A stretch of 64,000 nt of DNA from Omphalotus guepiniiformis (Eukaryota > Basidiomycota > Agaricomycetes > Agaricales > Omphalotaceae). The stretch is taken from NCBI GenBank assembly GCA_028554645.1, contig JAQOOI010000021.1, forward strand, positions 558,001 through 622,000. The letters run 5' to 3'. Below are positions 1 through 64,000 of this stretch, in pieces. Below the pieces are notes generated by a model that was given only the letters and a program-made list of their open reading frames with translations, searched no databases and was not told where the DNA came from. Made by a program: the position numbers and the translations under genes. The stretch's first letter is position 1. Every line of letters begins with the position of its first letter.

Positions 1-1352
1 TCTGTCCCTCTCGCCAAGCACGCCAGAGCTCTCGAGACCCGGATCCAAGTCCCCATACACCTTACCTATCCTCACTATCCTCATCCTCACCCTCCCTCCA
101 TTCATCTTTCTCGTCTCTTCGCCTATGTTTCCTGCACGTCTCGTCAGCTTTATCGGCGGCGCTGCACCAATAATTGCACTCAACCCCAATCTACGCACAT
201 GGGCAGCCCTACTCAGGAGACAAGTCTCGCTTATGGGAGAATACGCCATACCAACTCGGTCTCTCAACGAAGTGCTCCATTCAACCCTCCCATTATCTTC
301 CCTTTCCACCTCGGTAACAGTCCCTCCTGTGATACGAGCGATCGCTTCGCGCGCAGGCATTTCTCTTGGACCAAAGCTCGACCTTGGCGATTTACCTTTC
401 AAGTTAACTTTGATGCGCAAGAGATTCAAATGGGGCATACAACGCTTGATAGACAACAATAACCTCTCTGACGAAGTCTGGAACAGCGAGATGCGAGAAA
501 TAGAGTTGTGGGAGAATGAGAGGTTAGACCCTGTAGTTTCTCCAGCACCGCATTCGGCCGCGAGTATACATCCGATTTCACATAGTAGGACAAGCTCTGG
601 TGTGTCGGCGAGTATAACTACGGGTGTGAGGGTGGCTTCCCCCCCTCCGTTGTCACCACCGCCGTATTCGGAGAATTTAGATGAGGGAGAGGAGAAAGAA
701 AGGGGTGGGCATGCGGATGAAGGAAGTACTCATCGTCCGACCCACCAGCGGGAGAAGAGCACGATGTTTGGTTCGGGGAGCGGAGGGTGGAGTAAGGCTC
801 ACTTGCGTTCGGGGGAGCGAGCAGCTTGGACGAGGGGAAGGGACGGATGGAGTGGAGTTGCTAGCGCAAATTCGGAAGGAGGCGCTACTGTTAGGTTCGC
901 GTGAGCTTGTTTACCTTTTCGCTCTCTCTCTCCTCTCTTTTTTTCGTTTTTCGGTTTTGTTTCGTATGAAATTTGAATCTGGCTAATTCGATTTACATGG
1001 TGACCTAGTAACCTTACCTTTGCACTTGCACCCGGATGGGTCTTTGTTGACACGGAAGATTGGAGAGCTGATTTGGAGGCTTCGTGGGTGCGTGAGCGGG
1101 ACGTGACAGATAGTGAGGGTGAGGATATGAACGACAATGAGCTTGGAAGTGATGAAAGTAAGCTACTTTCGTTGTTTGTGTCATTTATGTATATTGACTA
1201 TCTACTTCTGACGTTCAGATGGTTGGGTATACACGAACGATTCGTGGCTTGAACCTTCGGCTTATGCATACCCTGGAGCAGTGACGAGGAGAAGGAGATG
1301 GGTGAGGAGGATTTGGTATGATCGGAATTCGGAGCATGGTTCTGTGGCCTGA
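1..1352 (+). CDS. Pex23/Pex30-type integral peroxisomal/ER membrane protein with dysferlin domain (3' part, 5' end outside window)
   Basis: The frame is open to the left edge, so only the C-terminal part is seen. Introns at 901-1008 and 1158-1218 join with exact phase and end at the TGA 1350-1352. A hydrophobic segment (LPILTILILTLPPFIFLV) is encoded at about 65-120. It is followed by a central region with PPLSPPPYSE and charged low complexity. The last two exons encode paired Trp-rich blocks: RFANLTFALAPGWVFVDTEDW, then NGWVYTNDSWLEP and RRRRWVRRIW. This is the DysFN/DysFC arrangement of the fungal Pex23/Pex28-32 (Pex24p-like) family, which acts in peroxisome size and number control and ER contact. 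The assignment to the family is firm; the exact paralogue is not. Confidence 0.82.
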
Positions 1353-1439
1353 ATCAAGATCTGACGAGTCGTGTGGCCTCGTGAACGAGGTGTTTGAACT
1401 TTGTTCACTATCCGGGTTTGACACTACAAGGAGGGCAAT

Positions 1440-2884
1440 AATTCACGTAAGCGAAATTACTTGCCATTTGCTTTGAAAAACTATTTATTTAGATTTGTAC
1501 ATTTTCAAAGAAAATTAAAAAGTTTTTATCCGATCGTACGATAGAAATTCTTGTCACCGTTGGGGCGCGAAGCTCTTGTGACCCGCAGACCCATTACTTT
1601 CATGTTACCCGCGTGTAATCCGTCCAATGGTATTGATGATACCCTCGTAGATTGCGGCGGCCCCACCCGGCACGCAAGCCTGTACCATCGACATAGAGAA
1701 ATTCCACCGAACATGCCCAGCTCTACCGCACCATAAGCCTTTCCTAGTCGTCCAAGGGGAAAAGGGCGAATTTTACGTCGACCACTGCGTCCCTTTTGGG
1801 GCAGCCTCGGCCAGCAGCAATGCGGGCATGATAGCAAATGCCACGGTTGACATTTGGCACGCCCAAAACATAGGACCGGTAATGAAATACGAGGATGATT
1901 TCAAAGCCCTACGATATCCCACATCGAACCTGGGTGGTTTTTCTTACGCATACAACAAGGCGGAAATGATGCGGAGGGTCGAGAACCTCAATGTTCCCTG
2001 GCACCCTACGAAGGGTGACAGCGAATTCCTTTTCGAAACGACTTTCATAGGTTTCTCGTGGGACTTACCCAAAAAACTAGTATCACTGCCTGAACCGAAG
2101 CGTGCAAAATACTTGGCACGCACCACGAGTTTCGTTGAGGCATACGAGCGTAACCGATGTACTTTGGAAACTTTGGAAACGCTACACGGCATACTATGCC
2201 ATTGCGCATTCGTTTACGAAGAGGGACGCACCCGCCTACCGTCGATTTCGAACTTCATGGCAACGTTTAAAGGTACTTAGAATCCTCTCGTTGTATGCGT
2301 TGATCTCATTTGCCGCAGGCAGCTACCTTTTGCGACGCTACCCATCTCGACAGGTCATTGACGACGTGAGATGGTGGTGCGGAATGCTTTCCATCCGGGA
2401 TTTCGCTCGTCCCCTCATTTTCAAAGGCCCAGCCCAGGATCTGGGTATCTACGTAGATGCTTCGACAGACTGGGGAATAGGCATCGTAATCGGCCGCCAA
2501 TGGGCAGCATTCAGACTTCACCCGGACTGGAAAGTCCCAGGCCGGGACATTTGCTGGCTCGAAACGCTCGCCATCGAACTCGTTATATACTTTCTAGCCG
2601 ACCTTAATTTCCACGATATCCACCTTCTCATACATTCGGACAACCAGGGCACGATTGGGGCGATGAAGAAACGCCGCAGTCCCAACCATTGGATCAACCT
2701 TTCCATCAGACGTTCATTCGCAGTCCTAAATTCACTCCACATCAGCACGACGCTAGAATACGTTGAATCTGCCAAGAACCCTGCAGACCCCATCTCGCGC
2801 GGGAGTATGGGCCTGCACGGTGACAAACTACTTCGGTCTTTCGACCTGCCGGAGGAACTCCGGGGAGTATTACGATATGTTTAA
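1440..2884 (+). mobile_element. DIRS-like retroelement, left part: RT-RNase H gene, 5'-truncated and decayed
   Basis: From about 1650 one frame encodes reverse-transcriptase blocks: KFHRTCPALPHHKPFLVVQG, DHCVPFGAASASSNAGM and the catalytic YxDD-type KYEDD (about 1886). After a frame change near 2100-2280 the RNase H part follows: YVDASTDWGIG (about 2450), WLETLAIEL and HSDNQGTIGA, ending with SAKNPADPISRG typical of DIRS and Gypsy RNase H. The stop is at 2882-2884. An in-frame stop just before 1650 and the lack of any gag-like ORF show that the 5' part is lost. The frame shift in the RT means this copy is probably not autonomous. The left limit (about 1440) is a guess from where coding similarity fades after the peroxin gene. 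Confidence 0.8.
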
Positions 2885-3039
2885 CGGTTTCTTAACAGTA
2901 CAGCCAACAAAGGTTGGCGTGAGCGTAGGAGATCCGCGCCCTCCTTCGCCTCACTTGCAGCAGCAGCAACTCTCGTCTCGTTTCTTTCTTAATGCATTCA
3001 AGTACTCGGACAAGCAAAAGACTTCTTCAACATCAATTT

Positions 3040-3045
3040 CTCAAC
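3040..3045. repeat. Left target-site duplication (CTCAAC)
   Basis: The six bases lie directly outside the left inverted repeat and are repeated at 13542-13547 outside the right one. The flanking sequences are otherwise unrelated to the element. Confidence 0.85.
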
Positions 3046-3147
3046 TATGCTGTTTAAAAGTGTCAAAAAATAATTTTAGCACGTAATATCTATCAACACC
3101 ATATCTCACTTAGTCTTAGCTGATACAACTCCTTGATCACACAATAG

Positions 3148-3357
3148 CAGATGGTGCTCACAATATTGCAGTTGTTGCTCGTGCTATGGCAGTTGGTGCT
3201 CGCGCTATAACAGATAGTGCTCGCGCTATGGCAATTGGTGCTCGCGCTATGACAGTTGACGCTCACGCTATGGCAGTTGGTGCTCGCGCTATAGCAGAAA
3301 GTGCTCGCGCTATGGCAGGTAGTGCTCGCGCTATAGCAGATGGTACACACATCATTG
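3148..3357 (+). repeat. 21-bp subterminal tandem repeat, about 10 units
   Basis: Units resemble GCAGTTGGTGCTCGCGCTAT with a variable base between units. The GCTCGCGCTAT core is the most constant part. The mirror copy is at about 13230-13439. Clustered short repeats next to element ends commonly serve as transposase binding sites; that role is inferred here. Confidence 0.8.
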
Positions 3358-3388
3358 TATATTGCTTGGGAATAACTTCAGAAAGATG

Positions 3389-3607
3389 ACTATTAAGTGG
3401 TATTCTAGATCAAAGCAAGTATCAAGCAAATGAGTGTGGTCAACTATTAAGATGTGATATTCTAGATCAAAGCAAGTATCAAGCAAATGAGTGTGGTCAA
3501 CTATTAAGATGTGATATTCTAGATCAAAGCAAGTATCAAGCAAATGAGTGTGGTCAACTATTAAGATGTGATATTCTAGATCAAAGCAAGTATCAAGCAA
3601 ATGAGTG
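3389..3607 (+). repeat. 57-bp tandem repeat, about 4 units
   Basis: Each unit contains TTCTAGATCAAAGCAAGTAT and ends AATGAGTGTGGTCAA. Three units are nearly identical and the outermost is shortened. A further degenerate copy, with CTAGATCAAGGCAGAGGCTA, lies just inside the inverted repeat at about 3625-3660. The mirror copy is at about 12980-13198. Confidence 0.82.
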
Positions 3608-3938
3608 GGTTGAGCTGTAAGAGTATCCTAGATCAAGGCAGAGGCTAAAATGAATCAAGTACAAACACTCTATTTTTCCTCCATGGATCAGGTCCAATAC
3701 TAATAGCATGATCCAATTCCATCTCGTCATTGGATTCTTGATCAGTGATATCAATGACTTTAGAGTTGGCTTAAATAATAGTCAGCATTGCCAAGACATT
3801 CAACTTGAATTCATGAGCTTACCTTTAATGCTATCATGGGGTGTAATCATGCTAGCCAAACGAGCTGACTTTCGGACTGAAAATTGAACTGAATCTACAA
3901 TGAAATGTTTAAGTATGATATGCAATTAACTATAGAAG

Positions 3939-5208
3939 TTACGCACCAGTTTCACTGTCAGAGTCAGAGTCGGAAACAATGTGATCTCGTTTGCGCTTCT
4001 GAGATGGCTGATATTCATTATCAGGTTTCTTTGATTCATACTCAGACTCAGACTCCATGGGAGGGTTAATCTCTGCACAAAATAATTCAAAACTCAGAAC
4101 ATGATATAAAAATCACAAAAAAAACTTACCATTCTGACGGTCTTCAGCCATGAGAAGTCCATTATACGCGCGCTTGAAAGTCAATTTATCTTGCTCACAA
4201 TACTTATATATCATAGCCTTCGGGATTGGGTCACGAGAAGCTAGAATCGCAAGGTAATCAGGTGCCGTGAAGTGCAAAAGTGATTTAATAGAAGCATACC
4301 AATATGGATGAATTGTTTACTCGCAGCTCTACCTGAGTTTGATCGCTTCTCATATAAGGTTTGAGCATCCGGAAAATCCTCGATAGAGAGCGTCAACATA
4401 TTGTTTCGGCTCAAGTTACAAGCACCCCAGGGGGCAGACAGCCCCACCGCACCCTTGCCCTTTGCACCATACAGGGCAGACAAGACCGGTAGATGCCTGC
4501 ATAACCACGCTGTAACCTCTTCGTGATCCATATCTAAATCAAACGAGAGACCGTCTGACTTCACGTAAGCAAGCTTGAGACTTTTGTAGTTGCTCAGGCT
4601 CGAAGAGGGTTTCGCAGCAAGCGGACTGTTGAGGATCGCAAGACCAGTATTCTATAATTTAAAAAAGTCAGTACATTCTAACAGACTTGGATGCGAAGAT
4701 CTCTACACTTACTTCTGAGGTTTGTGATCCCCACGGATTGAGCACAACGCCAGCAATCTTTGGAGCATTGCCGGAAGCATCGCGAGATCTAGATTTAGAA
4801 TCCCTGGTTAAAATGAAAGCTTCAGAAATGGGTAGTTATTGCACAAGGGAAGATCACGTACTTCGCAGGTTTCTTCTTTGTTGATAGGCCCTTGTTGGCT
4901 TCCTTCTCAGCCTCATCGAGTTTACTAAGAGCGTCAGGTCGCTTGGCCAAAGACTCTATCAAGACATCTCGCATAGTCTTCTTCTTTGAAGTGACTTTTG
5001 AAGAATTGTACTTGGATGAGGTAGCCTCTGGTGTGGCTCTATCTTCGAGTCGGATTGTCGCATGCTTGTATCCAGGATGTAAGCAATTAAGACACTCATC
5101 CACATCACTGTCTCCATCGAAACCTAGACAATCACAGACTTTTCGAACTTGCGTCCCAGCCTGAGGTACATAGATCACGGATTCACATGGACGTGCTAAG
5201 TCAGGCAT
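3939..5208 (-). CDS. Unknown 344-aa element-encoded protein with Cys cluster, basic and acidic tail
   Basis: Five exons (5208-4862, 4803-4713, 4651-4300, 4240-4130, 4072-3939) join with exact phase and end in TAA, giving 344 aa. All four introns are 57-61 nt with good GT/AG ends. The N-terminal part has the Cys/His cluster CDCLGFDGDSDVDECLNC followed by LHPGYKH, which could bind zinc. A lysine-rich, possibly helical region follows (VTSKKKTMRDVLIESLAKRP). The middle (NPWGSQTSE, LAYVKSDGLSFDLDMDHEEV, GLSAPWGACNLSRNN) is not recognised. The tail has QKRKRDH (candidate nuclear signal) and DSDSDSETGA. The gene is intact and lies 331 bp inside the left inverted repeat, so it is a candidate accessory gene of the element. 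An additional 5' exon cannot be excluded. Confidence 0.7.
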
Positions 5209-5249
5209 AGCGCGTTCCTGGCCTATTGGTGTCAAAGAGCTTGACAAAT

Positions 5250-5541
5250 CCCTGCCTATGATGTAGATTTGAGAACGACTCGGAAGAGAAATACGAATTG
5301 GAACAAAAAGATGAATATAAGAGAACGAGTTGGAAGAGAGAAACCCTGACCGTGAAACGTGAACACTGGTTGACTTCCCAATCAGGCGTGAAGTTACGTA
5401 TGAAGCTGGACACTGGACAACAATAAATCGACATTTACCTCTTACTCTGACCTTTGCAGGATGAATACAGTGGGAATACAGAAATACGTATGCACTGTAA
5501 TGAGAGTACTCGCAGTAATAGACTCATAGACCCATAGTAGC
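5250..5541. other. Stretch inside the element with no recognised gene
   Basis: No reading frame in this stretch resembles a known family. It lies upstream of the 344-aa gene and may include its promoter. Confidence 0.4.
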
Positions 5542-6079
5542 TCAGCCTGTTCCCATTAACTGTCGAAACCAGCTGAGCTTTGCAGCATTGACTCGAGAAT
5601 TATCATGCGGTTGAGTAGGAACGCTGCACGCAAACAAAGAATATACCAGCAATCCTTCGAGCCATGTTGAGCTTGACCAAGGATGCCAGTGTACTATTCT
5701 CTCACATCTATAAACAATGATTCTCAATTTAGGAGAATGCAACACACTAATAAAACATACCTCGGACAGAGTAGCATACCTTGTTCTCCCATTGCACCTC
5801 TCTGTATAGATATAATGAGTACCGGATGTCGATAGGCGTCCAGGTGCTATTGAATTCAGACTGTTTGATACGACGGGTACATGTACAACATGCGGCATCC
5901 TTGCTGTGACAGGTTCTGCGCAACATCAGATTCAATAGCAAAGAGAGAACAAAGAGAGACAACACTGGAATAGCTGCAAGAGCGCAGAGGCCAAGGAAGA
6001 CACTCGAGGACCGAAAGAGACATGCATCATGGAAGTTATGTGGAAAAGTGCGTCTCGTTCCGACACGTATGCACTGCAA
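5542..6079 (-). pseudogene. Possible remnant of a small membrane-protein gene
   Basis: A minus-strand frame has one strong hydrophobic helix (SVFLGLCALAAIPVLSLFVL, then SLLLNLML). After it comes a Cys-rich and polar stretch (KDAACCTCTRR, TPIDIRYSLYLYREVQWENK). A GTATGC donor follows WENK, but the best downstream acceptor leads straight into a stop, so no full gene can be drawn. The family is not recognised. It may be cargo of the element like its neighbours. Confidence 0.25.
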
Positions 6080-6269
6080 GCAACGTAACCATGGCGTCTC
6101 ACCAATAACTACCGACGAGTCCAGCGTAGTCTCAAGATCTCACTCGCTGAAAATTTCGACGCTCAAGAATATTGTGGAGATCACACCAACCAGATGATTA
6201 TCAAGATGCTTTGGTACGCTTCAATTCGCAATAAAAACCATGCAAGCAGTTACTAGTCGTGATAAGAGT

Positions 6270-6470
6270 AAAGTTACGATGAACGTGATATACGGTTGCA
6301 GAGACGTATGCGGACAAGAGGAAAAGCGCGGTGAAGAGGTAAGGGGGGTCCATGGAGTATGAGGGGCGAGCAAAGTTACGATGGACGTGATATACGGTTG
6401 CAGAGACGTATGCGGACGAGAAAAAGCGCGGTGAAGAGGTAAGGGGGGTCCAAGGAGCATGAGGGGCGCA
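6270..6470. repeat. 102-bp tandem duplication
   Basis: Two adjacent copies (6270-6371 and 6372-6470) both start AAAGTTACGATG and contain TATACGGTTGCAGAGACGTA and GCGCGGTGAAGAGGTAAGG. They differ by a few substitutions and a 2-3 nt gap. They lie just beyond the 3' end of the 14-3-3 remnant. Confidence 0.85.
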
Positions 6471-6482
6471 GGGAAATAATGC

Positions 6483-7350
6483 AGAGACGATATAAAGATG
6501 GCGACCAAGATAGTAGAACAATACACTCGTCATTTGGTGCCTCAGCTGCGTCCTCCTTTTCTGAGGGTTTGTCGGCTGTATATGGGCATCAACCTTCGAA
6601 GCTAGACAGCAACGTTACGATCACTTACCAGAGCTGCATGTCAGAGGTCCAGAGCGTGAGGTTATCCCGGAGCAGTTGCATGATGATAGTCGAGTCTTTG
6701 TAGCTCTCCTCTGAGGAAGTGTCGAGCTCGGCAATGGTGTCGTCGAATGCAAGATGGCATGCGCGGTCAGGGCTGTTGAGGATTTCGTAGTAGAAGACGG
6801 AGAAGTTCGGGGCAAGATCCAGACGAATGGGATGTGTAGGAGGGAGTTCAGGGACGGCAACGTCAGAGGCAGCCTTGTAGGCTTCTAATGACTTGTGAGC
6901 TTTCTGCTTGTCACCAGTGGCAAACTCGGCGAGATAACCGTGGTAAGTCTCCATCCTGTTATGAAGATGTCAGCGTTGGGATAAACACTAAAATAGAGGG
7001 TGCCTAACATCTTGTGATAGAAGACCTTCGACTCGCCTAAGGCGGCAGAAGGAATGAGGTGCTTGTCAAGGATTTCGAGGACATCCTCGCAGACCTTGGC
7101 GAGCTCGGACTCGATCTTGCAGCCTTTGATCATCGAAACCTGGGCTTCATTGCACAACTCTCCACGAAGCAGATCGTGCACCGATGACATTCTTGTAGGC
7201 GACAGAAAGATTTGCTCCTCAACAGTGAGTTCTTGGACAGACGAAGCCACTCGTTTGCACGCGGGGTTTATCATGTGAGCTAAACAACTCACCTTCATAA
7301 TGCTCAGCTAGCTTGACGAGGTAAACAGAGTCTTCACGGGATTCAGCCAT
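6483..7350 (-). pseudogene. Captured 14-3-3 gene copy with small deletions
   Basis: The ATG at 7350 begins ESREDSVYLVKLAEHYE. The copy then shows [115 protein letters not shown] and [16 protein letters not shown]. These are 14-3-3 signatures in the normal order, with introns retained, so the copy came from genomic DNA rather than mRNA. Damage includes a frame shift and a deletion in the ARRASWR helix region, loss of about 11 residues before NEAQ, loss of KQA after CHLA, and an acidic tail that no longer joins in phase. The phosphopeptide-binding Arg region is hit, so normal function is unlikely. Confidence 0.85.
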
Positions 7351-7739
7351 CTACATGAAAGCAGTCGTAAGTTTTCAAAACGCTCATGGAAAAGCATAAC
7401 ACGTTGACTCACAGTAGTTGATGGGTGCTTCTACAACGAGAAACACCCTTGAAATTACGGAAGACAACGATGAGGCCAAACGGAACGTAGTAAAACAAGG
7501 AAGGAAGGAGGGATGGTAGGGAAACGTAGACAGAAACACACTTATGAGATTTCTCACACGTTTTTCTAGTTTCTCGCCAGTATCGCCCTGTCGCCCTGGT
7601 GTCGCCACAGGTCGCCACTCATATACGTATACATAGACGACATATTTCGCAAGCCGCACGCCTTATGTAAATCCGATTCCCACCTGTATGTCTCCTCCCT
7701 CCCTTATCTGCATACCCTCTCGGCTGACCTATCAGGATT
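7351..7739. other. Stretch inside the element with no recognised gene
   Basis: This is the upstream flank of the 14-3-3 copy. It holds the first copy (about 7650-7685) of a short direct repeat with CAAGCCGCACGCCTTATGTA that recurs near 8416. Confidence 0.4.
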
Positions 7740-8800
7740 AAACCCTACCTCGTGAAACGCAGGATGCTATAAGGAACTTTTTCGGTGAAGGACATCTCGT
7801 TGGTGAGTTAGAAGTTCCTTTCTTGTGGTTTTTTCCGTCTCTTCGTTGCTTGGTGCTGAGTTTTGGTATTGGTTTGAACCACAAAACTGTCACTAACGCG
7901 CCAACCCACTTTTCAGGTCAAAGTGTTCAAACTTACCGCGTGGGAGGAGGAGAGGATAGAATGGGCTTTGGATGGCGTCGGTGGTGCTGCCAAAGACGGT
8001 GAATGGTGGCGCCTACATCCTCGTCGTCGAATAAGAATGGACGTACGCTGCACGCATTCGAACCCGCTGCTTCTGCATCATGTCCAGACCGTGAAGTTGT
8101 GCGCGAGGTGACGGAGGATGGTGTAGTTGAGATTGAGGGTCGTAGCTTAGTCGTATTTCCTGAGGGGAGGTTGATCCTGGGCCAACTGCTGGGAGGTTAG
8201 TGTATTCCTGAATGTTGTATTGCAAGAAGCGCTGACCTCTTTGATGGTGCGTTCCTCTCTAGCAGGTAAACAGCGTGACTCGTATGTCCCTGCTCCTATT
8301 CCTTCTCTCACTCATCCTAACCGCTTTCTTTCCCCGTTCTAGACGAAATGGCCCGTATCTCTTGATTCCCGTATCTATTGGGAGGCCTACGGAGGTCGTC
8401 AAATATATTATATGTACAAGCCGCACGCCTTATGTAAATACGATTCCCACCTGCGTGTAACTTCTTTTCTTCCGCAAACAAGACCCAGAAGTGGCGTATC
8501 TAGCTGACCTGAAACCAGGTGAGCAAGTTCAAAGCAACTAATATACACAACGAACTCACCACTTTACATTCAGTTGTGTCTCCTCTTGTCTCATACTCGC
8601 ACGATCTCATTCCATAGAAAGACGACAGTCGTATAGTCCTCCACCCATAACCGCATTCTTAAGATTGGGTACTAGGTAAGGTCGATGTCTCTCCACGTAC
8701 CCTTGCTCATCTCTTCCTAGTCTGGGCCTCACCTCCATTACCCTCTTTCCTCCGTCTCCTACGATCTCGTCTCATTCGGCAGTATCGTCGATGGGACCTG
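7740..8800 (+). pseudogene. Decayed plus-strand gene fragment(s) of unknown family
   Basis: Coding-like pieces on the plus strand are separated by plausible GT/AG introns. One is an open stretch around 8003-8195 (PDREVVREVTEDGVVEIEGR, then SLVVFPEGRLILGQLLGG). Another is at about 8345-8400 (KWPVSLDSRIYWEAYGGR). They do not join into one uninterrupted frame and I do not recognise a family. A direct repeat joins about 7650-7685 to about 8416-8452, so this part has been duplicated and rearranged. Confidence 0.35.
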
Positions 8801-8916
8801 GATCAAACGACATAGATCCCATGCGAGGGAGGAGTTGGTGAGGGCTAGCGAGGAATGGAAGATGGTTCACTGCAAGGACGGTGTAGATGGTCATCTTATG
8901 ACGATAAACGACGCGA

Positions 8917-9420
8917 CGCCTAATGGAGAATCGAACACGAAATACCGGGAATTACATGGACACCAACGTCATCACCTCACTTCGCCTATGCTCTCGCACC
9001 GTTCTGCATGGCACGCTCTCACTCCACGAGCTCTGCATCCTACAGGCAACTCTCGTTTCGTTAGGTCTCGGCGGTGTAGGTCGAACCACAAACGAATGGT
9101 GGGCTTGGGAGTTGATTGGGTTAGCAGGGAATTTGTAAGTCCTCCTTCACTTCAAGTGATTCATCAATCACTCAATATCATGTCAGACTCGGGCCAACGG
9201 CTCTTACATCTCAATCTGTAATGCTCGTATCTTGTTCCACGATATTTGAAGCACCATTTGGGAGTAGCTACGAATGTTTCGGTGAGTCAACGCACCTACA
9301 CTCTTTCTCCCTTCGGCTTACCCAACCATTTGCAGCGTTGGTAACTTACTCGGTAAACGTCGACCGTGTCGACCGTGTCGGGCTGGAATTCAGGCACCTA
9401 TCGTCATTGTTAGTAGCAGT
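8917..9420 (+). pseudogene. Fragment of a MATE-family multidrug/metabolite efflux transporter gene
   Basis: The plus-strand pieces SLGLGGVGRTTNEWWAWELI and GLAGNL (to about 9135), LGPTALTSQSVMLVSCSTI (about 9187-9240), FEAPFGSS and VGNLLGK (about 9340) appear in that order. They are separated by intron-like gaps. They correspond to the EWWAFE, LSP.SL..QSV and SVRVGN.LG regions of fungal MATE antiporters. Only this middle portion is present and the frame breaks downstream, so it is a broken cargo fragment. Identification rests on recalled family motifs. Confidence 0.6.
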
Positions 9421-9619
9421 ACATAGAACTTTTTTTACCTCCCACGTACTACTGGTACTGAATGAATATAACTGACCTTGAACATATCACAAACAAGTAA
9501 TAGGCAACCCATCTGGCAGAGAGCGCAAACAATAGTATATTATTTCCTACCCATTCTTTGTTACGCGTACTACTAGATCCTCAGACCATCAAACAACGAA
9601 GGACCGTATGAGCTCGAGG

Positions 9620-11666
9620 CTACTTTGCGATTACAGCCTGCATATGAAGGAGAATATCTAACCCTCGAGCCCACAGCTCAGCACGAGGTCGCCAAATACC
9701 ATCTGGGAGATCGACACGAAGTTCTTTTCCTGCTCGCTTCCCTGAACGAATAAGCTCGTAAGGGGGATATACACCATTTTCCCATTCCACGGGCAAGATA
9801 CCGTATCCTGAAGGAAGAATGTCTTCGTTGGTAGCCATCGCAATTGCATCTACAAATACTTTCTCGAGTTCCGGGCAGTCTTTGAAGGGACTTCGATGTG
9901 AAGGGGTTTTGACAGCTTCAATGAACTGGTTGTCGTATCCTGTGGGTAAGTCGTCTTCCACTTCCGAATCACTTGAATCATCCTCGTCATCAAGACGATG
10001 GCCCGGGAGATCATCAACGTCTTCATCAGGCAAATACCCAGCACCGGTATGGTTGGAAGGATGAACTTCAGGGCTGCCAAGAACACCATATCTCCGCTGG
10101 ATTTCTTGCGGGTCAAGGCCTTCGCAATCGTCGGGAATGCACATCCCCTCGTTGAGCTTCCCTAATAGCCTCATTTCCTAAAGAGATGTTCAATACAAAA
10201 TTGCGAGTTTTAAAAGAAATAAAATACACACTTCGGGGCTCTTATCATGTCCTTCTCCAGAGATAGGGTGTGCATTCCATTCCAACACAAACTCTTGACA
10301 ATCTTCGTTTATCATGCCCAGAAAGAGTTGATGTAAGAGCCATAGGTGATGAGGATTTGACCGATCTAGGCCATGAAGTGACTCGAGACGGAAAAAAAAA
10401 AAGGCTCTCCATCGACGAACAAATTGAGTGCCCGTCTCCACCCATATACGTTCAATTCGAGTGTTACGCGTTGACCTACGTTGAGTAGTAAAGATTAATA
10501 TGTTGTACTGAATTGGACAGCTTCAACTTACGGTCCCCAAATGAACGAACCTCTATTTACCCCCTTCCGTGCTATCATGTAGAGCGCAGCAAGTTTGTTC
10601 TCTTTTCCTCGATCCCCTCGTAGTCTTGATGGTTCACCACATTTCTCTATTGCCTCAAGAAGTAGTTCAAATACAGTTGAGGCCTTGTTATTGACACTAG
10701 CACACATGGCGGTAATCTGAAAGACGAAACAATTAGTCAAACATGTTTCTGCGCCATTCAGAAATGCACTCACAAAGCGATCAAAACCATCTATGAATCC
10801 GTGAATTACAATACCCCACAGAATCAATTTGTGATGTCCGTCCACATGCCACAGAGCGTTTGGACGCTTGACACCATATCGACGACGACGTATATTCTTC
10901 CGGCTCCTCAGCATTGTTCCTACTGCATCAACTCGTCTCACTGAACTGTAGACACGGTGGCGCTGGATTTTGAGCTTGTGGATATTCCGAAGGCGCCCTG
11001 TCAAGTATCGGACACCAGACCCTATCTTGGTTCGACGATATAATCTGACAAGAGCATCTAGTTCAGTGTTCGAAATAGAAGAGTACTTGTAGTTGACTTT
11101 CGACTCTTTCAGCCGAGCTTTGAGAGTGTTTCGACATACTTTGATTGACGATGCAATGGTTTTGAGCCTAAAGTTGTACTTCGGTGAAGCAAATCTCTTC
11201 ATGAACCCAACATGGACTTCCTTCCGAGGCCGGCCTCTTCTGCCACTACGTGTAACTGTTACTGGATTCTCGAAGTAGATATTGGATTCATCCCTGTAAA
11301 ATCTCTGTGTCAACATGAAAATCCAACATGCCTCACAACACACCTTTGTCTCGCAGTGTACTGTGCTTCATACAAGGCTTTTATAATCTCTCCAAAGACT
11401 TTGGCCACCTCCAAAATCCACTCTTGCGGAACATGTTCATCCTCTGCACATTCCTCAAGGGCCTCAAGCAACGGAAGTTCTTCAACAATAGTTTCCAACT
11501 GGATCTGCAGGCGCAGTGGATCTGCTTCCTGAGACAAAAGACGAGAAGCACTTTGGTAAAGTGCTTTTAGCTTTGCATGCACTTCATAGACATTCGGAGA
11601 CCAACTCTGTTCCTCATAGTGTGATGATAGTGGGAATGTAGGCAGAGAAGGGAATCTGGCTGTCAT
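9620..11666 (-). CDS. rve-type (DDE) integrase/transposase of the nested element, intact, 609 aa
   Basis: Five exons (11666-11344, 11293-10774, 10716-10532, 10475-10232, 10177-9620) join with exact phase into 610 codons including the stop; introns are 50-57 nt. The N-terminal part is helical (RLQIQLETIVEELPLLEALE). A basic region follows (SGRRGRPRKEVHVGFMKRF, then a helix-turn-helix-like part TIASSIKVCRNTLKARLKES). The catalytic core has LWHVDGHHKLILWGIVIHGF (first Asp), RLRGDRGKENKLAA (second Asp) and NTRIERIWVETGTQFVRRWR (Glu), so the DDE triad is present. The C-terminal part has NPHHLWLLHQLF and an acidic linker (DDEDDSSDSEVEDDLP). This family is common in Agaricomycete genomes as integrase core domain protein. 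It should cut and join the element ends. Confidence 0.9.
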
Positions 11667-11802
11667 CTGCCAAGTACTGAGTTGACAGTCAAGGTCGTGT
11701 GTTTTGGTTGTTGACACAAAGTAAAAAGATGTTTGCCGGCTGATAGCTTCTTTCTCTTTCAACTCAACATCTCTGATACCTCTCATTTCATACACTATCA
11801 TT
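11667..11802. promoter_or_regulatory. Divergent promoter between integrase and BTB genes
   Basis: Only 136 bp separates the two start codons on opposite strands, so both genes must share this control region. No clear TATA box is visible. The arrangement suggests co-expression, which is an inference. Confidence 0.5.
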
Positions 11803-12972
11803 ATGAGTACTACTGGATTCGATACAGTGGATATCCCTTCTGTGAATAGCTCTGGCTCAAGTACTGTAGTGAACACGCCTGCCACCTCCGTGGATGGATC
11901 TAGTGTTGTTGAGGTGGCCAATCTACTTCAACCTTCTACTGTGATCTCTCGACAACACGAGAAGTACTTTTTCCCAGATGGTAACATTGCCTTTGAGGTG
12001 AGTTTCATTCCTGCATAGCCGCAGACATCTTTAGAGATTTTCTCCCAGTGTGGTGGTTCCGTCTACAATGTACACAAGTCACTGCTCACTCGGTTCCCGG
12101 TCATGGCCGACATGTTCGCATTTGGTGACATTCAGCCTGCTAGCACTGTTTTGGAGGGCTCCATCACCAATCCCATTAAGCTTCAAGGTGTTCGACCTGA
12201 AGACTTTGAAGCATTATTGATGTACATATATGACTTGTACGTGTTTGCATTATGATCTATTTTGAACTGTGATTTATCTAAAGGCATATTTTTGTTTTAG
12301 AGAGATGCATCTTGATTGTCATATTCCTTCAGTGGAGACACTCATCTCGTTTCTCAGGATCTGTGATATGTACCAATACACACCTGGATTTGAGTATGCT
12401 GTCCGAAGGATCACACACTCCTACAGCATTGGATTTTGTCAGAAACTGGTCCTTGGATTGTCTTATAAGCAGTTAGACTGGGTATCTTCTGCATTGAAGG
12501 CATTGTTCTCAACAGGAAAGCTTCAGCTATCCACAGAACTAGCAGGTAAGAATATTTTCACCAAATTTATTTGATCTCACAATCAGTTTCAGAATCTATT
12601 CAGAAAACCTCGCATATGATGGTTCTCCATCTAGGCAGCAGATTATTGGAACAGACTCTGCAAGAGCTGCTTGCAACCCCTCCAAGGCCAACACCAAGGA
12701 ATTGGTCGGTGAATGGTTGTGAGAATCATCACTCATGCCTTGAATCAATCAAATCCTCCTGGCGTCATGTGCGAACTAGGGCTCTTAGCAAGCTTAACCA
12801 ACCTGGTGGTTTCTCATTGGCAGATCTGGAAACAGTGTTGGAAAATACAGCATTCTCCCGTATGAATCCAGAGTGTCGAGCTTGTTTTACTGATGATATT
12901 GGTGCAAGGGCAAGGTCTTTCTATGATCAGATCATCACTGTAATTGCAAAGCGCTTGCTTGACACTGTATAG
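11803..12972 (+). CDS. BTB/POZ-domain protein of the nested element
   Basis: ATG at 11803, stop TAG at 12970-12972, seven bases before the right inverted repeat. The start is Ser/Thr-rich. The BTB fold follows with EKYFFPDGNIAFE, CGGSVYNVHKSLLTRFPVMA, PIKLQGVRPEDFEALLMYIY and then helices HIPSVETLISFLRICDMYQY. Introns near 12240-12299 and 12547-12587 join in phase. The first intron (between 11980 and 12045) is ambiguous: either a very short 27-nt intron, or a 56-nt intron that removes part of the NIAFE strand. The C-terminal part (NGCENHHSCLESIKSSWRHV, FSRMNPECRACFTDDIGARA) is not recognised. BTB proteins of this type are a large, expanded family in mushrooms. The intact frame beside the integrase suggests that the element carries it as a regular component. 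Confidence 0.8.
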
Positions 12973-12979
12973 TTGACCA

Positions 12980-13541
12980 CACTCATTTGCTTGATACTTG
13001 CTTTGATCTAGAATATCACATCTTAATAGTTGACCACACTCATTTGCTTGATACTTGCTTTGATCTAGAATATCACATCTTAATAGTTGACCACACTCAT
13101 TTGCTTGATACTTGCTTTGATCTAGAATATCACATCTTAATAGTTGACCACACTCATTTGCTTGATACTTGCTTTGATCTAGAATACCACTTAATAGTCA
13201 TCTTTCTGAAGTTATTCCCAAGCAATATACAATGATGTGTGTACCATCTGCTATAGCGCGAGCACTACCTGCCATAGCGCGAGCACTTTCTGCTATAGCG
13301 CGAGCACCAACTGCCATAGCGTGAGCGTCAACTGTCATAGCGCGAGCACCAATTGCCATAGCGCGAGCACTATCTGTTATAGCGCGAGCACCAACTGCCA
13401 TAGCACGAGCAACAACTGCAATATTGTGAGCACCATCTGCTATTGTGTGATCAAGGAGTTGTATCAGCTAAGACTAAGTGAGATATGGTGTTGATAGATA
13501 TTACGTGCTAAAATTATTTTTTGACACTTTTAAACAGCATA
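12980..13541 (-). repeat. Right terminal inverted repeat (562 bp)
   Basis: This is the reverse complement of 3046-3607, including both tandem-repeat blocks in mirror order. Confidence 0.9.
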
Positions 13542-13547
13542 CTCAAC
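13542..13547. repeat. Right target-site duplication (CTCAAC)
   Basis: It is identical to 3040-3045. Deleting 3046-13547 gives one uninterrupted recombinase reading frame. Confidence 0.85.
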
Positions 13548-15098
13548 ATTCACTCGCAGCAATCTCTTCTTCTACCATTCAACAGATTCCCGCTCAGCTT
13601 CAACCTCTAGACCAGCACCGGGCCACGAGAAAACCACGTAAGGGCTCCGAGCTCCAAGATTCGACTTTGCGACCCACAGTTCGAGCACATTATCGACTGC
13701 AAGATTGGCAAACCCCATTCTCGATTCGGCAGGCGGACAAACTCTCTCGTCGCTGGCCACCTGGCATCCCGGACCTGGCATCCTCAGCTATCATAGGATC
13801 GACTGTCAATACTACAAAAACTTGCTACGCCGCGGGGCTACTTCGTTTTAATCAATTTTGCGATAAATTCAACATATCAGAAGAGGACCGCATGCCGGCG
13901 GACAAGACTCTCGTAGCGGCGTTCATAGGATACCACAAGGGCTCAGTCTCGGGAAAGACGGTGTCAAACTGGTTATCGGGGCTGAAAGCCTTCCACGACA
14001 TAAAAGGCGCACCTTGGTGTGGAGGCGAGCGTTGGGTTCAGATGGCGCGTACCACGGCAAACAGGGAGGGCTCACATCACAAGCGTGCTCTGCGGGCCCC
14101 GGTATCTCCTGAACACTTGATCACTCTCAAAAAAGCTCTCGACCTGCGAACCCCACGCCACGCCGCCATCTGGGCAATAGCCGTCTGCACGTTCTACGGT
14201 TGTCGTCGCCTGGGCGAAACAACAATACCAGCCCAGAGCAAATTCGATCCAAAGTTCCATGTCACGTTTGCCACATCGTTTGTCACCTCCTTATAAGAGA
14301 TCTAGCTACACACTAACTATCGTTACAGCTTTTCTTTCTCGCAGCGCACGGGCGGAGCCACAGGCGTCAGTTTCAGGATCCCGTGGACGAAAACCACACG
14401 AGAACAGGGAGCGACTGTAGTTCTAACGGCCAGACCACACGACCCGGACGACATATGTCCAGTAGTCGCGCTTCGAAACCACCTATCCGCCAACGCTTCA
14501 GTACCAGACACGTTTCCCCTTTTCTCATATGTCAACGACGAAGGACTACCCCAATATCTTTCCAAGACAGAATTCCTTTCGTCCTGCTACGGGATCTGGA
14601 AAGCGGCAGGCATGTACCATGTTCTCGGGCATAGCTTCCGCATAGGCGGCGCGGTACAACTTCTCCTCGCAGGTGTCCCTCCGGAGGTGGTCGCAGCCAC
14701 GGGAGGTTGGACTTCGCTCGCTTTCCTGCTCTATTGGCGTAGGGTGGAGGAGATCCTTCCCATGGCAACATCGAAGGCCTACCAACGGCAAAACATAGAG
14801 AGAATCGCGGAGGAATTGGACCGATTCAGAGCTTCGCAGAATATTCCCAGGGATCTGGTGAATTTAGCCACTTCAGGGCTAGAGGATGGTTTCACGGACC
14901 TTTAGACAGTGTTACGGACGCGTTGGCCCATGTACATACATACAGATCAGAAATCAGATTCCAATTTGCTCAAATACCTAACCAACCTGCGAGAGTACTG
15001 TCAGTAACTACCAATTCACGCGCACTTCGCAACGCTCGGGTGGGTATCCAGTCCACGAATTTCTTTCGGCCCTGTCTGTTGGAGCTTTGCTCAGTTTG

Positions 15099-16612
15099 GG
15101 GTGTTCCAGGCCCTCTAGAGACTCTTCTTCACCTGGATCCCATTAGCTCAGTCCTCGGCCCCGCTGCGATCGAATGCCGCATGCCTTTCCCCCTCGTGTC
15201 CTCCTCCTCGAACCTGGACGCGTCGAGGTCACGTGATCGGCATCTCGGCATCTCGGCAGCCCGGGCCGGGCCTCAGGCAGACCCACCTACTCGGATGAAG
15301 CATTGACCCCCGTCTCGGAATAAGCATTGACCCACTTGCATGAAGCATCACACGCCGTACAGCTGTCCACTCTGGTAAATATAGTAAGCACCTTCCTTTC
15401 TACCAGAGATGGAGACTGGAATATTCCGCCCGAAATATTCCACCCTCACGACCCTTTCTCGGACACTTAGGAACCCATCTTATTCCGAGATAAGCAGCGT
15501 AGCGTCTTATCAGAGGATAAGATTGTGACGAGGTGGTGACCGACGGTGACCAGATTCATAACGTGACAGAATCTGGACACGTCGTTTGCTTCCGCTCCTC
15601 ATCACCAGCCTCGTCGTCCCTAGCTTTTTTCGTGTCGCCCACCCGCCTCCCCTTTCAGCAATGGGTGTTCCAGGCCCTCTAGAGACTCTTCTTCACCTGG
15701 ATCCCATTAGCTCAGTCCTCGGCCCCGCTGCGATCGAATGCCGCATGCCTTTCCCCCTCGTGTCCTCCTCCTCGAACCTGGACGCGTCGAGGTCACGTGA
15801 TCGGCATCTCGGCATCTCGGCAGCCCGGGCCGGGCCTCAGGCAGACCCACCTACTCGGATGAAGCATTGACCCCCGTCTCGGAATAAGCATTGACCCACT
15901 TGCATGAAGCATCACACGCCGTACAGCTGTCCACTCTGGTAAATATAGTAAGCACCTTCCTTTCTACCAGAGATGGAGACTGGAATATTCCGCCCGAAAT
16001 ATTCCACCCTCACGACCCTTTCTCGGACACTTAGGAACCCATCTTATTCCGAGATAAGCAGCGTAGCGTCTTATCAGAGGATAAGATTGTGACGAGGTGG
16101 TGACCGACGGTGACCAGATTCATAACGTGACAGAATCTGGACACGTCGTTTGCTTCCGCTCCTCATCACCAGCCTCGTCGTCCCTAGCTTTTTTCGTGTC
16201 GCCCACCCGCCTCCCCTTTCAGCAATGGGTGTTCCAGGCCCTCTAGAGACTCTTCTTCACCTGGATCCCATTAGCTCAGTCCTCGGCCCCGCTGCGATCG
16301 AATGCCGCATGCCTTTCCCCCTCGTGTCCTCCTCCTCGAACCTGGACGCGTCGAGGTCACGTGATCGGCATCTCGGCATCTCGGCAGCCCGGGCCGGGCC
16401 TCAGGCAGACCCACCTACTCGGATGAAGCATTGACCCCCGTCTCGGAATAAGCATTGACCCACTTGCATGAAGCATCACACGCCGTACAGCTGTCCACTC
16501 TGGTAAATATAGTAAGCACCTTCCTTTCTACCAGAGATGGAGACTGGAATATTCCGCCCGAAATATTCCACCCTCACGACCCTTTCTCGGACACTTAGGA
16601 ACCCATCTTATT
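15099..16612 (+). repeat. 564-bp tandem array, 2.7 copies, at the 3' end of the DIRS element
   Basis: Copies start at 15099, 15663 and 16227 with GGGTGTTCCAGGCCCTCTAG and look identical. The last copy is 386 bp and stops at 16612. The array can be written B-A-B-A-B with B of 386 bp and A of 178 bp. The unit contains small palindromes (CTCTGGTA paired with TACCAGAG; GGAATATTCC next to AAATATTCC; TCTTATTCC paired with GGATAAGA). DIRS/PAT elements end in split direct repeats (B1-A2-B2), so this may be the element terminus. The A1 partner expected on the left is not found, probably because of the 5' truncation. Confidence 0.8.
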
Positions 16613-16840
16613 GGCAACTTTGCCGTTTTCTCCCGTGACATTCATTAAAAATGTCGGCTGGGAAACTAAATGGGCAATCAACGGGCAATCAACGGTAGTC
16701 TGGGTTGCCCGTTGATTGCCCAGTGATTGCCCGGTAGTTGCCCGGTGATTGCCCGGTGATTGCCCATTTAGTTTCCCGGCCGACATTTTGAATAAATGTC
16801 ACAGGAAAGAAATGATGGTTTGCCGCCGGCAAACCTCAAG
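16613..16840. mobile_element. Foldback MITE-like element
   Basis: The left arm (about 16636-16690: TGACATTCATTAAAAATGTC, GGCTGGGAAACTAAATGGGC) pairs with the right arm (about 16760-16803: TTTAGTTTCCCGGCCGACAT, AATAAATGTCA). The centre holds repeated GATTGCCCGGT units. Outer bases GGCAA and TTTGCCG recur in inverted form to about 16840. It starts exactly where the 564-bp array stops. No transposase is present. The target duplication was not identified. Confidence 0.65.
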
Positions 16841-17160
16841 TACGGCCACTAAAATTGATCACACAAAACCCTTTATTTCACACGCAACAAAGCTTTATTT
16901 GTACAAGTCAGATGTAAAGATCCAAACAAATATTATTTCCAAGCAAATAGCGGCAAGTTTCCCATGCGGGAAATATTGCCCTGTTTGTAGTGTGAGCAAT
17001 GTACATCGATATTGTGTGAAGGCGTTTGTCGGATGTGCAAATGAGCGTGGGAAAACATCCCAAATCTCAAATTATGCGTACCAATTTTGCCTTACCCCTT
17101 GTTACAATTGTTTCGTTCGTCACTCTCACTTACTACGAAAGGAATGCTACTAAAGGTGTA
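16841..17160. other. No gene recognised
   Basis: AT-rich stretch between the MITE and the chimeric fragment. An open frame exists at 17026-17286, but it has no recognisable family features. Confidence 0.4.
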
Positions 17161-17590
17161 GAGCAGTTGTGTCAAGGGATAGCAGCTGTGCTCATTCTAT
17201 CGTCTGTTGAGTTACGTTTCGATTGCTCGAAGTACGCATCATCGTGTTATCAGAATCATATACTTGAATCTCTGACCTCCTTCTAGAATCTGTATACAGT
17301 TCATGCACGCTCCTTTCACCATCGCACAATCAAAGTAAATGTTGGAATAGCATACATCCTCAATGCTATAGTGTGTGTCGGTCTGGGCTTCACCTGAGTC
17401 CCCCTGGTATCGAACTCGAGTCCAATTATATCCGTTCCGCCTGGCGTTTTCGGAAGAGCACGATGCGCGATGTTTGGCTCGGGGAGTGCAACTGCGCTTG
17501 GGCGAGCGGGCGGCTTGGACAAGGGGAAGGGATGGATAGTGTGGAGTTGCTAGTGCAAGTGCGGAAGGTCGTCTCTCGCTTTCTCTGATC
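17160..17590 (+). pseudogene. Chimeric fragment: DUF6533-gene piece joined to peroxin-gene piece
   Basis: From 17160 to about 17443 the sequence parallels about 19155-19440 of the DUF6533 gene (GGAATAGCATA; GTGTGTCGGTCTGGGCTTCAC). From about 17450 to 17575 it parallels about 756-870 of the peroxin gene (AGAGCACGATG; GGCTTGGAC followed by GGGGAAGGGA). Neither part keeps an open frame. Two genes some 18 kb apart in this window have contributed adjoining pieces, so this is a rearranged relic. Confidence 0.72.
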
Positions 17591-17699
17591 TCCTCCGCCA
17601 GTAAGGTGCTACTTAGTTCCGAGTCGTTCGAATCGTTCAGGCGCATTGACTCCTATCAAGATAGCCACTCTCCCAATCAAGAGCTACTGCATTGCATTG

Positions 17700-18580
17700 C
17701 ATTGTCAGTGACCTCATGGGACCACGTCAGGATCAGGACTGAGTACTGTGTGGTGGGGGGATGGGCAACTTGATCTTGTCCCAGTGAGCACCTAACGAAA
17801 TATACCCTGTAACTCCAGGCCACTCGCTATCTTGCTCTTGTTCGTAACCTTGATTGTCTCATTCTTGGAGAGTATACGTAGTGGTATGAGTTGGTCGGAA
17901 CTCAAGCTCAAGTTTCACTGAGCTCATGCTGCTTATAACGCGTAAACAGTTCGAAGCATGCACCCACAATTCAAGCTTTGTATGCCATGCCATACTTATC
18001 ATAGTATGATACGACTGTGCGCTCAGCTGCTCAGCGCTTACACTTTGATGATGATGTTCGGGAAGTTCAAACGCCGGCAAGTTCGTTCTCTCTGTTTCTT
18101 GGTCCCATCCCAACACTAGGATTTTGCCTCCACTTCGAGGTATATGCGCTCGTTCCAGCTTTGTTCATTATTCTGTTCTGAGTAATGACCGCCCGGAATC
18201 ATACTCGGGCTGGCAGGCTATACCGAGCGCCATACAGATAGGCATCCTATCCGCTCCCAATTCGGCACCTTGTTCAATTTAGGATTCAAGTTGGCATTCT
18301 CGGGACTGATCAAAGGTCAAATCATGATGAACCCTCCTTCTCGAAGGTTGATTGGTTGATTGGTTCATACTACTGGGGATGCGCATACGAAGCTCTGAAT
18401 AGGACAGGACTGTTTAAATACTCGAAGCAAATCGGACTCGCGCTGAGCGCTGAAGTCTGCTACAACGTATTCCTCTCAGGCTCGTGCGCCTAGTCCAAGG
18501 TTCGATGGCACTTTCCTCTCAAGATGTCGCAAAAAGCTGATACTAAGTGTCCCTCAGGCTCTTGTGCACCTCGTCCAAGG
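17700..18580. other. Intergenic region with a duplicated exon-1 remnant
   Basis: No complete gene is seen. At about 18475-18545 there is a degenerate copy of the start of the downstream gene: CGTGCGCCTAGTCCAAGGTT then an ATG and CTCTCAAGATGTCGC. It parallels 18557-18620 and breaks quickly with a stop. Confidence 0.55.
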
Positions 18581-18584
18581 TTCG

Positions 18585-20057
18585 ATGACCCTTCCCGCTC
18601 AAGATATAGCAGAAGCGTCCCAGGTTGTTAATCGTAGCTACGGTGCGTGCCGGCCAATTCCAGTGAGAGCTGAACTTTACCTTTTGTCTCGTAGTCGCCG
18701 CCCTTGCATTTCTTGCCTACGATATCCTCATCACCCTGGACGATGAGGTATACTTCCCCAGTTGCGAATCTCGCGAGCATCGGAAACGTACACTGATTTC
18801 ATGTGGACGCAGATTGATCTCGTATGGAAGTAGGCTTTTTTGTGTGCTGCTGATCATCTTGACCTAGTCCTGACGACGATTTACTGCGTGACTATAACAG
18901 TAGATCATGGTCATTCATGAAAATCCACTACCTTTTACGCTCGCTACGTCCCCTTGCTCGTCCAAATGTCAGTTCCTGTCTTAACATAAATATACGCGTA
19001 TTAATCCAGCCCTTCACCTAGACCCCTTTTGCTGGTTGGTTCAGAACTGAGCCCACACTTCCATTTCACTAGACACGCCTGTTACATCTGGCAAGTTCGT
19101 CCACTTTCTCTTTCTATGAATCTTGGGATTGGGAACGGTACTTAAAGCGTTTTGGAGCAGGTGTACCAAGGGATAACGACTGTACTCATTCTATCATCTG
19201 TCGATTACATTTTGGTTGCTCGAAGTAACGCCGTCATCATCGTCGTATCATCTTCAAACCCTGACTTTCTTCGAATGCACAGTATATGCATTCTACTTTC
19301 ACCACCGCGCGGTTAAAATCATCGTTGGAATAGCATATGTTCTTAATATCACTCTGATGTGTGTCGGTTTGGGTTTCACATTCCCTGGTATCGAATTCGA
19401 TTCCAATTGTGTCGTCATATCCGTCCCCTCTGGTGTTTTCATCTCCGGGTGCGTCTCCGAGTCACTAATCCAAGTCATCCCGAAACTGGAAGTACTTACC
19501 CTCAGGCTAACGGTCTGTATAGCGGAGCCTACGTCATCTTTCAAACCCTCCTTTTCGCCCTCACCCTCTACCGTTTCATCCTATCCGTTCGAGCCGGGTG
19601 GGGCCATATTCCAATCATCAGGCTGCTCATGAAGGACGGGACATGGGCTTTCTTCGTTCTATTCAGTGAGCTTCGTCTACCTTGACGAACTTACCCTTTT
19701 CTTATCCGATCTGTTGTTCATGTTCACAGTACAGATGGTTTCGTGGCAGGCTTCTTTGTACGGTCTGAAGAATAAGACCTATTCCGGGGCAATTTTTGGG
19801 TTCATGTTCATTTCTCTCCTATCACTTTCAATCAACTCAATATACTTTCGTATTAGATGGATTTTGTCTGCCTCGTCTGTCTGCGTAATCAATAATTCTC
19901 CATTCAATGTCATACTATCACTAACAACTACTCCTACTATTTACAGGGTTACCGCATTTTCCTCAATATCAGTTCAATCGCTGCATCTAACGCCGCAACG
20001 AACGCACCGACTCGCTCGCCTATACGTTTCAATAGCCATACATATGATGAATGCTAA
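18585..20057 (+). CDS. DUF6533-type multi-pass membrane protein
   Basis: The ATG at 18585 gives MTLPAQDIAEASQVVNRSY, then VAALAFLAYDILITLDDE after an intron (18643-18694). Further exons encode IDLVW, SWSFMKIHYLLRSLRPL, VGSELSPHFHFTRHACYIWQ, VYQGITTVLILSSVDYILVA and AFYFHHRAVKIIVGIAYVLN. They continue with VGLGFTFPGIEFDSNCVV, AYVIFQTLLFALTLYRFILS, VRAGWGHIPIIRLLMKDGTW and a last exon GYRIFLNISSIA ending in TAA at 20055-20057. The domain order and motifs match the Agaricomycete DUF6533 family of roughly 300-aa seven-helix proteins of unknown role. One splice (about 18966-19010) and one donor (about 19457) are weak, so the model is approximate and a defect there is possible. Confidence 0.72.
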
Positions 20058-20426
20058 GTCTATATATACGCGAATTTCACCTCATGCGAATGTCATAGTT
20101 TAACGCCGAAAGAGTTTGAACGAGAATACTATTCAGTCTTTTCATGAGAAGATACTAACAAAACTACAATTAAACGTAAAGTGTCTACCACACATCAACA
20201 AACGTCTGATGTCTATGCAAAAATGAACTGGACCAACGAGAGTACGATAGTTGTGAGATAGTAATGCAAACGAACAAGACAACACAACGTCCGCGTCGCG
20301 ACGTATGTAACATCGTCTTTTAGAAACTGGAACACAAAGCGATAACGTTCACCGACAAGAAAAGAAAACACCTCTTACTCGTCACTCGACCTTCTTCTAA
20401 CACTGTGAATCATAGAGGGATCAAAA
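20058..20426. other. Intergenic, no gene seen
   Basis: Short spacer between convergent genes; no conserved frame is visible. Confidence 0.5.
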
Positions 20427-23400
20427 TCACTGAGGCAAAGCTCCCTTCAATCTCCCATCCCTCGAGCTCCTACCAACGGTCACTCCAATCTTCCCAGCCG
20501 GCTTCCTCCAACCCTGAGCCACAACGTCCCAAATCGATGCGTCATACCTCGACAGTACAATCGACACCTTCTGTGTCTCCGAAGGCAAGATCTCCACGTG
20601 CGTGAACCCTTTCAAGATTGAAGGTGGCTCGTGGGCGTCAGGCGGCATGTTCAGGTACAATTGAGGAATCTGTGGAAATTCACAAACAGGTCAGCACAAC
20701 GGAGAACAAATGTAAGGGCCAAACTGAAAGAAAAGCTCACTTCACCACCAAACACACGTCCAGTATTCTTGACATTGAAAGTAACATTGAACGCTGGTCG
20801 ATGAAGCCTAACATGATCCCAGCCAAATGTGCTCAAGAACGTATTCAACGAGCGAGACATACCACAAGGCAGCAGACGACCCTTCCGCAATAGGGGTCGC
20901 CTTGCCATCTTCCCATGCCTGGATCAAATCCGCCTGCTCGCCGTCCGGAGCGTCAATCTTGGAGATATGCAGATTGCTATAGCTGAAGTCGGTATAACTC
21001 AATCCGAACCCGAACTCAAATCGTGGCGTGATGTTGTGCTATGAACACTCATATGTCAGTCGGTTGCGGATGGACTCGAACAATGACAACGACTCACCGC
21101 GTCAAAGTGTCGATAATCGATTTCGAGCCTTGGGTTAGGAAGAGGAAGGCGCCTGTGGTCAGCACAACACTCCTCAATACACAACAAAACTCACCCTTCC
21201 GTGTACGGAATCTTCAAGATATCGTCGCCCTCCCCACCCAAGATAAGCTGCGCGGGGTAATCCTCCGCCTGCTTTGCAATGGTATAAGGCAACTTGCCCG
21301 ATGGATTCCAGTCTCCATACAGCACGTCCGTAATAGAGTTGCCAGCCTCTTCACCAGGTGCACCAGCCCAAAGAACCTTGAATTTCACCACCATATGTCA
21401 GTTTTGTGTCCTTGGAATGAACAAGAGTGACCTACAGCTGAAACGTTAGGATGCTCGATCCACGGTTCAAGTATGAGCGGTCCAACACTATGAACGACAA
21501 CGACAGTGTTTTCGTTCTGTTCAGCAACAGCAAGGACGAGATCATCTCCGCCATGCCAAGCAGTCAAATTCTTCCTATAAATCCAGAATGACGCCTATGA
21601 GCCAAAATTCATTCCGTGAGGAGGAGACCCACCGATCGCCCTCATTACCATCAACAGTGATGTAGTCCTCTCCAGAATCCGAGTTAATAAACACTATCGC
21701 AACAGACTTGCCAAACGCCATGTTTCCAGCACGAGGAAGATCAAAGTCGTCGAAAGTCCACGAAACACTTGTTCGATTTCTTCGAGCTCGGGCTTGGATG
21801 GCTTCATATGGCTACAAACAACGAAATTCTTTCAGCAAAAGCGGGCGAGGACTTGGATAACTTTAGTACAAACCGAAATCAGGTACGTGAAGTTGGCGGT
21901 TCTGCGCATATAACCCCGCGTCAAAAACCAAGTCACTCAAACAATAGCCTTGTATTCAAACGACTCACCCAGATCCCCATCCCATAGCCAAAATACCATC
22001 TTGACCACCCTACATCACCCAACTATCAGCAACTTCGATCAATGAATCCTGTTGAACACCCACCCTGGTCAGCAAACTCATTTGGCCCAATCCTCCCAGG
22101 ACCAGCATCACTCCCCGCCAGTAACAAGCTCCTCTCAGAACCCGTGAGCGGCAAAGCCCCATTGACATTCTTCAACAGAACCGTACTCGCCGCGCCCATC
22201 TCGCGCACGAGCTTGTAGTGGTCAGCCTGCACATCAATGTGCGCATTGGTCGCTTCGTCGTCTGGGAAGAACGCATTGAAGTTGGTTGTAGGGTATGATG
22301 GGTCATCTTGGTGAAGGTAGTACCAAGCGGCGATGATTCGGGTTGCTAGAAAAGAGTTCCGAGGGGCGGGGATTCAGCATCGGGTGTGGAGAGAGGGCTG
22401 AGATACGCACCCATGTCGTCCACTCTCGACTCTGCGATCGTCCCGTTCTGAACAAATGCAGTGAGATTGGCACCGAACCAAGAGGTTCCAGAGTTGAACG
22501 TGATATCTCCCGGCATAGTCATCTATGCCGCATCAGACAGTACATAACAAGCAGAGAAAGCGCAGAACATACATCCAGGCCAGTCGCAGCAGACATTGTA
22601 GACTCGGTAGCCTGCCAATCCGACATTACAACTACAAGTTTCAGACCTCAGTCAAAACCCACTCGATGCGTAAGAGTGAGAAGATTCGAATACTAACACC
22701 CTTGGAAGCCAAACTCGCGCTTCAAGATATCGTTCAACATTTTGTCGTTCTCGCACGCATATGTCCCATTGACTAAATTATACAACACATTGTCAGTCAT
22801 AAGCCACATTCAGCGGCCAAACCACTCACTATAACTGCACATAACGCTAGCAACACCGGCAAGTACACTCTTCAAGAATGGGTGCGCATAAATTTCATGC
22901 TGAGTTCTGTCATCTACATCTGAGCTCTCCTGAGTTCTAAAATGTTCTTGCTCACTGCACATGAACCAGTTAGCACAAACTCCAACCAAAATCACCACAC
23001 CCACATTATTTATATAGTGCTTGGCGCAAGCCTGGACACCACCTGCCTGCATCCCCAGAATCGTTTCATATGCTGCCTCACCAGTCAAGAACGGATCAGC
23101 TCCAAAACCCTCCCAGTTTCGGCCACCCTGCGCGTTACGACCCATATTCATCATAGGACCCAAGGCGATATTGACACCTTTCCCGACATGCTCGCGGCCC
23201 ATGAAAAGACCTCGGCGACGAATAAGGTCGCGGTTCCATCTTCAAAGGAGATGTCAACCCCAAACATCCCGAGATAGTTAGCATATAATAAGTTTGACGC
23301 ATGTCATTGCAGCATTAATACCAGTAGGAAACGCGGTAACGAAATCGGCGAAACGAACACCCAGTGGAGAATCCTTTCATGAGCCTTTATCAATTACACT

Positions 23401-24479
23401 CTTACTTCGAAGTATCCACTGACGCACCTCTAGACATAGTCCTGGGAAGTCTCCTACGGGTGGTGTATTGCCCTAGCCACAAGGAGATTCATTTCTCACT
23501 CAACGGATGATAAGAGGACCCGAAAGACTTACCACACACAATCCTCCCTCCCATCCCACTCCAGTAGTAATGTTGACCTTTTCCTCCAAAGTATAGCTGG
23601 CAACCTGAGCATCACCAAAGAAGCATGAGCAATGTCACCGAAGAGCACAGTAAGAAGCATGAGAATGAGAGGTAAGAGGCAAAATTAGAAAAAATGAACA
23701 GATGAGCTGTAACCAGCCCAAGAATATCGCCGTCTTTTTTTCGCCGTTCTGTTTGACAAAAGGTTACTCGGCCCGGTGTATCTCATATATATATTACCGG
23801 ACCGAGGAGCGAAAACGCGGCAGGCGAAACGGAAATGACGTAATCGACAACACGATCAGCGTGCGGGGGAATCTTGACGGAGACAGATCTCCGCGAGTAA
23901 CGTTCAAGCAGTCAAGCTCACCTTGGCCTTCGCTTTCTCATAAGCGGCTGCCCAAGCTTGCTCAAAGTCCGGGACAACAGCGGCGTTCACGACTGGCGGT
24001 TCAAGCGGGTCCGTAGGAGGAAACACGCCCGGCACGGGCGATTCTGTGGGAACAGGGAACGGAGAAAAGGAGACTGGCGAGATGGGAATTGTTATCCTGG
24101 ATTGGGTAGCAGGTTCACCGGTGCTGGATGGTACAGCGATGGAAGAATTCGGGGCACTGGAAGTGACGGCGACGGAGCTGGAGCTAGATACAGCTATAGA
24201 GCTTGAATTTGAACTCGCCGAATTGGTTGACGATGAAATGACCGAAGAAGAGAAAGACGCTGTTGTCGATGCGGCTGAAGAGCTAACCGGAACTGTGGAG
24301 CTAGTGATAGAAACGCTCGGTAAGGCCGACGAGCTCGATGCACTCGACGAAAGGCTGGTACTACTGAAGACAATAGTCGCCGTTGATGAATCAGACAACG
24401 CTGAAGAATCTAAGGCAGACGATACGGCGAGAGCCAAGGGTACACATGCCAGCCAAAATGGCAGACGAATGGCGGACAT
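20427..24479 (-). CDS. Beta-glucosidase, glycoside hydrolase family 3, secreted
   Basis: The gene is on the minus strand with many short introns. The ATG at 24479 starts a signal peptide ([20 protein letters not shown]). A Ser/Thr-rich stretch of about 130 residues follows, then the catalytic part. Markers in order are [60 protein letters not shown], the nucleophile motif VMSDWQAT (about 22615), [36 protein letters not shown] with the likely acid/base Glu, [20 protein letters not shown] and [13 protein letters not shown]. The C-terminal fibronectin-III-like domain ends in [18 protein letters not shown]. It hydrolyses cellobiose or other beta-glucosides outside the cell. Exon limits were not all resolved, and the first intron (about 23607-23921) is unusually long at roughly 315 nt. 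Confidence 0.85.
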
Positions 24480-24599
24480 GGTGGTCGAATACAAAGAAAC
24501 GAGGTGGAGCCAAGGAGACGTCTCGCAGCCTTACACTATATTATATACATACAAAACGAGGATCCAGATCAGCTCAAATACCGTCCTCCGCATTACGTA

Positions 24600-25940
24600 A
24601 GGTTATTTTTCGCATTAACCTTCGAATTGTTATGGATTTTAACGTAAATGCTCTGTACACGAGTTCAGCTCGGGATGCCTTCCAGAACTTTTATCCACAT
24701 ACCGACATGTCGTAGATCTATTCAAGCAAGTTCAAGTTACAACTTCATACCTACATATTGGATCCTTGGCAGTCGAGGCTCCGTGCACCAAGGCCAGCAC
24801 GTATTTCCCCACACTGCAGGGTCGGCTCTAGTTCTCGCTTTGTGAGTTTCAAACCTTCAATGGGCTAAAAAATCCAGATTGCGCATCAATACCGTACCCC
24901 CTGACCTAACTTTCAGCATCTCCTGACCACCACGAACCGCGTGGAGGACCCAGTTATGCGTATTTTACGGCGCTCTACAGACTTCCTTCATCATATGTGA
25001 TGAAGTCTCTGATGATGCCGTCCCTTACTGCTGGCAATACAGTGGCAATACAGTGGCAATATATAGAACAATCAAGGGAGATTCTATGGGTATCACGTAT
25101 GTAAGCCCATAACCTGTCGAATATTTTCCGTCAGAAAACGTCAAACCAAAGGATGAATTAAAATCGAAGCATTTACTGCTTTGCGGAAGAGCTTGTGCGG
25201 TGGTGAACGAGAATGGTTTATCCTGGTTTATCACCCGCAGCAAACGTCGCCTGATTCGCTGGCCACAAGTCATGAGCACAAAAAAAGGAGAAGAAGACTT
25301 CCGAAATATCGGGCACAATCTAAAAATGTAGATGGATAAATATCGGAAAAATCCATCTGCAGCAAGCACACCCTCCAAACTCTTCCAAGTTCCAACTTTT
25401 ATTCACTATTGGTTCTCTCCATGCATAATCGTGTTCCAGGAAAGTACGATCCTTCCATCCATGAATAAAAGCTTACATTTTCTTCACAAATAAGCCGATG
25501 TTCGTCCTTCCAAGTCCCGGCAGAAATTTCCATTGTTCAAATCTGCCGTTGCTGACCGAAAGTTCGCGCATCCACTGGGCAGTCATGAGAGCTGCAGGCA
25601 TTCAAAGTCTGGACGTATTGATGTTCTGGAAGGAAGGAACCTGACGTGCTTGTAGCCACTATGAACACGAATGAGGTTGACATTCAACCTTTTGTTGGCT
25701 GAAATTCACAGTCAACCTCCGACAGGTTGTTTGTGAATGTTAGGTTGCTTTCCAATCTACGGGATTCAACCTTTCGATGGATTATATTCACTGGCTTCAC
25801 CTCGCACTTTTTGTGTAGGTTGAACTGCCAAGATTTCCAACCTACTCACATAATGTAACTCTAGCCAAGGCTCGCGCGTCTTTGTACTCGATTTGAATAT
25901 CGCTTTCAACCTCTGCCTAGTGTCTCACTCGCTCACAATT
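24600..25940. other. Intergenic region with short repeats and a perfect hairpin
   Basis: No gene is recognised. It contains a triple repeat of CAGTGGCAATA near 25033-25062 and a palindrome at 25704-25738. The region between about 25670 and 25850 is rich in CAACCT/AGGTTG motifs. Confidence 0.5.
25704..25738. repeat. Nested hairpin palindrome
   Basis: Outer arms ATTCACA and TGTGAAT and inner arms CAACCT and AGGTTG are separated by symmetrical 2-nt bulges, around a 5-nt loop. Its position in an intergenic stretch full of the same motif suggests a small foldback element. Confidence 0.6.
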
Positions 25941-25954
25941 CTCACTCGTGTTGA

Positions 25955-26614
25955 ATGTCATTGAATACCAACTTCTGCTCTATTTCTGTTGTGCATGTGT
26001 CAAATTCCAGTATTGACATTTGCCTGGCTCCGAAAGTGGCATCCTCGAGCTCGTCACCGGCACATCTAGAAACCCATTCAAAAGGCAGTGCAAAAGGGAT
26101 TGCGAGGGGTGAGAATGAAGCTTCAGAAGTCGCAGCCCAAGTCGATCCGCTATTATCATTCACGGTGGATTATGAACAGCTGGTGAAACCTATCGTGCGT
26201 ACACTACCACTACATTTCCTGATAGGATGAAATAATTCTTCCTAGGTCATCCGAATCAGTTTAAAACCTTCAACATCACCGCCTATTGCTACTGCCTCAA
26301 CCGAGTACTCCTTGACTGAATCCGATTCAACTGACCGCCCACAAGTGTGGTGTGATGAGGCTACAGTGGAGGAACATCATCACTGTATCAACCCTCCGGC
26401 TCTCGACACCCCGCGATCCAATGTCCAATCGTGGTGTGACACACAGTTTTTCGCTGACGTGGCAGATGCCCTGTACGGTTCTTGGCCAGGCTCCCCATCA
26501 CATCCTCGCACCTCAAAGGCAGACCCTGTCGGCTTTGATTCCTATCGAGGGACAAATTTCAAACTGGCGGCAACGGGTTTTGAGGGTTGCTCGACCGAGA
26601 CCTCCGAGACCTAA
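25955..26614 (+). CDS. Hypothetical protein, 202 aa
   Basis: Two exons (25955-26194, 26246-26614) with a 51-nt intron join in phase from ATG to TAA, giving 202 aa. The sequence is Ser/Thr-rich with polar, possibly disordered parts. Near the C-terminus is VWCDEATVEEHHHC, followed by SWCDTQFFADVADALYGSW. I recognise no domain. It could be a real small gene or a remnant; the clean intron and two-exon frame favour a gene. Confidence 0.45.
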
Positions 26615-26981
26615 CCCTAACGATAATATGCTTACATCAACGTGATTTGATCTGCTTTCTGATATACTTGAACTTAGGGGCTGCAGCTCCTACCCTAGTC
26701 CAGATCTCTATCATGTTTCAGACAGATCGTAACAAATCGTAACAGCATCCACTGTTTATTACTGTAGCGACCATCACGCTGATAGTTCACAAGATACTCT
26801 CTCAGACACCGTGTTGATTTGCGCTATGGTTGTCGCCGGACGTTGCGAAGTCATAAGTAAGGAGCCTGATTGAAAAAGGGACGACGAACAGAATTAGATT
26901 TGCGCACTTTCATCAATACGTCTACGTCCACTAGCTTCCCAGTGAGCTGCTCTCGTCTCTCGTATTCGAAGAACATCAATC

Positions 26982-28379
26982 ATGCCAGCAAAAAACACCA
27001 TCCACACCCTCGGCACAATACAGCACTCCATTGACCAAATCATCTTCTCCTCCTCTCCAGCACGCTCAGGTAGTAGCTCGACATTCCTCACCATAAACAC
27101 CCATTCCGAAACCGGAGACGTATGGAGCTGGTCACCAACCAAAGGAATATCCCATTCATCCCCATTATCCGACTCAACATCAATCAAACGCCCCCTGGCA
27201 TGGTCCCACGAACGTCATTGCGCGCCTCTGATTGACATCAAGCGGGGACTCGTGCTAGCAATGAGCCCGCAGGTATTGAATCAGAGGGATACAATACGTG
27301 TGTTCAGACTAGAGGACCCAGACCCGAACAACAGCGATGCAACAATTCTCGTCCCGCATACGTCTATCAGGCTTTCGAGCGAGAGACCGGTGAATATATA
27401 TCGGTATCATTTACAGGAAGACGGGCATCTGTTGATAGCTGCTAACGAGGGGGAGCAGGATGATGAGGACGAATGGGATGAGGACGACGAAGGTATGGGA
27501 GTCTTGGCTAGGATATTAATTTGCGATCCTACCAAGTCGGATTCGCCGGTCCTGCACCAGCTCGTTTGGCATAGAAAGGAAGACCCCTTTTTCGATTCGA
27601 TGTTGCTCCTGCCTACAGGTGTAATCATCGTTACGGAGTCCCACTATAACCTCGAGCACAACGCTACTGGGGTCACAATTCACGTCTGGGACTCGCACTC
27701 TACAAAACCTCTCACGTCACCTTTCCGCTCCGTTAATGCCTTCCCGATGCTTATGAAGAACGACGAGGCGTGTCTTGCTTCAGAAGTTACATGCAACGTC
27801 CTCACTCCATCTGCGGTAGTACTTTGCGTTGTGGAAAGTACTATGGACGTTCTTCCTGGGTACGACACACACCAAGCTATCATCCGTTCCTTCGACTATT
27901 CCCTTAAAGAAACGTGGTGCGCGGAACCTATCCCAGGAACCGTCAGCGATATTATATACGTACCCTCACAAAACGCATTCGTAGCGTTCGGCGCACATAA
28001 CGAATCGAGGAGTAGCGGTGGCGTACCGGATTGGGCTTTAACAGCCACCGTCATCGATGCAGAGTCCGGGCATACGCGGTGGGCGGATAAAATCAACTAC
28101 AGGGCATTTGGTAGGAGGCGAGTGGCGTGTTCGGTCGAGAACTACAGTGGCTTGAACGGAGACGTTCCGAGTATTGTGGTGATGTTTGATGATGGGACAA
28201 TTAGTTTCACGCCGCTGGAACGATTCGTGGAGGATGGGTTTAATGGTATCGATCCTTTGGATGCTGTGAAAACAACGGAGTTGGATGGTGGGGTTGGCAG
28301 TAAGATTGTTAGAGGTGCGATTGGCCCCGGGATTGCAGTGTTTGTGAAGGAGGAAGAGTTTACGGCTGTCAACTGGTGA
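26982..28379 (+). CDS. Hypothetical protein, 465 aa, probably beta-propeller-like
   Basis: Single exon starting at MPAKNTIHTLGTIQ. Repeated short strands ending in aromatic or Asp positions (DVWSWSPTKG, TIRVFRLEDPDP, GVTIHVWDSHST, ALTATVIDAESGHTRWADKI, PSIVVMFDDGTISFTPLER) recall WD-like or beta-propeller blades. An acidic loop (GEQDDEDEWDEDDEG) lies near residue 160. No catalytic motif is seen. The fold is inferred from the pattern only. Confidence 0.6.
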   Translation: MPAKNTIHTLGTIQHSIDQIIFSSSPARSGSSSTFLTINTHSETGDVWSWSPTKGISHSSPLSDSTSIKRPLAWSHERHCAPLIDIKRGLVLAMSPQVLNQRDTIRVFRLEDPDPNNSDATILVPHTSIRLSSERPVNIYRYHLQEDGHLLIAANEGEQDDEDEWDEDDEGMGVLARILICDPTKSDSPVLHQLVWHRKEDPFFDSMLLLPTGVIIVTESHYNLEHNATGVTIHVWDSHSTKPLTSPFRSVNAFPMLMKNDEACLASEVTCNVLTPSAVVLCVVESTMDVLPGYDTHQAIIRSFDYSLKETWCAEPIPGTVSDIIYVPSQNAFVAFGAHNESRSSGGVPDWALTATVIDAESGHTRWADKINYRAFGRRRVACSVENYSGLNGDVPSIVVMFDDGTISFTPLERFVEDGFNGIDPLDAVKTTELDGGVGSKIVRGAIGPGIAVFVKEEEFTAVNW

Positions 28380-28449
28380 ATTCCATTGGGATTGTAAATG
28401 TTTTGAGTCTTTTATTTCAAGACTAGACAACAATCGTCTTAAATGCAAA

Positions 28450-29007
28450 GGAGCTTCACGATTCGGAGTGCCAGCCTCGAAGAAAGATTATGATGCCTAC
28501 AGAGATTTCCTGAGTATCAAGCGAGTCCCCTCACTCTCGAGAGGCAAACCTAGGCCAAGCCGTAGCATTTCGTAAGACGGATGGAAAGAAGAAAGTAACT
28601 CAGGCTCGCGAGAGGGAAAGAATGTATTCATGTTCTTCTGATTCTTCTGTACGTGGAAGATGAGGAGAGAATCATTTCAGAACTTTCAGAACTTTATTCA
28701 CCAATTAAGGTCAACTTCATGACAGAAAGATCCCAACCTTCCTTTTTAGGCGACTTTAGGCCTTGATCCTGACTATTTTGAGACGGAAATTCCGCAAAAA
28801 CATGAGCGCTCGAGACCGTGAGAATTTCCAGATACTTATTCTCCTCCTTGTCTCATCGTATCATAGCTTTGCCCGTACAGGCAGAGACGGGTGCGCAGTG
28901 TATCCCTCCTGGAAATCGACCACTAAACCGTCCAGACCTTCTTGATTTTACGATACCAAGTTCATAACGAAATCTAACGAAGAAACATAACGAACTATTC
29001 ACGACAA
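28450..29007. other. Intergenic, no gene recognised
   Basis: The 3' flank of the previous gene and the promoter side of the next. An open frame at 28763-28945 has no family features. Confidence 0.45.
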
Positions 29008-31071
29008 ATGGCTTTTAACGACACTTCTACTCTTTCGACTCTTCTTCCATCGACACCTTACTTGCTTGCTTATGTTCTACCTCTACTTCTTCTCTCTCTT
29101 GTATTGAACTTTGCTGGTGCTTTCCTTATACTCGACCGTACACGCTCGTTTTCACCCCACTATGAAGCAATACCCGGAGCGTTTGATAAGCGGAAGAAGA
29201 AACTCAATTGGGTTTTGGAAGGTGGTCTGGGTGGTTTGTTCATCGGTTATGCCTTTGGACGTAAGTATCCTGTCTTTTTATCGTTATATTTTTCTGAAAG
29301 TTGTCTGTCTGCAGTACATCTATCCACTTTCTTTGCCCTTCTCATTCCTGCAACTACAACCTCTGCAGCACTATCCGCTAAATCATTTGTTGCTGTCTGG
29401 CTGCTATCTTCTCTTGTCACCACCGCCCTTGCCGGGCGATGGAGGTATGCTGCATTGGGGTTGGCTGGTATTTCTGGAGGGTATGTCGCAAAGTATCCGA
29501 TTAACGTTGACGAAATAACTCACTGCACCACTCACAGAGCACTATTTGCGTTATCAATCTCAGTCATCATACACCCATCTCTTCTAACACGTATCGTCTT
29601 CGTGGCCATCACCTCCCCCATTCTCACCGTTATGACCCTCTTGCCTCTTGCACGCTTCCAGCACGGGTCTCTTCGTTTCGCAACAGCATCGACTGGTGCT
29701 TTTGGTCTTGTCCTTTCCATCGCTCTTCTCTCTCACATACCAGCCTGGGCTAATGTCTGGGAACGTCTATGGGTCTACGCGAGCATCGATTGGGGCACAA
29801 GCAAAGAACAGGCTCTCAGCGCATGCTTCTGCCTTTGCCTATGCGCCGGTTGTCTTTGCGATTATTTCTTGCATAGGAGATTTGGGGAATGTCCCGATGA
29901 GGTATGAGTGGTTCCGTTATCCTTCTAATGATTTTCTCCTTACCTATTTGTATCATTGTTGTTTCAGAAATGGGATCATTACCTCGCCAACTATGCTGCC
30001 AATCTGCCTAACCAGTCAGATCGCGCTGGGACCTTCCAGCCATTCACATCGATATGGGAGCGTATTTTCGGACGCAGCCATAAAGATGCTGTTTCGTCGA
30101 GAGACATTCTTTTCCCTGATAGCGACGTCAAATACCCTCTCAGTCCACTTTCTCCTACTCGAGGGTCAGGAAAGCTGCAGAAGCATGATTCTCAGTCGCA
30201 GCACGGAACGAGCAACGTCGTCGCTAATGATTCCATGAACGCGTACGACTTTAACAACAGCCCCGGTTGTCTGAAGAAAGGTCGCTCAAAACGAAGCGGG
30301 CACGCTCATTTCCACGCGCGTCTAGGGAAAAACGACAGGAAACCACGAGAAGCCGTTAAATTCCGACCTCTTGACGAACTCAGCTCTGACTCTGAGGACG
30401 AGAAAGAGAAAGAAGTTAACAGCCTAGCTAGTCGAAGACCTTGGCTACGACAGACATCTTCCATGGCATCGACAACGACGCTCGTCAACGAAGGTAGTAA
30501 CGGTTTTGTCAAAGTCAAAGACAAGAATTCGAACGACAGAATCGAGGACGTGAATGTGGAGATTGACTATGAGAAGGAGATCCAGCAGTTGCGGGATATT
30601 AAACGGAAGAACGGCGGTGCTGTCGCATCCGTTGTTACTGGCTTGGGAGATGGCGAGGTGCCCGAGTACTCTGACTACGAAGAAGAGGATTTAGGCAGTC
30701 CGACTCTTAGAACCCCAGCTCCTTCGAGCCCTCATAGTCAAGAATGGAGCCCAGAGTTCATCAAGCGTCATCGTTCTTCAACATCTGGGACGGCGGTCGA
30801 GTCAAACAAGTCCGCTCACACGCTAGCTCCTGTTCCTGTTCCATCGTTTGGCGCTGTACCTGCTACACCCTCGCTCATTAAAGCGCTGGATCGTGTAGCG
30901 CTAGCGCAACAGAATGCTTATGGGGGTGTGGCTGCCAAAGCAGGCGAAGGTCTTCCGCGTTTGGCGGAGGATATTGATTCACATGCTCATGGTTCACCTG
31001 AGCCTGAAGGACGCGGTCAGCGATGGGATCTATTCTGGAAGGAGGTAACAGAGAAAACAGGTGGAAAGTAG
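29008..31071 (+). CDS. DUF4203/TM7S3-TM198-like membrane protein with long cytosolic tail
   Basis: Four exons (29008-29260, 29315-29480, 29538-29901, 29968-31071) join exactly, giving 628 aa. The N-terminal 260 residues hold about seven hydrophobic segments (LLAYVLPLLLLSLVLNFAGA, FIGYAFGLHLSTFFALLIPA, FVAVWLLSSLVTTALA, IVFVAITSPILTVMTLLPLA, FGLVLSIALLSHIPAW). The invariant-looking GGLGGLFIG motif follows the first helix. This is the layout of the DUF4203 (TMEM198-like) domain. The remaining 370 residues are polar and Ser-rich with acidic patches (LSSDSEDEKEKE, YSDYEEEDLG), likely cytosolic. The role in fungi is unknown. Confidence 0.75.
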
Positions 31072-31522
31072 TTTTTTGAATTTGTTCGACGGACATGATG
31101 GGCACAGCTAATACTCCCTCGTTATCAAAGTGAGAGGTTGCTTATATGTAGCTTCATGTTGTCACGATGTTATGACCTTCTACTACCGGTATCCTTATTT
31201 ACGCTATTTTATTTTATTTCATTCTGCATCCGTTCATCCGACTACGAAAACATCGTAAGAATTATAATGGGTAACACGAAGTCGCAAAAATAAGAAATTG
31301 AGTAATAAAGAGTACAGGATGTGCATAACTATGAAGATCATTACATGACACTATGTATTTAGTTATCCTTATATCTAGCAAAGTAGCAGTGCGCCACTGC
31401 CTCAGTTGCAGATCAGCGACTGGTCTATCCGGGGTACTGCAAATCAGCCCCTCTGGAGACCGCATACAATATTACCGTACATCTCCTTTGAATCGTACTA
31501 AAGAATTCCAAGGAAGAAACCT

Positions 31523-32880
31523 TTATATATGGTCGTGGTCGCATCTCTCACAGAGCATCACCAACGACTCCGCCGGACACAACTGGCACATCTCCCCCGC
31601 GCACCCTTGGCATTCCAAAATGCTTCGACAACCAGCACACAGTTGCGATCCGCAATTTTGGCACGAGTCAATCCTCCCATTCGCCCTCGCGACCCCTACA
31701 CAACCCTTGCACACAGGCATACTACACAGTCGGCAGCTCCATGCAAACAGTGAAGGCCCTCCTCCACATATAGAACCGCCATCCCGACAAGCATCGGTCG
31801 ACGATTTACACGAGCTACACAAGTCTGCTCGACCACATTCAACACACCTTTCTTCCACCTCTTCGCATTCCTCGCAGAGATCGTTGTGACAACCAGGACA
31901 CTCCCAAACCAAAGGATTTTTGCTCCAGAATGCACATATGTCGCAAATCCATTTATGCGCGCATCCGAGGCCTCCTTCGGGTGAGCAAGAAGGACAAACG
32001 AGCCCAAGCCCAGACGAGATACCTCCCCCTGTCCCAGCATTAAACGCCGCAGGCAGACTCGCAAAAGCAGCACTAAGATCATCAATCCCTCCACTTCCGA
32101 ATGCTAAACCCAACCCCTCGCTTCGCCTAGACCAGCATTTCGGATTATCACACCTCCCCCACGTCCGTCCATCATCTTCACCAATACCATCCAAACAATC
32201 ATTACACGGCGCCAAAACCGTGTCGTGAAGCGTACGCATCTCCGTCCTTTTTCTTTTTCTCGACCCAGACAAGTTACTCTGCGCTTTGGGGTATTCCGCC
32301 GTGGGAGCGCCAACGCATCGTCCAAACTCCTTCGAGGGCAAGAAGCGCCTGCATATCGGGCACTGTGTCTTGTTAGCGCCTAGTGTAGATCCTACTACTG
32401 TCGTATGGGTATGACCGTGACCGTTCAGGCTTGAAGGCCGTTTCGTCGATGGCTCGCACCCACTAGGAAACACCATTGAGAGGTTCCAGTTCATAGCGTT
32501 CAAGTTCTGTTCAAATATGACGTTCTGGTGGCAGACCGGCATGATCTGCATAGCGATTTCTGTCAACACTCGTTATACACTGGAAATGGGATGGTATTAA
32601 AGAGAGACGGACGTACGTGAGGGGAGGGGTTATAATGACAATTAGAGTCTGTATCAAAAGCAAGCAGGTTGAGGCCCTTCAAGTGATCTGCAAGATGTAC
32701 AGCCGTGAAGTGGCTTCTATAGCTTCCGTCCGGTTCTCGTGCACTTTACAACGAAGATTATCGACAATCAGATTCAGAAGCTGCACAACGAAGCGCAGCG
32801 TGGAGTCAGTGGCAATCTTGAGCGGTTGAGTGTGAAGGAGGTAAGCGTTGGAGGGTAAAGGAGGCGCTCTGGACCTGAGG
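31523..32880 (-). CDS. Cys-rich zinc-binding protein, possibly F-box/RING-like
   Basis: The last exon (about 32540-31523) encodes repeated CxxC pairs: TQCPICRRFLPSKEFGRC, CNDCL, RCDNPKCW, CPSCSPEGGLGCAHKWICDI, CPGCHNDLCEECEEVEERCV, CGRADLCSSC, CRLCSMPVCKGC, CQNCGSQLCAGC and CERCDHDH. That is enough for several zinc sites. Upstream an exon (about 32610-32695) encodes DHLKGLNLLAFDTDSN and CHYNPSPH. It joins in phase to IMPVCHQNVIFEQNLNAMNW through an acceptor at the CAG near 32543. The more distal 5' exons are not resolved. Families of this shape in mushrooms often start with an F-box, but I do not see one clearly. Function is unknown, perhaps in protein ubiquitination. Confidence 0.6.
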
Positions 32881-33673
32881 CGAGGGGACGCAGCCTGTTG
32901 GAGTCACCCCACGATACAGCGCTGGGCCAGTGTGCGAAGGTCTTGTGTTATTTTGACCATTATCGTTGTAAACATCAGGGATCTACACTGAAAGAGAGAA
33001 TCCGCTAGCACCGGATCCCAGGGCCTGGGTACCTGAGTTCAAAATTAGGCCTTGGCTTGAGGGTAACCCCATCACTGATGTGGGTAACAAGATGATTACG
33101 ATCACAAGAACATATCATATGAAGATGCGGACTGCTGCGTTACTTAGTCCAGCAAGCAGAATGCACAGTGAAAAGTGCCGTTTTACAAGGAACCAGCACA
33201 AATTCATGCCCGAAACGCAGGGGAATGGCTTTCATTGCGATTCGCAGTCAAAGTACCGGCGGTAACCCAGAGTAAAATCTCGGCGCCTCTTGAATGAGAT
33301 AGTCGACAGTCGCACTGCTTGTGATCTACAAAGCCCATCAGTTCTCGGAGCGCGATCAAGGAGATCAGGAGAAAACACCGCCTCGCATCACTCACATCTT
33401 CTCCCGTAAGTGATGCAATTAATCATCGGGAAATTGCAGGAAATCGCAAAGTTCAAACCCAATCCAACCTAATTGGTGGAATAATAAAACACGGAATTCC
33501 GCCAGAAAATCTTCTGCAAAACGGATTCCACCCTGAATATCTGAAACAACCCCTACAGAAGCCAGAATAACGTAGAAGAATACGGTAACTTTGGAACGAT
33601 GAACAAAGGATGTGCTCATGTGCATCATCCAAATACTACTGTTTCATGCACAGCACGTCGAGTCCCGACTCCT
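32881..33673. other. Intergenic, no gene recognised
   Basis: No conserved frame is seen on either strand. Confidence 0.45.
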
Positions 33674-34772
33674 CTACAATACAAACGGCACGACGACTCT
33701 CCTCTCTTTCGGGTAGGTACTCCCGAACTTCGCTTTGTACCACTGATGCCCATTGTAGGCCCGTGGGAGCATCAAAACGATTTCGTTCAATAAGAAGATC
33801 CAGGGTGGCGTCAAAACGGGCGTGAATGCTGACGGCGGGGCGCGCAGGAGCGCCGACACAGCGTCTGTCATGAATAAAGATTTAAGATTCGAGGTCGAGA
33901 ACGAAGCGGCAGTGATAGGAAGAGGAGACGCTGCCAGAGCAAATCCAAACCACTCTACCCACTCGCAGAAGTAGTTCGGGAAGGAAATATATCTGTACAG
34001 CAACCCATAGGGAATGGCGTAATGTTCTGTTGTAGTCTTCTTCTTGCCGCTACTGTCAGCTGAAGATCCGTCCTCGTTCTTTTTATCTTTGGCTCGGCGC
34101 CGGATATTCAGCAGGATTTCGTCATGGACAATATTTCCAAGAAAGCCGATCAACCACAGAGCCAATCCTAGATAAAAAGATGGTCGTGACAGCGTGTCTT
34201 CGGATCCCAGGTATGCATGCGCGGCGGGAGATGATAGGTAGGTTCCCATCAAAGAACCATTAAAGAGATTGAACGTGACGCCAAACAAAGTCACCACGAT
34301 ATGAGCTTTCGAGCGCGACGGAGTGCGTAGCGGTGATATTAGGGCACGATTTGCGTAATGCATCAAATAAGCCCCTGCTAGAACGTATTGGGCGGGCGCT
34401 GGAACGAGCGAGACAAATTCGCCGTTGGAGAGAGGCGATGAAACAAATGACCAGATAAACATCAACGGAGACACGATTTCCATGACCATCCATGATTTTC
34501 TTCCTGCAAGTCATCAGGCAAGTCACTCGAAATGGTTGTATGAAACAGAGCTCTGAGCTCACCATCCAAGATGAATATGCTTTCCCCTGACAGGGCGAAA
34601 CGCCCAAAGGGAGCATTTATGACAAAAGTCACAGGGCATAAGATGGCACTACCAAGAGTGAACCATTTTCTGGAAACTAATTACATTCTCGTCAGCAGAA
34701 ATGAGGAAAATATTATAGAGGCTTACAGTCGTACAGAAGGCTAGCTTGCGCAGGAGACAAAAACAAAAACAT
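33674..34772 (-). CDS. Steroid 5-alpha-reductase-family membrane enzyme (3-oxo-5-alpha-steroid 4-dehydrogenase-like)
   Basis: Three exons (34772-34727, 34676-34563, 34503-33674) join exactly, giving 329 aa. The N-terminal part MFLFLSPAQASLLYD leads into INAPFGRFA and SWMVMEIVSPLMF, then AGAYLMHYANRALISPLRTP. The C-terminal half has GLALWLIGFLGNIVHDEIL, HYAIPYGLLYRYISFPNYFC followed by EWVEWFGFALA, and the end YPKERRVVVPFVL. These are the conserved C-terminal features of the 5-alpha-reductase domain (NADPH and substrate binding), an ER membrane enzyme that reduces a double bond in steroids or related lipids. A Lys/Ser-rich loop (KDKKNEDGSSADSSGKKK) between helices is an insertion. The substrate cannot be told. 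Confidence 0.85.
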
Positions 34773-35034
34773 GAAGGAAGGAAGTAGTGGAACCACTCTC
34801 TTGCCCTCAACGCATGATTTTCGAAGTTGATGTTGGTGACGTCATCATTCACGAAAGCGCTTTCACATTCTGTCCTGAATCCATAGGCGATTTGGCTAGT
34901 TATTTAGTGTCAGCCACTCCAGTGCGGAATGCAAACCTTTGCAGTTCACCTTGTAGTCGAGAGGAAAATACTAGCAAAGACATACCTGTGCTCCCATGTT
35001 TTTACATGGAAAACTGTACAGCAGTTGGCGCAGG

Positions 35035-35121
35035 AACCCCCGGCGGGACTCGAACCCGCAACCTCCAGATACTACAAAGAATAGTAGAAGTCTGACGTCA
35101 TAACCATTAGACAACGGGGGC
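35035..35121 (-). tRNA. tRNA-Arg(UCU) with a short intron
   Basis: Read on the minus strand, the acceptor stem GCCCCCG pairs with CGGGGGT. D-arm GTC..GAC, anticodon stem TCAGA with loop CTTCTA (anticodon TCT), an intron of about 14 nt right after position 37, 3' stem TCTGG, T-arm GCGGG-TTCGAGT-CCCGC, discriminator T. The intron position is canonical. Confidence 0.88.
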
Positions 35122-36188
35122 AATGTACGAAATTTTCATTGCTCACAATAATTCATATCGCAGTCATGCCGGTTCTGCCGAAGCTATAAAAGTAGCAAAT
35201 TCTCCAGGCCTCCCAAGTTCTGTTCTGTGTTCACGGTTCTGTTCACTTCCAGATTTCTATTCAATCTTTTCAACTTCAATTTCTTCTCTTAAGTAAGAAT
35301 CTACAAGATCAAGGCGTCAAGTGGAACCACGTATACGCTTTCAAGACTATATAAAGTTTGCGGTGCTACTTCACGTTCCGAATATTGGTTTACACCACAG
35401 TCGCACTGCGGGACAGCTTTATTAATCCATGTCGACAGTCGCGCTATCTTATCCCGATGGTTAATCCTAGGTTAATCCTGGCGTTGGAATAATTCCGTCG
35501 AACTTAAGCCGAACCATCAGCTTCTACCATCATTGCATCGAATCGTGCAGGGCGAATACTGGCAAATACTGGCTCGGCAAGTTGCATTCGACGGTTTTGG
35601 CACACTTGTCACCGTGGCGCAGCGTTATCCCAACTCCCATCATTGGTCGGCATCTCAATTAGGTGAAGGTGACTCACGAATGACTCGCAGGATGAGAAGG
35701 TGGCTAAGGAGAGACGCTGGTCAGTCATCCGAGTTGTACATGTGCTGATTTCTGTAATCACTGACTGACTTTTATCTTCCTTTCAGATCTCAGTCCCTTC
35801 GACATATCTGTACGAACGCACAAACACCACATTTTCTAACTAGGGCTTGAGTCTGTAGGATATGATGATGCCAAAAAGTAGCAGTTCACTCATAAAAGAT
35901 CGGTTGGCCAAGTCAGAACGAGTACATTCATTTGCTCGGGGTTTCTTGTCCATTAGCGGTGAGTATGGTGTAACATTCTCGAGGCTGTTTGGCTTATACA
36001 AGGTTCTAGGTTTATCAGACGTGCTTTCCTTTCCTACTCAGCACTCACTCTCCGCTCGATGTCCTCAGCTCCGAGTGCTGACTCTATGGCCTAATAGTTC
36101 ACGAGCGCTCCTTGAGCATACATGATAAAGGTAAACAAGCTACGAATATCTTCAGCCTTTTTTTCTACCGAAGGCCTTGCCAACTAAT
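35122..36188. other. Intergenic, no gene recognised
   Basis: About 1 kb without a convincing gene. A short frame at 35533-35748 (MHRIVQGEYWQILARQ) and one at 35862-36125 have no recognisable domain. Confidence 0.4.
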
Positions 36189-36775
36189 ATGGACCAGTAA
36201 GTCTTTTCGATGTCTGCCGCTTGAGTATCCTTCATTCACTCACTTTACTCTAGGACAACACTCACCGGACGTCTCTCGATTGGCTCCCTCTACGTAGCTG
36301 GTTTCCAGCAGGTCATCGGCCAACCTCATGCTGCGCTCATCATCCCCGAGAGTGATGCTGCGGGATTCATGGTACATGTTCGCTTCTGGATAGGGCAATG
36401 GTTCAGTGAGAGCAAAGCACAGAATATCGCTTATTCGAACAAGCTCATTAGTCTGCTTAAAATTCATGACGTTTCGGGCGGAATTATCACGAACTCTCAA
36501 CTGAATGAAGCAAGACTAGCTATCAGGCCTCCTCCGGGACACCGACCTGGTCTTTGTCTTACTTGGATCATAGCAGTCATTGAACAGCTTCACAATGGAG
36601 GACTTGTTTCTATCGTGTCCTCTCGTGGGTTAGAGAACGAACTCACCGTGTTTGCCTCTGAAAATCGTGCATTCGCAAGGTGCGACGTCTTTCCGAACAT
36701 CAAAGTGTCTCAATATTGTCACTGTATGTCTTTTATCTTGTCTTTTCACATACTAGAACTGATCGAAACTCAGGA
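36189..36775 (+). CDS. Conserved basidiomycete hypothetical protein, 159 aa
   Basis: ATG at 36189 in an 8-nt first exon, then 36254-36723. The second intron (36724-36773) places the stop TGA across the junction. The product has IGSLYVAGFQQVIGQPHAAL, IIPESDAAGFMVHVRFWIGQ, LISLLKIHDVSGGIITNSQL, LTWIIAVIEQLHNGGLVSIV and FASENRAFARCDVFPNIKVS. I recall this pattern (IGSLY..GFQQ.IGQPHAALIIPE ... NRAYARRD.FPN) as a frequent multi-copy mushroom family without known function. If the last intron is retained the protein would run on for some 45 residues. Confidence 0.65.
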
Positions 36776-36943
36776 AGTTCTGATTTCAAAATCTGTTCTT
36801 GTACCATGCATTAGTCCTATAAGAGAATCGGTGTGGCGTCTACTACATCTGCCTATATAGTATCGTGTATTCAATTTTGTGAAGCTAGTTGTATGTTAAA
36901 TGCGAGTTTTAAAAATGTCCTCGACCTCGAGCGATTGAACACG

Positions 36944-37060
36944 GTCAGAGAAATCTCCAGGGAATCGGAGGGCAGCAGTCTAGTTCCAAATTCCCCAAAC
37001 GCAGATCACAATAGCAAAAGACCGAAGATGGTAGAAAACGTACAGGGAAATATGGCCTAG
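36944..37060 (-). pseudogene. Fragment of APH-like kinase gene
   Basis: The stretch parallels 40214-40330 of the kinase gene (GAATCGGAGGGCAGCAG; GACCGAAGATGGTAGA). It is the remnant of the kinase in the first duplicated unit. Confidence 0.65.
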
Positions 37061-37126
37061 CGCACGTCCAAGTTTGTTCAATGGCCAGGCGAGACGAGTG
37101 TATCCTCACAATATCCATCGGAATGA

Positions 37127-38678
37127 TTACTGCAGCCACTCTCGTTCGCGATAATCAATCAAAATCTAGAAAACAGAAAAGCAAGGCCCAGAGTTCAGTA
37201 AAAAGGAAGGCGACCATCTGTCCAAAAAAAAAATCACTCACCCGTAGCCTTACCTTCATGTCGATGCCGACATCTTTGGTATTGCGACTTTGCGGCCATG
37301 CAAGCTCCCTCATGCGCTCAAAGCACACGTCCATCTGCCCTCGCGCCTTCATACTATGTAGTGCTTTCCCCGCTGAAAACAGCAAAGTGCACAAGCCCTC
37401 AATACAAACAGGAGAAGATGCCCCACCCGCTTCTGAAATAGTGAGCAACTTCTCTATACAGCCAAGTATGACCCATTCGGGAACCATTCCCTTGCTGGAT
37501 AAAGTTCCAAGCATATCGAGTAAGCGCAGTATTTCTGCGGAGTACTGGACGTCCCCTGTCCCTAGCTCGTCCTCTGAATCCCAGTCTGCCGATGCGGAAC
37601 CTGTCTCCTTGGACGCTTGGTGATGTATCGACGACAAAGACACCCATTTTTCAAAATCGCCCTGCAATCTTTCAAGTAGAAGCTTCCTGTAGAGTTTCCC
37701 ACCTCCGATAGGATTACCTTTTGCATCTAGTTTCCCGGAGTCCTGCACCTCTGGACTAATCTCGCATATCATCCCATAGCATATTGTCTCATAGTCCACC
37801 CTTGTGCGTTCCCCCTTGATGAGTGTTTCGTATATGACATTTACAACAGCTCTCATTGTCTGGGCATCTGTCTCGTATTGACTTTTGTTTGCCAACTGAA
37901 CGAGGTTCTGTCTGCAAGAGGGCACAGGTCCAGAGTGTGAATATTGGAATGATGTGTCTCCCAGGATCTCCTTGGTCAGCTTCCCTGCTGATGATTTGAT
38001 TGAGCCACTTTCAGCGAAGGGAAGCACTTGACCTTGGATGGGCATTGGAGGGGACACAAGCACTGGACAAGACACGTGAATTGTGAGGGTTTCAGACGTT
38101 GGTAGAGGAGGAAACCAACCAGTTAAGTCTTCATCAACCACTGACACTGGTGTGTGTACACGGGGAGTTTCCGATGGCAACGGTGTGTATGCACGAGGAA
38201 ACTCGTCATGTTCAGAGTCTCGAAAGCCCGCCTGGCATGGGTGTACATGTCGACAAAAATTGGACGATAACTCATAAGCCGCACTCACCTGACTCTCTGA
38301 GAATGACACGCCGTGTCCGTCGAGGGTTGTATTGCCCTCAGCCGAAGATGTTGACACAGTTGACGACTCTGAACTGATATTGGTATCCTGCTCGGTCGTG
38401 CTGCCAGCAGAACCCCCAACTTCTTCTCCCTGCGAGTGCACAATCTCAACTGAGAGTTGCAAACGCTCACGCACCAGCTTCCTCTTCACGTCCGCGAGCT
38501 CAGAGCTAAGATCGTTATATTGCTGTTTCAAATCCAGAATTGCATTGTTGTGCAACTTCAGATTGCTGAGCGCCTCGGAGAGCTGTTTTCGGTAGAGGTC
38601 GCGTTCCGCAAGGATCTCGTCGCGTTCCTGTGTGAGTAGCACCACTTCTGGATAACTGGTAGCAGGTTTGCGTGGCAT
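37127..38678 (-). CDS. Coiled-coil protein with eIF4G-like MIF4G domain (copy 1)
   Basis: ATG at 38678. The N-terminal 90 residues form a coiled coil (RDEILAERDLYRKQLSEALS, YNDLSSELADVKRKLVRERL). A disordered Ser/Pro part follows (PLPSETPRVHTPVSVVDEDL). The MIF4G domain is recognisable from EISPEVQDSGKLDAKGNPIG, GGKLYRKLLLERLQGDFEKW, AEILRLLDMLGTLSSKGMVP, VCIEGLCTLLFSAGKAL and MDVCFERMRELAWPQSRNTK. These match the eIF4G/p97 MIF4G helical repeat. One intron lies after FSESQ, and a last one (donor at KVRLR) joins to ILIDYREREWLQ and TAA. It lacks the rest of eIF4G, so it may bind eIF4A-like helicases or RNA in another setting. A second copy lies at 40983-42566. Confidence 0.78.
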
Positions 38679-38963
38679 TTCCGTACGTTTGAATATGATC
38701 GAATCTCTTGTAAGGTATAGTTATGTTTCAGAGTCAAGCTAGGGATCACTGACTAACCAGTATGCCCACTACAGAAGCACGAAAAAATGACAATGACTCA
38801 GATCTAATGAATGATGATTCACTAACTAGCACTATGTTACATTCGTCGCCTCTCAACTGACTATCATCGTCATATGGGATGGACGGTCACAACAGAAGTC
38901 TTCAGTTCACCGAGTTCAACATTACAGTCAAGGAGATCATCCAAGCCGTAGCAGCTTTATTAT

Positions 38964-39510
38964 TTAGATCTTCCAAAACCATACCTCCGCTCTCTCCTTC
39001 ACACTCTCCCCGACTGGATCACCCACACCAGCACCCGCACCCCAGAGTCCACCCGTAATCCCAAACCCAACCTCATTCCCATCATTCGCAAACTCAACAG
39101 TAATAACCTCTTCGTTTCCTTCAGCGAACGCGGTCCAAAAGCGTTGAGTGGCGTTATTCACTGTCGGCTGGAGAATCGTATCCTCGTCAGTGGCAAGAAG
39201 GGATGAACGAAGAGAGGAGAAAGAAAGGTGCATAAGAGGTCATTCAAGGACTCACTCGACTCTCCAATGCAGTCAGATTAAACAGATTCCCTTCAAAATG
39301 TTCCAACCTCAAATGAGTTGACCATGCTCTGTCCCACTTTGCGATAAAGGTGGGCACGGAAGGGTCAACCGCACCAGGTAGCTCTTCTCCTAGCTCGGCG
39401 GCAACATCTACACATCCAGACGTCTCGTTCGTGTCAAAGGTAGCGGTAGCGGGAAGGAAGAGGCAAAGCTTAATATCATCGTATCCAGGGTTGCAGTACG
39501 TCCCAGAATA
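38964..39510 (-). pseudogene. 3'-end fragment of beta-lactamase-like gene
   Basis: It encodes IAKWDRAWSTHLRLEHFEGN, TLQ-type strand pieces and NEEVITVEFANDGNEVGFGI with an intron in the same place as in 42844-43400, to which it is nearly identical. Upstream exons are missing; similarity ends abruptly at about 39505 next to the 3' end of the kinase gene. Confidence 0.8.
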
Positions 39511-39529
39511 CAAACAGGAGAAGATAACC

Positions 39530-40495
39530 TCAAACTATCTCGACCCTTGAGCGACTTCTCCATTCCCAATCCGCTGCTATAACGTCTTCAAACTCGGAGA
39601 AAACCTTCCTCATAAACACAAACCACTCTTCATCATCCTCTGCGGCAAACCATATTGCCTTGAGGGCATCCCAATATACAGGCATCCACCCCGCTTGCTC
39701 CCAGTCGATGAAACACATCCTACTATGTCCAGCACGCCAGGAAGCTAAGCCACCAGGAAAGATCATATTCTTGGGATATAGGTCGCCATGACAGAAAGAA
39801 ACCGGGAACTCCTTTGCATGCCGCGCAATAAGTGGTAGTATTATGGGGCGTAAAGCGACCCGTTCAGGAACGTTGTCGTGATCCATGCCAATCCAAATTT
39901 GCGGAGCGAACGAAAGAGGGGAATCGAAACTGCGAATCTTACTGTCGCGAACCCAAGGTACACGGTTGTCACCTATTGCCTCACCACATGCACTGCGTAT
40001 CATAGAAGAAGACTGAGTCGTTTGAGCTCGCAGCGCTCGAAACTGTGATTGTATGTCGAGCTCCATTCTTGCTTTGTCCTTTGGTGTAAGATCATCCAGT
40101 GCATCACAGACGGTGTCGCCGTCTACCCATGCAGAGAGCATGTAGCCATCTTCACCGTCTTGTATTGCATCTATGATAACTGGATAATTAACTGCAGAAT
40201 TGCCTGAGTCTCGAAGGAATCGGAGAGCAGCAGCCTCGTTGCGAATTCTCCCAACGCTCGCGACTTTGAGTACGAGACCAAGGGGCCGAAGATGGTAGAC
40301 GCGTAGAGGAAAATATGGTCTGGCACATTTCCTTTGGCATAAGCGATAAAAAGACTTTCTTATCGACACAGGAAGTATCAGGAGAGCGATTCGAAAGACT
40401 TTTTGCAACAAAGTTAAGCTTGGTCGTCGTACGGTCGGAAGGATAGGCCCAATGTCAGCAGGGATCTGTGATATGTCTTCTTGGTGGGTATCCAT
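39530..40495 (-). CDS. Aminoglycoside-phosphotransferase-like small-molecule kinase
   Basis: Single exon with ATG at 40495, 321 aa. Motifs in order are LVLKVASVGRIRNEAAALRF (nucleotide-binding lobe), GYMLSAWVDGDTVCDALDDL, the catalytic loop FCHGDLYPKNMIF (HxDxxxxN) and the metal-binding Asp in CFIDWEQAGWMPVYWDALKA. This is the APH/choline-kinase fold. Substrates in fungi are mostly unknown. A decayed piece of the same gene lies at 36944-37060, so it belongs to the tandemly duplicated block. Confidence 0.85.
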   Translation of the reverse strand: MDTHQEDISQIPADIGPILPTVRRPSLTLLQKVFRIALLILPVSIRKSFYRLCQRKCARPYFPLRVYHLRPLGLVLKVASVGRIRNEAAALRFLRDSGNSAVNYPVIIDAIQDGEDGYMLSAWVDGDTVCDALDDLTPKDKARMELDIQSQFRALRAQTTQSSSMIRSACGEAIGDNRVPWVRDSKIRSFDSPLSFAPQIWIGMDHDNVPERVALRPIILPLIARHAKEFPVSFCHGDLYPKNMIFPGGLASWRAGHSRMCFIDWEQAGWMPVYWDALKAIWFAAEDDEEWFVFMRKVFSEFEDVIAADWEWRSRSRVEIV

Positions 40496-40982
40496 GGGCT
40501 GTTGTAATTGAGACAAACATGAGAATCAATTCTTTGAAAAGAGTCTACGTGATACACACCTGCAAGAAGAGAAGCGGTCAGGGCTAGATGTGATAGGTAA
40601 CGGTTTAAAACAAGTTTAGATTGGGAAACCACGTTTTGGCAAGAAGTGTGGCGAACATGGTACAGCTGCTGACTAATTAGCAGCCGGGTCTTCGTCTACT
40701 ACTAGGTCTTCGTTATAGATAAAGCGAGAGTACCATTGCAAAGATTCAATGTTCATCTTGTACGTCTAAAGCTACTTCAAATTTTGAATCGAACGGTACT
40801 GCTAATGAAGCATTGTACATAAATTTCCGACCGACATTCTTGCGTGCACTTCATTCGACCCCCTTGGAGTTTACCTGCGAAAGAGTATGGTCCAGGCCGG
40901 ACTTGTTCATGCTTTAATCTTCCAATTGGCGTACGTATTCACTTCAACGGCGAGCGAGGCGAGACGAGAGTCATCATAATTA

Positions 40983-42566
40983 CTACGGCATCCAATGTCG
41001 GCGAAAATCAATCAGGGTCTGCAAAAACAAAAAAGCAAAGCCCAAGACTCAGTAAAAGTAAGGAACAAGAAAAGTGACCATCTGTATCACTCACCCGTAG
41101 CATTCCCTTCATGTCGATGCCAACATCTTTGGTATAAGGACTTTGAGGCCACACAAGCTCCCTCATGCGCTCAAAGCACACGTCCATCCGCCCTCGCGCC
41201 TTCATCGTATGTAGTGCTTTCCCGGCCGAAAACAGCAAAGTGCTCAACCCCTCGATACAAACAGAAGCAGATGCCCCGGCCGCTTCTGAAATAGTGAGCA
41301 ACTTCTCCATACAGCCAAGTATGACCCATTCGGGAACCATCCTCCGGCAGGATAAATTCCCGAGCATTTCGAGTAAGCGCAGTATTTCTGCGGAATACTG
41401 GACGTCCCCTGTCCCTAGTTCGTCCTCTGCATCCCATTTTGACGACGCGGAACATATCTCCTTGGACACTGGGTGATATACCGATGAGATAGAGACCCAT
41501 TTTTCGAAATCCGTCTGTAATCTTTCAAGTAGGAGCTTCTTGAACAGTTTCCCACCACTGATAGGGTTCCCTGCTGCATCTTTTCCCCCGGAGTCCTGCA
41601 CCTTTGAATCAAGTTCGCTCATCGTAGCGCAGCAAAATGCACTATAATCCGACATTGGGTGTTCGCCTTTGATGGATGTTTCGTATGTGACATTCACGAC
41701 ATCTTTCATTGTCTGGGCATCTGCTTCGTGTTGAGTTTGGCTTGCCAGTTTGACAAGTCCTTGCCTAATCTCGTATTGCGACTCTGGAAAGCCTTTCAAG
41801 ATCTTCTTGGTTTGTTTCCCCACTGGTGACTGAATCGAGTCGCTTTCAGCAAAGGGAAGTACATGGTCCTGAGTGGGCATTGGAGGGGACACAGTCAGTG
41901 GAAGAGGCGCAAGAGTAGTGGGAGTTGGTTGTAAAGGCATCTGACCAGCTGAAGCGCTTTCATCGACTGTAACCGACAATGGTGTATGTGCACGAGGAGG
42001 ATCCGCTGGCAAAGGTGAGATTGCACGAGGAAGCTTGTCACTTTCAGGACCCCGTCTAGCTAGCTCATGCAGTTCAGGGGTGGAATAAGCGCCAAAAGTG
42101 ATCCCAGTAGCCTGTAAGATAGTGAAATCAGCTCAAAAGCCCGCCAGGCATGAGTGTTGACGAAAATTTGACGAAGATTGGACGATGATATATGAGCAAC
42201 ACACACCTGACTCTCAAAGAACGACACGCCGTGTTTACCATCGACGACTGTATTACTCTCGGTCAACGAAGTTGATGACGAGTTTGAGCCAATATCGCCG
42301 CCAACAACTTCTTCGCCCTGCGAGTGCACGATCTCAGCTGAAAATTGCAAACGCTCACGCGCCAGCTTTCTCTTCACGTCTGCAAGCTCAGAGCTGAGAT
42401 CGTTATATTGCTGTCTCAAGTCCAGAACTTCATTGTTACGCAACTTCAGATCGCTGAGCGCCTCGGAGAGCTGTTTTCGGTAAAGGTCGCGTTCCGCAAG
42501 GATCTCGTCGCGTTCCTCTGTGAGCAGTACCACTTCTGGATGACTGAAAGCAGGTTTGAGATGCAT
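40983..42566 (-). CDS. Coiled-coil protein with eIF4G-like MIF4G domain (copy 2)
   Basis: It is parallel to copy 1 along its length: RDEILAERDLYRKQLSEALS, then after an intron ATGITFGAYSTPELHELARR, PADPPRAHTPL, GKDAAGNPISGGKLFKKLLL, EILRLLEMLGNLSCRRMVPE and CFERMRELVWPQSPYTKDVG. A last intron (donor GTGAGTG, acceptor TTTTTGCAG) leads to TLIDFRRHWMP and TAG. Frames are open through all exons, so both copies may be functional. They differ most in the linker between coiled coil and MIF4G, which suggests that the linker is free to vary. Confidence 0.75.
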
Positions 42567-42843
42567 TTTCGTACGTTCAAATATCGAATACTCGGGCTCT
42601 TGTATGATAGAAAGATATAGTTGTGGTTTAGATGAAGTTCAGAGTCAAGCCAAGGTTCGCTGACTAATCAGCAATCGACAGCAATAAATGAACGAGATTT
42701 GATATTTTACTAGCGCTAGTAACATTCGTCGTCTCTCAACCGACTATCATTTTCATGTGTAGGCTAGACGGGTCACAACAGAAGGCTTCAGTTCACCGAG
42801 TTCAACATCATAAAGAGCATCCAAGCGCGTAGCAGCTTCAACT

Positions 42844-45293
42844 TTACATCTTCCAAAACCATACCTCCGCTCTCTCCTTCACACTCTCCCCGACTGGATC
42901 ACCCACACCAGCACCCGCACCCCAGAATCCACCCGTAATCCCAAACCCAACCTCGTTTCCCTCATTCACAAACTCAACAGTGATAACCTCTTCGTTTCCT
43001 GCGGCGAACGCGGTCCAGAAGCGTTGAGTGGCGTTATTCACTGTTGGCTGGAGAATCGTATCCTCGTCAGTGGCAAGAAGGGATAAACGAAGAGAGGAGA
43101 AAGAAAAGGTGCATAAGAGGTCATTCAAGGACTCACTCGACTCTCCAATGCAGTCAGATTAAATAGATTCCCTTCAAAATGTTCCAACCTCAGATGAGTC
43201 GACCATGCTCTGTCCCACTTTGCGATAAAGGTGGGCACGGAAGGGTCAACGGCACCAGGTAGCTTCTCTCCTAGCTCGGCGGCAACATCTACACATCCTG
43301 GTGTCTCGGTCGCGTCAAAAACGGCGGTGGCGGGAAGGAAGAGGCAAAGCTCGATATCATCGTATCCAGGGTTGCGGTACGTCCCGACAAGGTTTCCAAA
43401 TGTGATCGATGGAGGTAAAGGGTTGGTTGGACGAGAAAGGGCCTGAGAGATGTATGTTTCGTATGCTGTGCGGGTAGCTGATTTCAGTCTGAAGACTAGG
43501 AGAATTAGTTGGGGTGTAGCATGTTTGTAGCCTCAATACCAGACACTCACCGAGCATCCCAATCAACGGGGTCCAGCCCAAAAGCCTTATCAACAATACG
43601 CCATTTGATTATCTCGTGCAAGTGCCCTCCATACATATCATCATTGGAAAACACAGACACGCCGAGTTTGGCAGAGGGAAAACGTGTGATTTGAGTCTTA
43701 AAGCCTGTGAGCCGGAAATTTCTCTGAGTTTCAAGATAGTCGTTAGGATGAGTTAGGGATACTAACCTGTTGTAGAGCCTCCGTGCTGTCATATTTTGTT
43801 CTATCAGACTGAGTATTTGGGGATCGAACGCTAAGTGCAGTCATACCTCGATGAATTCTATGAAGCGTATGAGAGAAACAGAGGCTTCGACGATACAACT
43901 GGACTAACCGTGGCCTCTATAAGTTCCGCGTAATTGACCGCCTCCATAGACGACAGGGGATAATTCCGGATACATCCTGTATAGCCCAATGAACTGAGAA
44001 ATCACTCGATTACTATTACCAGATAACGGACTCACGATCTACCGTTTGCAACAGTAATCCCGCTTGCCACTTTGTCAATTACCTCAGCGGGAATGACCTG
44101 CTCTCCAGTACGAGGATTCTTCCCTTCGAGAAGAAGAGTCTGCATCCAGATGGCCTGGAAATACTCAATCCACTCAATCAATACACTCAATACCTGCACG
44201 AAAGATACTTACAGCATCCTTAGCATTCATGATGACACCTCCAGCGCCCGCTTTATCTGTGTTGAAATTTAGTGATGGTGATTGTTGAGCGGACAAGTAT
44301 GCACATACAATTTCCGTCCTCCCCCCCGTCCAAGAATGAGTTCGGATACACCATTGCACGAGGCGTGCCCCGCCCGAATAAATCCTCACTCTTATTGAGA
44401 GCGTCTCTGGCAAAGCCTTCGGCAAGGTTCCCGCTGGCCCTCGCGACATCGACTGAGTACGTCGTCGACATGAGACCGAGAGGGACGAATATATTGTCCT
44501 TGACGTATCGAGCAAAAGGTGGGTGGGTGTCGACTAGGAGTTTAGGGAGATACGACAAGAGAAGGTACATGTTGTTATTGTACTGCCAAGTCGTACGAAA
44601 TTCCGTGGAGGGGCGAAGGTGTCGAAGTCTTTGAAGCTAAGAGTACGAGTCATGAGTCGTACGTGCGTCGTGGGTGTACGAATCGATACCTACGATGGTA
44701 GATGTATTGTCTGTCCTGCCATACATGAGATCGTGTCTAGGAAGACCAGTTCGATGGCTCATCGCATCAACAATTGTCGTCTCCTTTGACGCAAAAGGAT
44801 CCATAAGCTGCCATTCTGGCACGAGAGATGCAATTTTTGTGTCCCAGGTTATTCGCGGTGAGAGACTTTCATTCGATATGAGAAGGCCTGTAGCCAGAAC
44901 GTTGAACAGCTACAAAGACGGAATCGATAAATGTGCATCGCTTGGAAGCAAACTTCATGTTGACATACATACCTTTGAATTCGACGCGATACAAACCAAT
45001 GAATCCTCCGACATTTTCGTCCCATCTGCTTTGGCTATTCCGTATCCCTTCGTTTCGACATTCCACGACCCGTCGCTGCTCTGTTGCACAACTGCGACAC
45101 TGACGCCTGCGGGAGAATTCCAGGAGGAAAGGATGCCTTGGATGAATTCATCGATATCCGTAGTCAAGAATCTGCTAGCATTCAAAACCTCGGTGGACGA
45201 ATGGAATGGTTGCTGAGTGGTTGCTGCTGCCAAGGACGCCGCCCACAGTGACACTGACAGGAGAGAAACAAGCTTCAGAAAGACGGGAATCAT
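42844..45293 (-). CDS. Beta-lactamase-related secreted serine hydrolase
   Basis: The ATG at 45293 begins a signal peptide (IPVFLKLVSLLSVSLWAASL). Markers in order are VSVAVVQQSSDGSWNVETKG, the SxxK motif in VCIASNSKV (SNSK), TTIVDAMSHRTGLPRHDLMY, the YxN-type WQYNNNMYLLLSYL, PLGLMSTTYSVDVA, AGAGGVIMNAKD and C-terminal strands NEEVITVEFVNEGNEVGFGI. This is the class C beta-lactamase/penicillin-binding-protein fold of fungal serine hydrolases (often esterases or peptidases). Multiple introns, not all resolved. Broken 5' copies lie at 46.0, 48.1 and 51.0 kb and a 3' copy at 39 kb. Confidence 0.78.
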
Positions 45294-45624
45294 GACCAAA
45301 TATCATTCAGATCAACGAGTGAAAGGTTAGCTTTCTGCTCGCCACTACCATCCAGAAATCTAGCTGACTCCAGAGTCGTTGTCATCAAACCAATCTTTTT
45401 CAAGGATTATCCTGCTCGAGCTTAAAGCTTGCTCTTCAAGTTGCAACGTTCAACATTCAATTTCAACTTCAACACTTGGAAGGTTCTCATCGTTGTAGTC
45501 TCATTCAAAGGTCTGTGAAATCGAACATCTACTAATCCTGGTAGTGCTTCTACTTATCCATGTTCTTGAAACCAGCTCACGTTCAAGCCCATCACCTTCA
45601 CTCACAAGTAGTTATTTGAAGTCT
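45294..45624. other. Intergenic between divergent gene and pseudogene
   Basis: No gene is seen; likely promoter of the beta-lactamase-like gene. Confidence 0.45.
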
Positions 45625-45935
45625 ATGAGCGCCGACCCTCCCACCAGCAGTTACAGAATTCATTGCCAGCGTGAGCCCTGTACTCGAGTCGTAATCGGTG
45701 CGATCTGGCTCGGGGTGACGGTACCTCTTATCGGTCCTCTTCTACTTTTCGACACCTGAGCTGCGCCGCAAGCCGATCGTCTTCAACGCCATTGCCATGA
45801 CATGCCTTGTCTAGATGCAGGAAATTCCCTTCAGCCGGCCTGCATTCCTGTCTACACGTTCCTGTTACAGACACTTCCGTGGGCATCTTCATCGACTCTG
45901 TTCTACTGTTTCGTGTCTATTCTGTTATTCCCCCT
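45625..45935 (+). pseudogene. Broken copy of the multi-pass membrane-protein gene
   Basis: It parallels 49389-49810: it starts ATGAGTGCCGAC-like and encodes VVIGAIWLGVTVPLIGPLLL. It then breaks by a stop (TTTTCGACACCTGAGC, where the other copy reads through). Remnants of FYTFLVT.ADVFIDSVLLF survive in shifted frames (ATCTTCATCGACTCTGTTCT). Confidence 0.75.
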
Positions 45936-45954
45936 GTGTCGTGTCACACTGAGA

Positions 45955-46040
45955 ACCAAATCTCAGACAGAACCCAGAACCGCCAACGACGGGATAAGTT
46001 TCACGCCCATTAGATATGTTGAAGCACCTTCTAGCTAGAG
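45955..46040 (-). pseudogene. 5' fragment of sterol-dehydrogenase-like gene
   Basis: It matches the start region at about 47990-48060 (CCAACGACG, GATAA, TTTCACG; CTAGCTAGAGT) but lacks the remaining gene. Confidence 0.65.
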
Positions 46041-46565
46041 TGTAAGTGGGAGTCCAGGTAGCGGCATATTATGACCCGAACGAGAGAGGTTGCGCAAGGT
46101 TTCGAAGACCGCCGCATGGGTTCATGCAGCAGGACCTACATACATCACAATCATGCCGCGGCGGGCGCCTGGAGCCATGGGAGGTTACGACAAGAGAAGG
46201 TACGTTCGCTATTGTCGTATTGCCAAGTCGTACAGAATTTAATGGAGCATAGGTACATACCTTTGAATTCGACGCGATACAAAACAATGAATCCTCTGAC
46301 TTTTCGTCCCCTCTGCTTTGGCTATTCCGTATCCCTTCGTATCGACATTCCACGACCCATCGCTGCTCTGTTGCACAACTGCGACGCTGAAGCCTGCAGG
46401 AGAATTCCAGGAGGAAAGGATGCCTCTTGGATGAATTCATCGATATTCGTAGTCAAGATTCTAGCCATCGGTGGACGAATTGAAGGTTTGCTGAATGGTT
46501 GCCGCTGCCGAGGATGTTATCCATAGTGACAGGAAAGATATAAGCTTGAGAAAGGCGCGTGTCAT
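46041..46565 (-). pseudogene. 5' fragment of beta-lactamase-like gene
   Basis: It carries the first exons of the hydrolase including the SxxK region (EDSLFCIASNSKVCT) and the signal-peptide part. Frame shifts are present (for example in the CATCCTTTCC region) and downstream exons are missing. Confidence 0.72.
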
Positions 46566-46798
46566 TACGAGGTGCAGGCTGAGGGAAGGTCGTGACCAAA
46601 CGAGTCGCTCAGCTGCTCTCGTACCCGCCACGCGCCAACGCTGGCCCAATTCATTGTCATTCAGAGCGTTGGATTATTTATATGCTACCACTACTTATGT
46701 GCGACAGATCTGCGGAGGTGTACAGAAATTGATTTTATTTATTATGTGATATGAGCTTCAGGGGCTCCTGCGAGTTGCATGAGGGCGAATACTAGCAA

Positions 46799-48040
46799 TT
46801 ACTTCTTCTGAAGCTTTTCAATTTCATTTTGAACCTCGGGTTGAACTCTCCACCACTATACGTCCGAGGTCAATAACTCAGCACTTAAAAGGGCAGAAAC
46901 TACTCACTTCAATCAATTTATCCAACCCCTCATTCATGCTAACTTGAGGCTTATATCCCAGGACTCGTTTAGCTTTGGAAATGTCATGCCACCTGGCACA
47001 ACAGCTAAAAGTAATACTTTGACGTGTGAAGGTAGGCTTTCTGCCTGCTAGCCATCCAGAAAACTCTGACAGAGCCCCCATCATCAAACCAATCTTCCTC
47101 GGGATGATCCAGGGCTTGGTCTTCACAGGCCGCATTCCAGGATACACAGCGTCGAGACGGTCCCATACTGCGTTCGTCATGTTCCAGAATGGCCACGGAT
47201 CGTCATTGGTGATGAAGAACACTTCTCCAGCAACCGCCATATCGGGAGAGGCAGGAGAGTCGGTGAGTTTGTCTGCAGCCAGGATATGTGCGTCGGAAAC
47301 ATTCGTAACGTAAGTCCAGTCCGTCAAGTTTTTGTTGTTGCCGACCTGAACCTTCCAACCTCCAGTCCGATAAATCCTGTCCATACCGACGATAGCCATG
47401 CGATCGCCAGGGCTACCAGACTTCAGCGTCAAATCTAGCGGGAAGCAGAGGAAAGGCTTACCCAAAGACACCAGACGGTCTGAGCGCCACAGTCAAAAGC
47501 CCTTGCTCTCCGTTCGCAGCGAGAACAGCTGTCTCCGCTTTAACCTTTGAGGCCAGATAATCGTTCATTGCAGTCTTGGGGAAAGGATGATTTTCATCTA
47601 CGCCATCGATATCTGAGCCATTGAAGACGACTCCAGAGGAACTTGTGTAGATGAATTTTCGGACTCCCGCTTCTACGCACGCTTTAAGGATGTTGTTCGT
47701 GCCCACCACGTTCACCTTCTCGTACAGAGGCGAGTGTCCTATAGCAGCATCTCCAGGTGGTGATGCGGTGTTGAACACACACGTTGCGCCACACTGAACA
47801 ACACTTCTCAGACCGACGAAACCAGATCTGGTATAGATAGAAAGAACTCACCTTCCGAAGCACTTCCAAGACAACACCGTCCTCACTGATATCACCAGAG
47901 TAGAAGGGAACATCGTCGTACCGCTGGACGATATCAAGGACAGATACGGTGTCTCCTCGCTCCAACAGCGTCTCGACAATATGTCGACCGAGGAGCCCAG
48001 AACCACCAACGACGAGATAACTTTCACGGCCACTAGACAT
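46799..48040 (-). CDS. NAD(P)-dependent sterol-4-alpha-carboxylate 3-dehydrogenase-like (3-beta-HSD family)
   Basis: The ATG at 48040 gives YLVVGGSGLLGRHIVETLLE (GxxGxxG Rossmann motif). Then come CGATCVFNTASPPGDA, VNVVGTNNILKACVEAGVRK, FIYTSSSGVVFNG and the catalytic YLASK (YxxxK), then LRPSGVFG, PGDRMAIVGMDRIYRTGGWK, TYVTNVSDAHILAADKL and GEVFFITNDDPWPFWNMTNA. A conserved tail carries DISKAKRVLGYKPQVSMNEG. A last intron leads to a short WWRVQPEVQNEIEKLQKK and TAA at 46799. The layout is that of ERG26-type C-3 dehydrogenases of ergosterol biosynthesis. A specialised paralogue in a duplicated cluster is more likely than the housekeeping enzyme. Confidence 0.82.
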
Positions 48041-48049
48041 GTTGAAGTA

Positions 48050-48900
48050 ACTGCTAGCTAGAGTTCAAGTGGGAGTTCAGGTAGCGGCGTATTTGGACTC
48101 TCAAGAGAGAGGTATTGCAAGGCTTAAAAGACCACCGCATACGTTCATGCACAGGACCCACATTCATCACAATCATATTGTAGTGGGCGTTTGTGGGCGT
48201 GATTATTGACTAGGAGCGTTGGGAGGTACGAGAAGAACAGATACATGTTTTGCCAAGTCGTACGGAATTCAGTGCAACGGTATCAGAGTCGTCGAAGCTG
48301 AAGAATGAGAATGATGTGTTCAATTATAGTTGTACATGAGTTGTGAATTTGATACTTACAATGGTAGTTGTATTCTCCGTCCTGCCACATATCAGATTTT
48401 GAGTTTGGAAGACCAGTACCCATCGCATCAACGATTGTTGTGTCCCTCGATGCAAGATGACCTATGACTAGAGATGTATTTTCATATCTCAATCTTTTTG
48501 TGGAGTGACTTTCCATCGTATGAGAAGACTTGTAGTGTAGCCAGTGAACGTCGAAACAATTCAAACAGCGGAACTCGTGATGTATGTACCTTTGAACGCG
48601 ACTCAACACTTACTTCTATGTTCTGACACCAGACACAGACTGACACTGACACTGTTGGCAGTGTCTTCTGCCTTGGTTATTACGTCTCCCTTGGTCTCGA
48701 CTCGACACTCCATGACCGTCACCACCTTTCTCTTGCGACGCTTTACACCAGAAGAATCAAGAAAAACGGATATCCATTGAAGTGGACGTATTGTTGGCAT
48801 TCAGCCACCTAGGTGGACGAGTTGAATGATTGCTGAGTGGCTGCCGCTGTCGAGCACACCCATGGTGATAGGAGAGGTAAACTGGAGGCACATAGAAGCT
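48050..48900 (-). pseudogene. 5' fragment of beta-lactamase-like gene
   Basis: It parallels the promoter and early exons of the hydrolase (CCAAGTCGTACGGAATTC; CATCAACGATTGTTGTGTCC) but the frame is broken and the SxxK exon is badly eroded. Confidence 0.65.
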
Positions 48901-49388
48901 TGAAGTAAGTATACGCGTTCTTGGCAAACTTTACATCTCTCTTATCACCTTCCTTCCAGTGACTGGCGGTGCTCACAGCATGCACACCCAGGAATAAACA
49001 GATTCTCCCAGGTCAAAAGTGAGACAACAAAACTTTAGGTTTTCTCCCAATTCTCGCCCAAGATTGGTGAAAACTTTGAGTTCTTCGATGCCAGAACTTG
49101 AAGCGTTTTCTTACTCACTTTCTCCATCCAAAAACTCCTGGGTGTGATGGCCTCATGGGTGCACTCCAGCGTCCAGCATCAAAGATTTACGCTTTGCTTC
49201 TCATCAGATCAATATTGATATCCGCCTTGTCGTCTCATTCAGAGGCCGTGTTAGTCCCAAATAATTCTACATCGAGCTTCTTCTAATCCTGATCCTTCAA
49301 AAGGCCGTTCAAATGCTACATATATCCGTGTTGTTGAAGCAACTTTCCCTTCAAGCCCACTACTCACAAGACACTTGAAGTCGTTGTA

Positions 49389-50608
49389 ATGAGTGCCGAC
49401 GACCCAACTTCAATTGGCCTTCCCCAAGTGATTACACAGTTCGCCGCCCAAGTAAGGCCTTTATTGGTAGGCCTGGTGGTTGGCTCAGTCTGGCTCGGAG
49501 TGACGATACCTCTCATCTTCATCCTCTTCTATTTTTCGACGCCTAAACTGCGAGGCAAGCCAATCTTTGTGTTCAACGTCATTGCCATAATCCTAGGATT
49601 TTTGATGGGCGTGCTCAGCATGATTATATTGGTAGGCGGCTGCATACGCTTGCTTGGAATATTTCTTGACATGCTTGGTATAGATGACTGAAATTACTGA
49701 TCCACTTCATCCCGTCAATCGCCCTGAATTCTTGTTCTACACGTTCCTGGTCACTTCCGCGGATGTCTTCATTGACTCTGTACTACTATTTCGTGTCTAC
49801 GCTGTTTTTCCACCAGCTCGGACCCGGAGGGTGTTTGTTTTTGGTTTATATGTCCCTTTGATCCTCCTCAAATTGGCACGTTTCACGAATGCCATCCTCT
49901 TCATGGTCCAAATGGGCTTAAAGAGCCGGAGTATGACCTCTCCAGCTCAACTTGCTTCTTTGACGACTATACTAGTCGAGCCCAAGTTAGGGTGGGTCCT
50001 CCAGTTAGCCGATAACGCGTATGTTCTGCTTTTTGGCTGTTGTGGATAACAATTTTGCTCATTGGGTACTGGCAGAATATGCTCCTCATTGTTTCTTTGG
50101 CGCCTGAAGGTCGCTAGAGGCCTCAATCTCAGGCTAGATGACGACAACAAAAATTGTAAGGGCTCAGTCTCTCAAGTCTTACTGGATGAATGCTCATGAT
50201 GCGCAGCTAGTTTACGGCCGTAAATTGTTGACATTGCTCTGGATTGCAGCATCCAACTTTGTCTTCCCTGTCGTGTTCATCGTTGTCCAGCTCATCTTGA
50301 TGTTCGGAGACTTGAACTCGATTTATGCTCTTTTTGTTGTCGTCCTCTCCAACATTTATGTTGAAATCATCGGTGTGCTGTTTGCCACGGTTTGGGCAGC
50401 GACTTCTGTAGCGCAAGATACTCCTCATCCGACTACCCTGCATTCACAATTCGCGGCTGCACCCGGAGGGTCAGGCTCTACTAGGATCGGGCTTCCTACT
50501 GCCAGTCTCTCGTCACGCACCCCAGTCGATGCCGAGCCTGATGCGTATATGCATGAGACTTTTGTTCTTCACGACGTAGATAAGGTGGATTCCATCATGA
50601 GGCCTTAA
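49389..50608 (+). CDS. Multi-pass membrane protein, unknown role
   Basis: The ATG at 49389 gives SADDPTSIGLPQVITQFAAQ, then helices LLVGLVVGSVWLGVTIPLIF and FNVIAIILGFLMGVLSMIIL. After a 52-nt intron (49632-49683) come FLVTSADVFIDSVLLFRVYA, FVFGLYVPLILLKLARFTNA and GWVLQLADNA. A second intron (50019-50075) leads to ICSSLFLWRLK. The last exon has LLTLLWIAASNFVFPVVFIV and LYALFVVVLSNIYVEIIGVL-type helices and a polar tail. About seven helices in the order seen in mushroom receptor-like proteins. The joint near 50140-50205 could not be closed in phase, so either the model is incomplete there or the gene has a defect. Confidence 0.6.
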
Positions 50609-50759
50609 GGCTGACAAGTCCACTCAAGTCTTCGCGTGGTTCCTCATTTATGAATGTGCAATGTCTTTTCCATGTGTCTGTGGTTTTCGTGTTGTATGTA
50701 CACCGTTTGTGGGATGACCGTAATGTATTTGATACCCAAATCTCCAATGACCTTGATAT

Positions 50760-50945
50760 ACGACGTTCTTGTGCTGCATATTGAAAACGATAGGTTTACA
50801 AAAGAGCCATACGCGCAATCGATGTCCAGGCGATTGAAGACAACTCCACAGGAGCTCGTATAGATGAAGCGACGCGTCGCGCTACACTGAACCAGACTGA
50901 ACGCCATAACTCATCTCAGACCGAGAAAACCTGATCCGGTATATA
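50760..50945 (-). pseudogene. Fragment of sterol-dehydrogenase-like gene
   Basis: The frame RRFIYTSSCGVVFNRLDID parallels KFIYTSSSGVVFNGSDID of the complete gene; nothing else of the gene remains apart from its flanking intron-like bases. Confidence 0.7.
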
Positions 50946-51510
50946 AGTAGAACTCACCTTTCCGAAGCACCTCCTGTACAAAATGTCTTCACTAATGTCA
51001 CCAGAGTGTATTGACGTCCTGCCATATGTGAGATTGGGTCTACACAGGAAGCTGTCAATGCCCTATCAACAGTTGTTGTTGTGTTTCTCGATGCAAGATG
51101 ATTCATGACTAGAGAGATCTTGTCCCACTGGAGTCTATTCGCGAAGAGAAACTTTCGTTCGAAACTAGAAAAACTACAAAGAGCGAATCGATGAATGAGT
51201 ATCGCATGAAAGTAAAAGTGTGCATACCTTTGAATTCGACGCAACACAACTCAACGAAATTTATGAGATTTGAATCTTCACTATTCCACATCCCTTGGGT
51301 TTCGACATTCCACGACCCATCGCTGTTCTGTTGCACAATTGCGACGATTGCGCCTACACGAGAATCACAGGACGAAAAGAATGCCTTGACGAATTCATCG
51401 ATATCCGTAGTCATAATTTGGTCTGCATCATAGCACCTCGATGAACGAATAGAAATGGTGGTCACCGCAGCCGATGAGTCGGATTGAAAGGCACGTGTCA
51501 ATAGCACACC
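50946..51510 (-). pseudogene. 5' fragment of beta-lactamase-like gene
   Basis: It encodes ITTISIRSSRC-like signal remnants, TTDIDEFVKAFFSSCDSRVG, AIVAIVQQNSDGSWNVETQG and eroded later exons. It parallels the first exons at about 44960-45293. Confidence 0.72.
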
Positions 51511-52312
51511 TTTTTCCTTCTGCCACCAGCGCCTGCCACTGCTACTTATGTTCTACAGATTGCTACCGGACCGTAGGGCTAATAAAGAATCTCTTTGATG
51601 CTCAAAGGTAAGTGCTTCTCAAATATGAGCTTATCACAGTGATATTATCGGGCGAGTCCCTGCGAGGTGCACGAGGACGAGTTATCGCTCAGGGCTGAGC
51701 TGAGGCTCATGGGCATGCACTGGCAGCCAACGAGGCTTATCCAAGGTCATTTCTTGCATCTCAAGTACGTCTGTTCTGATTCACTAGTTTACACGATTTA
51801 CAACTTATTTCAACCGGACAGCAGATTCTTCTACTCATTTTCAAATCGATTCCGGGATTCGAAAAGCATGGTAAATTTCTGCTAACACGTTTTGACGGTT
51901 TCCTTGCTTTGACCGCGCGTGGCTCTGGCACTCACACAAAGGCCATTCTAATTCCTTTGTGGCACGTTGCGCTCACGGGCAAAGGATAGGGAAGCGCCTT
52001 CCGTGTCCCGTCCACACACTGCCGCCGTATCCGACCATTGTCCAGCTTTTTCTACGCTTTTTAGGCATCCGTCGTGACTTTGTGGCCCACTCTTGACGAG
52101 TGGCACACAATGACTATATATGGCTCTTGGCTAGCAGAGTCCACCCCATCTAATCCTTCTACCATTGTTACTTGGGGATCTGGCATTCCTCTTTCCCATT
52201 GATACCCACCTTGTCTTGTCTTAAATTATCTCGCGAACTGCGACATCTTCCACTCGTTAAACAATTTTCAACCCTCTTTTCGGAATCCTTTGTCTATCAT
52301 CCGCGGAGCATC
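51511..52312. other. Intergenic and promoter region
   Basis: No gene is recognised. A TATA-like box (GACTATATATGG) at about 52111-52122 lies some 190 bp upstream of the next start codon. Confidence 0.45.
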
Positions 52313-53434
52313 ATGAACCCAAATCGCTCGTCTCCAAGCCTCATCGAACGCGAACTCCACCGCAGAAGAGCTTTGGCTGTTCTCACACGCAGAGCCCCTG
52401 ATTCTGACACGTTTTCCTTGACGGACGCTGCCAGCACTACCTCTGGATCTGCTGATGCACATCTGGCGTATATCTTTAAAAATAGTTCTCCCTTTGAACA
52501 TCTGCCTTTGCGCCCACTATCTCCTCTAGACTTGGATTGGTCTGGCTCTTCTAGTCACCGAACAAGCACTAGTGCCCGTTCTAGCTCGAGTTACTCGTCT
52601 GGAAGGCCCCTCTATCCTCAATGGCTCGGGTCAACTTCTCGTGTCCCTAACGGCGCTCTGCCAACTCGTTTCCCTGAATTCGAGGAGTTCGTCGAGAACT
52701 TAACGCGCCCCGTCGATCGCGTTTTGGAAACGCAGCGCACGGACGAGCACAAAAACGAGTTAGATTACCAACAACGTATTGAACGCAACGCCATCATCCA
52801 GGTCGCGCTCGAAGGTGAGCTCGAAGCGCTTGAGCGGGAGGAACGTGAAGAGAAGGAAGAGCAGAAAAGAAAGGAGGAAGAGGATCGTAAAATGAAAGCG
52901 AAGGAGAGCAAAGAGGATTCTTTTTCCCGAACTGCATGGCATCAGATGTTTTCAGAGCATATTAACAACGAGGCAGAACTTAGAGGAGAGATCGTGAGAC
53001 GCTTTCAGACTGGGGCAACCGGTACCTCAGCGACTCCTAGATCTGCATTTGCCGTTGCCCCGCGAACCACGTCAAGGGTCTCCTCCTCAGGTTCGAGCGT
53101 ATCCTCCAGTTTGTCATCCTCTTCGTCTTTGGCTTCTTTTGCGCTTGAGAGCCCAACGTTACCCTCCTTCTCGCCTGGGCGTGCTCCGTCGAGCTCTAAC
53201 CCTCATCACCGTTTTGCCGATAGCACCAACACTGTCACTCTACGCGACAGCTCACGTTGGCACCTCCGTGAACGGAGACTCGCAGAGATCAAGTATCTGG
53301 GCAAATACATGGACGATTTAGTCATTCCAGGGCCTCAGAATGACGCCCAGGCCTCCACTAGCGCTCAATACTGTGATTCTCTGTCGGAGAAAATGGATGC
53401 TAGTCCTGGCATCTCGGATGAGGAAAGTTACTAG
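52313..53434 (+). CDS. Ser-rich protein with central charged coiled coil, 373 aa
   Basis: The ATG at 52313 was chosen because upstream in-frame codons lack an ATG and lie near the TATA-like box. The N-terminus has IERELHRRRALAVLTRRAPD. Ser-rich stretches flank a Glu/Lys-rich helix (LEGELEALEREEREEKEEQK, RKEEEDRKMKAKESKE) at about residues 160-205. The C-terminal part has SVSSSLSSSSSLASFALESP and WHLRERRLAEIKYLGKYMDD. No enzyme motif. Likely a scaffold or regulatory protein; function unknown. Confidence 0.65.
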   Translation: MNPNRSSPSLIERELHRRRALAVLTRRAPDSDTFSLTDAASTTSGSADAHLAYIFKNSSPFEHLPLRPLSPLDLDWSGSSSHRTSTSARSSSSYSSGRPLYPQWLGSTSRVPNGALPTRFPEFEEFVENLTRPVDRVLETQRTDEHKNELDYQQRIERNAIIQVALEGELEALEREEREEKEEQKRKEEEDRKMKAKESKEDSFSRTAWHQMFSEHINNEAELRGEIVRRFQTGATGTSATPRSAFAVAPRTTSRVSSSGSSVSSSLSSSSSLASFALESPTLPSFSPGRAPSSSNPHHRFADSTNTVTLRDSSRWHLRERRLAEIKYLGKYMDDLVIPGPQNDAQASTSAQYCDSLSEKMDASPGISDEESY

Positions 53435-53786
53435 TAGATGACGATTATGTTGAGCACGAAGACTCGTAGACAGTAAAAGGACTATATCTGTAGCCATAGC
53501 ACCGTGCTCGTATGTAAGTATATCTCTACCTTCTGTACTTTCGGTTTTTTTTTCTTTTTTTTTTTTCGAAATGTATCATTCGCTTGTCGCATTTATATCT
53601 TGCCATGCATCTCAAGATCAAGTGAGGTAGACGCTGTTCGTGAGGACCACCACAGTCATGATCTTTCTTCAAAGTTTTTTTACACACGCTTTATCGCTCT
53701 CCACTTTTCCTTCGATTTCTCAGAAACAACTCAAGACCACTATCCGTTTACATAGAACTTCTTGAAAAGTTGGCGAATACATCAAA

Positions 53787-55581
53787 ATGGCGATTCAGCT
53801 TTCTGATCGGGGCCAGCAGCGAGCCCTGCAATTCGGAAGTAACATTCCATCGAAGGACAAGTTTTACGATGAAATTTTGAATCCAGATGGACCCATTAGT
53901 CTCGCTACTGCTGAGAATCAGTTGCTTTCGAACGAGCTGCTCAAGGTAGGCGTTCTATCCCTTTTTCTCGCTGGCTGGAGCTGACCTCAGGTTTGGCCTT
54001 CCGTACTAGTTCATCAACGAACGATTCGAAATTTCTCTGCCTCATCTCCGATATCGTGCGTTGTTTCACGGCTACTAATCTTCATGCCTTCACTTACTTA
54101 ACAAACTCTCTATTTGTTTCAGGAAGCGCAATAGCGAGGGGTTTTACGCGAAGTACTTTCGATGTCATGCCCAACTTTCTCAACAAGACTCTTCGACCAA
54201 AGCAGCCGATCACTGTAGATCAAGTCGCAATTGGACCTGGGATTGGTGCTATTCTAGCACATCTCCTATGGCATCTGTGTGGTCCGGGAGACGGCGTCCT
54301 TCTGACTGCTGTACGTTTCGAGCTCGATGATCTGGGTCTTACGCATTTCTTATTCCCTCAATCTTGACGTAGCCGTTTTATTGTGCGTTATCAACGCCAA
54401 CCATCTTCCTAATCGTGAAGTAGAGACTTATTAGCCTTTTTCTAGCGGACTATGTAAGGGATATCATATATCCTGCGCAGGCAGTCCCGGTGATAATACC
54501 GATACCAGTGGAGGTCGACCCCCTCATGCCAGAGGTTATACCATACATCAGAAAAGCAATCGAGGAAGCCCGAATCAAAGGTCAAGTAATATCAGTTATT
54601 ATGCTCAACAACCCACATAATCCTCTCGCTGGCGCGTATCCCGTTGAAACTATCATTGAGTGTGCAAAGGTGGCGGAGGAGGTAGGTTCCCTATATGCAA
54701 TGATTGATGTTTTCATGTACTGATTCAGTACTTACTACACCCGTACAGTATAACATCCATCTTGTCGCTGATGAAGTATTCGCAAACGAAATCTTTCCGA
54801 GCAAATACAACCCGGACCCAACACCGTTTACCTCCATCCTCAGCCTTGATACCTCATCATACTGTAATCCATCCCGGATTCACGTCCTTGCTGGACCATC
54901 TAAAGATTTTGGAGCTTCCGGAATCAAGATTGGTGGTCTCGTTTCACAGCATCATAAGGTGCTCATTGACACGATCAATATCAGTTTGAATGCTACACCA
55001 ATTTCTTCTACGGCGGATGCTGTATTCACCGCTATCATTGACGATGAAGTCTTCTATGACTGGTTTATGGATGAGAATAGGAAGCGGTTGACTCGGGCTT
55101 TTGAGTTAGTGGCAAGTTGGTGTGAATTTCATGGATTTCCGTAAGTACAAATGATTCTTCGCGTATAACTCTTATCACGTTTTGACGCATATGTTAGATT
55201 TGTTAAAGCCCAAGCAGGCGTGTTCATGATGATCGACTTTGCTTCTCTGATCAATAAATGCGGCGATTCTGACACGTCTATTTCGGATAAAGGTCAAATT
55301 GCGGTCGGTAAGATGCAAGCCGCTGGAGTATTACTGGTATTTGATAATTCCATTATTCGAGTTTTGCTGAAGTTCTGACTTGAGAATGATATTACTGCAA
55401 CCACCTTCCGTGTATCAGGATCCGTCCATGACACGTATGCGCGTAGTGTTCACCCTGCCAGAGTCAATCATGAAGGTACGTGAAGCCTTTTCTCGAGCGT
55501 GAAATATGCTTTACTGAGGGTTACAACCAGCTGGCTTTGAGACGCATCGAGACAGCATTCAGTCTCCCTCATATGAATTAA
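53787..55581 (+). CDS. PLP-dependent aminotransferase, ACC-synthase-like (class I/II)
   Basis: ATG at 53787 (AIQLSDRGQQRALQFGSNIP, then PISLATAENQLLSNELLK). About seven introns. Later exons give IARGFTRSTFDVMPNFLNKT, DQVAIGPGIGAILAHLLWHL, VPVIIPIPVEVDPLMPEV, VISVIMLNNPHNPLAGAYPV (NPxNP-type), LVADEVFANEIF (PLP Asp), the PLP-lysine motif GPSKDFGASGIKIGGLVSQH, GVFMMIDFASLINKCGD and the end RMRVVFTLPESIMK then LALRRIETAFSLPHMN, stop TAA at 55581. The order is that of fungal 1-aminocyclopropane-1-carboxylate-synthase-like enzymes. The stretch before the C-terminal Arg (usually W.R.) reads TRMRVVF here. Substrate unknown. Confidence 0.78.
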
Positions 55582-55599
55582 ATAGTTCATTGCCTACAC

Positions 55600-56422
55600 G
55601 CGATCCATCCTCAATACGTTGGAATACCTTCCAACTGCACCCTCTACTTCTCCTTCCCTCGTCTCTGACGGGTTTAAGTTGCGACTCTGCCGAGACAACG
55701 TTGTTTATATACGCTACCCAAATCCTGCTAGTAACTCCTGAAGTGTAAGCAAGTCGCGCGCGCTGATTATCCATCCTTTCACGTTCTGATAGGTATCATT
55801 TTTTATCTAGATCTTTACGTTCACGGTTCGGCTTTATGTCATTGTATGTAGAACAAAATGCATGCTTAGTAGCAAGGCTTAGCAGCGGTTTTGCAACTCG
55901 TCGCGAGTCATCAGATCATCAGACAGAAACTGAGAAGAGGCTTAGGAAGCCAGTAATTCCCACGGCTGAGAAGCGGAGGTGGCTAGACACTCTGACTACA
56001 CACATCTAGATCCTACTGACCTCATTTTGCTCCAGGATTTTGCGCTGCACAACCTCCGTCAGAAATGTTCACTTCAGCCATTGATTATATCTGGGCTTTG
56101 AATGCAGAGCAGTGAACTCTCTTGCAGTTACCGCTCAATATGCATTTGAAGCTGATCACCCGATCTGCACAGCGCAAATCATCCCGCCGGTCATATATTC
56201 AATATTCGAGGATCCAGTACTTCTATCGTGATGTCGTGCTCTTTCTATGCAATCTTGGAATATGGTGTATCGTCTGGCTTACTTATGTCTTCCTCCGCGA
56301 GTCGGCCGGCTCGCTTGGTGAACGAAATCGGGCACGATTATTGCATCATCTCGCCTCACAATCCAACTGTACCTCAACCTACAAAAGGGACTCAGATGGG
56401 AATCCACTGAAGTTGTCTGAAG
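55600..56422. other. Intergenic, no gene recognised
   Basis: Open frames (56122-56523 and others) have no family features. The last bases are probably the promoter of the monooxygenase. Confidence 0.4.
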
Positions 56423-58669
56423 ATGATTCGTCCGTTGTATATTCTAGCGGCCATACTCCCACTGGGTCATGCATTGTCCCAACAGGTAGCATTGCAGTCG
56501 CCTGTGTTCGAGCAAGAACCTGAGGAGCCTTGGACTGTCTTCAATAAGACAATTAAACGTGTTGCTGTGATTGGAGCAGGTACGTGCATTCAATCCTCGA
56601 TGTTCAACTCCCTTCTCACAACCGAGTAGGACTTTCTGGACTTCAGTCTGCTGCTGCACTTGCTGAACATAATTTCACTGTCCGGCTATTCGAGCGTGCA
56701 CCTGGTCCAGGTGGTAATTGGCTATATTCGAATGAAGTCCCAGTTCGAGAATCCTATCCGTATGCCCGTACTTCGACACTTTGCATTGACGATTATTGAC
56801 CATCAATCTCTTCCTCAGGGATGCTCCTCTTGGTCAGCCGCAAGCGATCCCCGACAAACTTCCTTTTACTCAGTATTATCATGACGGTGATGAGGGGATA
56901 AGCCTAGACGAGCGATGGCGCGAGCACTGGCAGCCACGTCCTATTTGGGACAGTCTACACACAAACTCGCCTGCGGTGATTACAGAAGTACCGGGTGTTC
57001 CATACCCACCTGACCACGTAAGTTCACTTTGCAATAGTGGTGGCGACTTTGTTCAACGCTCCCTGACCACTCTTGGGTGATTGATGCCCACACCATTGGA
57101 GCGCATGTTCGAGCTTACGCCACCATTCACAAACTCAATGCAAACGACGACTCTCCTATCCCATCTTACGCTACACGTGTCGAGCGATTGACTAAGTCAA
57201 ATGTAACGAACACCTGGCAGCTCACCCTGCGACATCTTAAAAGGCTCGACGAAAGCGGGAGGATAAAAGCGACTTGGTGGACCGAAGAATTCGACGCCGT
57301 GGTGGTGGCCTCTGGTCCGTATGATACACCCCATGTACCCAAGATTGAAGGCTTGATTGAGTGGAGCAAGATAAAGGCTAAAGATACTCCTACTGGGTAC
57401 CCCATTTACCACTCGAGAACTTACAGGACGCCTCAGCGATACGCTGGCAAGGTTTGTCAATCAAGTCAATCTAAGTACTACATTACTGACAAAACTACAG
57501 ACCGTTCTTGTTGTAGGACCTGGAACATCTGGCTCTGAAATCGCGCGCGACATTGCACCTTATGCCAACAAGGTTCTTGCCTCCACAAAGGTTTGTCTTT
57601 GTATAGTAGATTCGTGCAATATGATCCTGACTTCCCTCCTACTAACAGGAATACGACTGGCCTAAACTGCATCCTTTCCAGCGACGCTCATTCCGTCGCT
57701 TCCCCAGTGAGACGGAATTCATTCCTGAGATCGCCTCTTTCCAGCCGCTTGCAGCAGACAGCGAAGGCATCAGTAGTGGAAAAATCGTGCTCATTAATGG
57801 CACGGTGCTAACTGGTGTTGACGAGGTACATTCCTTCATAGCTGAAGCTAAGGGTTTAACCGCTTACATTCAAGCATAGATCATCTTGGCAACAGGATAC
57901 AAACGTTCGAACTCGTTCCTCCAACAGATCTTGAACGAGTGCGTCGTGCATATATTATTTTTATCATCCCGCTTACATCGAGAATGAAGTACTCTCGGAA
58001 ACGACCCTAACGATCGTGACACGAATCCATTGCCAGACATCTTCGGTGGTCGTCCTCTCCGTAATGTCCACTGGACAGGGCTTTACATTCCGGATCCGAC
58101 TCTCGCTTTCACCAGTGGTATGCACCATTTAGCCGTATTCACCATTGCGCGTTCTAAAACAAGTGTTCTCTAGTACGTCCTTGGACAGCAGGTCAATATC
58201 AGTCGTACGGATTTAGCAAAATCTGGGGAGGCACCGCCAGAATTCCCAACGAGGCTGAATTATGGAACCAATACAATTCTACGCGATTCACTTTTGGTGG
58301 ACTCTTTGGTACCTACCGATCCGAGGGTGAGTCTTTCATAATTCTTCTGTAGAAGACCTGGCTAAAGGTTCTGTCAACAGCTCTTGTTAGGCAATGGGTC
58401 ACTTGGTTGAACAACGAATCGCTTGAACACGGTGGTCGCCTTGTTGCACCTTGGCCTGTCAAGTAAGTCTCTCTTGTTTCAGGGCTCGAGCCTTCCTTAA
58501 TTTTATATCGTGCAGGAACTGGGAAATCTTCGCGTACTATGCCAACATTGAATGGGAGAAAGATTACATCCACCAAGACAATTTCACCAGATTTGAAAAT
58601 CTGCCTGCAGAGGATTGGAATGAAGCGAAGTTGTGGGATATTTCCGTACAAGAAGATGTATACTGGTAA
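56423..58669 (+). CDS. Secreted flavin-containing monooxygenase
   Basis: The ATG at 56423 begins a signal-peptide-like IRPLYILAAILPLGHALSQQ. After the first intron (56580-56629) the FAD motif GAGLSGLQSAAALAEHNF is completed. Then RLFERAPGPGGNWLYSNEVP, DSLHTNSPAVITEVPGVPYP, IDAHTIGAHVRAYATIHKLN, VVVASGPYDTPHVPKIEGL, the NADPH motif VLVVGPGTSGSEIARDIAPY, ILATGYKRSNSFLQQILNE and tail WEIFAYYANIEWEKDYIHQD. Two Rossmann motifs plus the ATGY motif are typical of FMOs; the classical FxGxxxHxxxY part reads YPIYHSRTYRTPQRYAGK here. FMOs oxygenate N or S atoms or ketones. Entry into the secretory path is unusual but seen in mushroom FMOs. Around nine introns. Confidence 0.82.
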
Positions 58670-58943
58670 AGAATGCATATGTAGAGGCGTTATATATATA
58701 TATGCTTTCTGTGCCCTTTTGGGAGTTCAAACAAGTTCAAGCGCGAGTTAACCTTTGACCCTCGCGGTGTGGGAGAAGTGTCGTGTAGTCTCGCTATTGC
58801 AACCCAGGCATGTGAAGAGTCTTAAGAAGTGCCAAGATAGACAGCGGAGGATATAGATAGATACAAATGAGCACAAAGCAAGCGGAAAAGGATAGAGAAA
58901 GAATAGAAAGACAAGGAAAGGAAGCTTGGAACTAATGTCGAAA

Positions 58944-60807
58944 CTATTCTTTACTCTTCTTTTTCTCCTTCTTGTCTTTCTTTTCCTTCTTCTCCTTCTT
59001 CTTGGGCTCGTCATCCTGAATTCAAAAAGAATATATAAGCTGCTCGGAAAAAGATGAGAAAGGACTAACCTCATCCGCCTCCTTAGCCTCAGCTTTTGCC
59101 TTCGCTTTCTTCTCCTTCTTCAGCGCCTTCTTTTCCTCCTTCGACAACTTGACCTTCTTCGTCTTGGGCTCATCATCTTCCTCATCATCATCAACGTCCA
59201 TAGCATCACTCTTTCTCTTCTTCTTCTCTTTCTCCTTCTTCTCCTTCTTCTTATCTTTCTTTGGACTAGGCTCGAGCGCTGTCAAAGGCGCATCCATGTC
59301 AACATCACCGTCTTCATCATCGTCATCGTCAGCGTCCAACTCGAGCTCCTGCAGAACTTTGCGAATAGCATCGGCATTTTTTGATGGTGGTGCACCAGTC
59401 TCGAAGAAGTTTAGACGCTCCTCCACTTGTGCGCGGAGGGCTTCACCAAATTTCGGTGAAGGGTTGTCTGAAATAGTCATTAGTTAGCCACACATATGAT
59501 TACGAGAAGCGAGCCTAGCGTGGCAGTACTTACCTGAAAAGCAATCTATCCGTGAGGCGATAGAGCATTTGTTTGCTAGGAATCGGGAAATGCGGCCTTT
59601 ATGCTTCGGTCCAGCACGGCCGATGAAGGTCGAATGATAGAGAAGACCGTACTAATTCCGACACCGTGAGTACTTGCAGAAACTATCAGAAGGGTTGCTC
59701 CTACCTTGGGAGTATTCCCCTTCGTCTTCAAAGCCCTGAACAAAGCCTTCTCCGCTCCTAGAATCTGCACCGTACTTGCAGGATATTTGCTCAGATTTGT
59801 CAAACTTCCAGCATGGCTGATAAGCCTGGCACCTATCCGCTCTCCGAGCAGCGCTGTAAGACTCGGAGCAACCTGGTTCATCTTCTCTGACAAATAGGAT
59901 ACCAGAGATTTGCGGTACTCGGCTAGCGAGACGACGCGTATCGCGAAAGCGTTGATGTTGAACAGGTCCATTTCGGCGAGTGATGAGCCCATCGAGCCGC
60001 GAGCGGCATCGAGAATGTTTTGTGCGGTGGTGGCGTTATCGTCAAGAAGTGCTTCCAAGTCTGGTAACTTTTCTTCATTGAGGGTATCTTTGTCGCCAAT
60101 GAATTGCGCACAGCGAGCATATTGGTAGTTGTCGGGGACAAGTCTGACAAGCTCTGGGAAGTGGTACCCATACCACTCGCGTATTCGCATAGAGAACTGG
60201 TTGACGTCCTTGTCAAGCTGGTCAAGGAGGGCAATGGCTTGGATGATCATATTGTCAACCCTATTCACGTTGAATTTCAGCTTCGCGCGTGAGTAGGAGT
60301 GGCCTAGACCAAGTTGTGCTTTAATAAGGTCGTCGTCCTGAAGGCCTTTAAGCAATTTTCCAGCATGCAGGCGAATGCCTCGAAGAACATCCTGAGCTTT
60401 TTCTGAGGCATCACACTGTACACCTGTCGCTTCTCTGATATTTCCAGCGAGACCGGACTCGGAAACAGCAAGGACTATGGGTGATTTTTTGGAACTTTTC
60501 GACAAGTTCAATTCCAGGAGGGATTTCAGGTGATCATTGACGATTCCTGTATAGTACGGTCATTGACATTATAACTTATCATCGATTATTCAAGATACGC
60601 ACCTTCTGAAATATCATTTGCATTCTCTAATGCATGAGCAGCGCTTTTAAAAGGCGAAAAGCTCATCAACGAAACCATTTTCCCGAATTTTGAAAGGTCC
60701 TTTATCGACTCCTGGGCTGACTGCGTATGTGCACCAATATCTTCGACGAGTTTGACCTCGAATATGGCATATCCGGAAGAAGATTCGAAGAGAGCATGGC
60801 TAATCAT
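58944..60807 (-). CDS. NOP56: Nucleolar protein NOP56 (box C/D snoRNP core)
   Basis: Five exons (60807-60603, 60546-59705, 59651-59534, 59467-59070, 59015-58944) join exactly, giving 544 aa. The N-terminal domain starts [20 protein letters not shown]. The coiled coil and Nop domain follow with [17 protein letters not shown] helices, [40 protein letters not shown], the Nop signature [20 protein letters not shown] followed by [20 protein letters not shown], and [20 protein letters not shown]. The tail is made of acidic and Lys blocks ([33 protein letters not shown]) as in other NOP56 proteins. It guides rRNA 2'-O-methylation with fibrillarin. Introns are 53-66 nt. Confidence 0.93.
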
Positions 60808-63660
60808 CGTGAAAAAGAGGCCCCCTCGCCGTCGTGCACGAAAGACAAGCAGAGAAGTGAAAAAAATGTAGCCGTGATTACGTAACTTTAGCGCCAGGGC
60901 TTGTTCATGTTAGCGCTCGTCCTCTGGAGCTCCTCCTAGCTCCTCCTTCGTTTCTTCTACAGTGGAATCTACGCAGAACACTTTTTGCTTTCGCAACGCC
61001 CACAACCGTCTATATGGCGCACCTTATACTCACGCTGATAACTCAGAGTGCGTGTCTTGGATCTGACTTGCTTTACGAAGGAAGTAGCACCCAGAACGGT
61101 TCAACATGGTGTAAGGTCCCTTCACAAGATTCTAGATACAGACAGGATATAGGGAGGTAAGTTACTGCCTCACATTTGAGCTTGTTAAATTTGAACACTA
61201 ATAGCAGCGAAGAATAAATAACCCATAAAGACATTCTCCGGATCTTCATTTAACTCATGCGATACAAAGGTTCCTTCAGAACTTGCAGGGCTAACTAAAT
61301 GGGTACAAGTAAAATTGTGGTTTCTCAGAAGTTTCAACTATGAGCGATACATGGACCCACTGTTCTGCGAGCGCAAGTCAAAAATATCTCGCTGTATCAG
61401 CCACTGATGAAGAAAGTAAGACCCATCATCAACTGTAAGGCGCGTTCATACCATCAATCCTTCTCGTTGATTGCTCACTTTGTTCAAGAACATGCAAGAA
61501 TCATTCAAGAGTTCTCAGCGAAACCTCCTTCCCTTTTCCTTAGCGACTATTCCAGATCGCGATAAGTTCCACCTCAATTGCAGTTCTTCATTTAGATATA
61601 TCTCGAATGTTCTCTCTGTATTGCGACTGCCGCATGTTGGTCTCCTGGCTTCTCCTGGTTGCAAGCCGATACTTCCCGTGCTTCTTCATGACAGTAATAA
61701 GGTGAAGTTTTCCCGAGATCGTCATCTTTTATATGAGATCGGTGCTTCGTCAATCCTCTGGTTCACGATCTTGGGAAGGCACTGAGGCGGCCAACAGACA
61801 GCGCTGTGTCATTCGGAGCCAGTACACTAACATGACATGCTCTTGCGCCTGATCGGTCGGTTTTCTGAAGGATTTGGTGGCTACAGTGCATTCAACTAGT
61901 CGATCATCAAACAAACTCTTTAACTCGATTCATTTCAGCATGCAGTACGACTACCTCAAGTTTTCCTCTCATTCGTTTTACGCTTGATTGTATTTCCTTC
62001 GACCTCCGAATTCCGGAAAGTCTTCACAGAAAGACCACGGTTCGGATAAGGAGCCCGCACTCGAACAGCGGTAACTCTTAAAGCATGTCACAGTTCTACC
62101 TAGGAATATGTACCCACCAAAGGCTCCAGCCATCAAAAAAGCAACCGTCTGACCTGCCTCAAGGTTCAGGTCTGTAAGTCTGTTCCCTGCCCCACTAAAG
62201 CCCCATACGCTAAGCCATATCCTCATAGGACGAGACTAATCCTACTCATCCGTTGTATGCTAATGGACAGCAAAATGGGCCGGTACACCAGTACAGACCC
62301 GGTACAGACGTAAGGTCTGGTGGCGCGATAAGCTTCTGGCCCGAAGTACATGCTTGACCCATCCTGCCGGATTTTTCAATGTCGCACGCGTGAACGTGGT
62401 TCATTCAATATGTCTTTCGTTTACTTATCTCTGCTAGAGTCTTCCCACAGCTCTTCCTTGCAACATACGCGAGTCGATGCATATCCCCTTTCGTCTCTGT
62501 CAGATGATGACATGTCGAGCAATCGGGAGAACCAAAGGTTGTGGCTTTCACGTCTCAGACTGGATTCTCTTCCTGAGGTCCTTTAGTGTATACGACGCTC
62601 AAAGTACACAAGTCATACGCTGATATTACCGGATACAGACTCAGGCCTCCGTTGTTGATCCATATGTCCTCAGGGACTTAGTCGATTATCAGCCGTACTC
62701 AACCACCGGGTCCAAAAAACACGCTCACGCGCAGAAGACTTTTCATTCGTCCCGGTCGTACGGGAGCATCTGACAACTCAAGATTGCGTAGTCTGTGGAA
62801 CTGCGTTACTATACTTCTCCCCTGTACCTACGTCATTTAAAGGAGTACCTGTTGGCGTTTTGCTTTAAGATTCACATCATACATACGAGACTGAGGCCCA
62901 TTTGTACGCAGATAGTAAGTATCGAGTTCCAAATACACATAGCTCCGCAATTCCGCAACAAGAAAATGATTGAATGTCGTGATGTCCGATATGAGATATA
63001 TTGCTACTGCTCGTTCTATGCAGAACGACATTTTGAAAGACAGCCCCTTCAGAGTCTGATGTTAAGCGAAACGAGTGCAGGGATTTCAAAATAACCATAT
63101 CAGCGTGAAGCGCTCGCGGTTCAGCCACAAATGAATTCAGAGGAGGGGCGCCTAGCAAGACAAGGCATATGATGGGTTCTGGAACTTGGAGCATCACAGG
63201 TAGAAACCGTCTGCACGGCTGGAACTGAGAAAGGGAAACATTGAATACTTCGAAGTACCGAAGAACATGGACTCCGACGATGGGTGTATCACTCCGGTCA
63301 CGTGCTTGGAGAAGGGACTTGCGGAAGTGACCCTGAGGTAAGGCCTTGCCATCACCTCGTGTTCGAATGGGTCTTGTCGTCTTCCCTTCAGCTCATAAAG
63401 CTGCCTGAAGGCTGATTTGTGGAGACCCCGAGGGTCCTCTTCTAGGATCGGACGACTTCATCCGCTGGTCAATACGAGGTGAACTCTCTCTTCATCTTGA
63501 GGCGGATACGACATCGCTCATATCTACTTCAGCCTTCCCTCCAGCTCGTGACACGAATCGACACGCGTTTTACGCCCCCTCTGCTATATATCCTTTGTTT
63601 TCTTGTATCATACCGTATTTTTTGGGTTTTTTTGGCCTTTTCTTTCGATTACTTTCAACA
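60808..63660. other. 2.8-kb region without a recognised gene
   Basis: Only short open frames occur (for example 61471-61785 and 62795-63094), none with a known motif. The start of the region is the NOP56 promoter side. The last part (about 63590-63660) is T-rich with TATATCC just before the next ATG, consistent with a promoter. Confidence 0.45.
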
Positions 63661-64000
63661 ATGTCGACCACTCTTGCGGGCAGCTCGTCCTCGCCGCGGG
63701 TACCACCTCGGAAGCCTCTGATAAGGAGCGTCGCGCTTCCGGAAACGAGCAGTCCAGTAGCTTCGCATAATGCGGGAATTCATGATCCACCGAGATTCCC
63801 TTGGTTTCGCAGCAATTCGAAACTTCACCGATCAACGACACCAGCACCACCCTCAAGAACCCAATTACGAGACTCACTGCATACTCATGAACCGGCGTCC
63901 CACAGGATGAGGACGACTTCGATGTCGAGCAATTCTTCGGACAGTAAGGCCTTTTCTGCTTACAGGTGCTCCGGACGCTTAGTATGTTTTGGTGAACAGA
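63661..64000 (+). CDS. N-terminus of an unknown Ser/Pro/Arg-rich protein (runs off the window)
   Basis: ATG at 63661 (STTLAGSSSSPRVPPRKPLI), open to the window end. The sequence is low-complexity with PPRFPWFRSNSKLHRSTTPA and HRMRTTSMSSNSSDS. A possible intron begins at the GT in CAGTAAGGCC near 63944, so the last bases may be intronic. No domain in the visible part. Confidence 0.5.
   Translation, partial: MSTTLAGSSSSPRVPPRKPLIRSVALPETSSPVASHNAGIHDPPRFPWFRSNSKLHRSTTPAPPSRTQLRDSLHTHEPASHRMRTTSMSSNSSDSKAFSAYRCSGRLVCFGEQ

Follow-up and report, generated by a model that had tools for sequence, protein, structure and literature searches.

A young, cargo-carrying DNA transposon, very probably of the IS3EU/GingerRoot lineage, in the agaric Omphalotus guepiniiformis

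The window analyzed here, 64,000 nt of Omphalotus guepiniiformis DNA (GCA_028554645.1, contig JAQOOI010000021.1, 558,001-622,000, forward strand), contains an integrase-bearing element with long terminal inverted repeats and three gene models (Table 1). A preliminary description of this DNA had proposed inverted repeats whose paired positions sum to 16587, with CTCAAC flanking both ends. Both features were confirmed, the repeats being identical at 562/562 positions (3046 + 13541 = 16587) and CTCAAC being read directly outside each of them. The element is hosted by an older retroelement-like sequence that the preliminary description had missed. Tyrosine-recombinase Pfam matches, below cut-off, lie to the right of the element; by its motifs the left flank may read as reverse transcriptase, and the surrounding sequence may be DIRS-like. 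No undisturbed version of the insertion site was found, only relatives at 71-82% identity that do not align across it, and an Rfam scan of window positions 1-20000 returned nothing at gathering scores.

Table 1. Features of the element and its insertion site (window coordinates)
Feature	Position	Strand	Description
Target-site duplication, left copy	3040..3045		CTCAAC
Left terminal inverted repeat	3046..3607	+	562 bp, starts TATGCTG
21-bp tandem array	3147-3344		in left terminal repeat
57-bp tandem array	3389-3607		in left terminal repeat
Orphan gene model, gene3	3645..5208	-	407 aa, 7 exons, Cys-containing N-terminus
Captured host DNA 1	5773..7489	-	77-83% identical to C62:458-460 kb
Host-shared stretch 2	7714..8402	.	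80% identical to C8:32.4-33.1 kb and C6:83.4-84.1 kb
Host-shared stretch 3	8461..9530	+	3 blocks, 67-78% identical to C69:234.8-236.7 kb, internal deletion
Transposase/integrase model	9620..11666	-	609 aa, 5 exons, Pfam rva_4 (PF24764)
Transposase exons	11666-11344, 11293-10774, 10716-10532, 10475-10232, 10177-9620	-	
BTB/POZ-domain gene model	11803..12972	+	337 aa, 4 exons, divergent from transposase; sister-family homologue
Right terminal inverted repeat	12980..13541	-	562 bp, exact reverse complement of left, ending CAGCATA
Target-site duplication, right copy	13542..13547		CTCAAC

The splice sites of the gene models are predicted ones, picked to keep reading frames open. On this footing the DDE integrase previously called intact stands as an open model (putative catalytic residues D259, D316 and E351), backed by a homologue that aligns across 99% of its length. 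The BTB gene, described earlier as intact or near-intact, is likewise open; two of its four splicing choices preserved the frame, and one of these was retained. The third gene is open as well, although as a 407-aa product rather than the 344-aa protein first proposed.

Besides the window element, the genome holds a second full copy, differing by two substitutions, 3 nt and one 57-bp repeat unit, and 12 other elements with both ends. The absence of any second copy with the same termini had been named in advance as grounds for rejecting the element, and on this point the outcome favors it. All 14 both-ended elements examined in this genome are flanked by target duplications, of 6 bp in 11 cases and 7 bp in the other three; a 6- or 7-bp match occurred at only 85 of 200,000 random point pairs. 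The expected 6-bp duplication thus held for most copies, with the 7-bp cases going part of the way toward the differing length that had been named as counterevidence. One 7-bp duplication is proved by empty sites, GTGGGTT standing only once in two sister copies at the point where the C76 element inserted. Termini of the form TATGCT..AGCATA were found in 11 of the 11 elements available whole and at both ends of the remaining three. Deletion derivatives of 2.2-2.6 kb keep remnants of the BTB gene and gene3, and those of 2556 bp, at four sites, are 100% identical to each other. The claim that the copy is young, first drawn from the look of its repeats, is borne out by the near-identical second copy and the identical derivatives. 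A 15.7-kb pair of ends at C19 (670761-686497) was considered as a giant element and rejected, being a 2.2-kb derivative into which ~13.5 kb has inserted; the insertion contains a Gypsy-type integrase zinc-finger match at 680350. The duplication of this split derivative is included among the 14.

Between gene3 and the transposase gene lies host-like DNA (5773-9530), also missed in the preliminary description. Its first stretch carries a 14-3-3 gene, broken in the element, with its introns and with sequence beyond the gene that is probably the first exon of the neighboring gene; at the host locus the next exon of that neighbor, just outside the captured stretch, encodes a PGAP1 domain. The second stretch showed no Pfam family in the two open reading frames (ORFs) scanned. 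The third matches a locus where a host ORF, lacking from the element, has a below-cut-off match to MatE; this host gene is probably a MATE-type transporter. In the same interval, the sister family (family B) carries segments that match five or six host loci other than these, so that each of the two families has its own mosaic of host DNA between integrase and gene3, seemingly picked up separately. The identity of 67-83% to the host loci means that capture may be long past or may have taken place in another species.

A competing explanation, which we consider unlikely, is that the middle was delivered by one or more Helitrons carrying genes, or by other elements, that landed between gene3 and the transposase gene. 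Helitrons are rolling-circle elements and are not known to have inverted repeats or to make target duplications. Gene-fragment capture by Helitrons has been reported in another agaric genus, Pleurotus (PMC4289320), and in family B a C62-derived piece is interrupted by a 0.5-kb piece also present at C45 and C9, with ~3 bp of the host sequence duplicated, much as the insertion of a small element would leave it. On the other side, the borders of the host-like DNA (window 5230-5800 and 9360-9670) match only two element copies and the C69 donor, so that no multi-copy Helitron ends show, although the search skips very common words and the result is not proof. Helitrons would also need to have inserted in the same interval of both sister families, with different pieces each time. 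Uptake of host DNA by the transposon itself is the reading we prefer, and it resembles that of Pack-TYPE transposons, which are non-autonomous plant elements carrying host coding DNA (PMC8903248). In contrast to these, the window element is fungal and keeps an open 609-aa transposase model.

The transposase model scored 178 bits against Pfam rva_4 and 34.5 bits against rve, with no other family at E ≤ 1, and rva_4 enzymes homologous to it occur in many Agaricomycetes. Among NCBIfam models, IS481 (E = 5.6e-10) and IS3 (E = 9.9e-7) matched, both below curated cut-offs. A profile of 56 of 107 homologues, selected for length and spread (53 of them used by hhalign), was compared with a single sequence of each kind and matched the IS481 protein at E = 7e-13, the IS3 protein at E = 6.3e-12 and a Gypsy integrase from the same genome at E = 0.019. 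At the level of sequence profiles, bacterial IS481/IS3 transposases are closer to the DDE enzyme than is this Gypsy integrase. Pfam and a motif check of the model found no H2C2/HHCC match and no CxxC. The predicted structure of a 52%-identical homologue (mean pLDDT 84.8), standing in for that of the window enzyme, has the retroviral-integrase/TnsB catalytic fold. Foldseek ranked TnsB chains above retroviral integrases and VIA-align gave the opposite order; the fold therefore assigns no family to the enzyme.

IS3EU/GingerRoot elements, a superfamily in Repbase since 2013, are described as having TA..TA ends, duplications usually of 6 bp and an IS3/IS481-related DDE transposase without an HHCC domain (PMC10045372). 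The window element and its relatives share the ends and the usual duplication length, and the enzyme, judged on one reference sequence per kind, shares the DDE core and the missing HHCC. They differ in the 7-bp duplications of 3 of the 14 elements, and the window element differs in its BTB and orphan genes, its 562-bp repeats with tandem arrays and its host mosaic. Measured against published descriptions by its ends, duplications and enzyme profiles, the element is very probably an IS3EU/GingerRoot-lineage DNA transposon of the cut-and-paste type, young and apparently autonomous. The preliminary description was right that the integrase element is real, has moved recently and carries cargo, and that it is neither Polinton, Ginger nor KDZ. 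KDZ (Kyakuja-Dileera-Zisupton) elements have a KDZ transposase and 7-8-bp duplications; they are ruled out by the mostly 6-bp duplications and by an enzyme that only rva_4 and rve match at E ≤ 1. Ginger1 and Ginger2, described with TGTNR ends, 4-5-bp duplications and an H2C2 zinc finger (PMC2836005), are ruled out by the TATGC ends, the 6-7-bp duplications and the lack of an H2C2 match.

That description went further and placed the element in a separate class, without considering IS3EU. Such an undescribed class of large integrase element now seems very doubtful. Its best arguments are that the 562-bp repeats are long, that a database search, at its tool's sensitivity, found no homologue of the BTB gene or gene3, and that neither gene appears in the available excerpts of published IS3EU descriptions. 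Set against these, the TA..TA ends, 6-bp duplications and IS481/IS3-like enzyme fit IS3EU (PMC10045372) and so leave a separate class unsupported, homologous enzymes are widespread in Agaricomycetes, and fungal IS3EU elements with extra genes are known. In rust fungi and Tuber, a TET/JBP gene is flanked by the transposase and alpha-kinase genes, and the TET-bearing rust elements have TAYGG..CCRTA ends and 6-bp duplications (PMC12730594). The window element is like them in having taken up extra genes, in its 6-bp duplication and in the TAYG start, but its TATGC..GCATA ends differ at the fifth base, and a Pfam scan of eight element ORFs and the three gene models found no TET/JBP or alpha-kinase domain. 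Styx of Zymoseptoria, an IS3EU-related element of ~7.9 kb with four genes, co-opted ones included (PMC10853768), is similar in its 6-bp duplications, several genes and recent activity; it differs in its 36-bp repeats, and the available part of its description mentions no mosaic of host pieces. A Polinton/Maverick remnant stripped of its polymerase, ATPase, protease and capsid genes would account for an enzyme of integrase type, the long inverted repeats and the 6-bp duplications, but is hardly credible given a profile near IS481/IS3 and not near the one Gypsy integrase compared, no Polinton gene (polymerase B, ATPase, protease or capsid) among the same ORFs and models, and a three-gene core that recurs in the sister family and leaves BTB and gene3 remnants in the small derivatives.

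Integrase, BTB and gene3 all recur in the sister family, and gene3 has a further homologue at C16. Protein-database searches gave no homologue at E ≤ 0.001 for gene3 (2999 candidates) or for BTB (2941 candidates) at the search tool's sensitivity, and the association of these genes with IS3EU is therefore known from this genome alone. Genome-wide, the BTB protein had no matches outside families A and B and their derivatives, and none around the other rva_4 loci; a PF00651 search gave hits at 10 places, all of them away from rva_4 loci, and also missed the BTB genes of A and B themselves. Between the sister families, dN and dS were 0.205 and 1.58 for the transposase and 0.423 and 2.6 for gene3, with dS saturated, and BTB gave a dN of 0.298 without a computable dN/dS. 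These values show signs of purifying selection on the core genes. The predicted structure of a single gene3 exon (mean pLDDT 53.9) was left unused. From this conservation we guess that BTB and gene3 probably assist transposition or target choice.

We propose that the transposase pairs both ends, excises the element and joins it to the target with a 6-7-bp stagger, whose repair would make the duplication. The 2.2-2.6-kb derivatives would be mobilized in trans by this or a sister enzyme. With less assurance, the host DNA may stem from the repair of breaks or gaps within the element, in which unrelated chromosomal sites served as templates, inserts perhaps being tolerated in the interval between gene3 and the transposase gene. 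Capture would have run from DNA to DNA, because introns and neighboring sequence came along. A broader and tentative possibility is that agarics harbor a distinct three-gene IS3EU-type clade whose members take up host DNA yet retain the transposase, with cargo turning over repeatedly in this fixed interval and the BTB and orphan proteins working in transposition or capture.

Plant Pack-TYPE elements and Helitrons are the best-known cases of gene capture by DNA transposons. Fungal IS3EU elements with captured genes are already on record; the cargo is the part that looks new, and no account of host-gene mosaics in IS3EU elements was found in the literature, Repbase lying outside this search. In the present case, a fungal IS3EU-type element that is apparently autonomous and has moved very recently, and likewise its sister family, hold different host mosaics in one interval. 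The donor loci, the sister copies and an empty site can all be read in a single assembly, which offers a handle on how DNA transposons capture genes, and on what the BTB and orphan genes that accompany integrase transposons do.

As far as the tests reach, the window element (10,496 bp) is real and young, and belongs to a known superfamily, IS3EU (the GingerRoot lineage), rather than to the separate class of element proposed in the preliminary description. Its 562-bp inverted repeats are an exact pair, and reading of the flanks confirmed CTCAAC directly outside both ends. Within the repeats lie arrays of 21- and 57-bp repeats, which, at a guess, may be binding sites. A search of the host assembly (GCA_028554645.1, whose contigs carry C-numbers here) with the inverted repeat recovered a second whole copy with the same termini on C76, besides many partial matches, the match counts being lower bounds. 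Aligned over 10,553 columns, the two copies show two substitutions and are otherwise distinguished by 3 nt and by a single 57-bp repeat unit; blastn, which set the gaps elsewhere, counted 3 mismatches and 60 gapped columns. These two copies are called family A here.

The element seems to split an older retroelement (window 1651-2884 and 13478-14905), which sequence motifs suggest may be DIRS-like, its left side presumably RT/RNase H. Pfam gave nothing useful on that side, and the tyrosine-recombinase-like ORFs on the right matched Phage_integrase (E 0.0025) and SAM-like (E 0.0044), both below cut-off. Further along, a 564-bp unit repeated in tandem at window 15099-16612 (about 2.7 copies, 100% identical) is a recent duplication, and two adjoining direct repeats at 37116-43385 (~1.1 kb at 76% and ~1.3 kb at 82% identity) represent either two copies of a duplicated gene or a retroelement.

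A sister family, B, has three copies in the host genome, with inverted repeats 91% alike to those of family A over 742 columns and the same gene order: a BTB/POZ-domain gene (BTB), a divergently oriented transposase and the orphan gene3. Nine short derivatives retain remnants of gene3 and BTB and have no transposase match; eight, of 2.2-2.6 kb, are whole and the one on C19 is split. Four are 100% identical across 2556 bp at four places, so this group of elements has moved very recently, and the enzyme of the window element or of its sister probably acts on them in trans. The split derivative (2.2 kb; C19:670761-686497) holds a ~13.5-kb insertion with a Gypsy-type integrase match, and ~8 bp of the element is repeated on either side of it.

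Flanks were read for every element with both ends located (n = 14, the window copy among them); later insertions split two of these, the C19 derivative and, on C76, the copy of family B. All 14 have a direct duplication; the 6-bp length expected from the preliminary description held in 11, and in the other three it is 7 bp. Among 200,000 randomly picked pairs of points, 85 gave a match of 6 or 7 bp. Two one-ended matches with identical flanks (C31:118894 and C35:189368) were left out of the count. No undisturbed host site matching the insertion point of the window copy was found in the host assembly. The C76 family A copy is inserted in the end of a family B copy, where GTGGGTT occurs twice; it occurs once in the uninterrupted family B copies on C18 and C69, and the lengths agree (83 bases filled, 76 empty), which proves a 7-bp duplication. 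With a short derivative just beyond, three related transposons are clustered there (C76:436318-460919).

Between families A and B, amino-acid identity is 68% for the transposase, 62% for BTB and 51% for gene3. The transposase (dN/dS ~0.13) and gene3 (~0.16) may both be taken, with caution as dS is saturated, to be under purifying selection; for BTB, dN is 0.298 and dN/dS not computable. The BTB model (337 aa) matches PF00651 at 22.2 bits (cut-off 20.5), and gene3 (407 aa) matches no Pfam family above its cut-off. Neither had a protein-database match at the sensitivity of the search used. In the host genome the BTB protein matched only families A, B and the derivatives, with no match around other loci of rva_4 (the transposase's Pfam family, PF24764). 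A PF00651 search found 10 places there, none near an rva_4 locus; since it missed even the A and B BTB genes, other rva_4 loci may have diverged BTB partners.

The gene3-transposase interval of the window element has DNA in common with single host places, and the same interval of family B holds a different set of host pieces (see table); the two intervals gave no alignment at E <= 1e-5.

Elements, and host-like stretches within their gene3-transposase intervals
Feature	Position	Matching host locus	Identity	Content
Family A, window copy	window 3046-13541
Inverted repeats, window copy	window 3046-3607 / 12980-13541
Family A, second copy (10,550 bp)	C76:446557-457106
Family B copy	C69:129321-139637
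Family B copy	C18:1301632-1311948
Family B copy, split	C76:436318-446556, resumes 457107-457189
Captured, family A	window 5773-7489	C62:458-460 kb	77-83%	14-3-3 gene, introns, sequence beyond
Captured, family A (three blocks)	window 8461-9530	C69:234.8-236.7 kb	67-78%
Shared, family A	window 7714-8402	C8 and C6 loci	80%	two ORFs, no Pfam family
Family B piece		C62:1126.4-1127.7 kb	79-90%	ribosomal L5e match, by position
Family B piece		C45/C9	92%
Family B piece		C61	95%	ubiquitin-hydrolase match, by position
Family B piece		C65	70%
Family B pieces, two		C17, 0.7 kb apart	86-91%
Family B piece		C75	85%

The 14-3-3 copy in the element is broken, its domain split between two ORFs, and in two exons 83/102 and 107/116 of the host codons align with it. 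On C62, a PGAP1 domain lies in the next host exon, starting ~10 bp outside the matched stretch, which presumably takes in the first exon of a PGAP1-domain gene. The C69 host gene probably encodes a MATE-type transporter; a MatE match (14 bits, below cut-off) falls in a host ORF absent from the element. The family B pieces trace to five loci or to six, according to the status of the C45/C9 piece, which is perhaps a small separate element. This 0.5-kb piece is nested in the captured C62 piece (within C69:131700-138900), with ~3 bp of host sequence repeated.

Because the captured stretches include introns and intergenic sequence, the template copied was probably DNA. For the 14-3-3 exons, dS between host and element amounts to 0.15 and 0.49, considerably lower than between the A and B transposases (about 1.6), which suggests capture after the two families split. 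The ends, duplications, open enzyme frame, near-identical copies and host-like DNA of the window element are established. In the mechanism we propose, the ends would be paired, the element excised and joined to its target with a 6-7-bp stagger, and the gaps then repaired. Break repair copying from elsewhere in the chromosomes is a usual proposal for capture by Pack-type elements, and the host DNA may have been acquired in this way. The main rival is a Helitron that landed in the gene3-transposase interval and brought the host DNA with it, but in a search that passes over very common words the borders of the host-like stretch match nothing in the genome beyond the two element copies and the C69 donor locus, which makes this rival less likely. 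Capture could also have taken place in another species, followed by transfer, for which the 67-83% identity to host loci leaves room.

IS3EU is described as having TA..TA ends and usually 6-bp duplications, as one lineage with GingerRoot, and as listed in Repbase since 2013 (PMC10045372); Ginger features are those given in PMC2836005, and the capture systems compared are Pack-TYPE (PMC8903248) and Pleurotus Helitrons (PMC4289320). IS3EU has already been counted in mushroom genomes (PMC12411881, PMC8955403), co-opted genes are described for Styx (PMC10853768), and fungal IS3EU carrying TET/JBP and alpha-kinase genes (PMC12730594) indicate that gene uptake by the superfamily was already known. 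In the open-access literature on IS3EU with capture and on IS3EU transposases in agarics, screened mostly by title and abstract, we found neither the window element nor any IS3EU holding a mosaic of host loci described; within the same scope, no literature on BTB with integrase transposons in Agaricomycetes was found. The unusual gene set and the clear presence of host DNA inside are what set the window element apart from the known kind.
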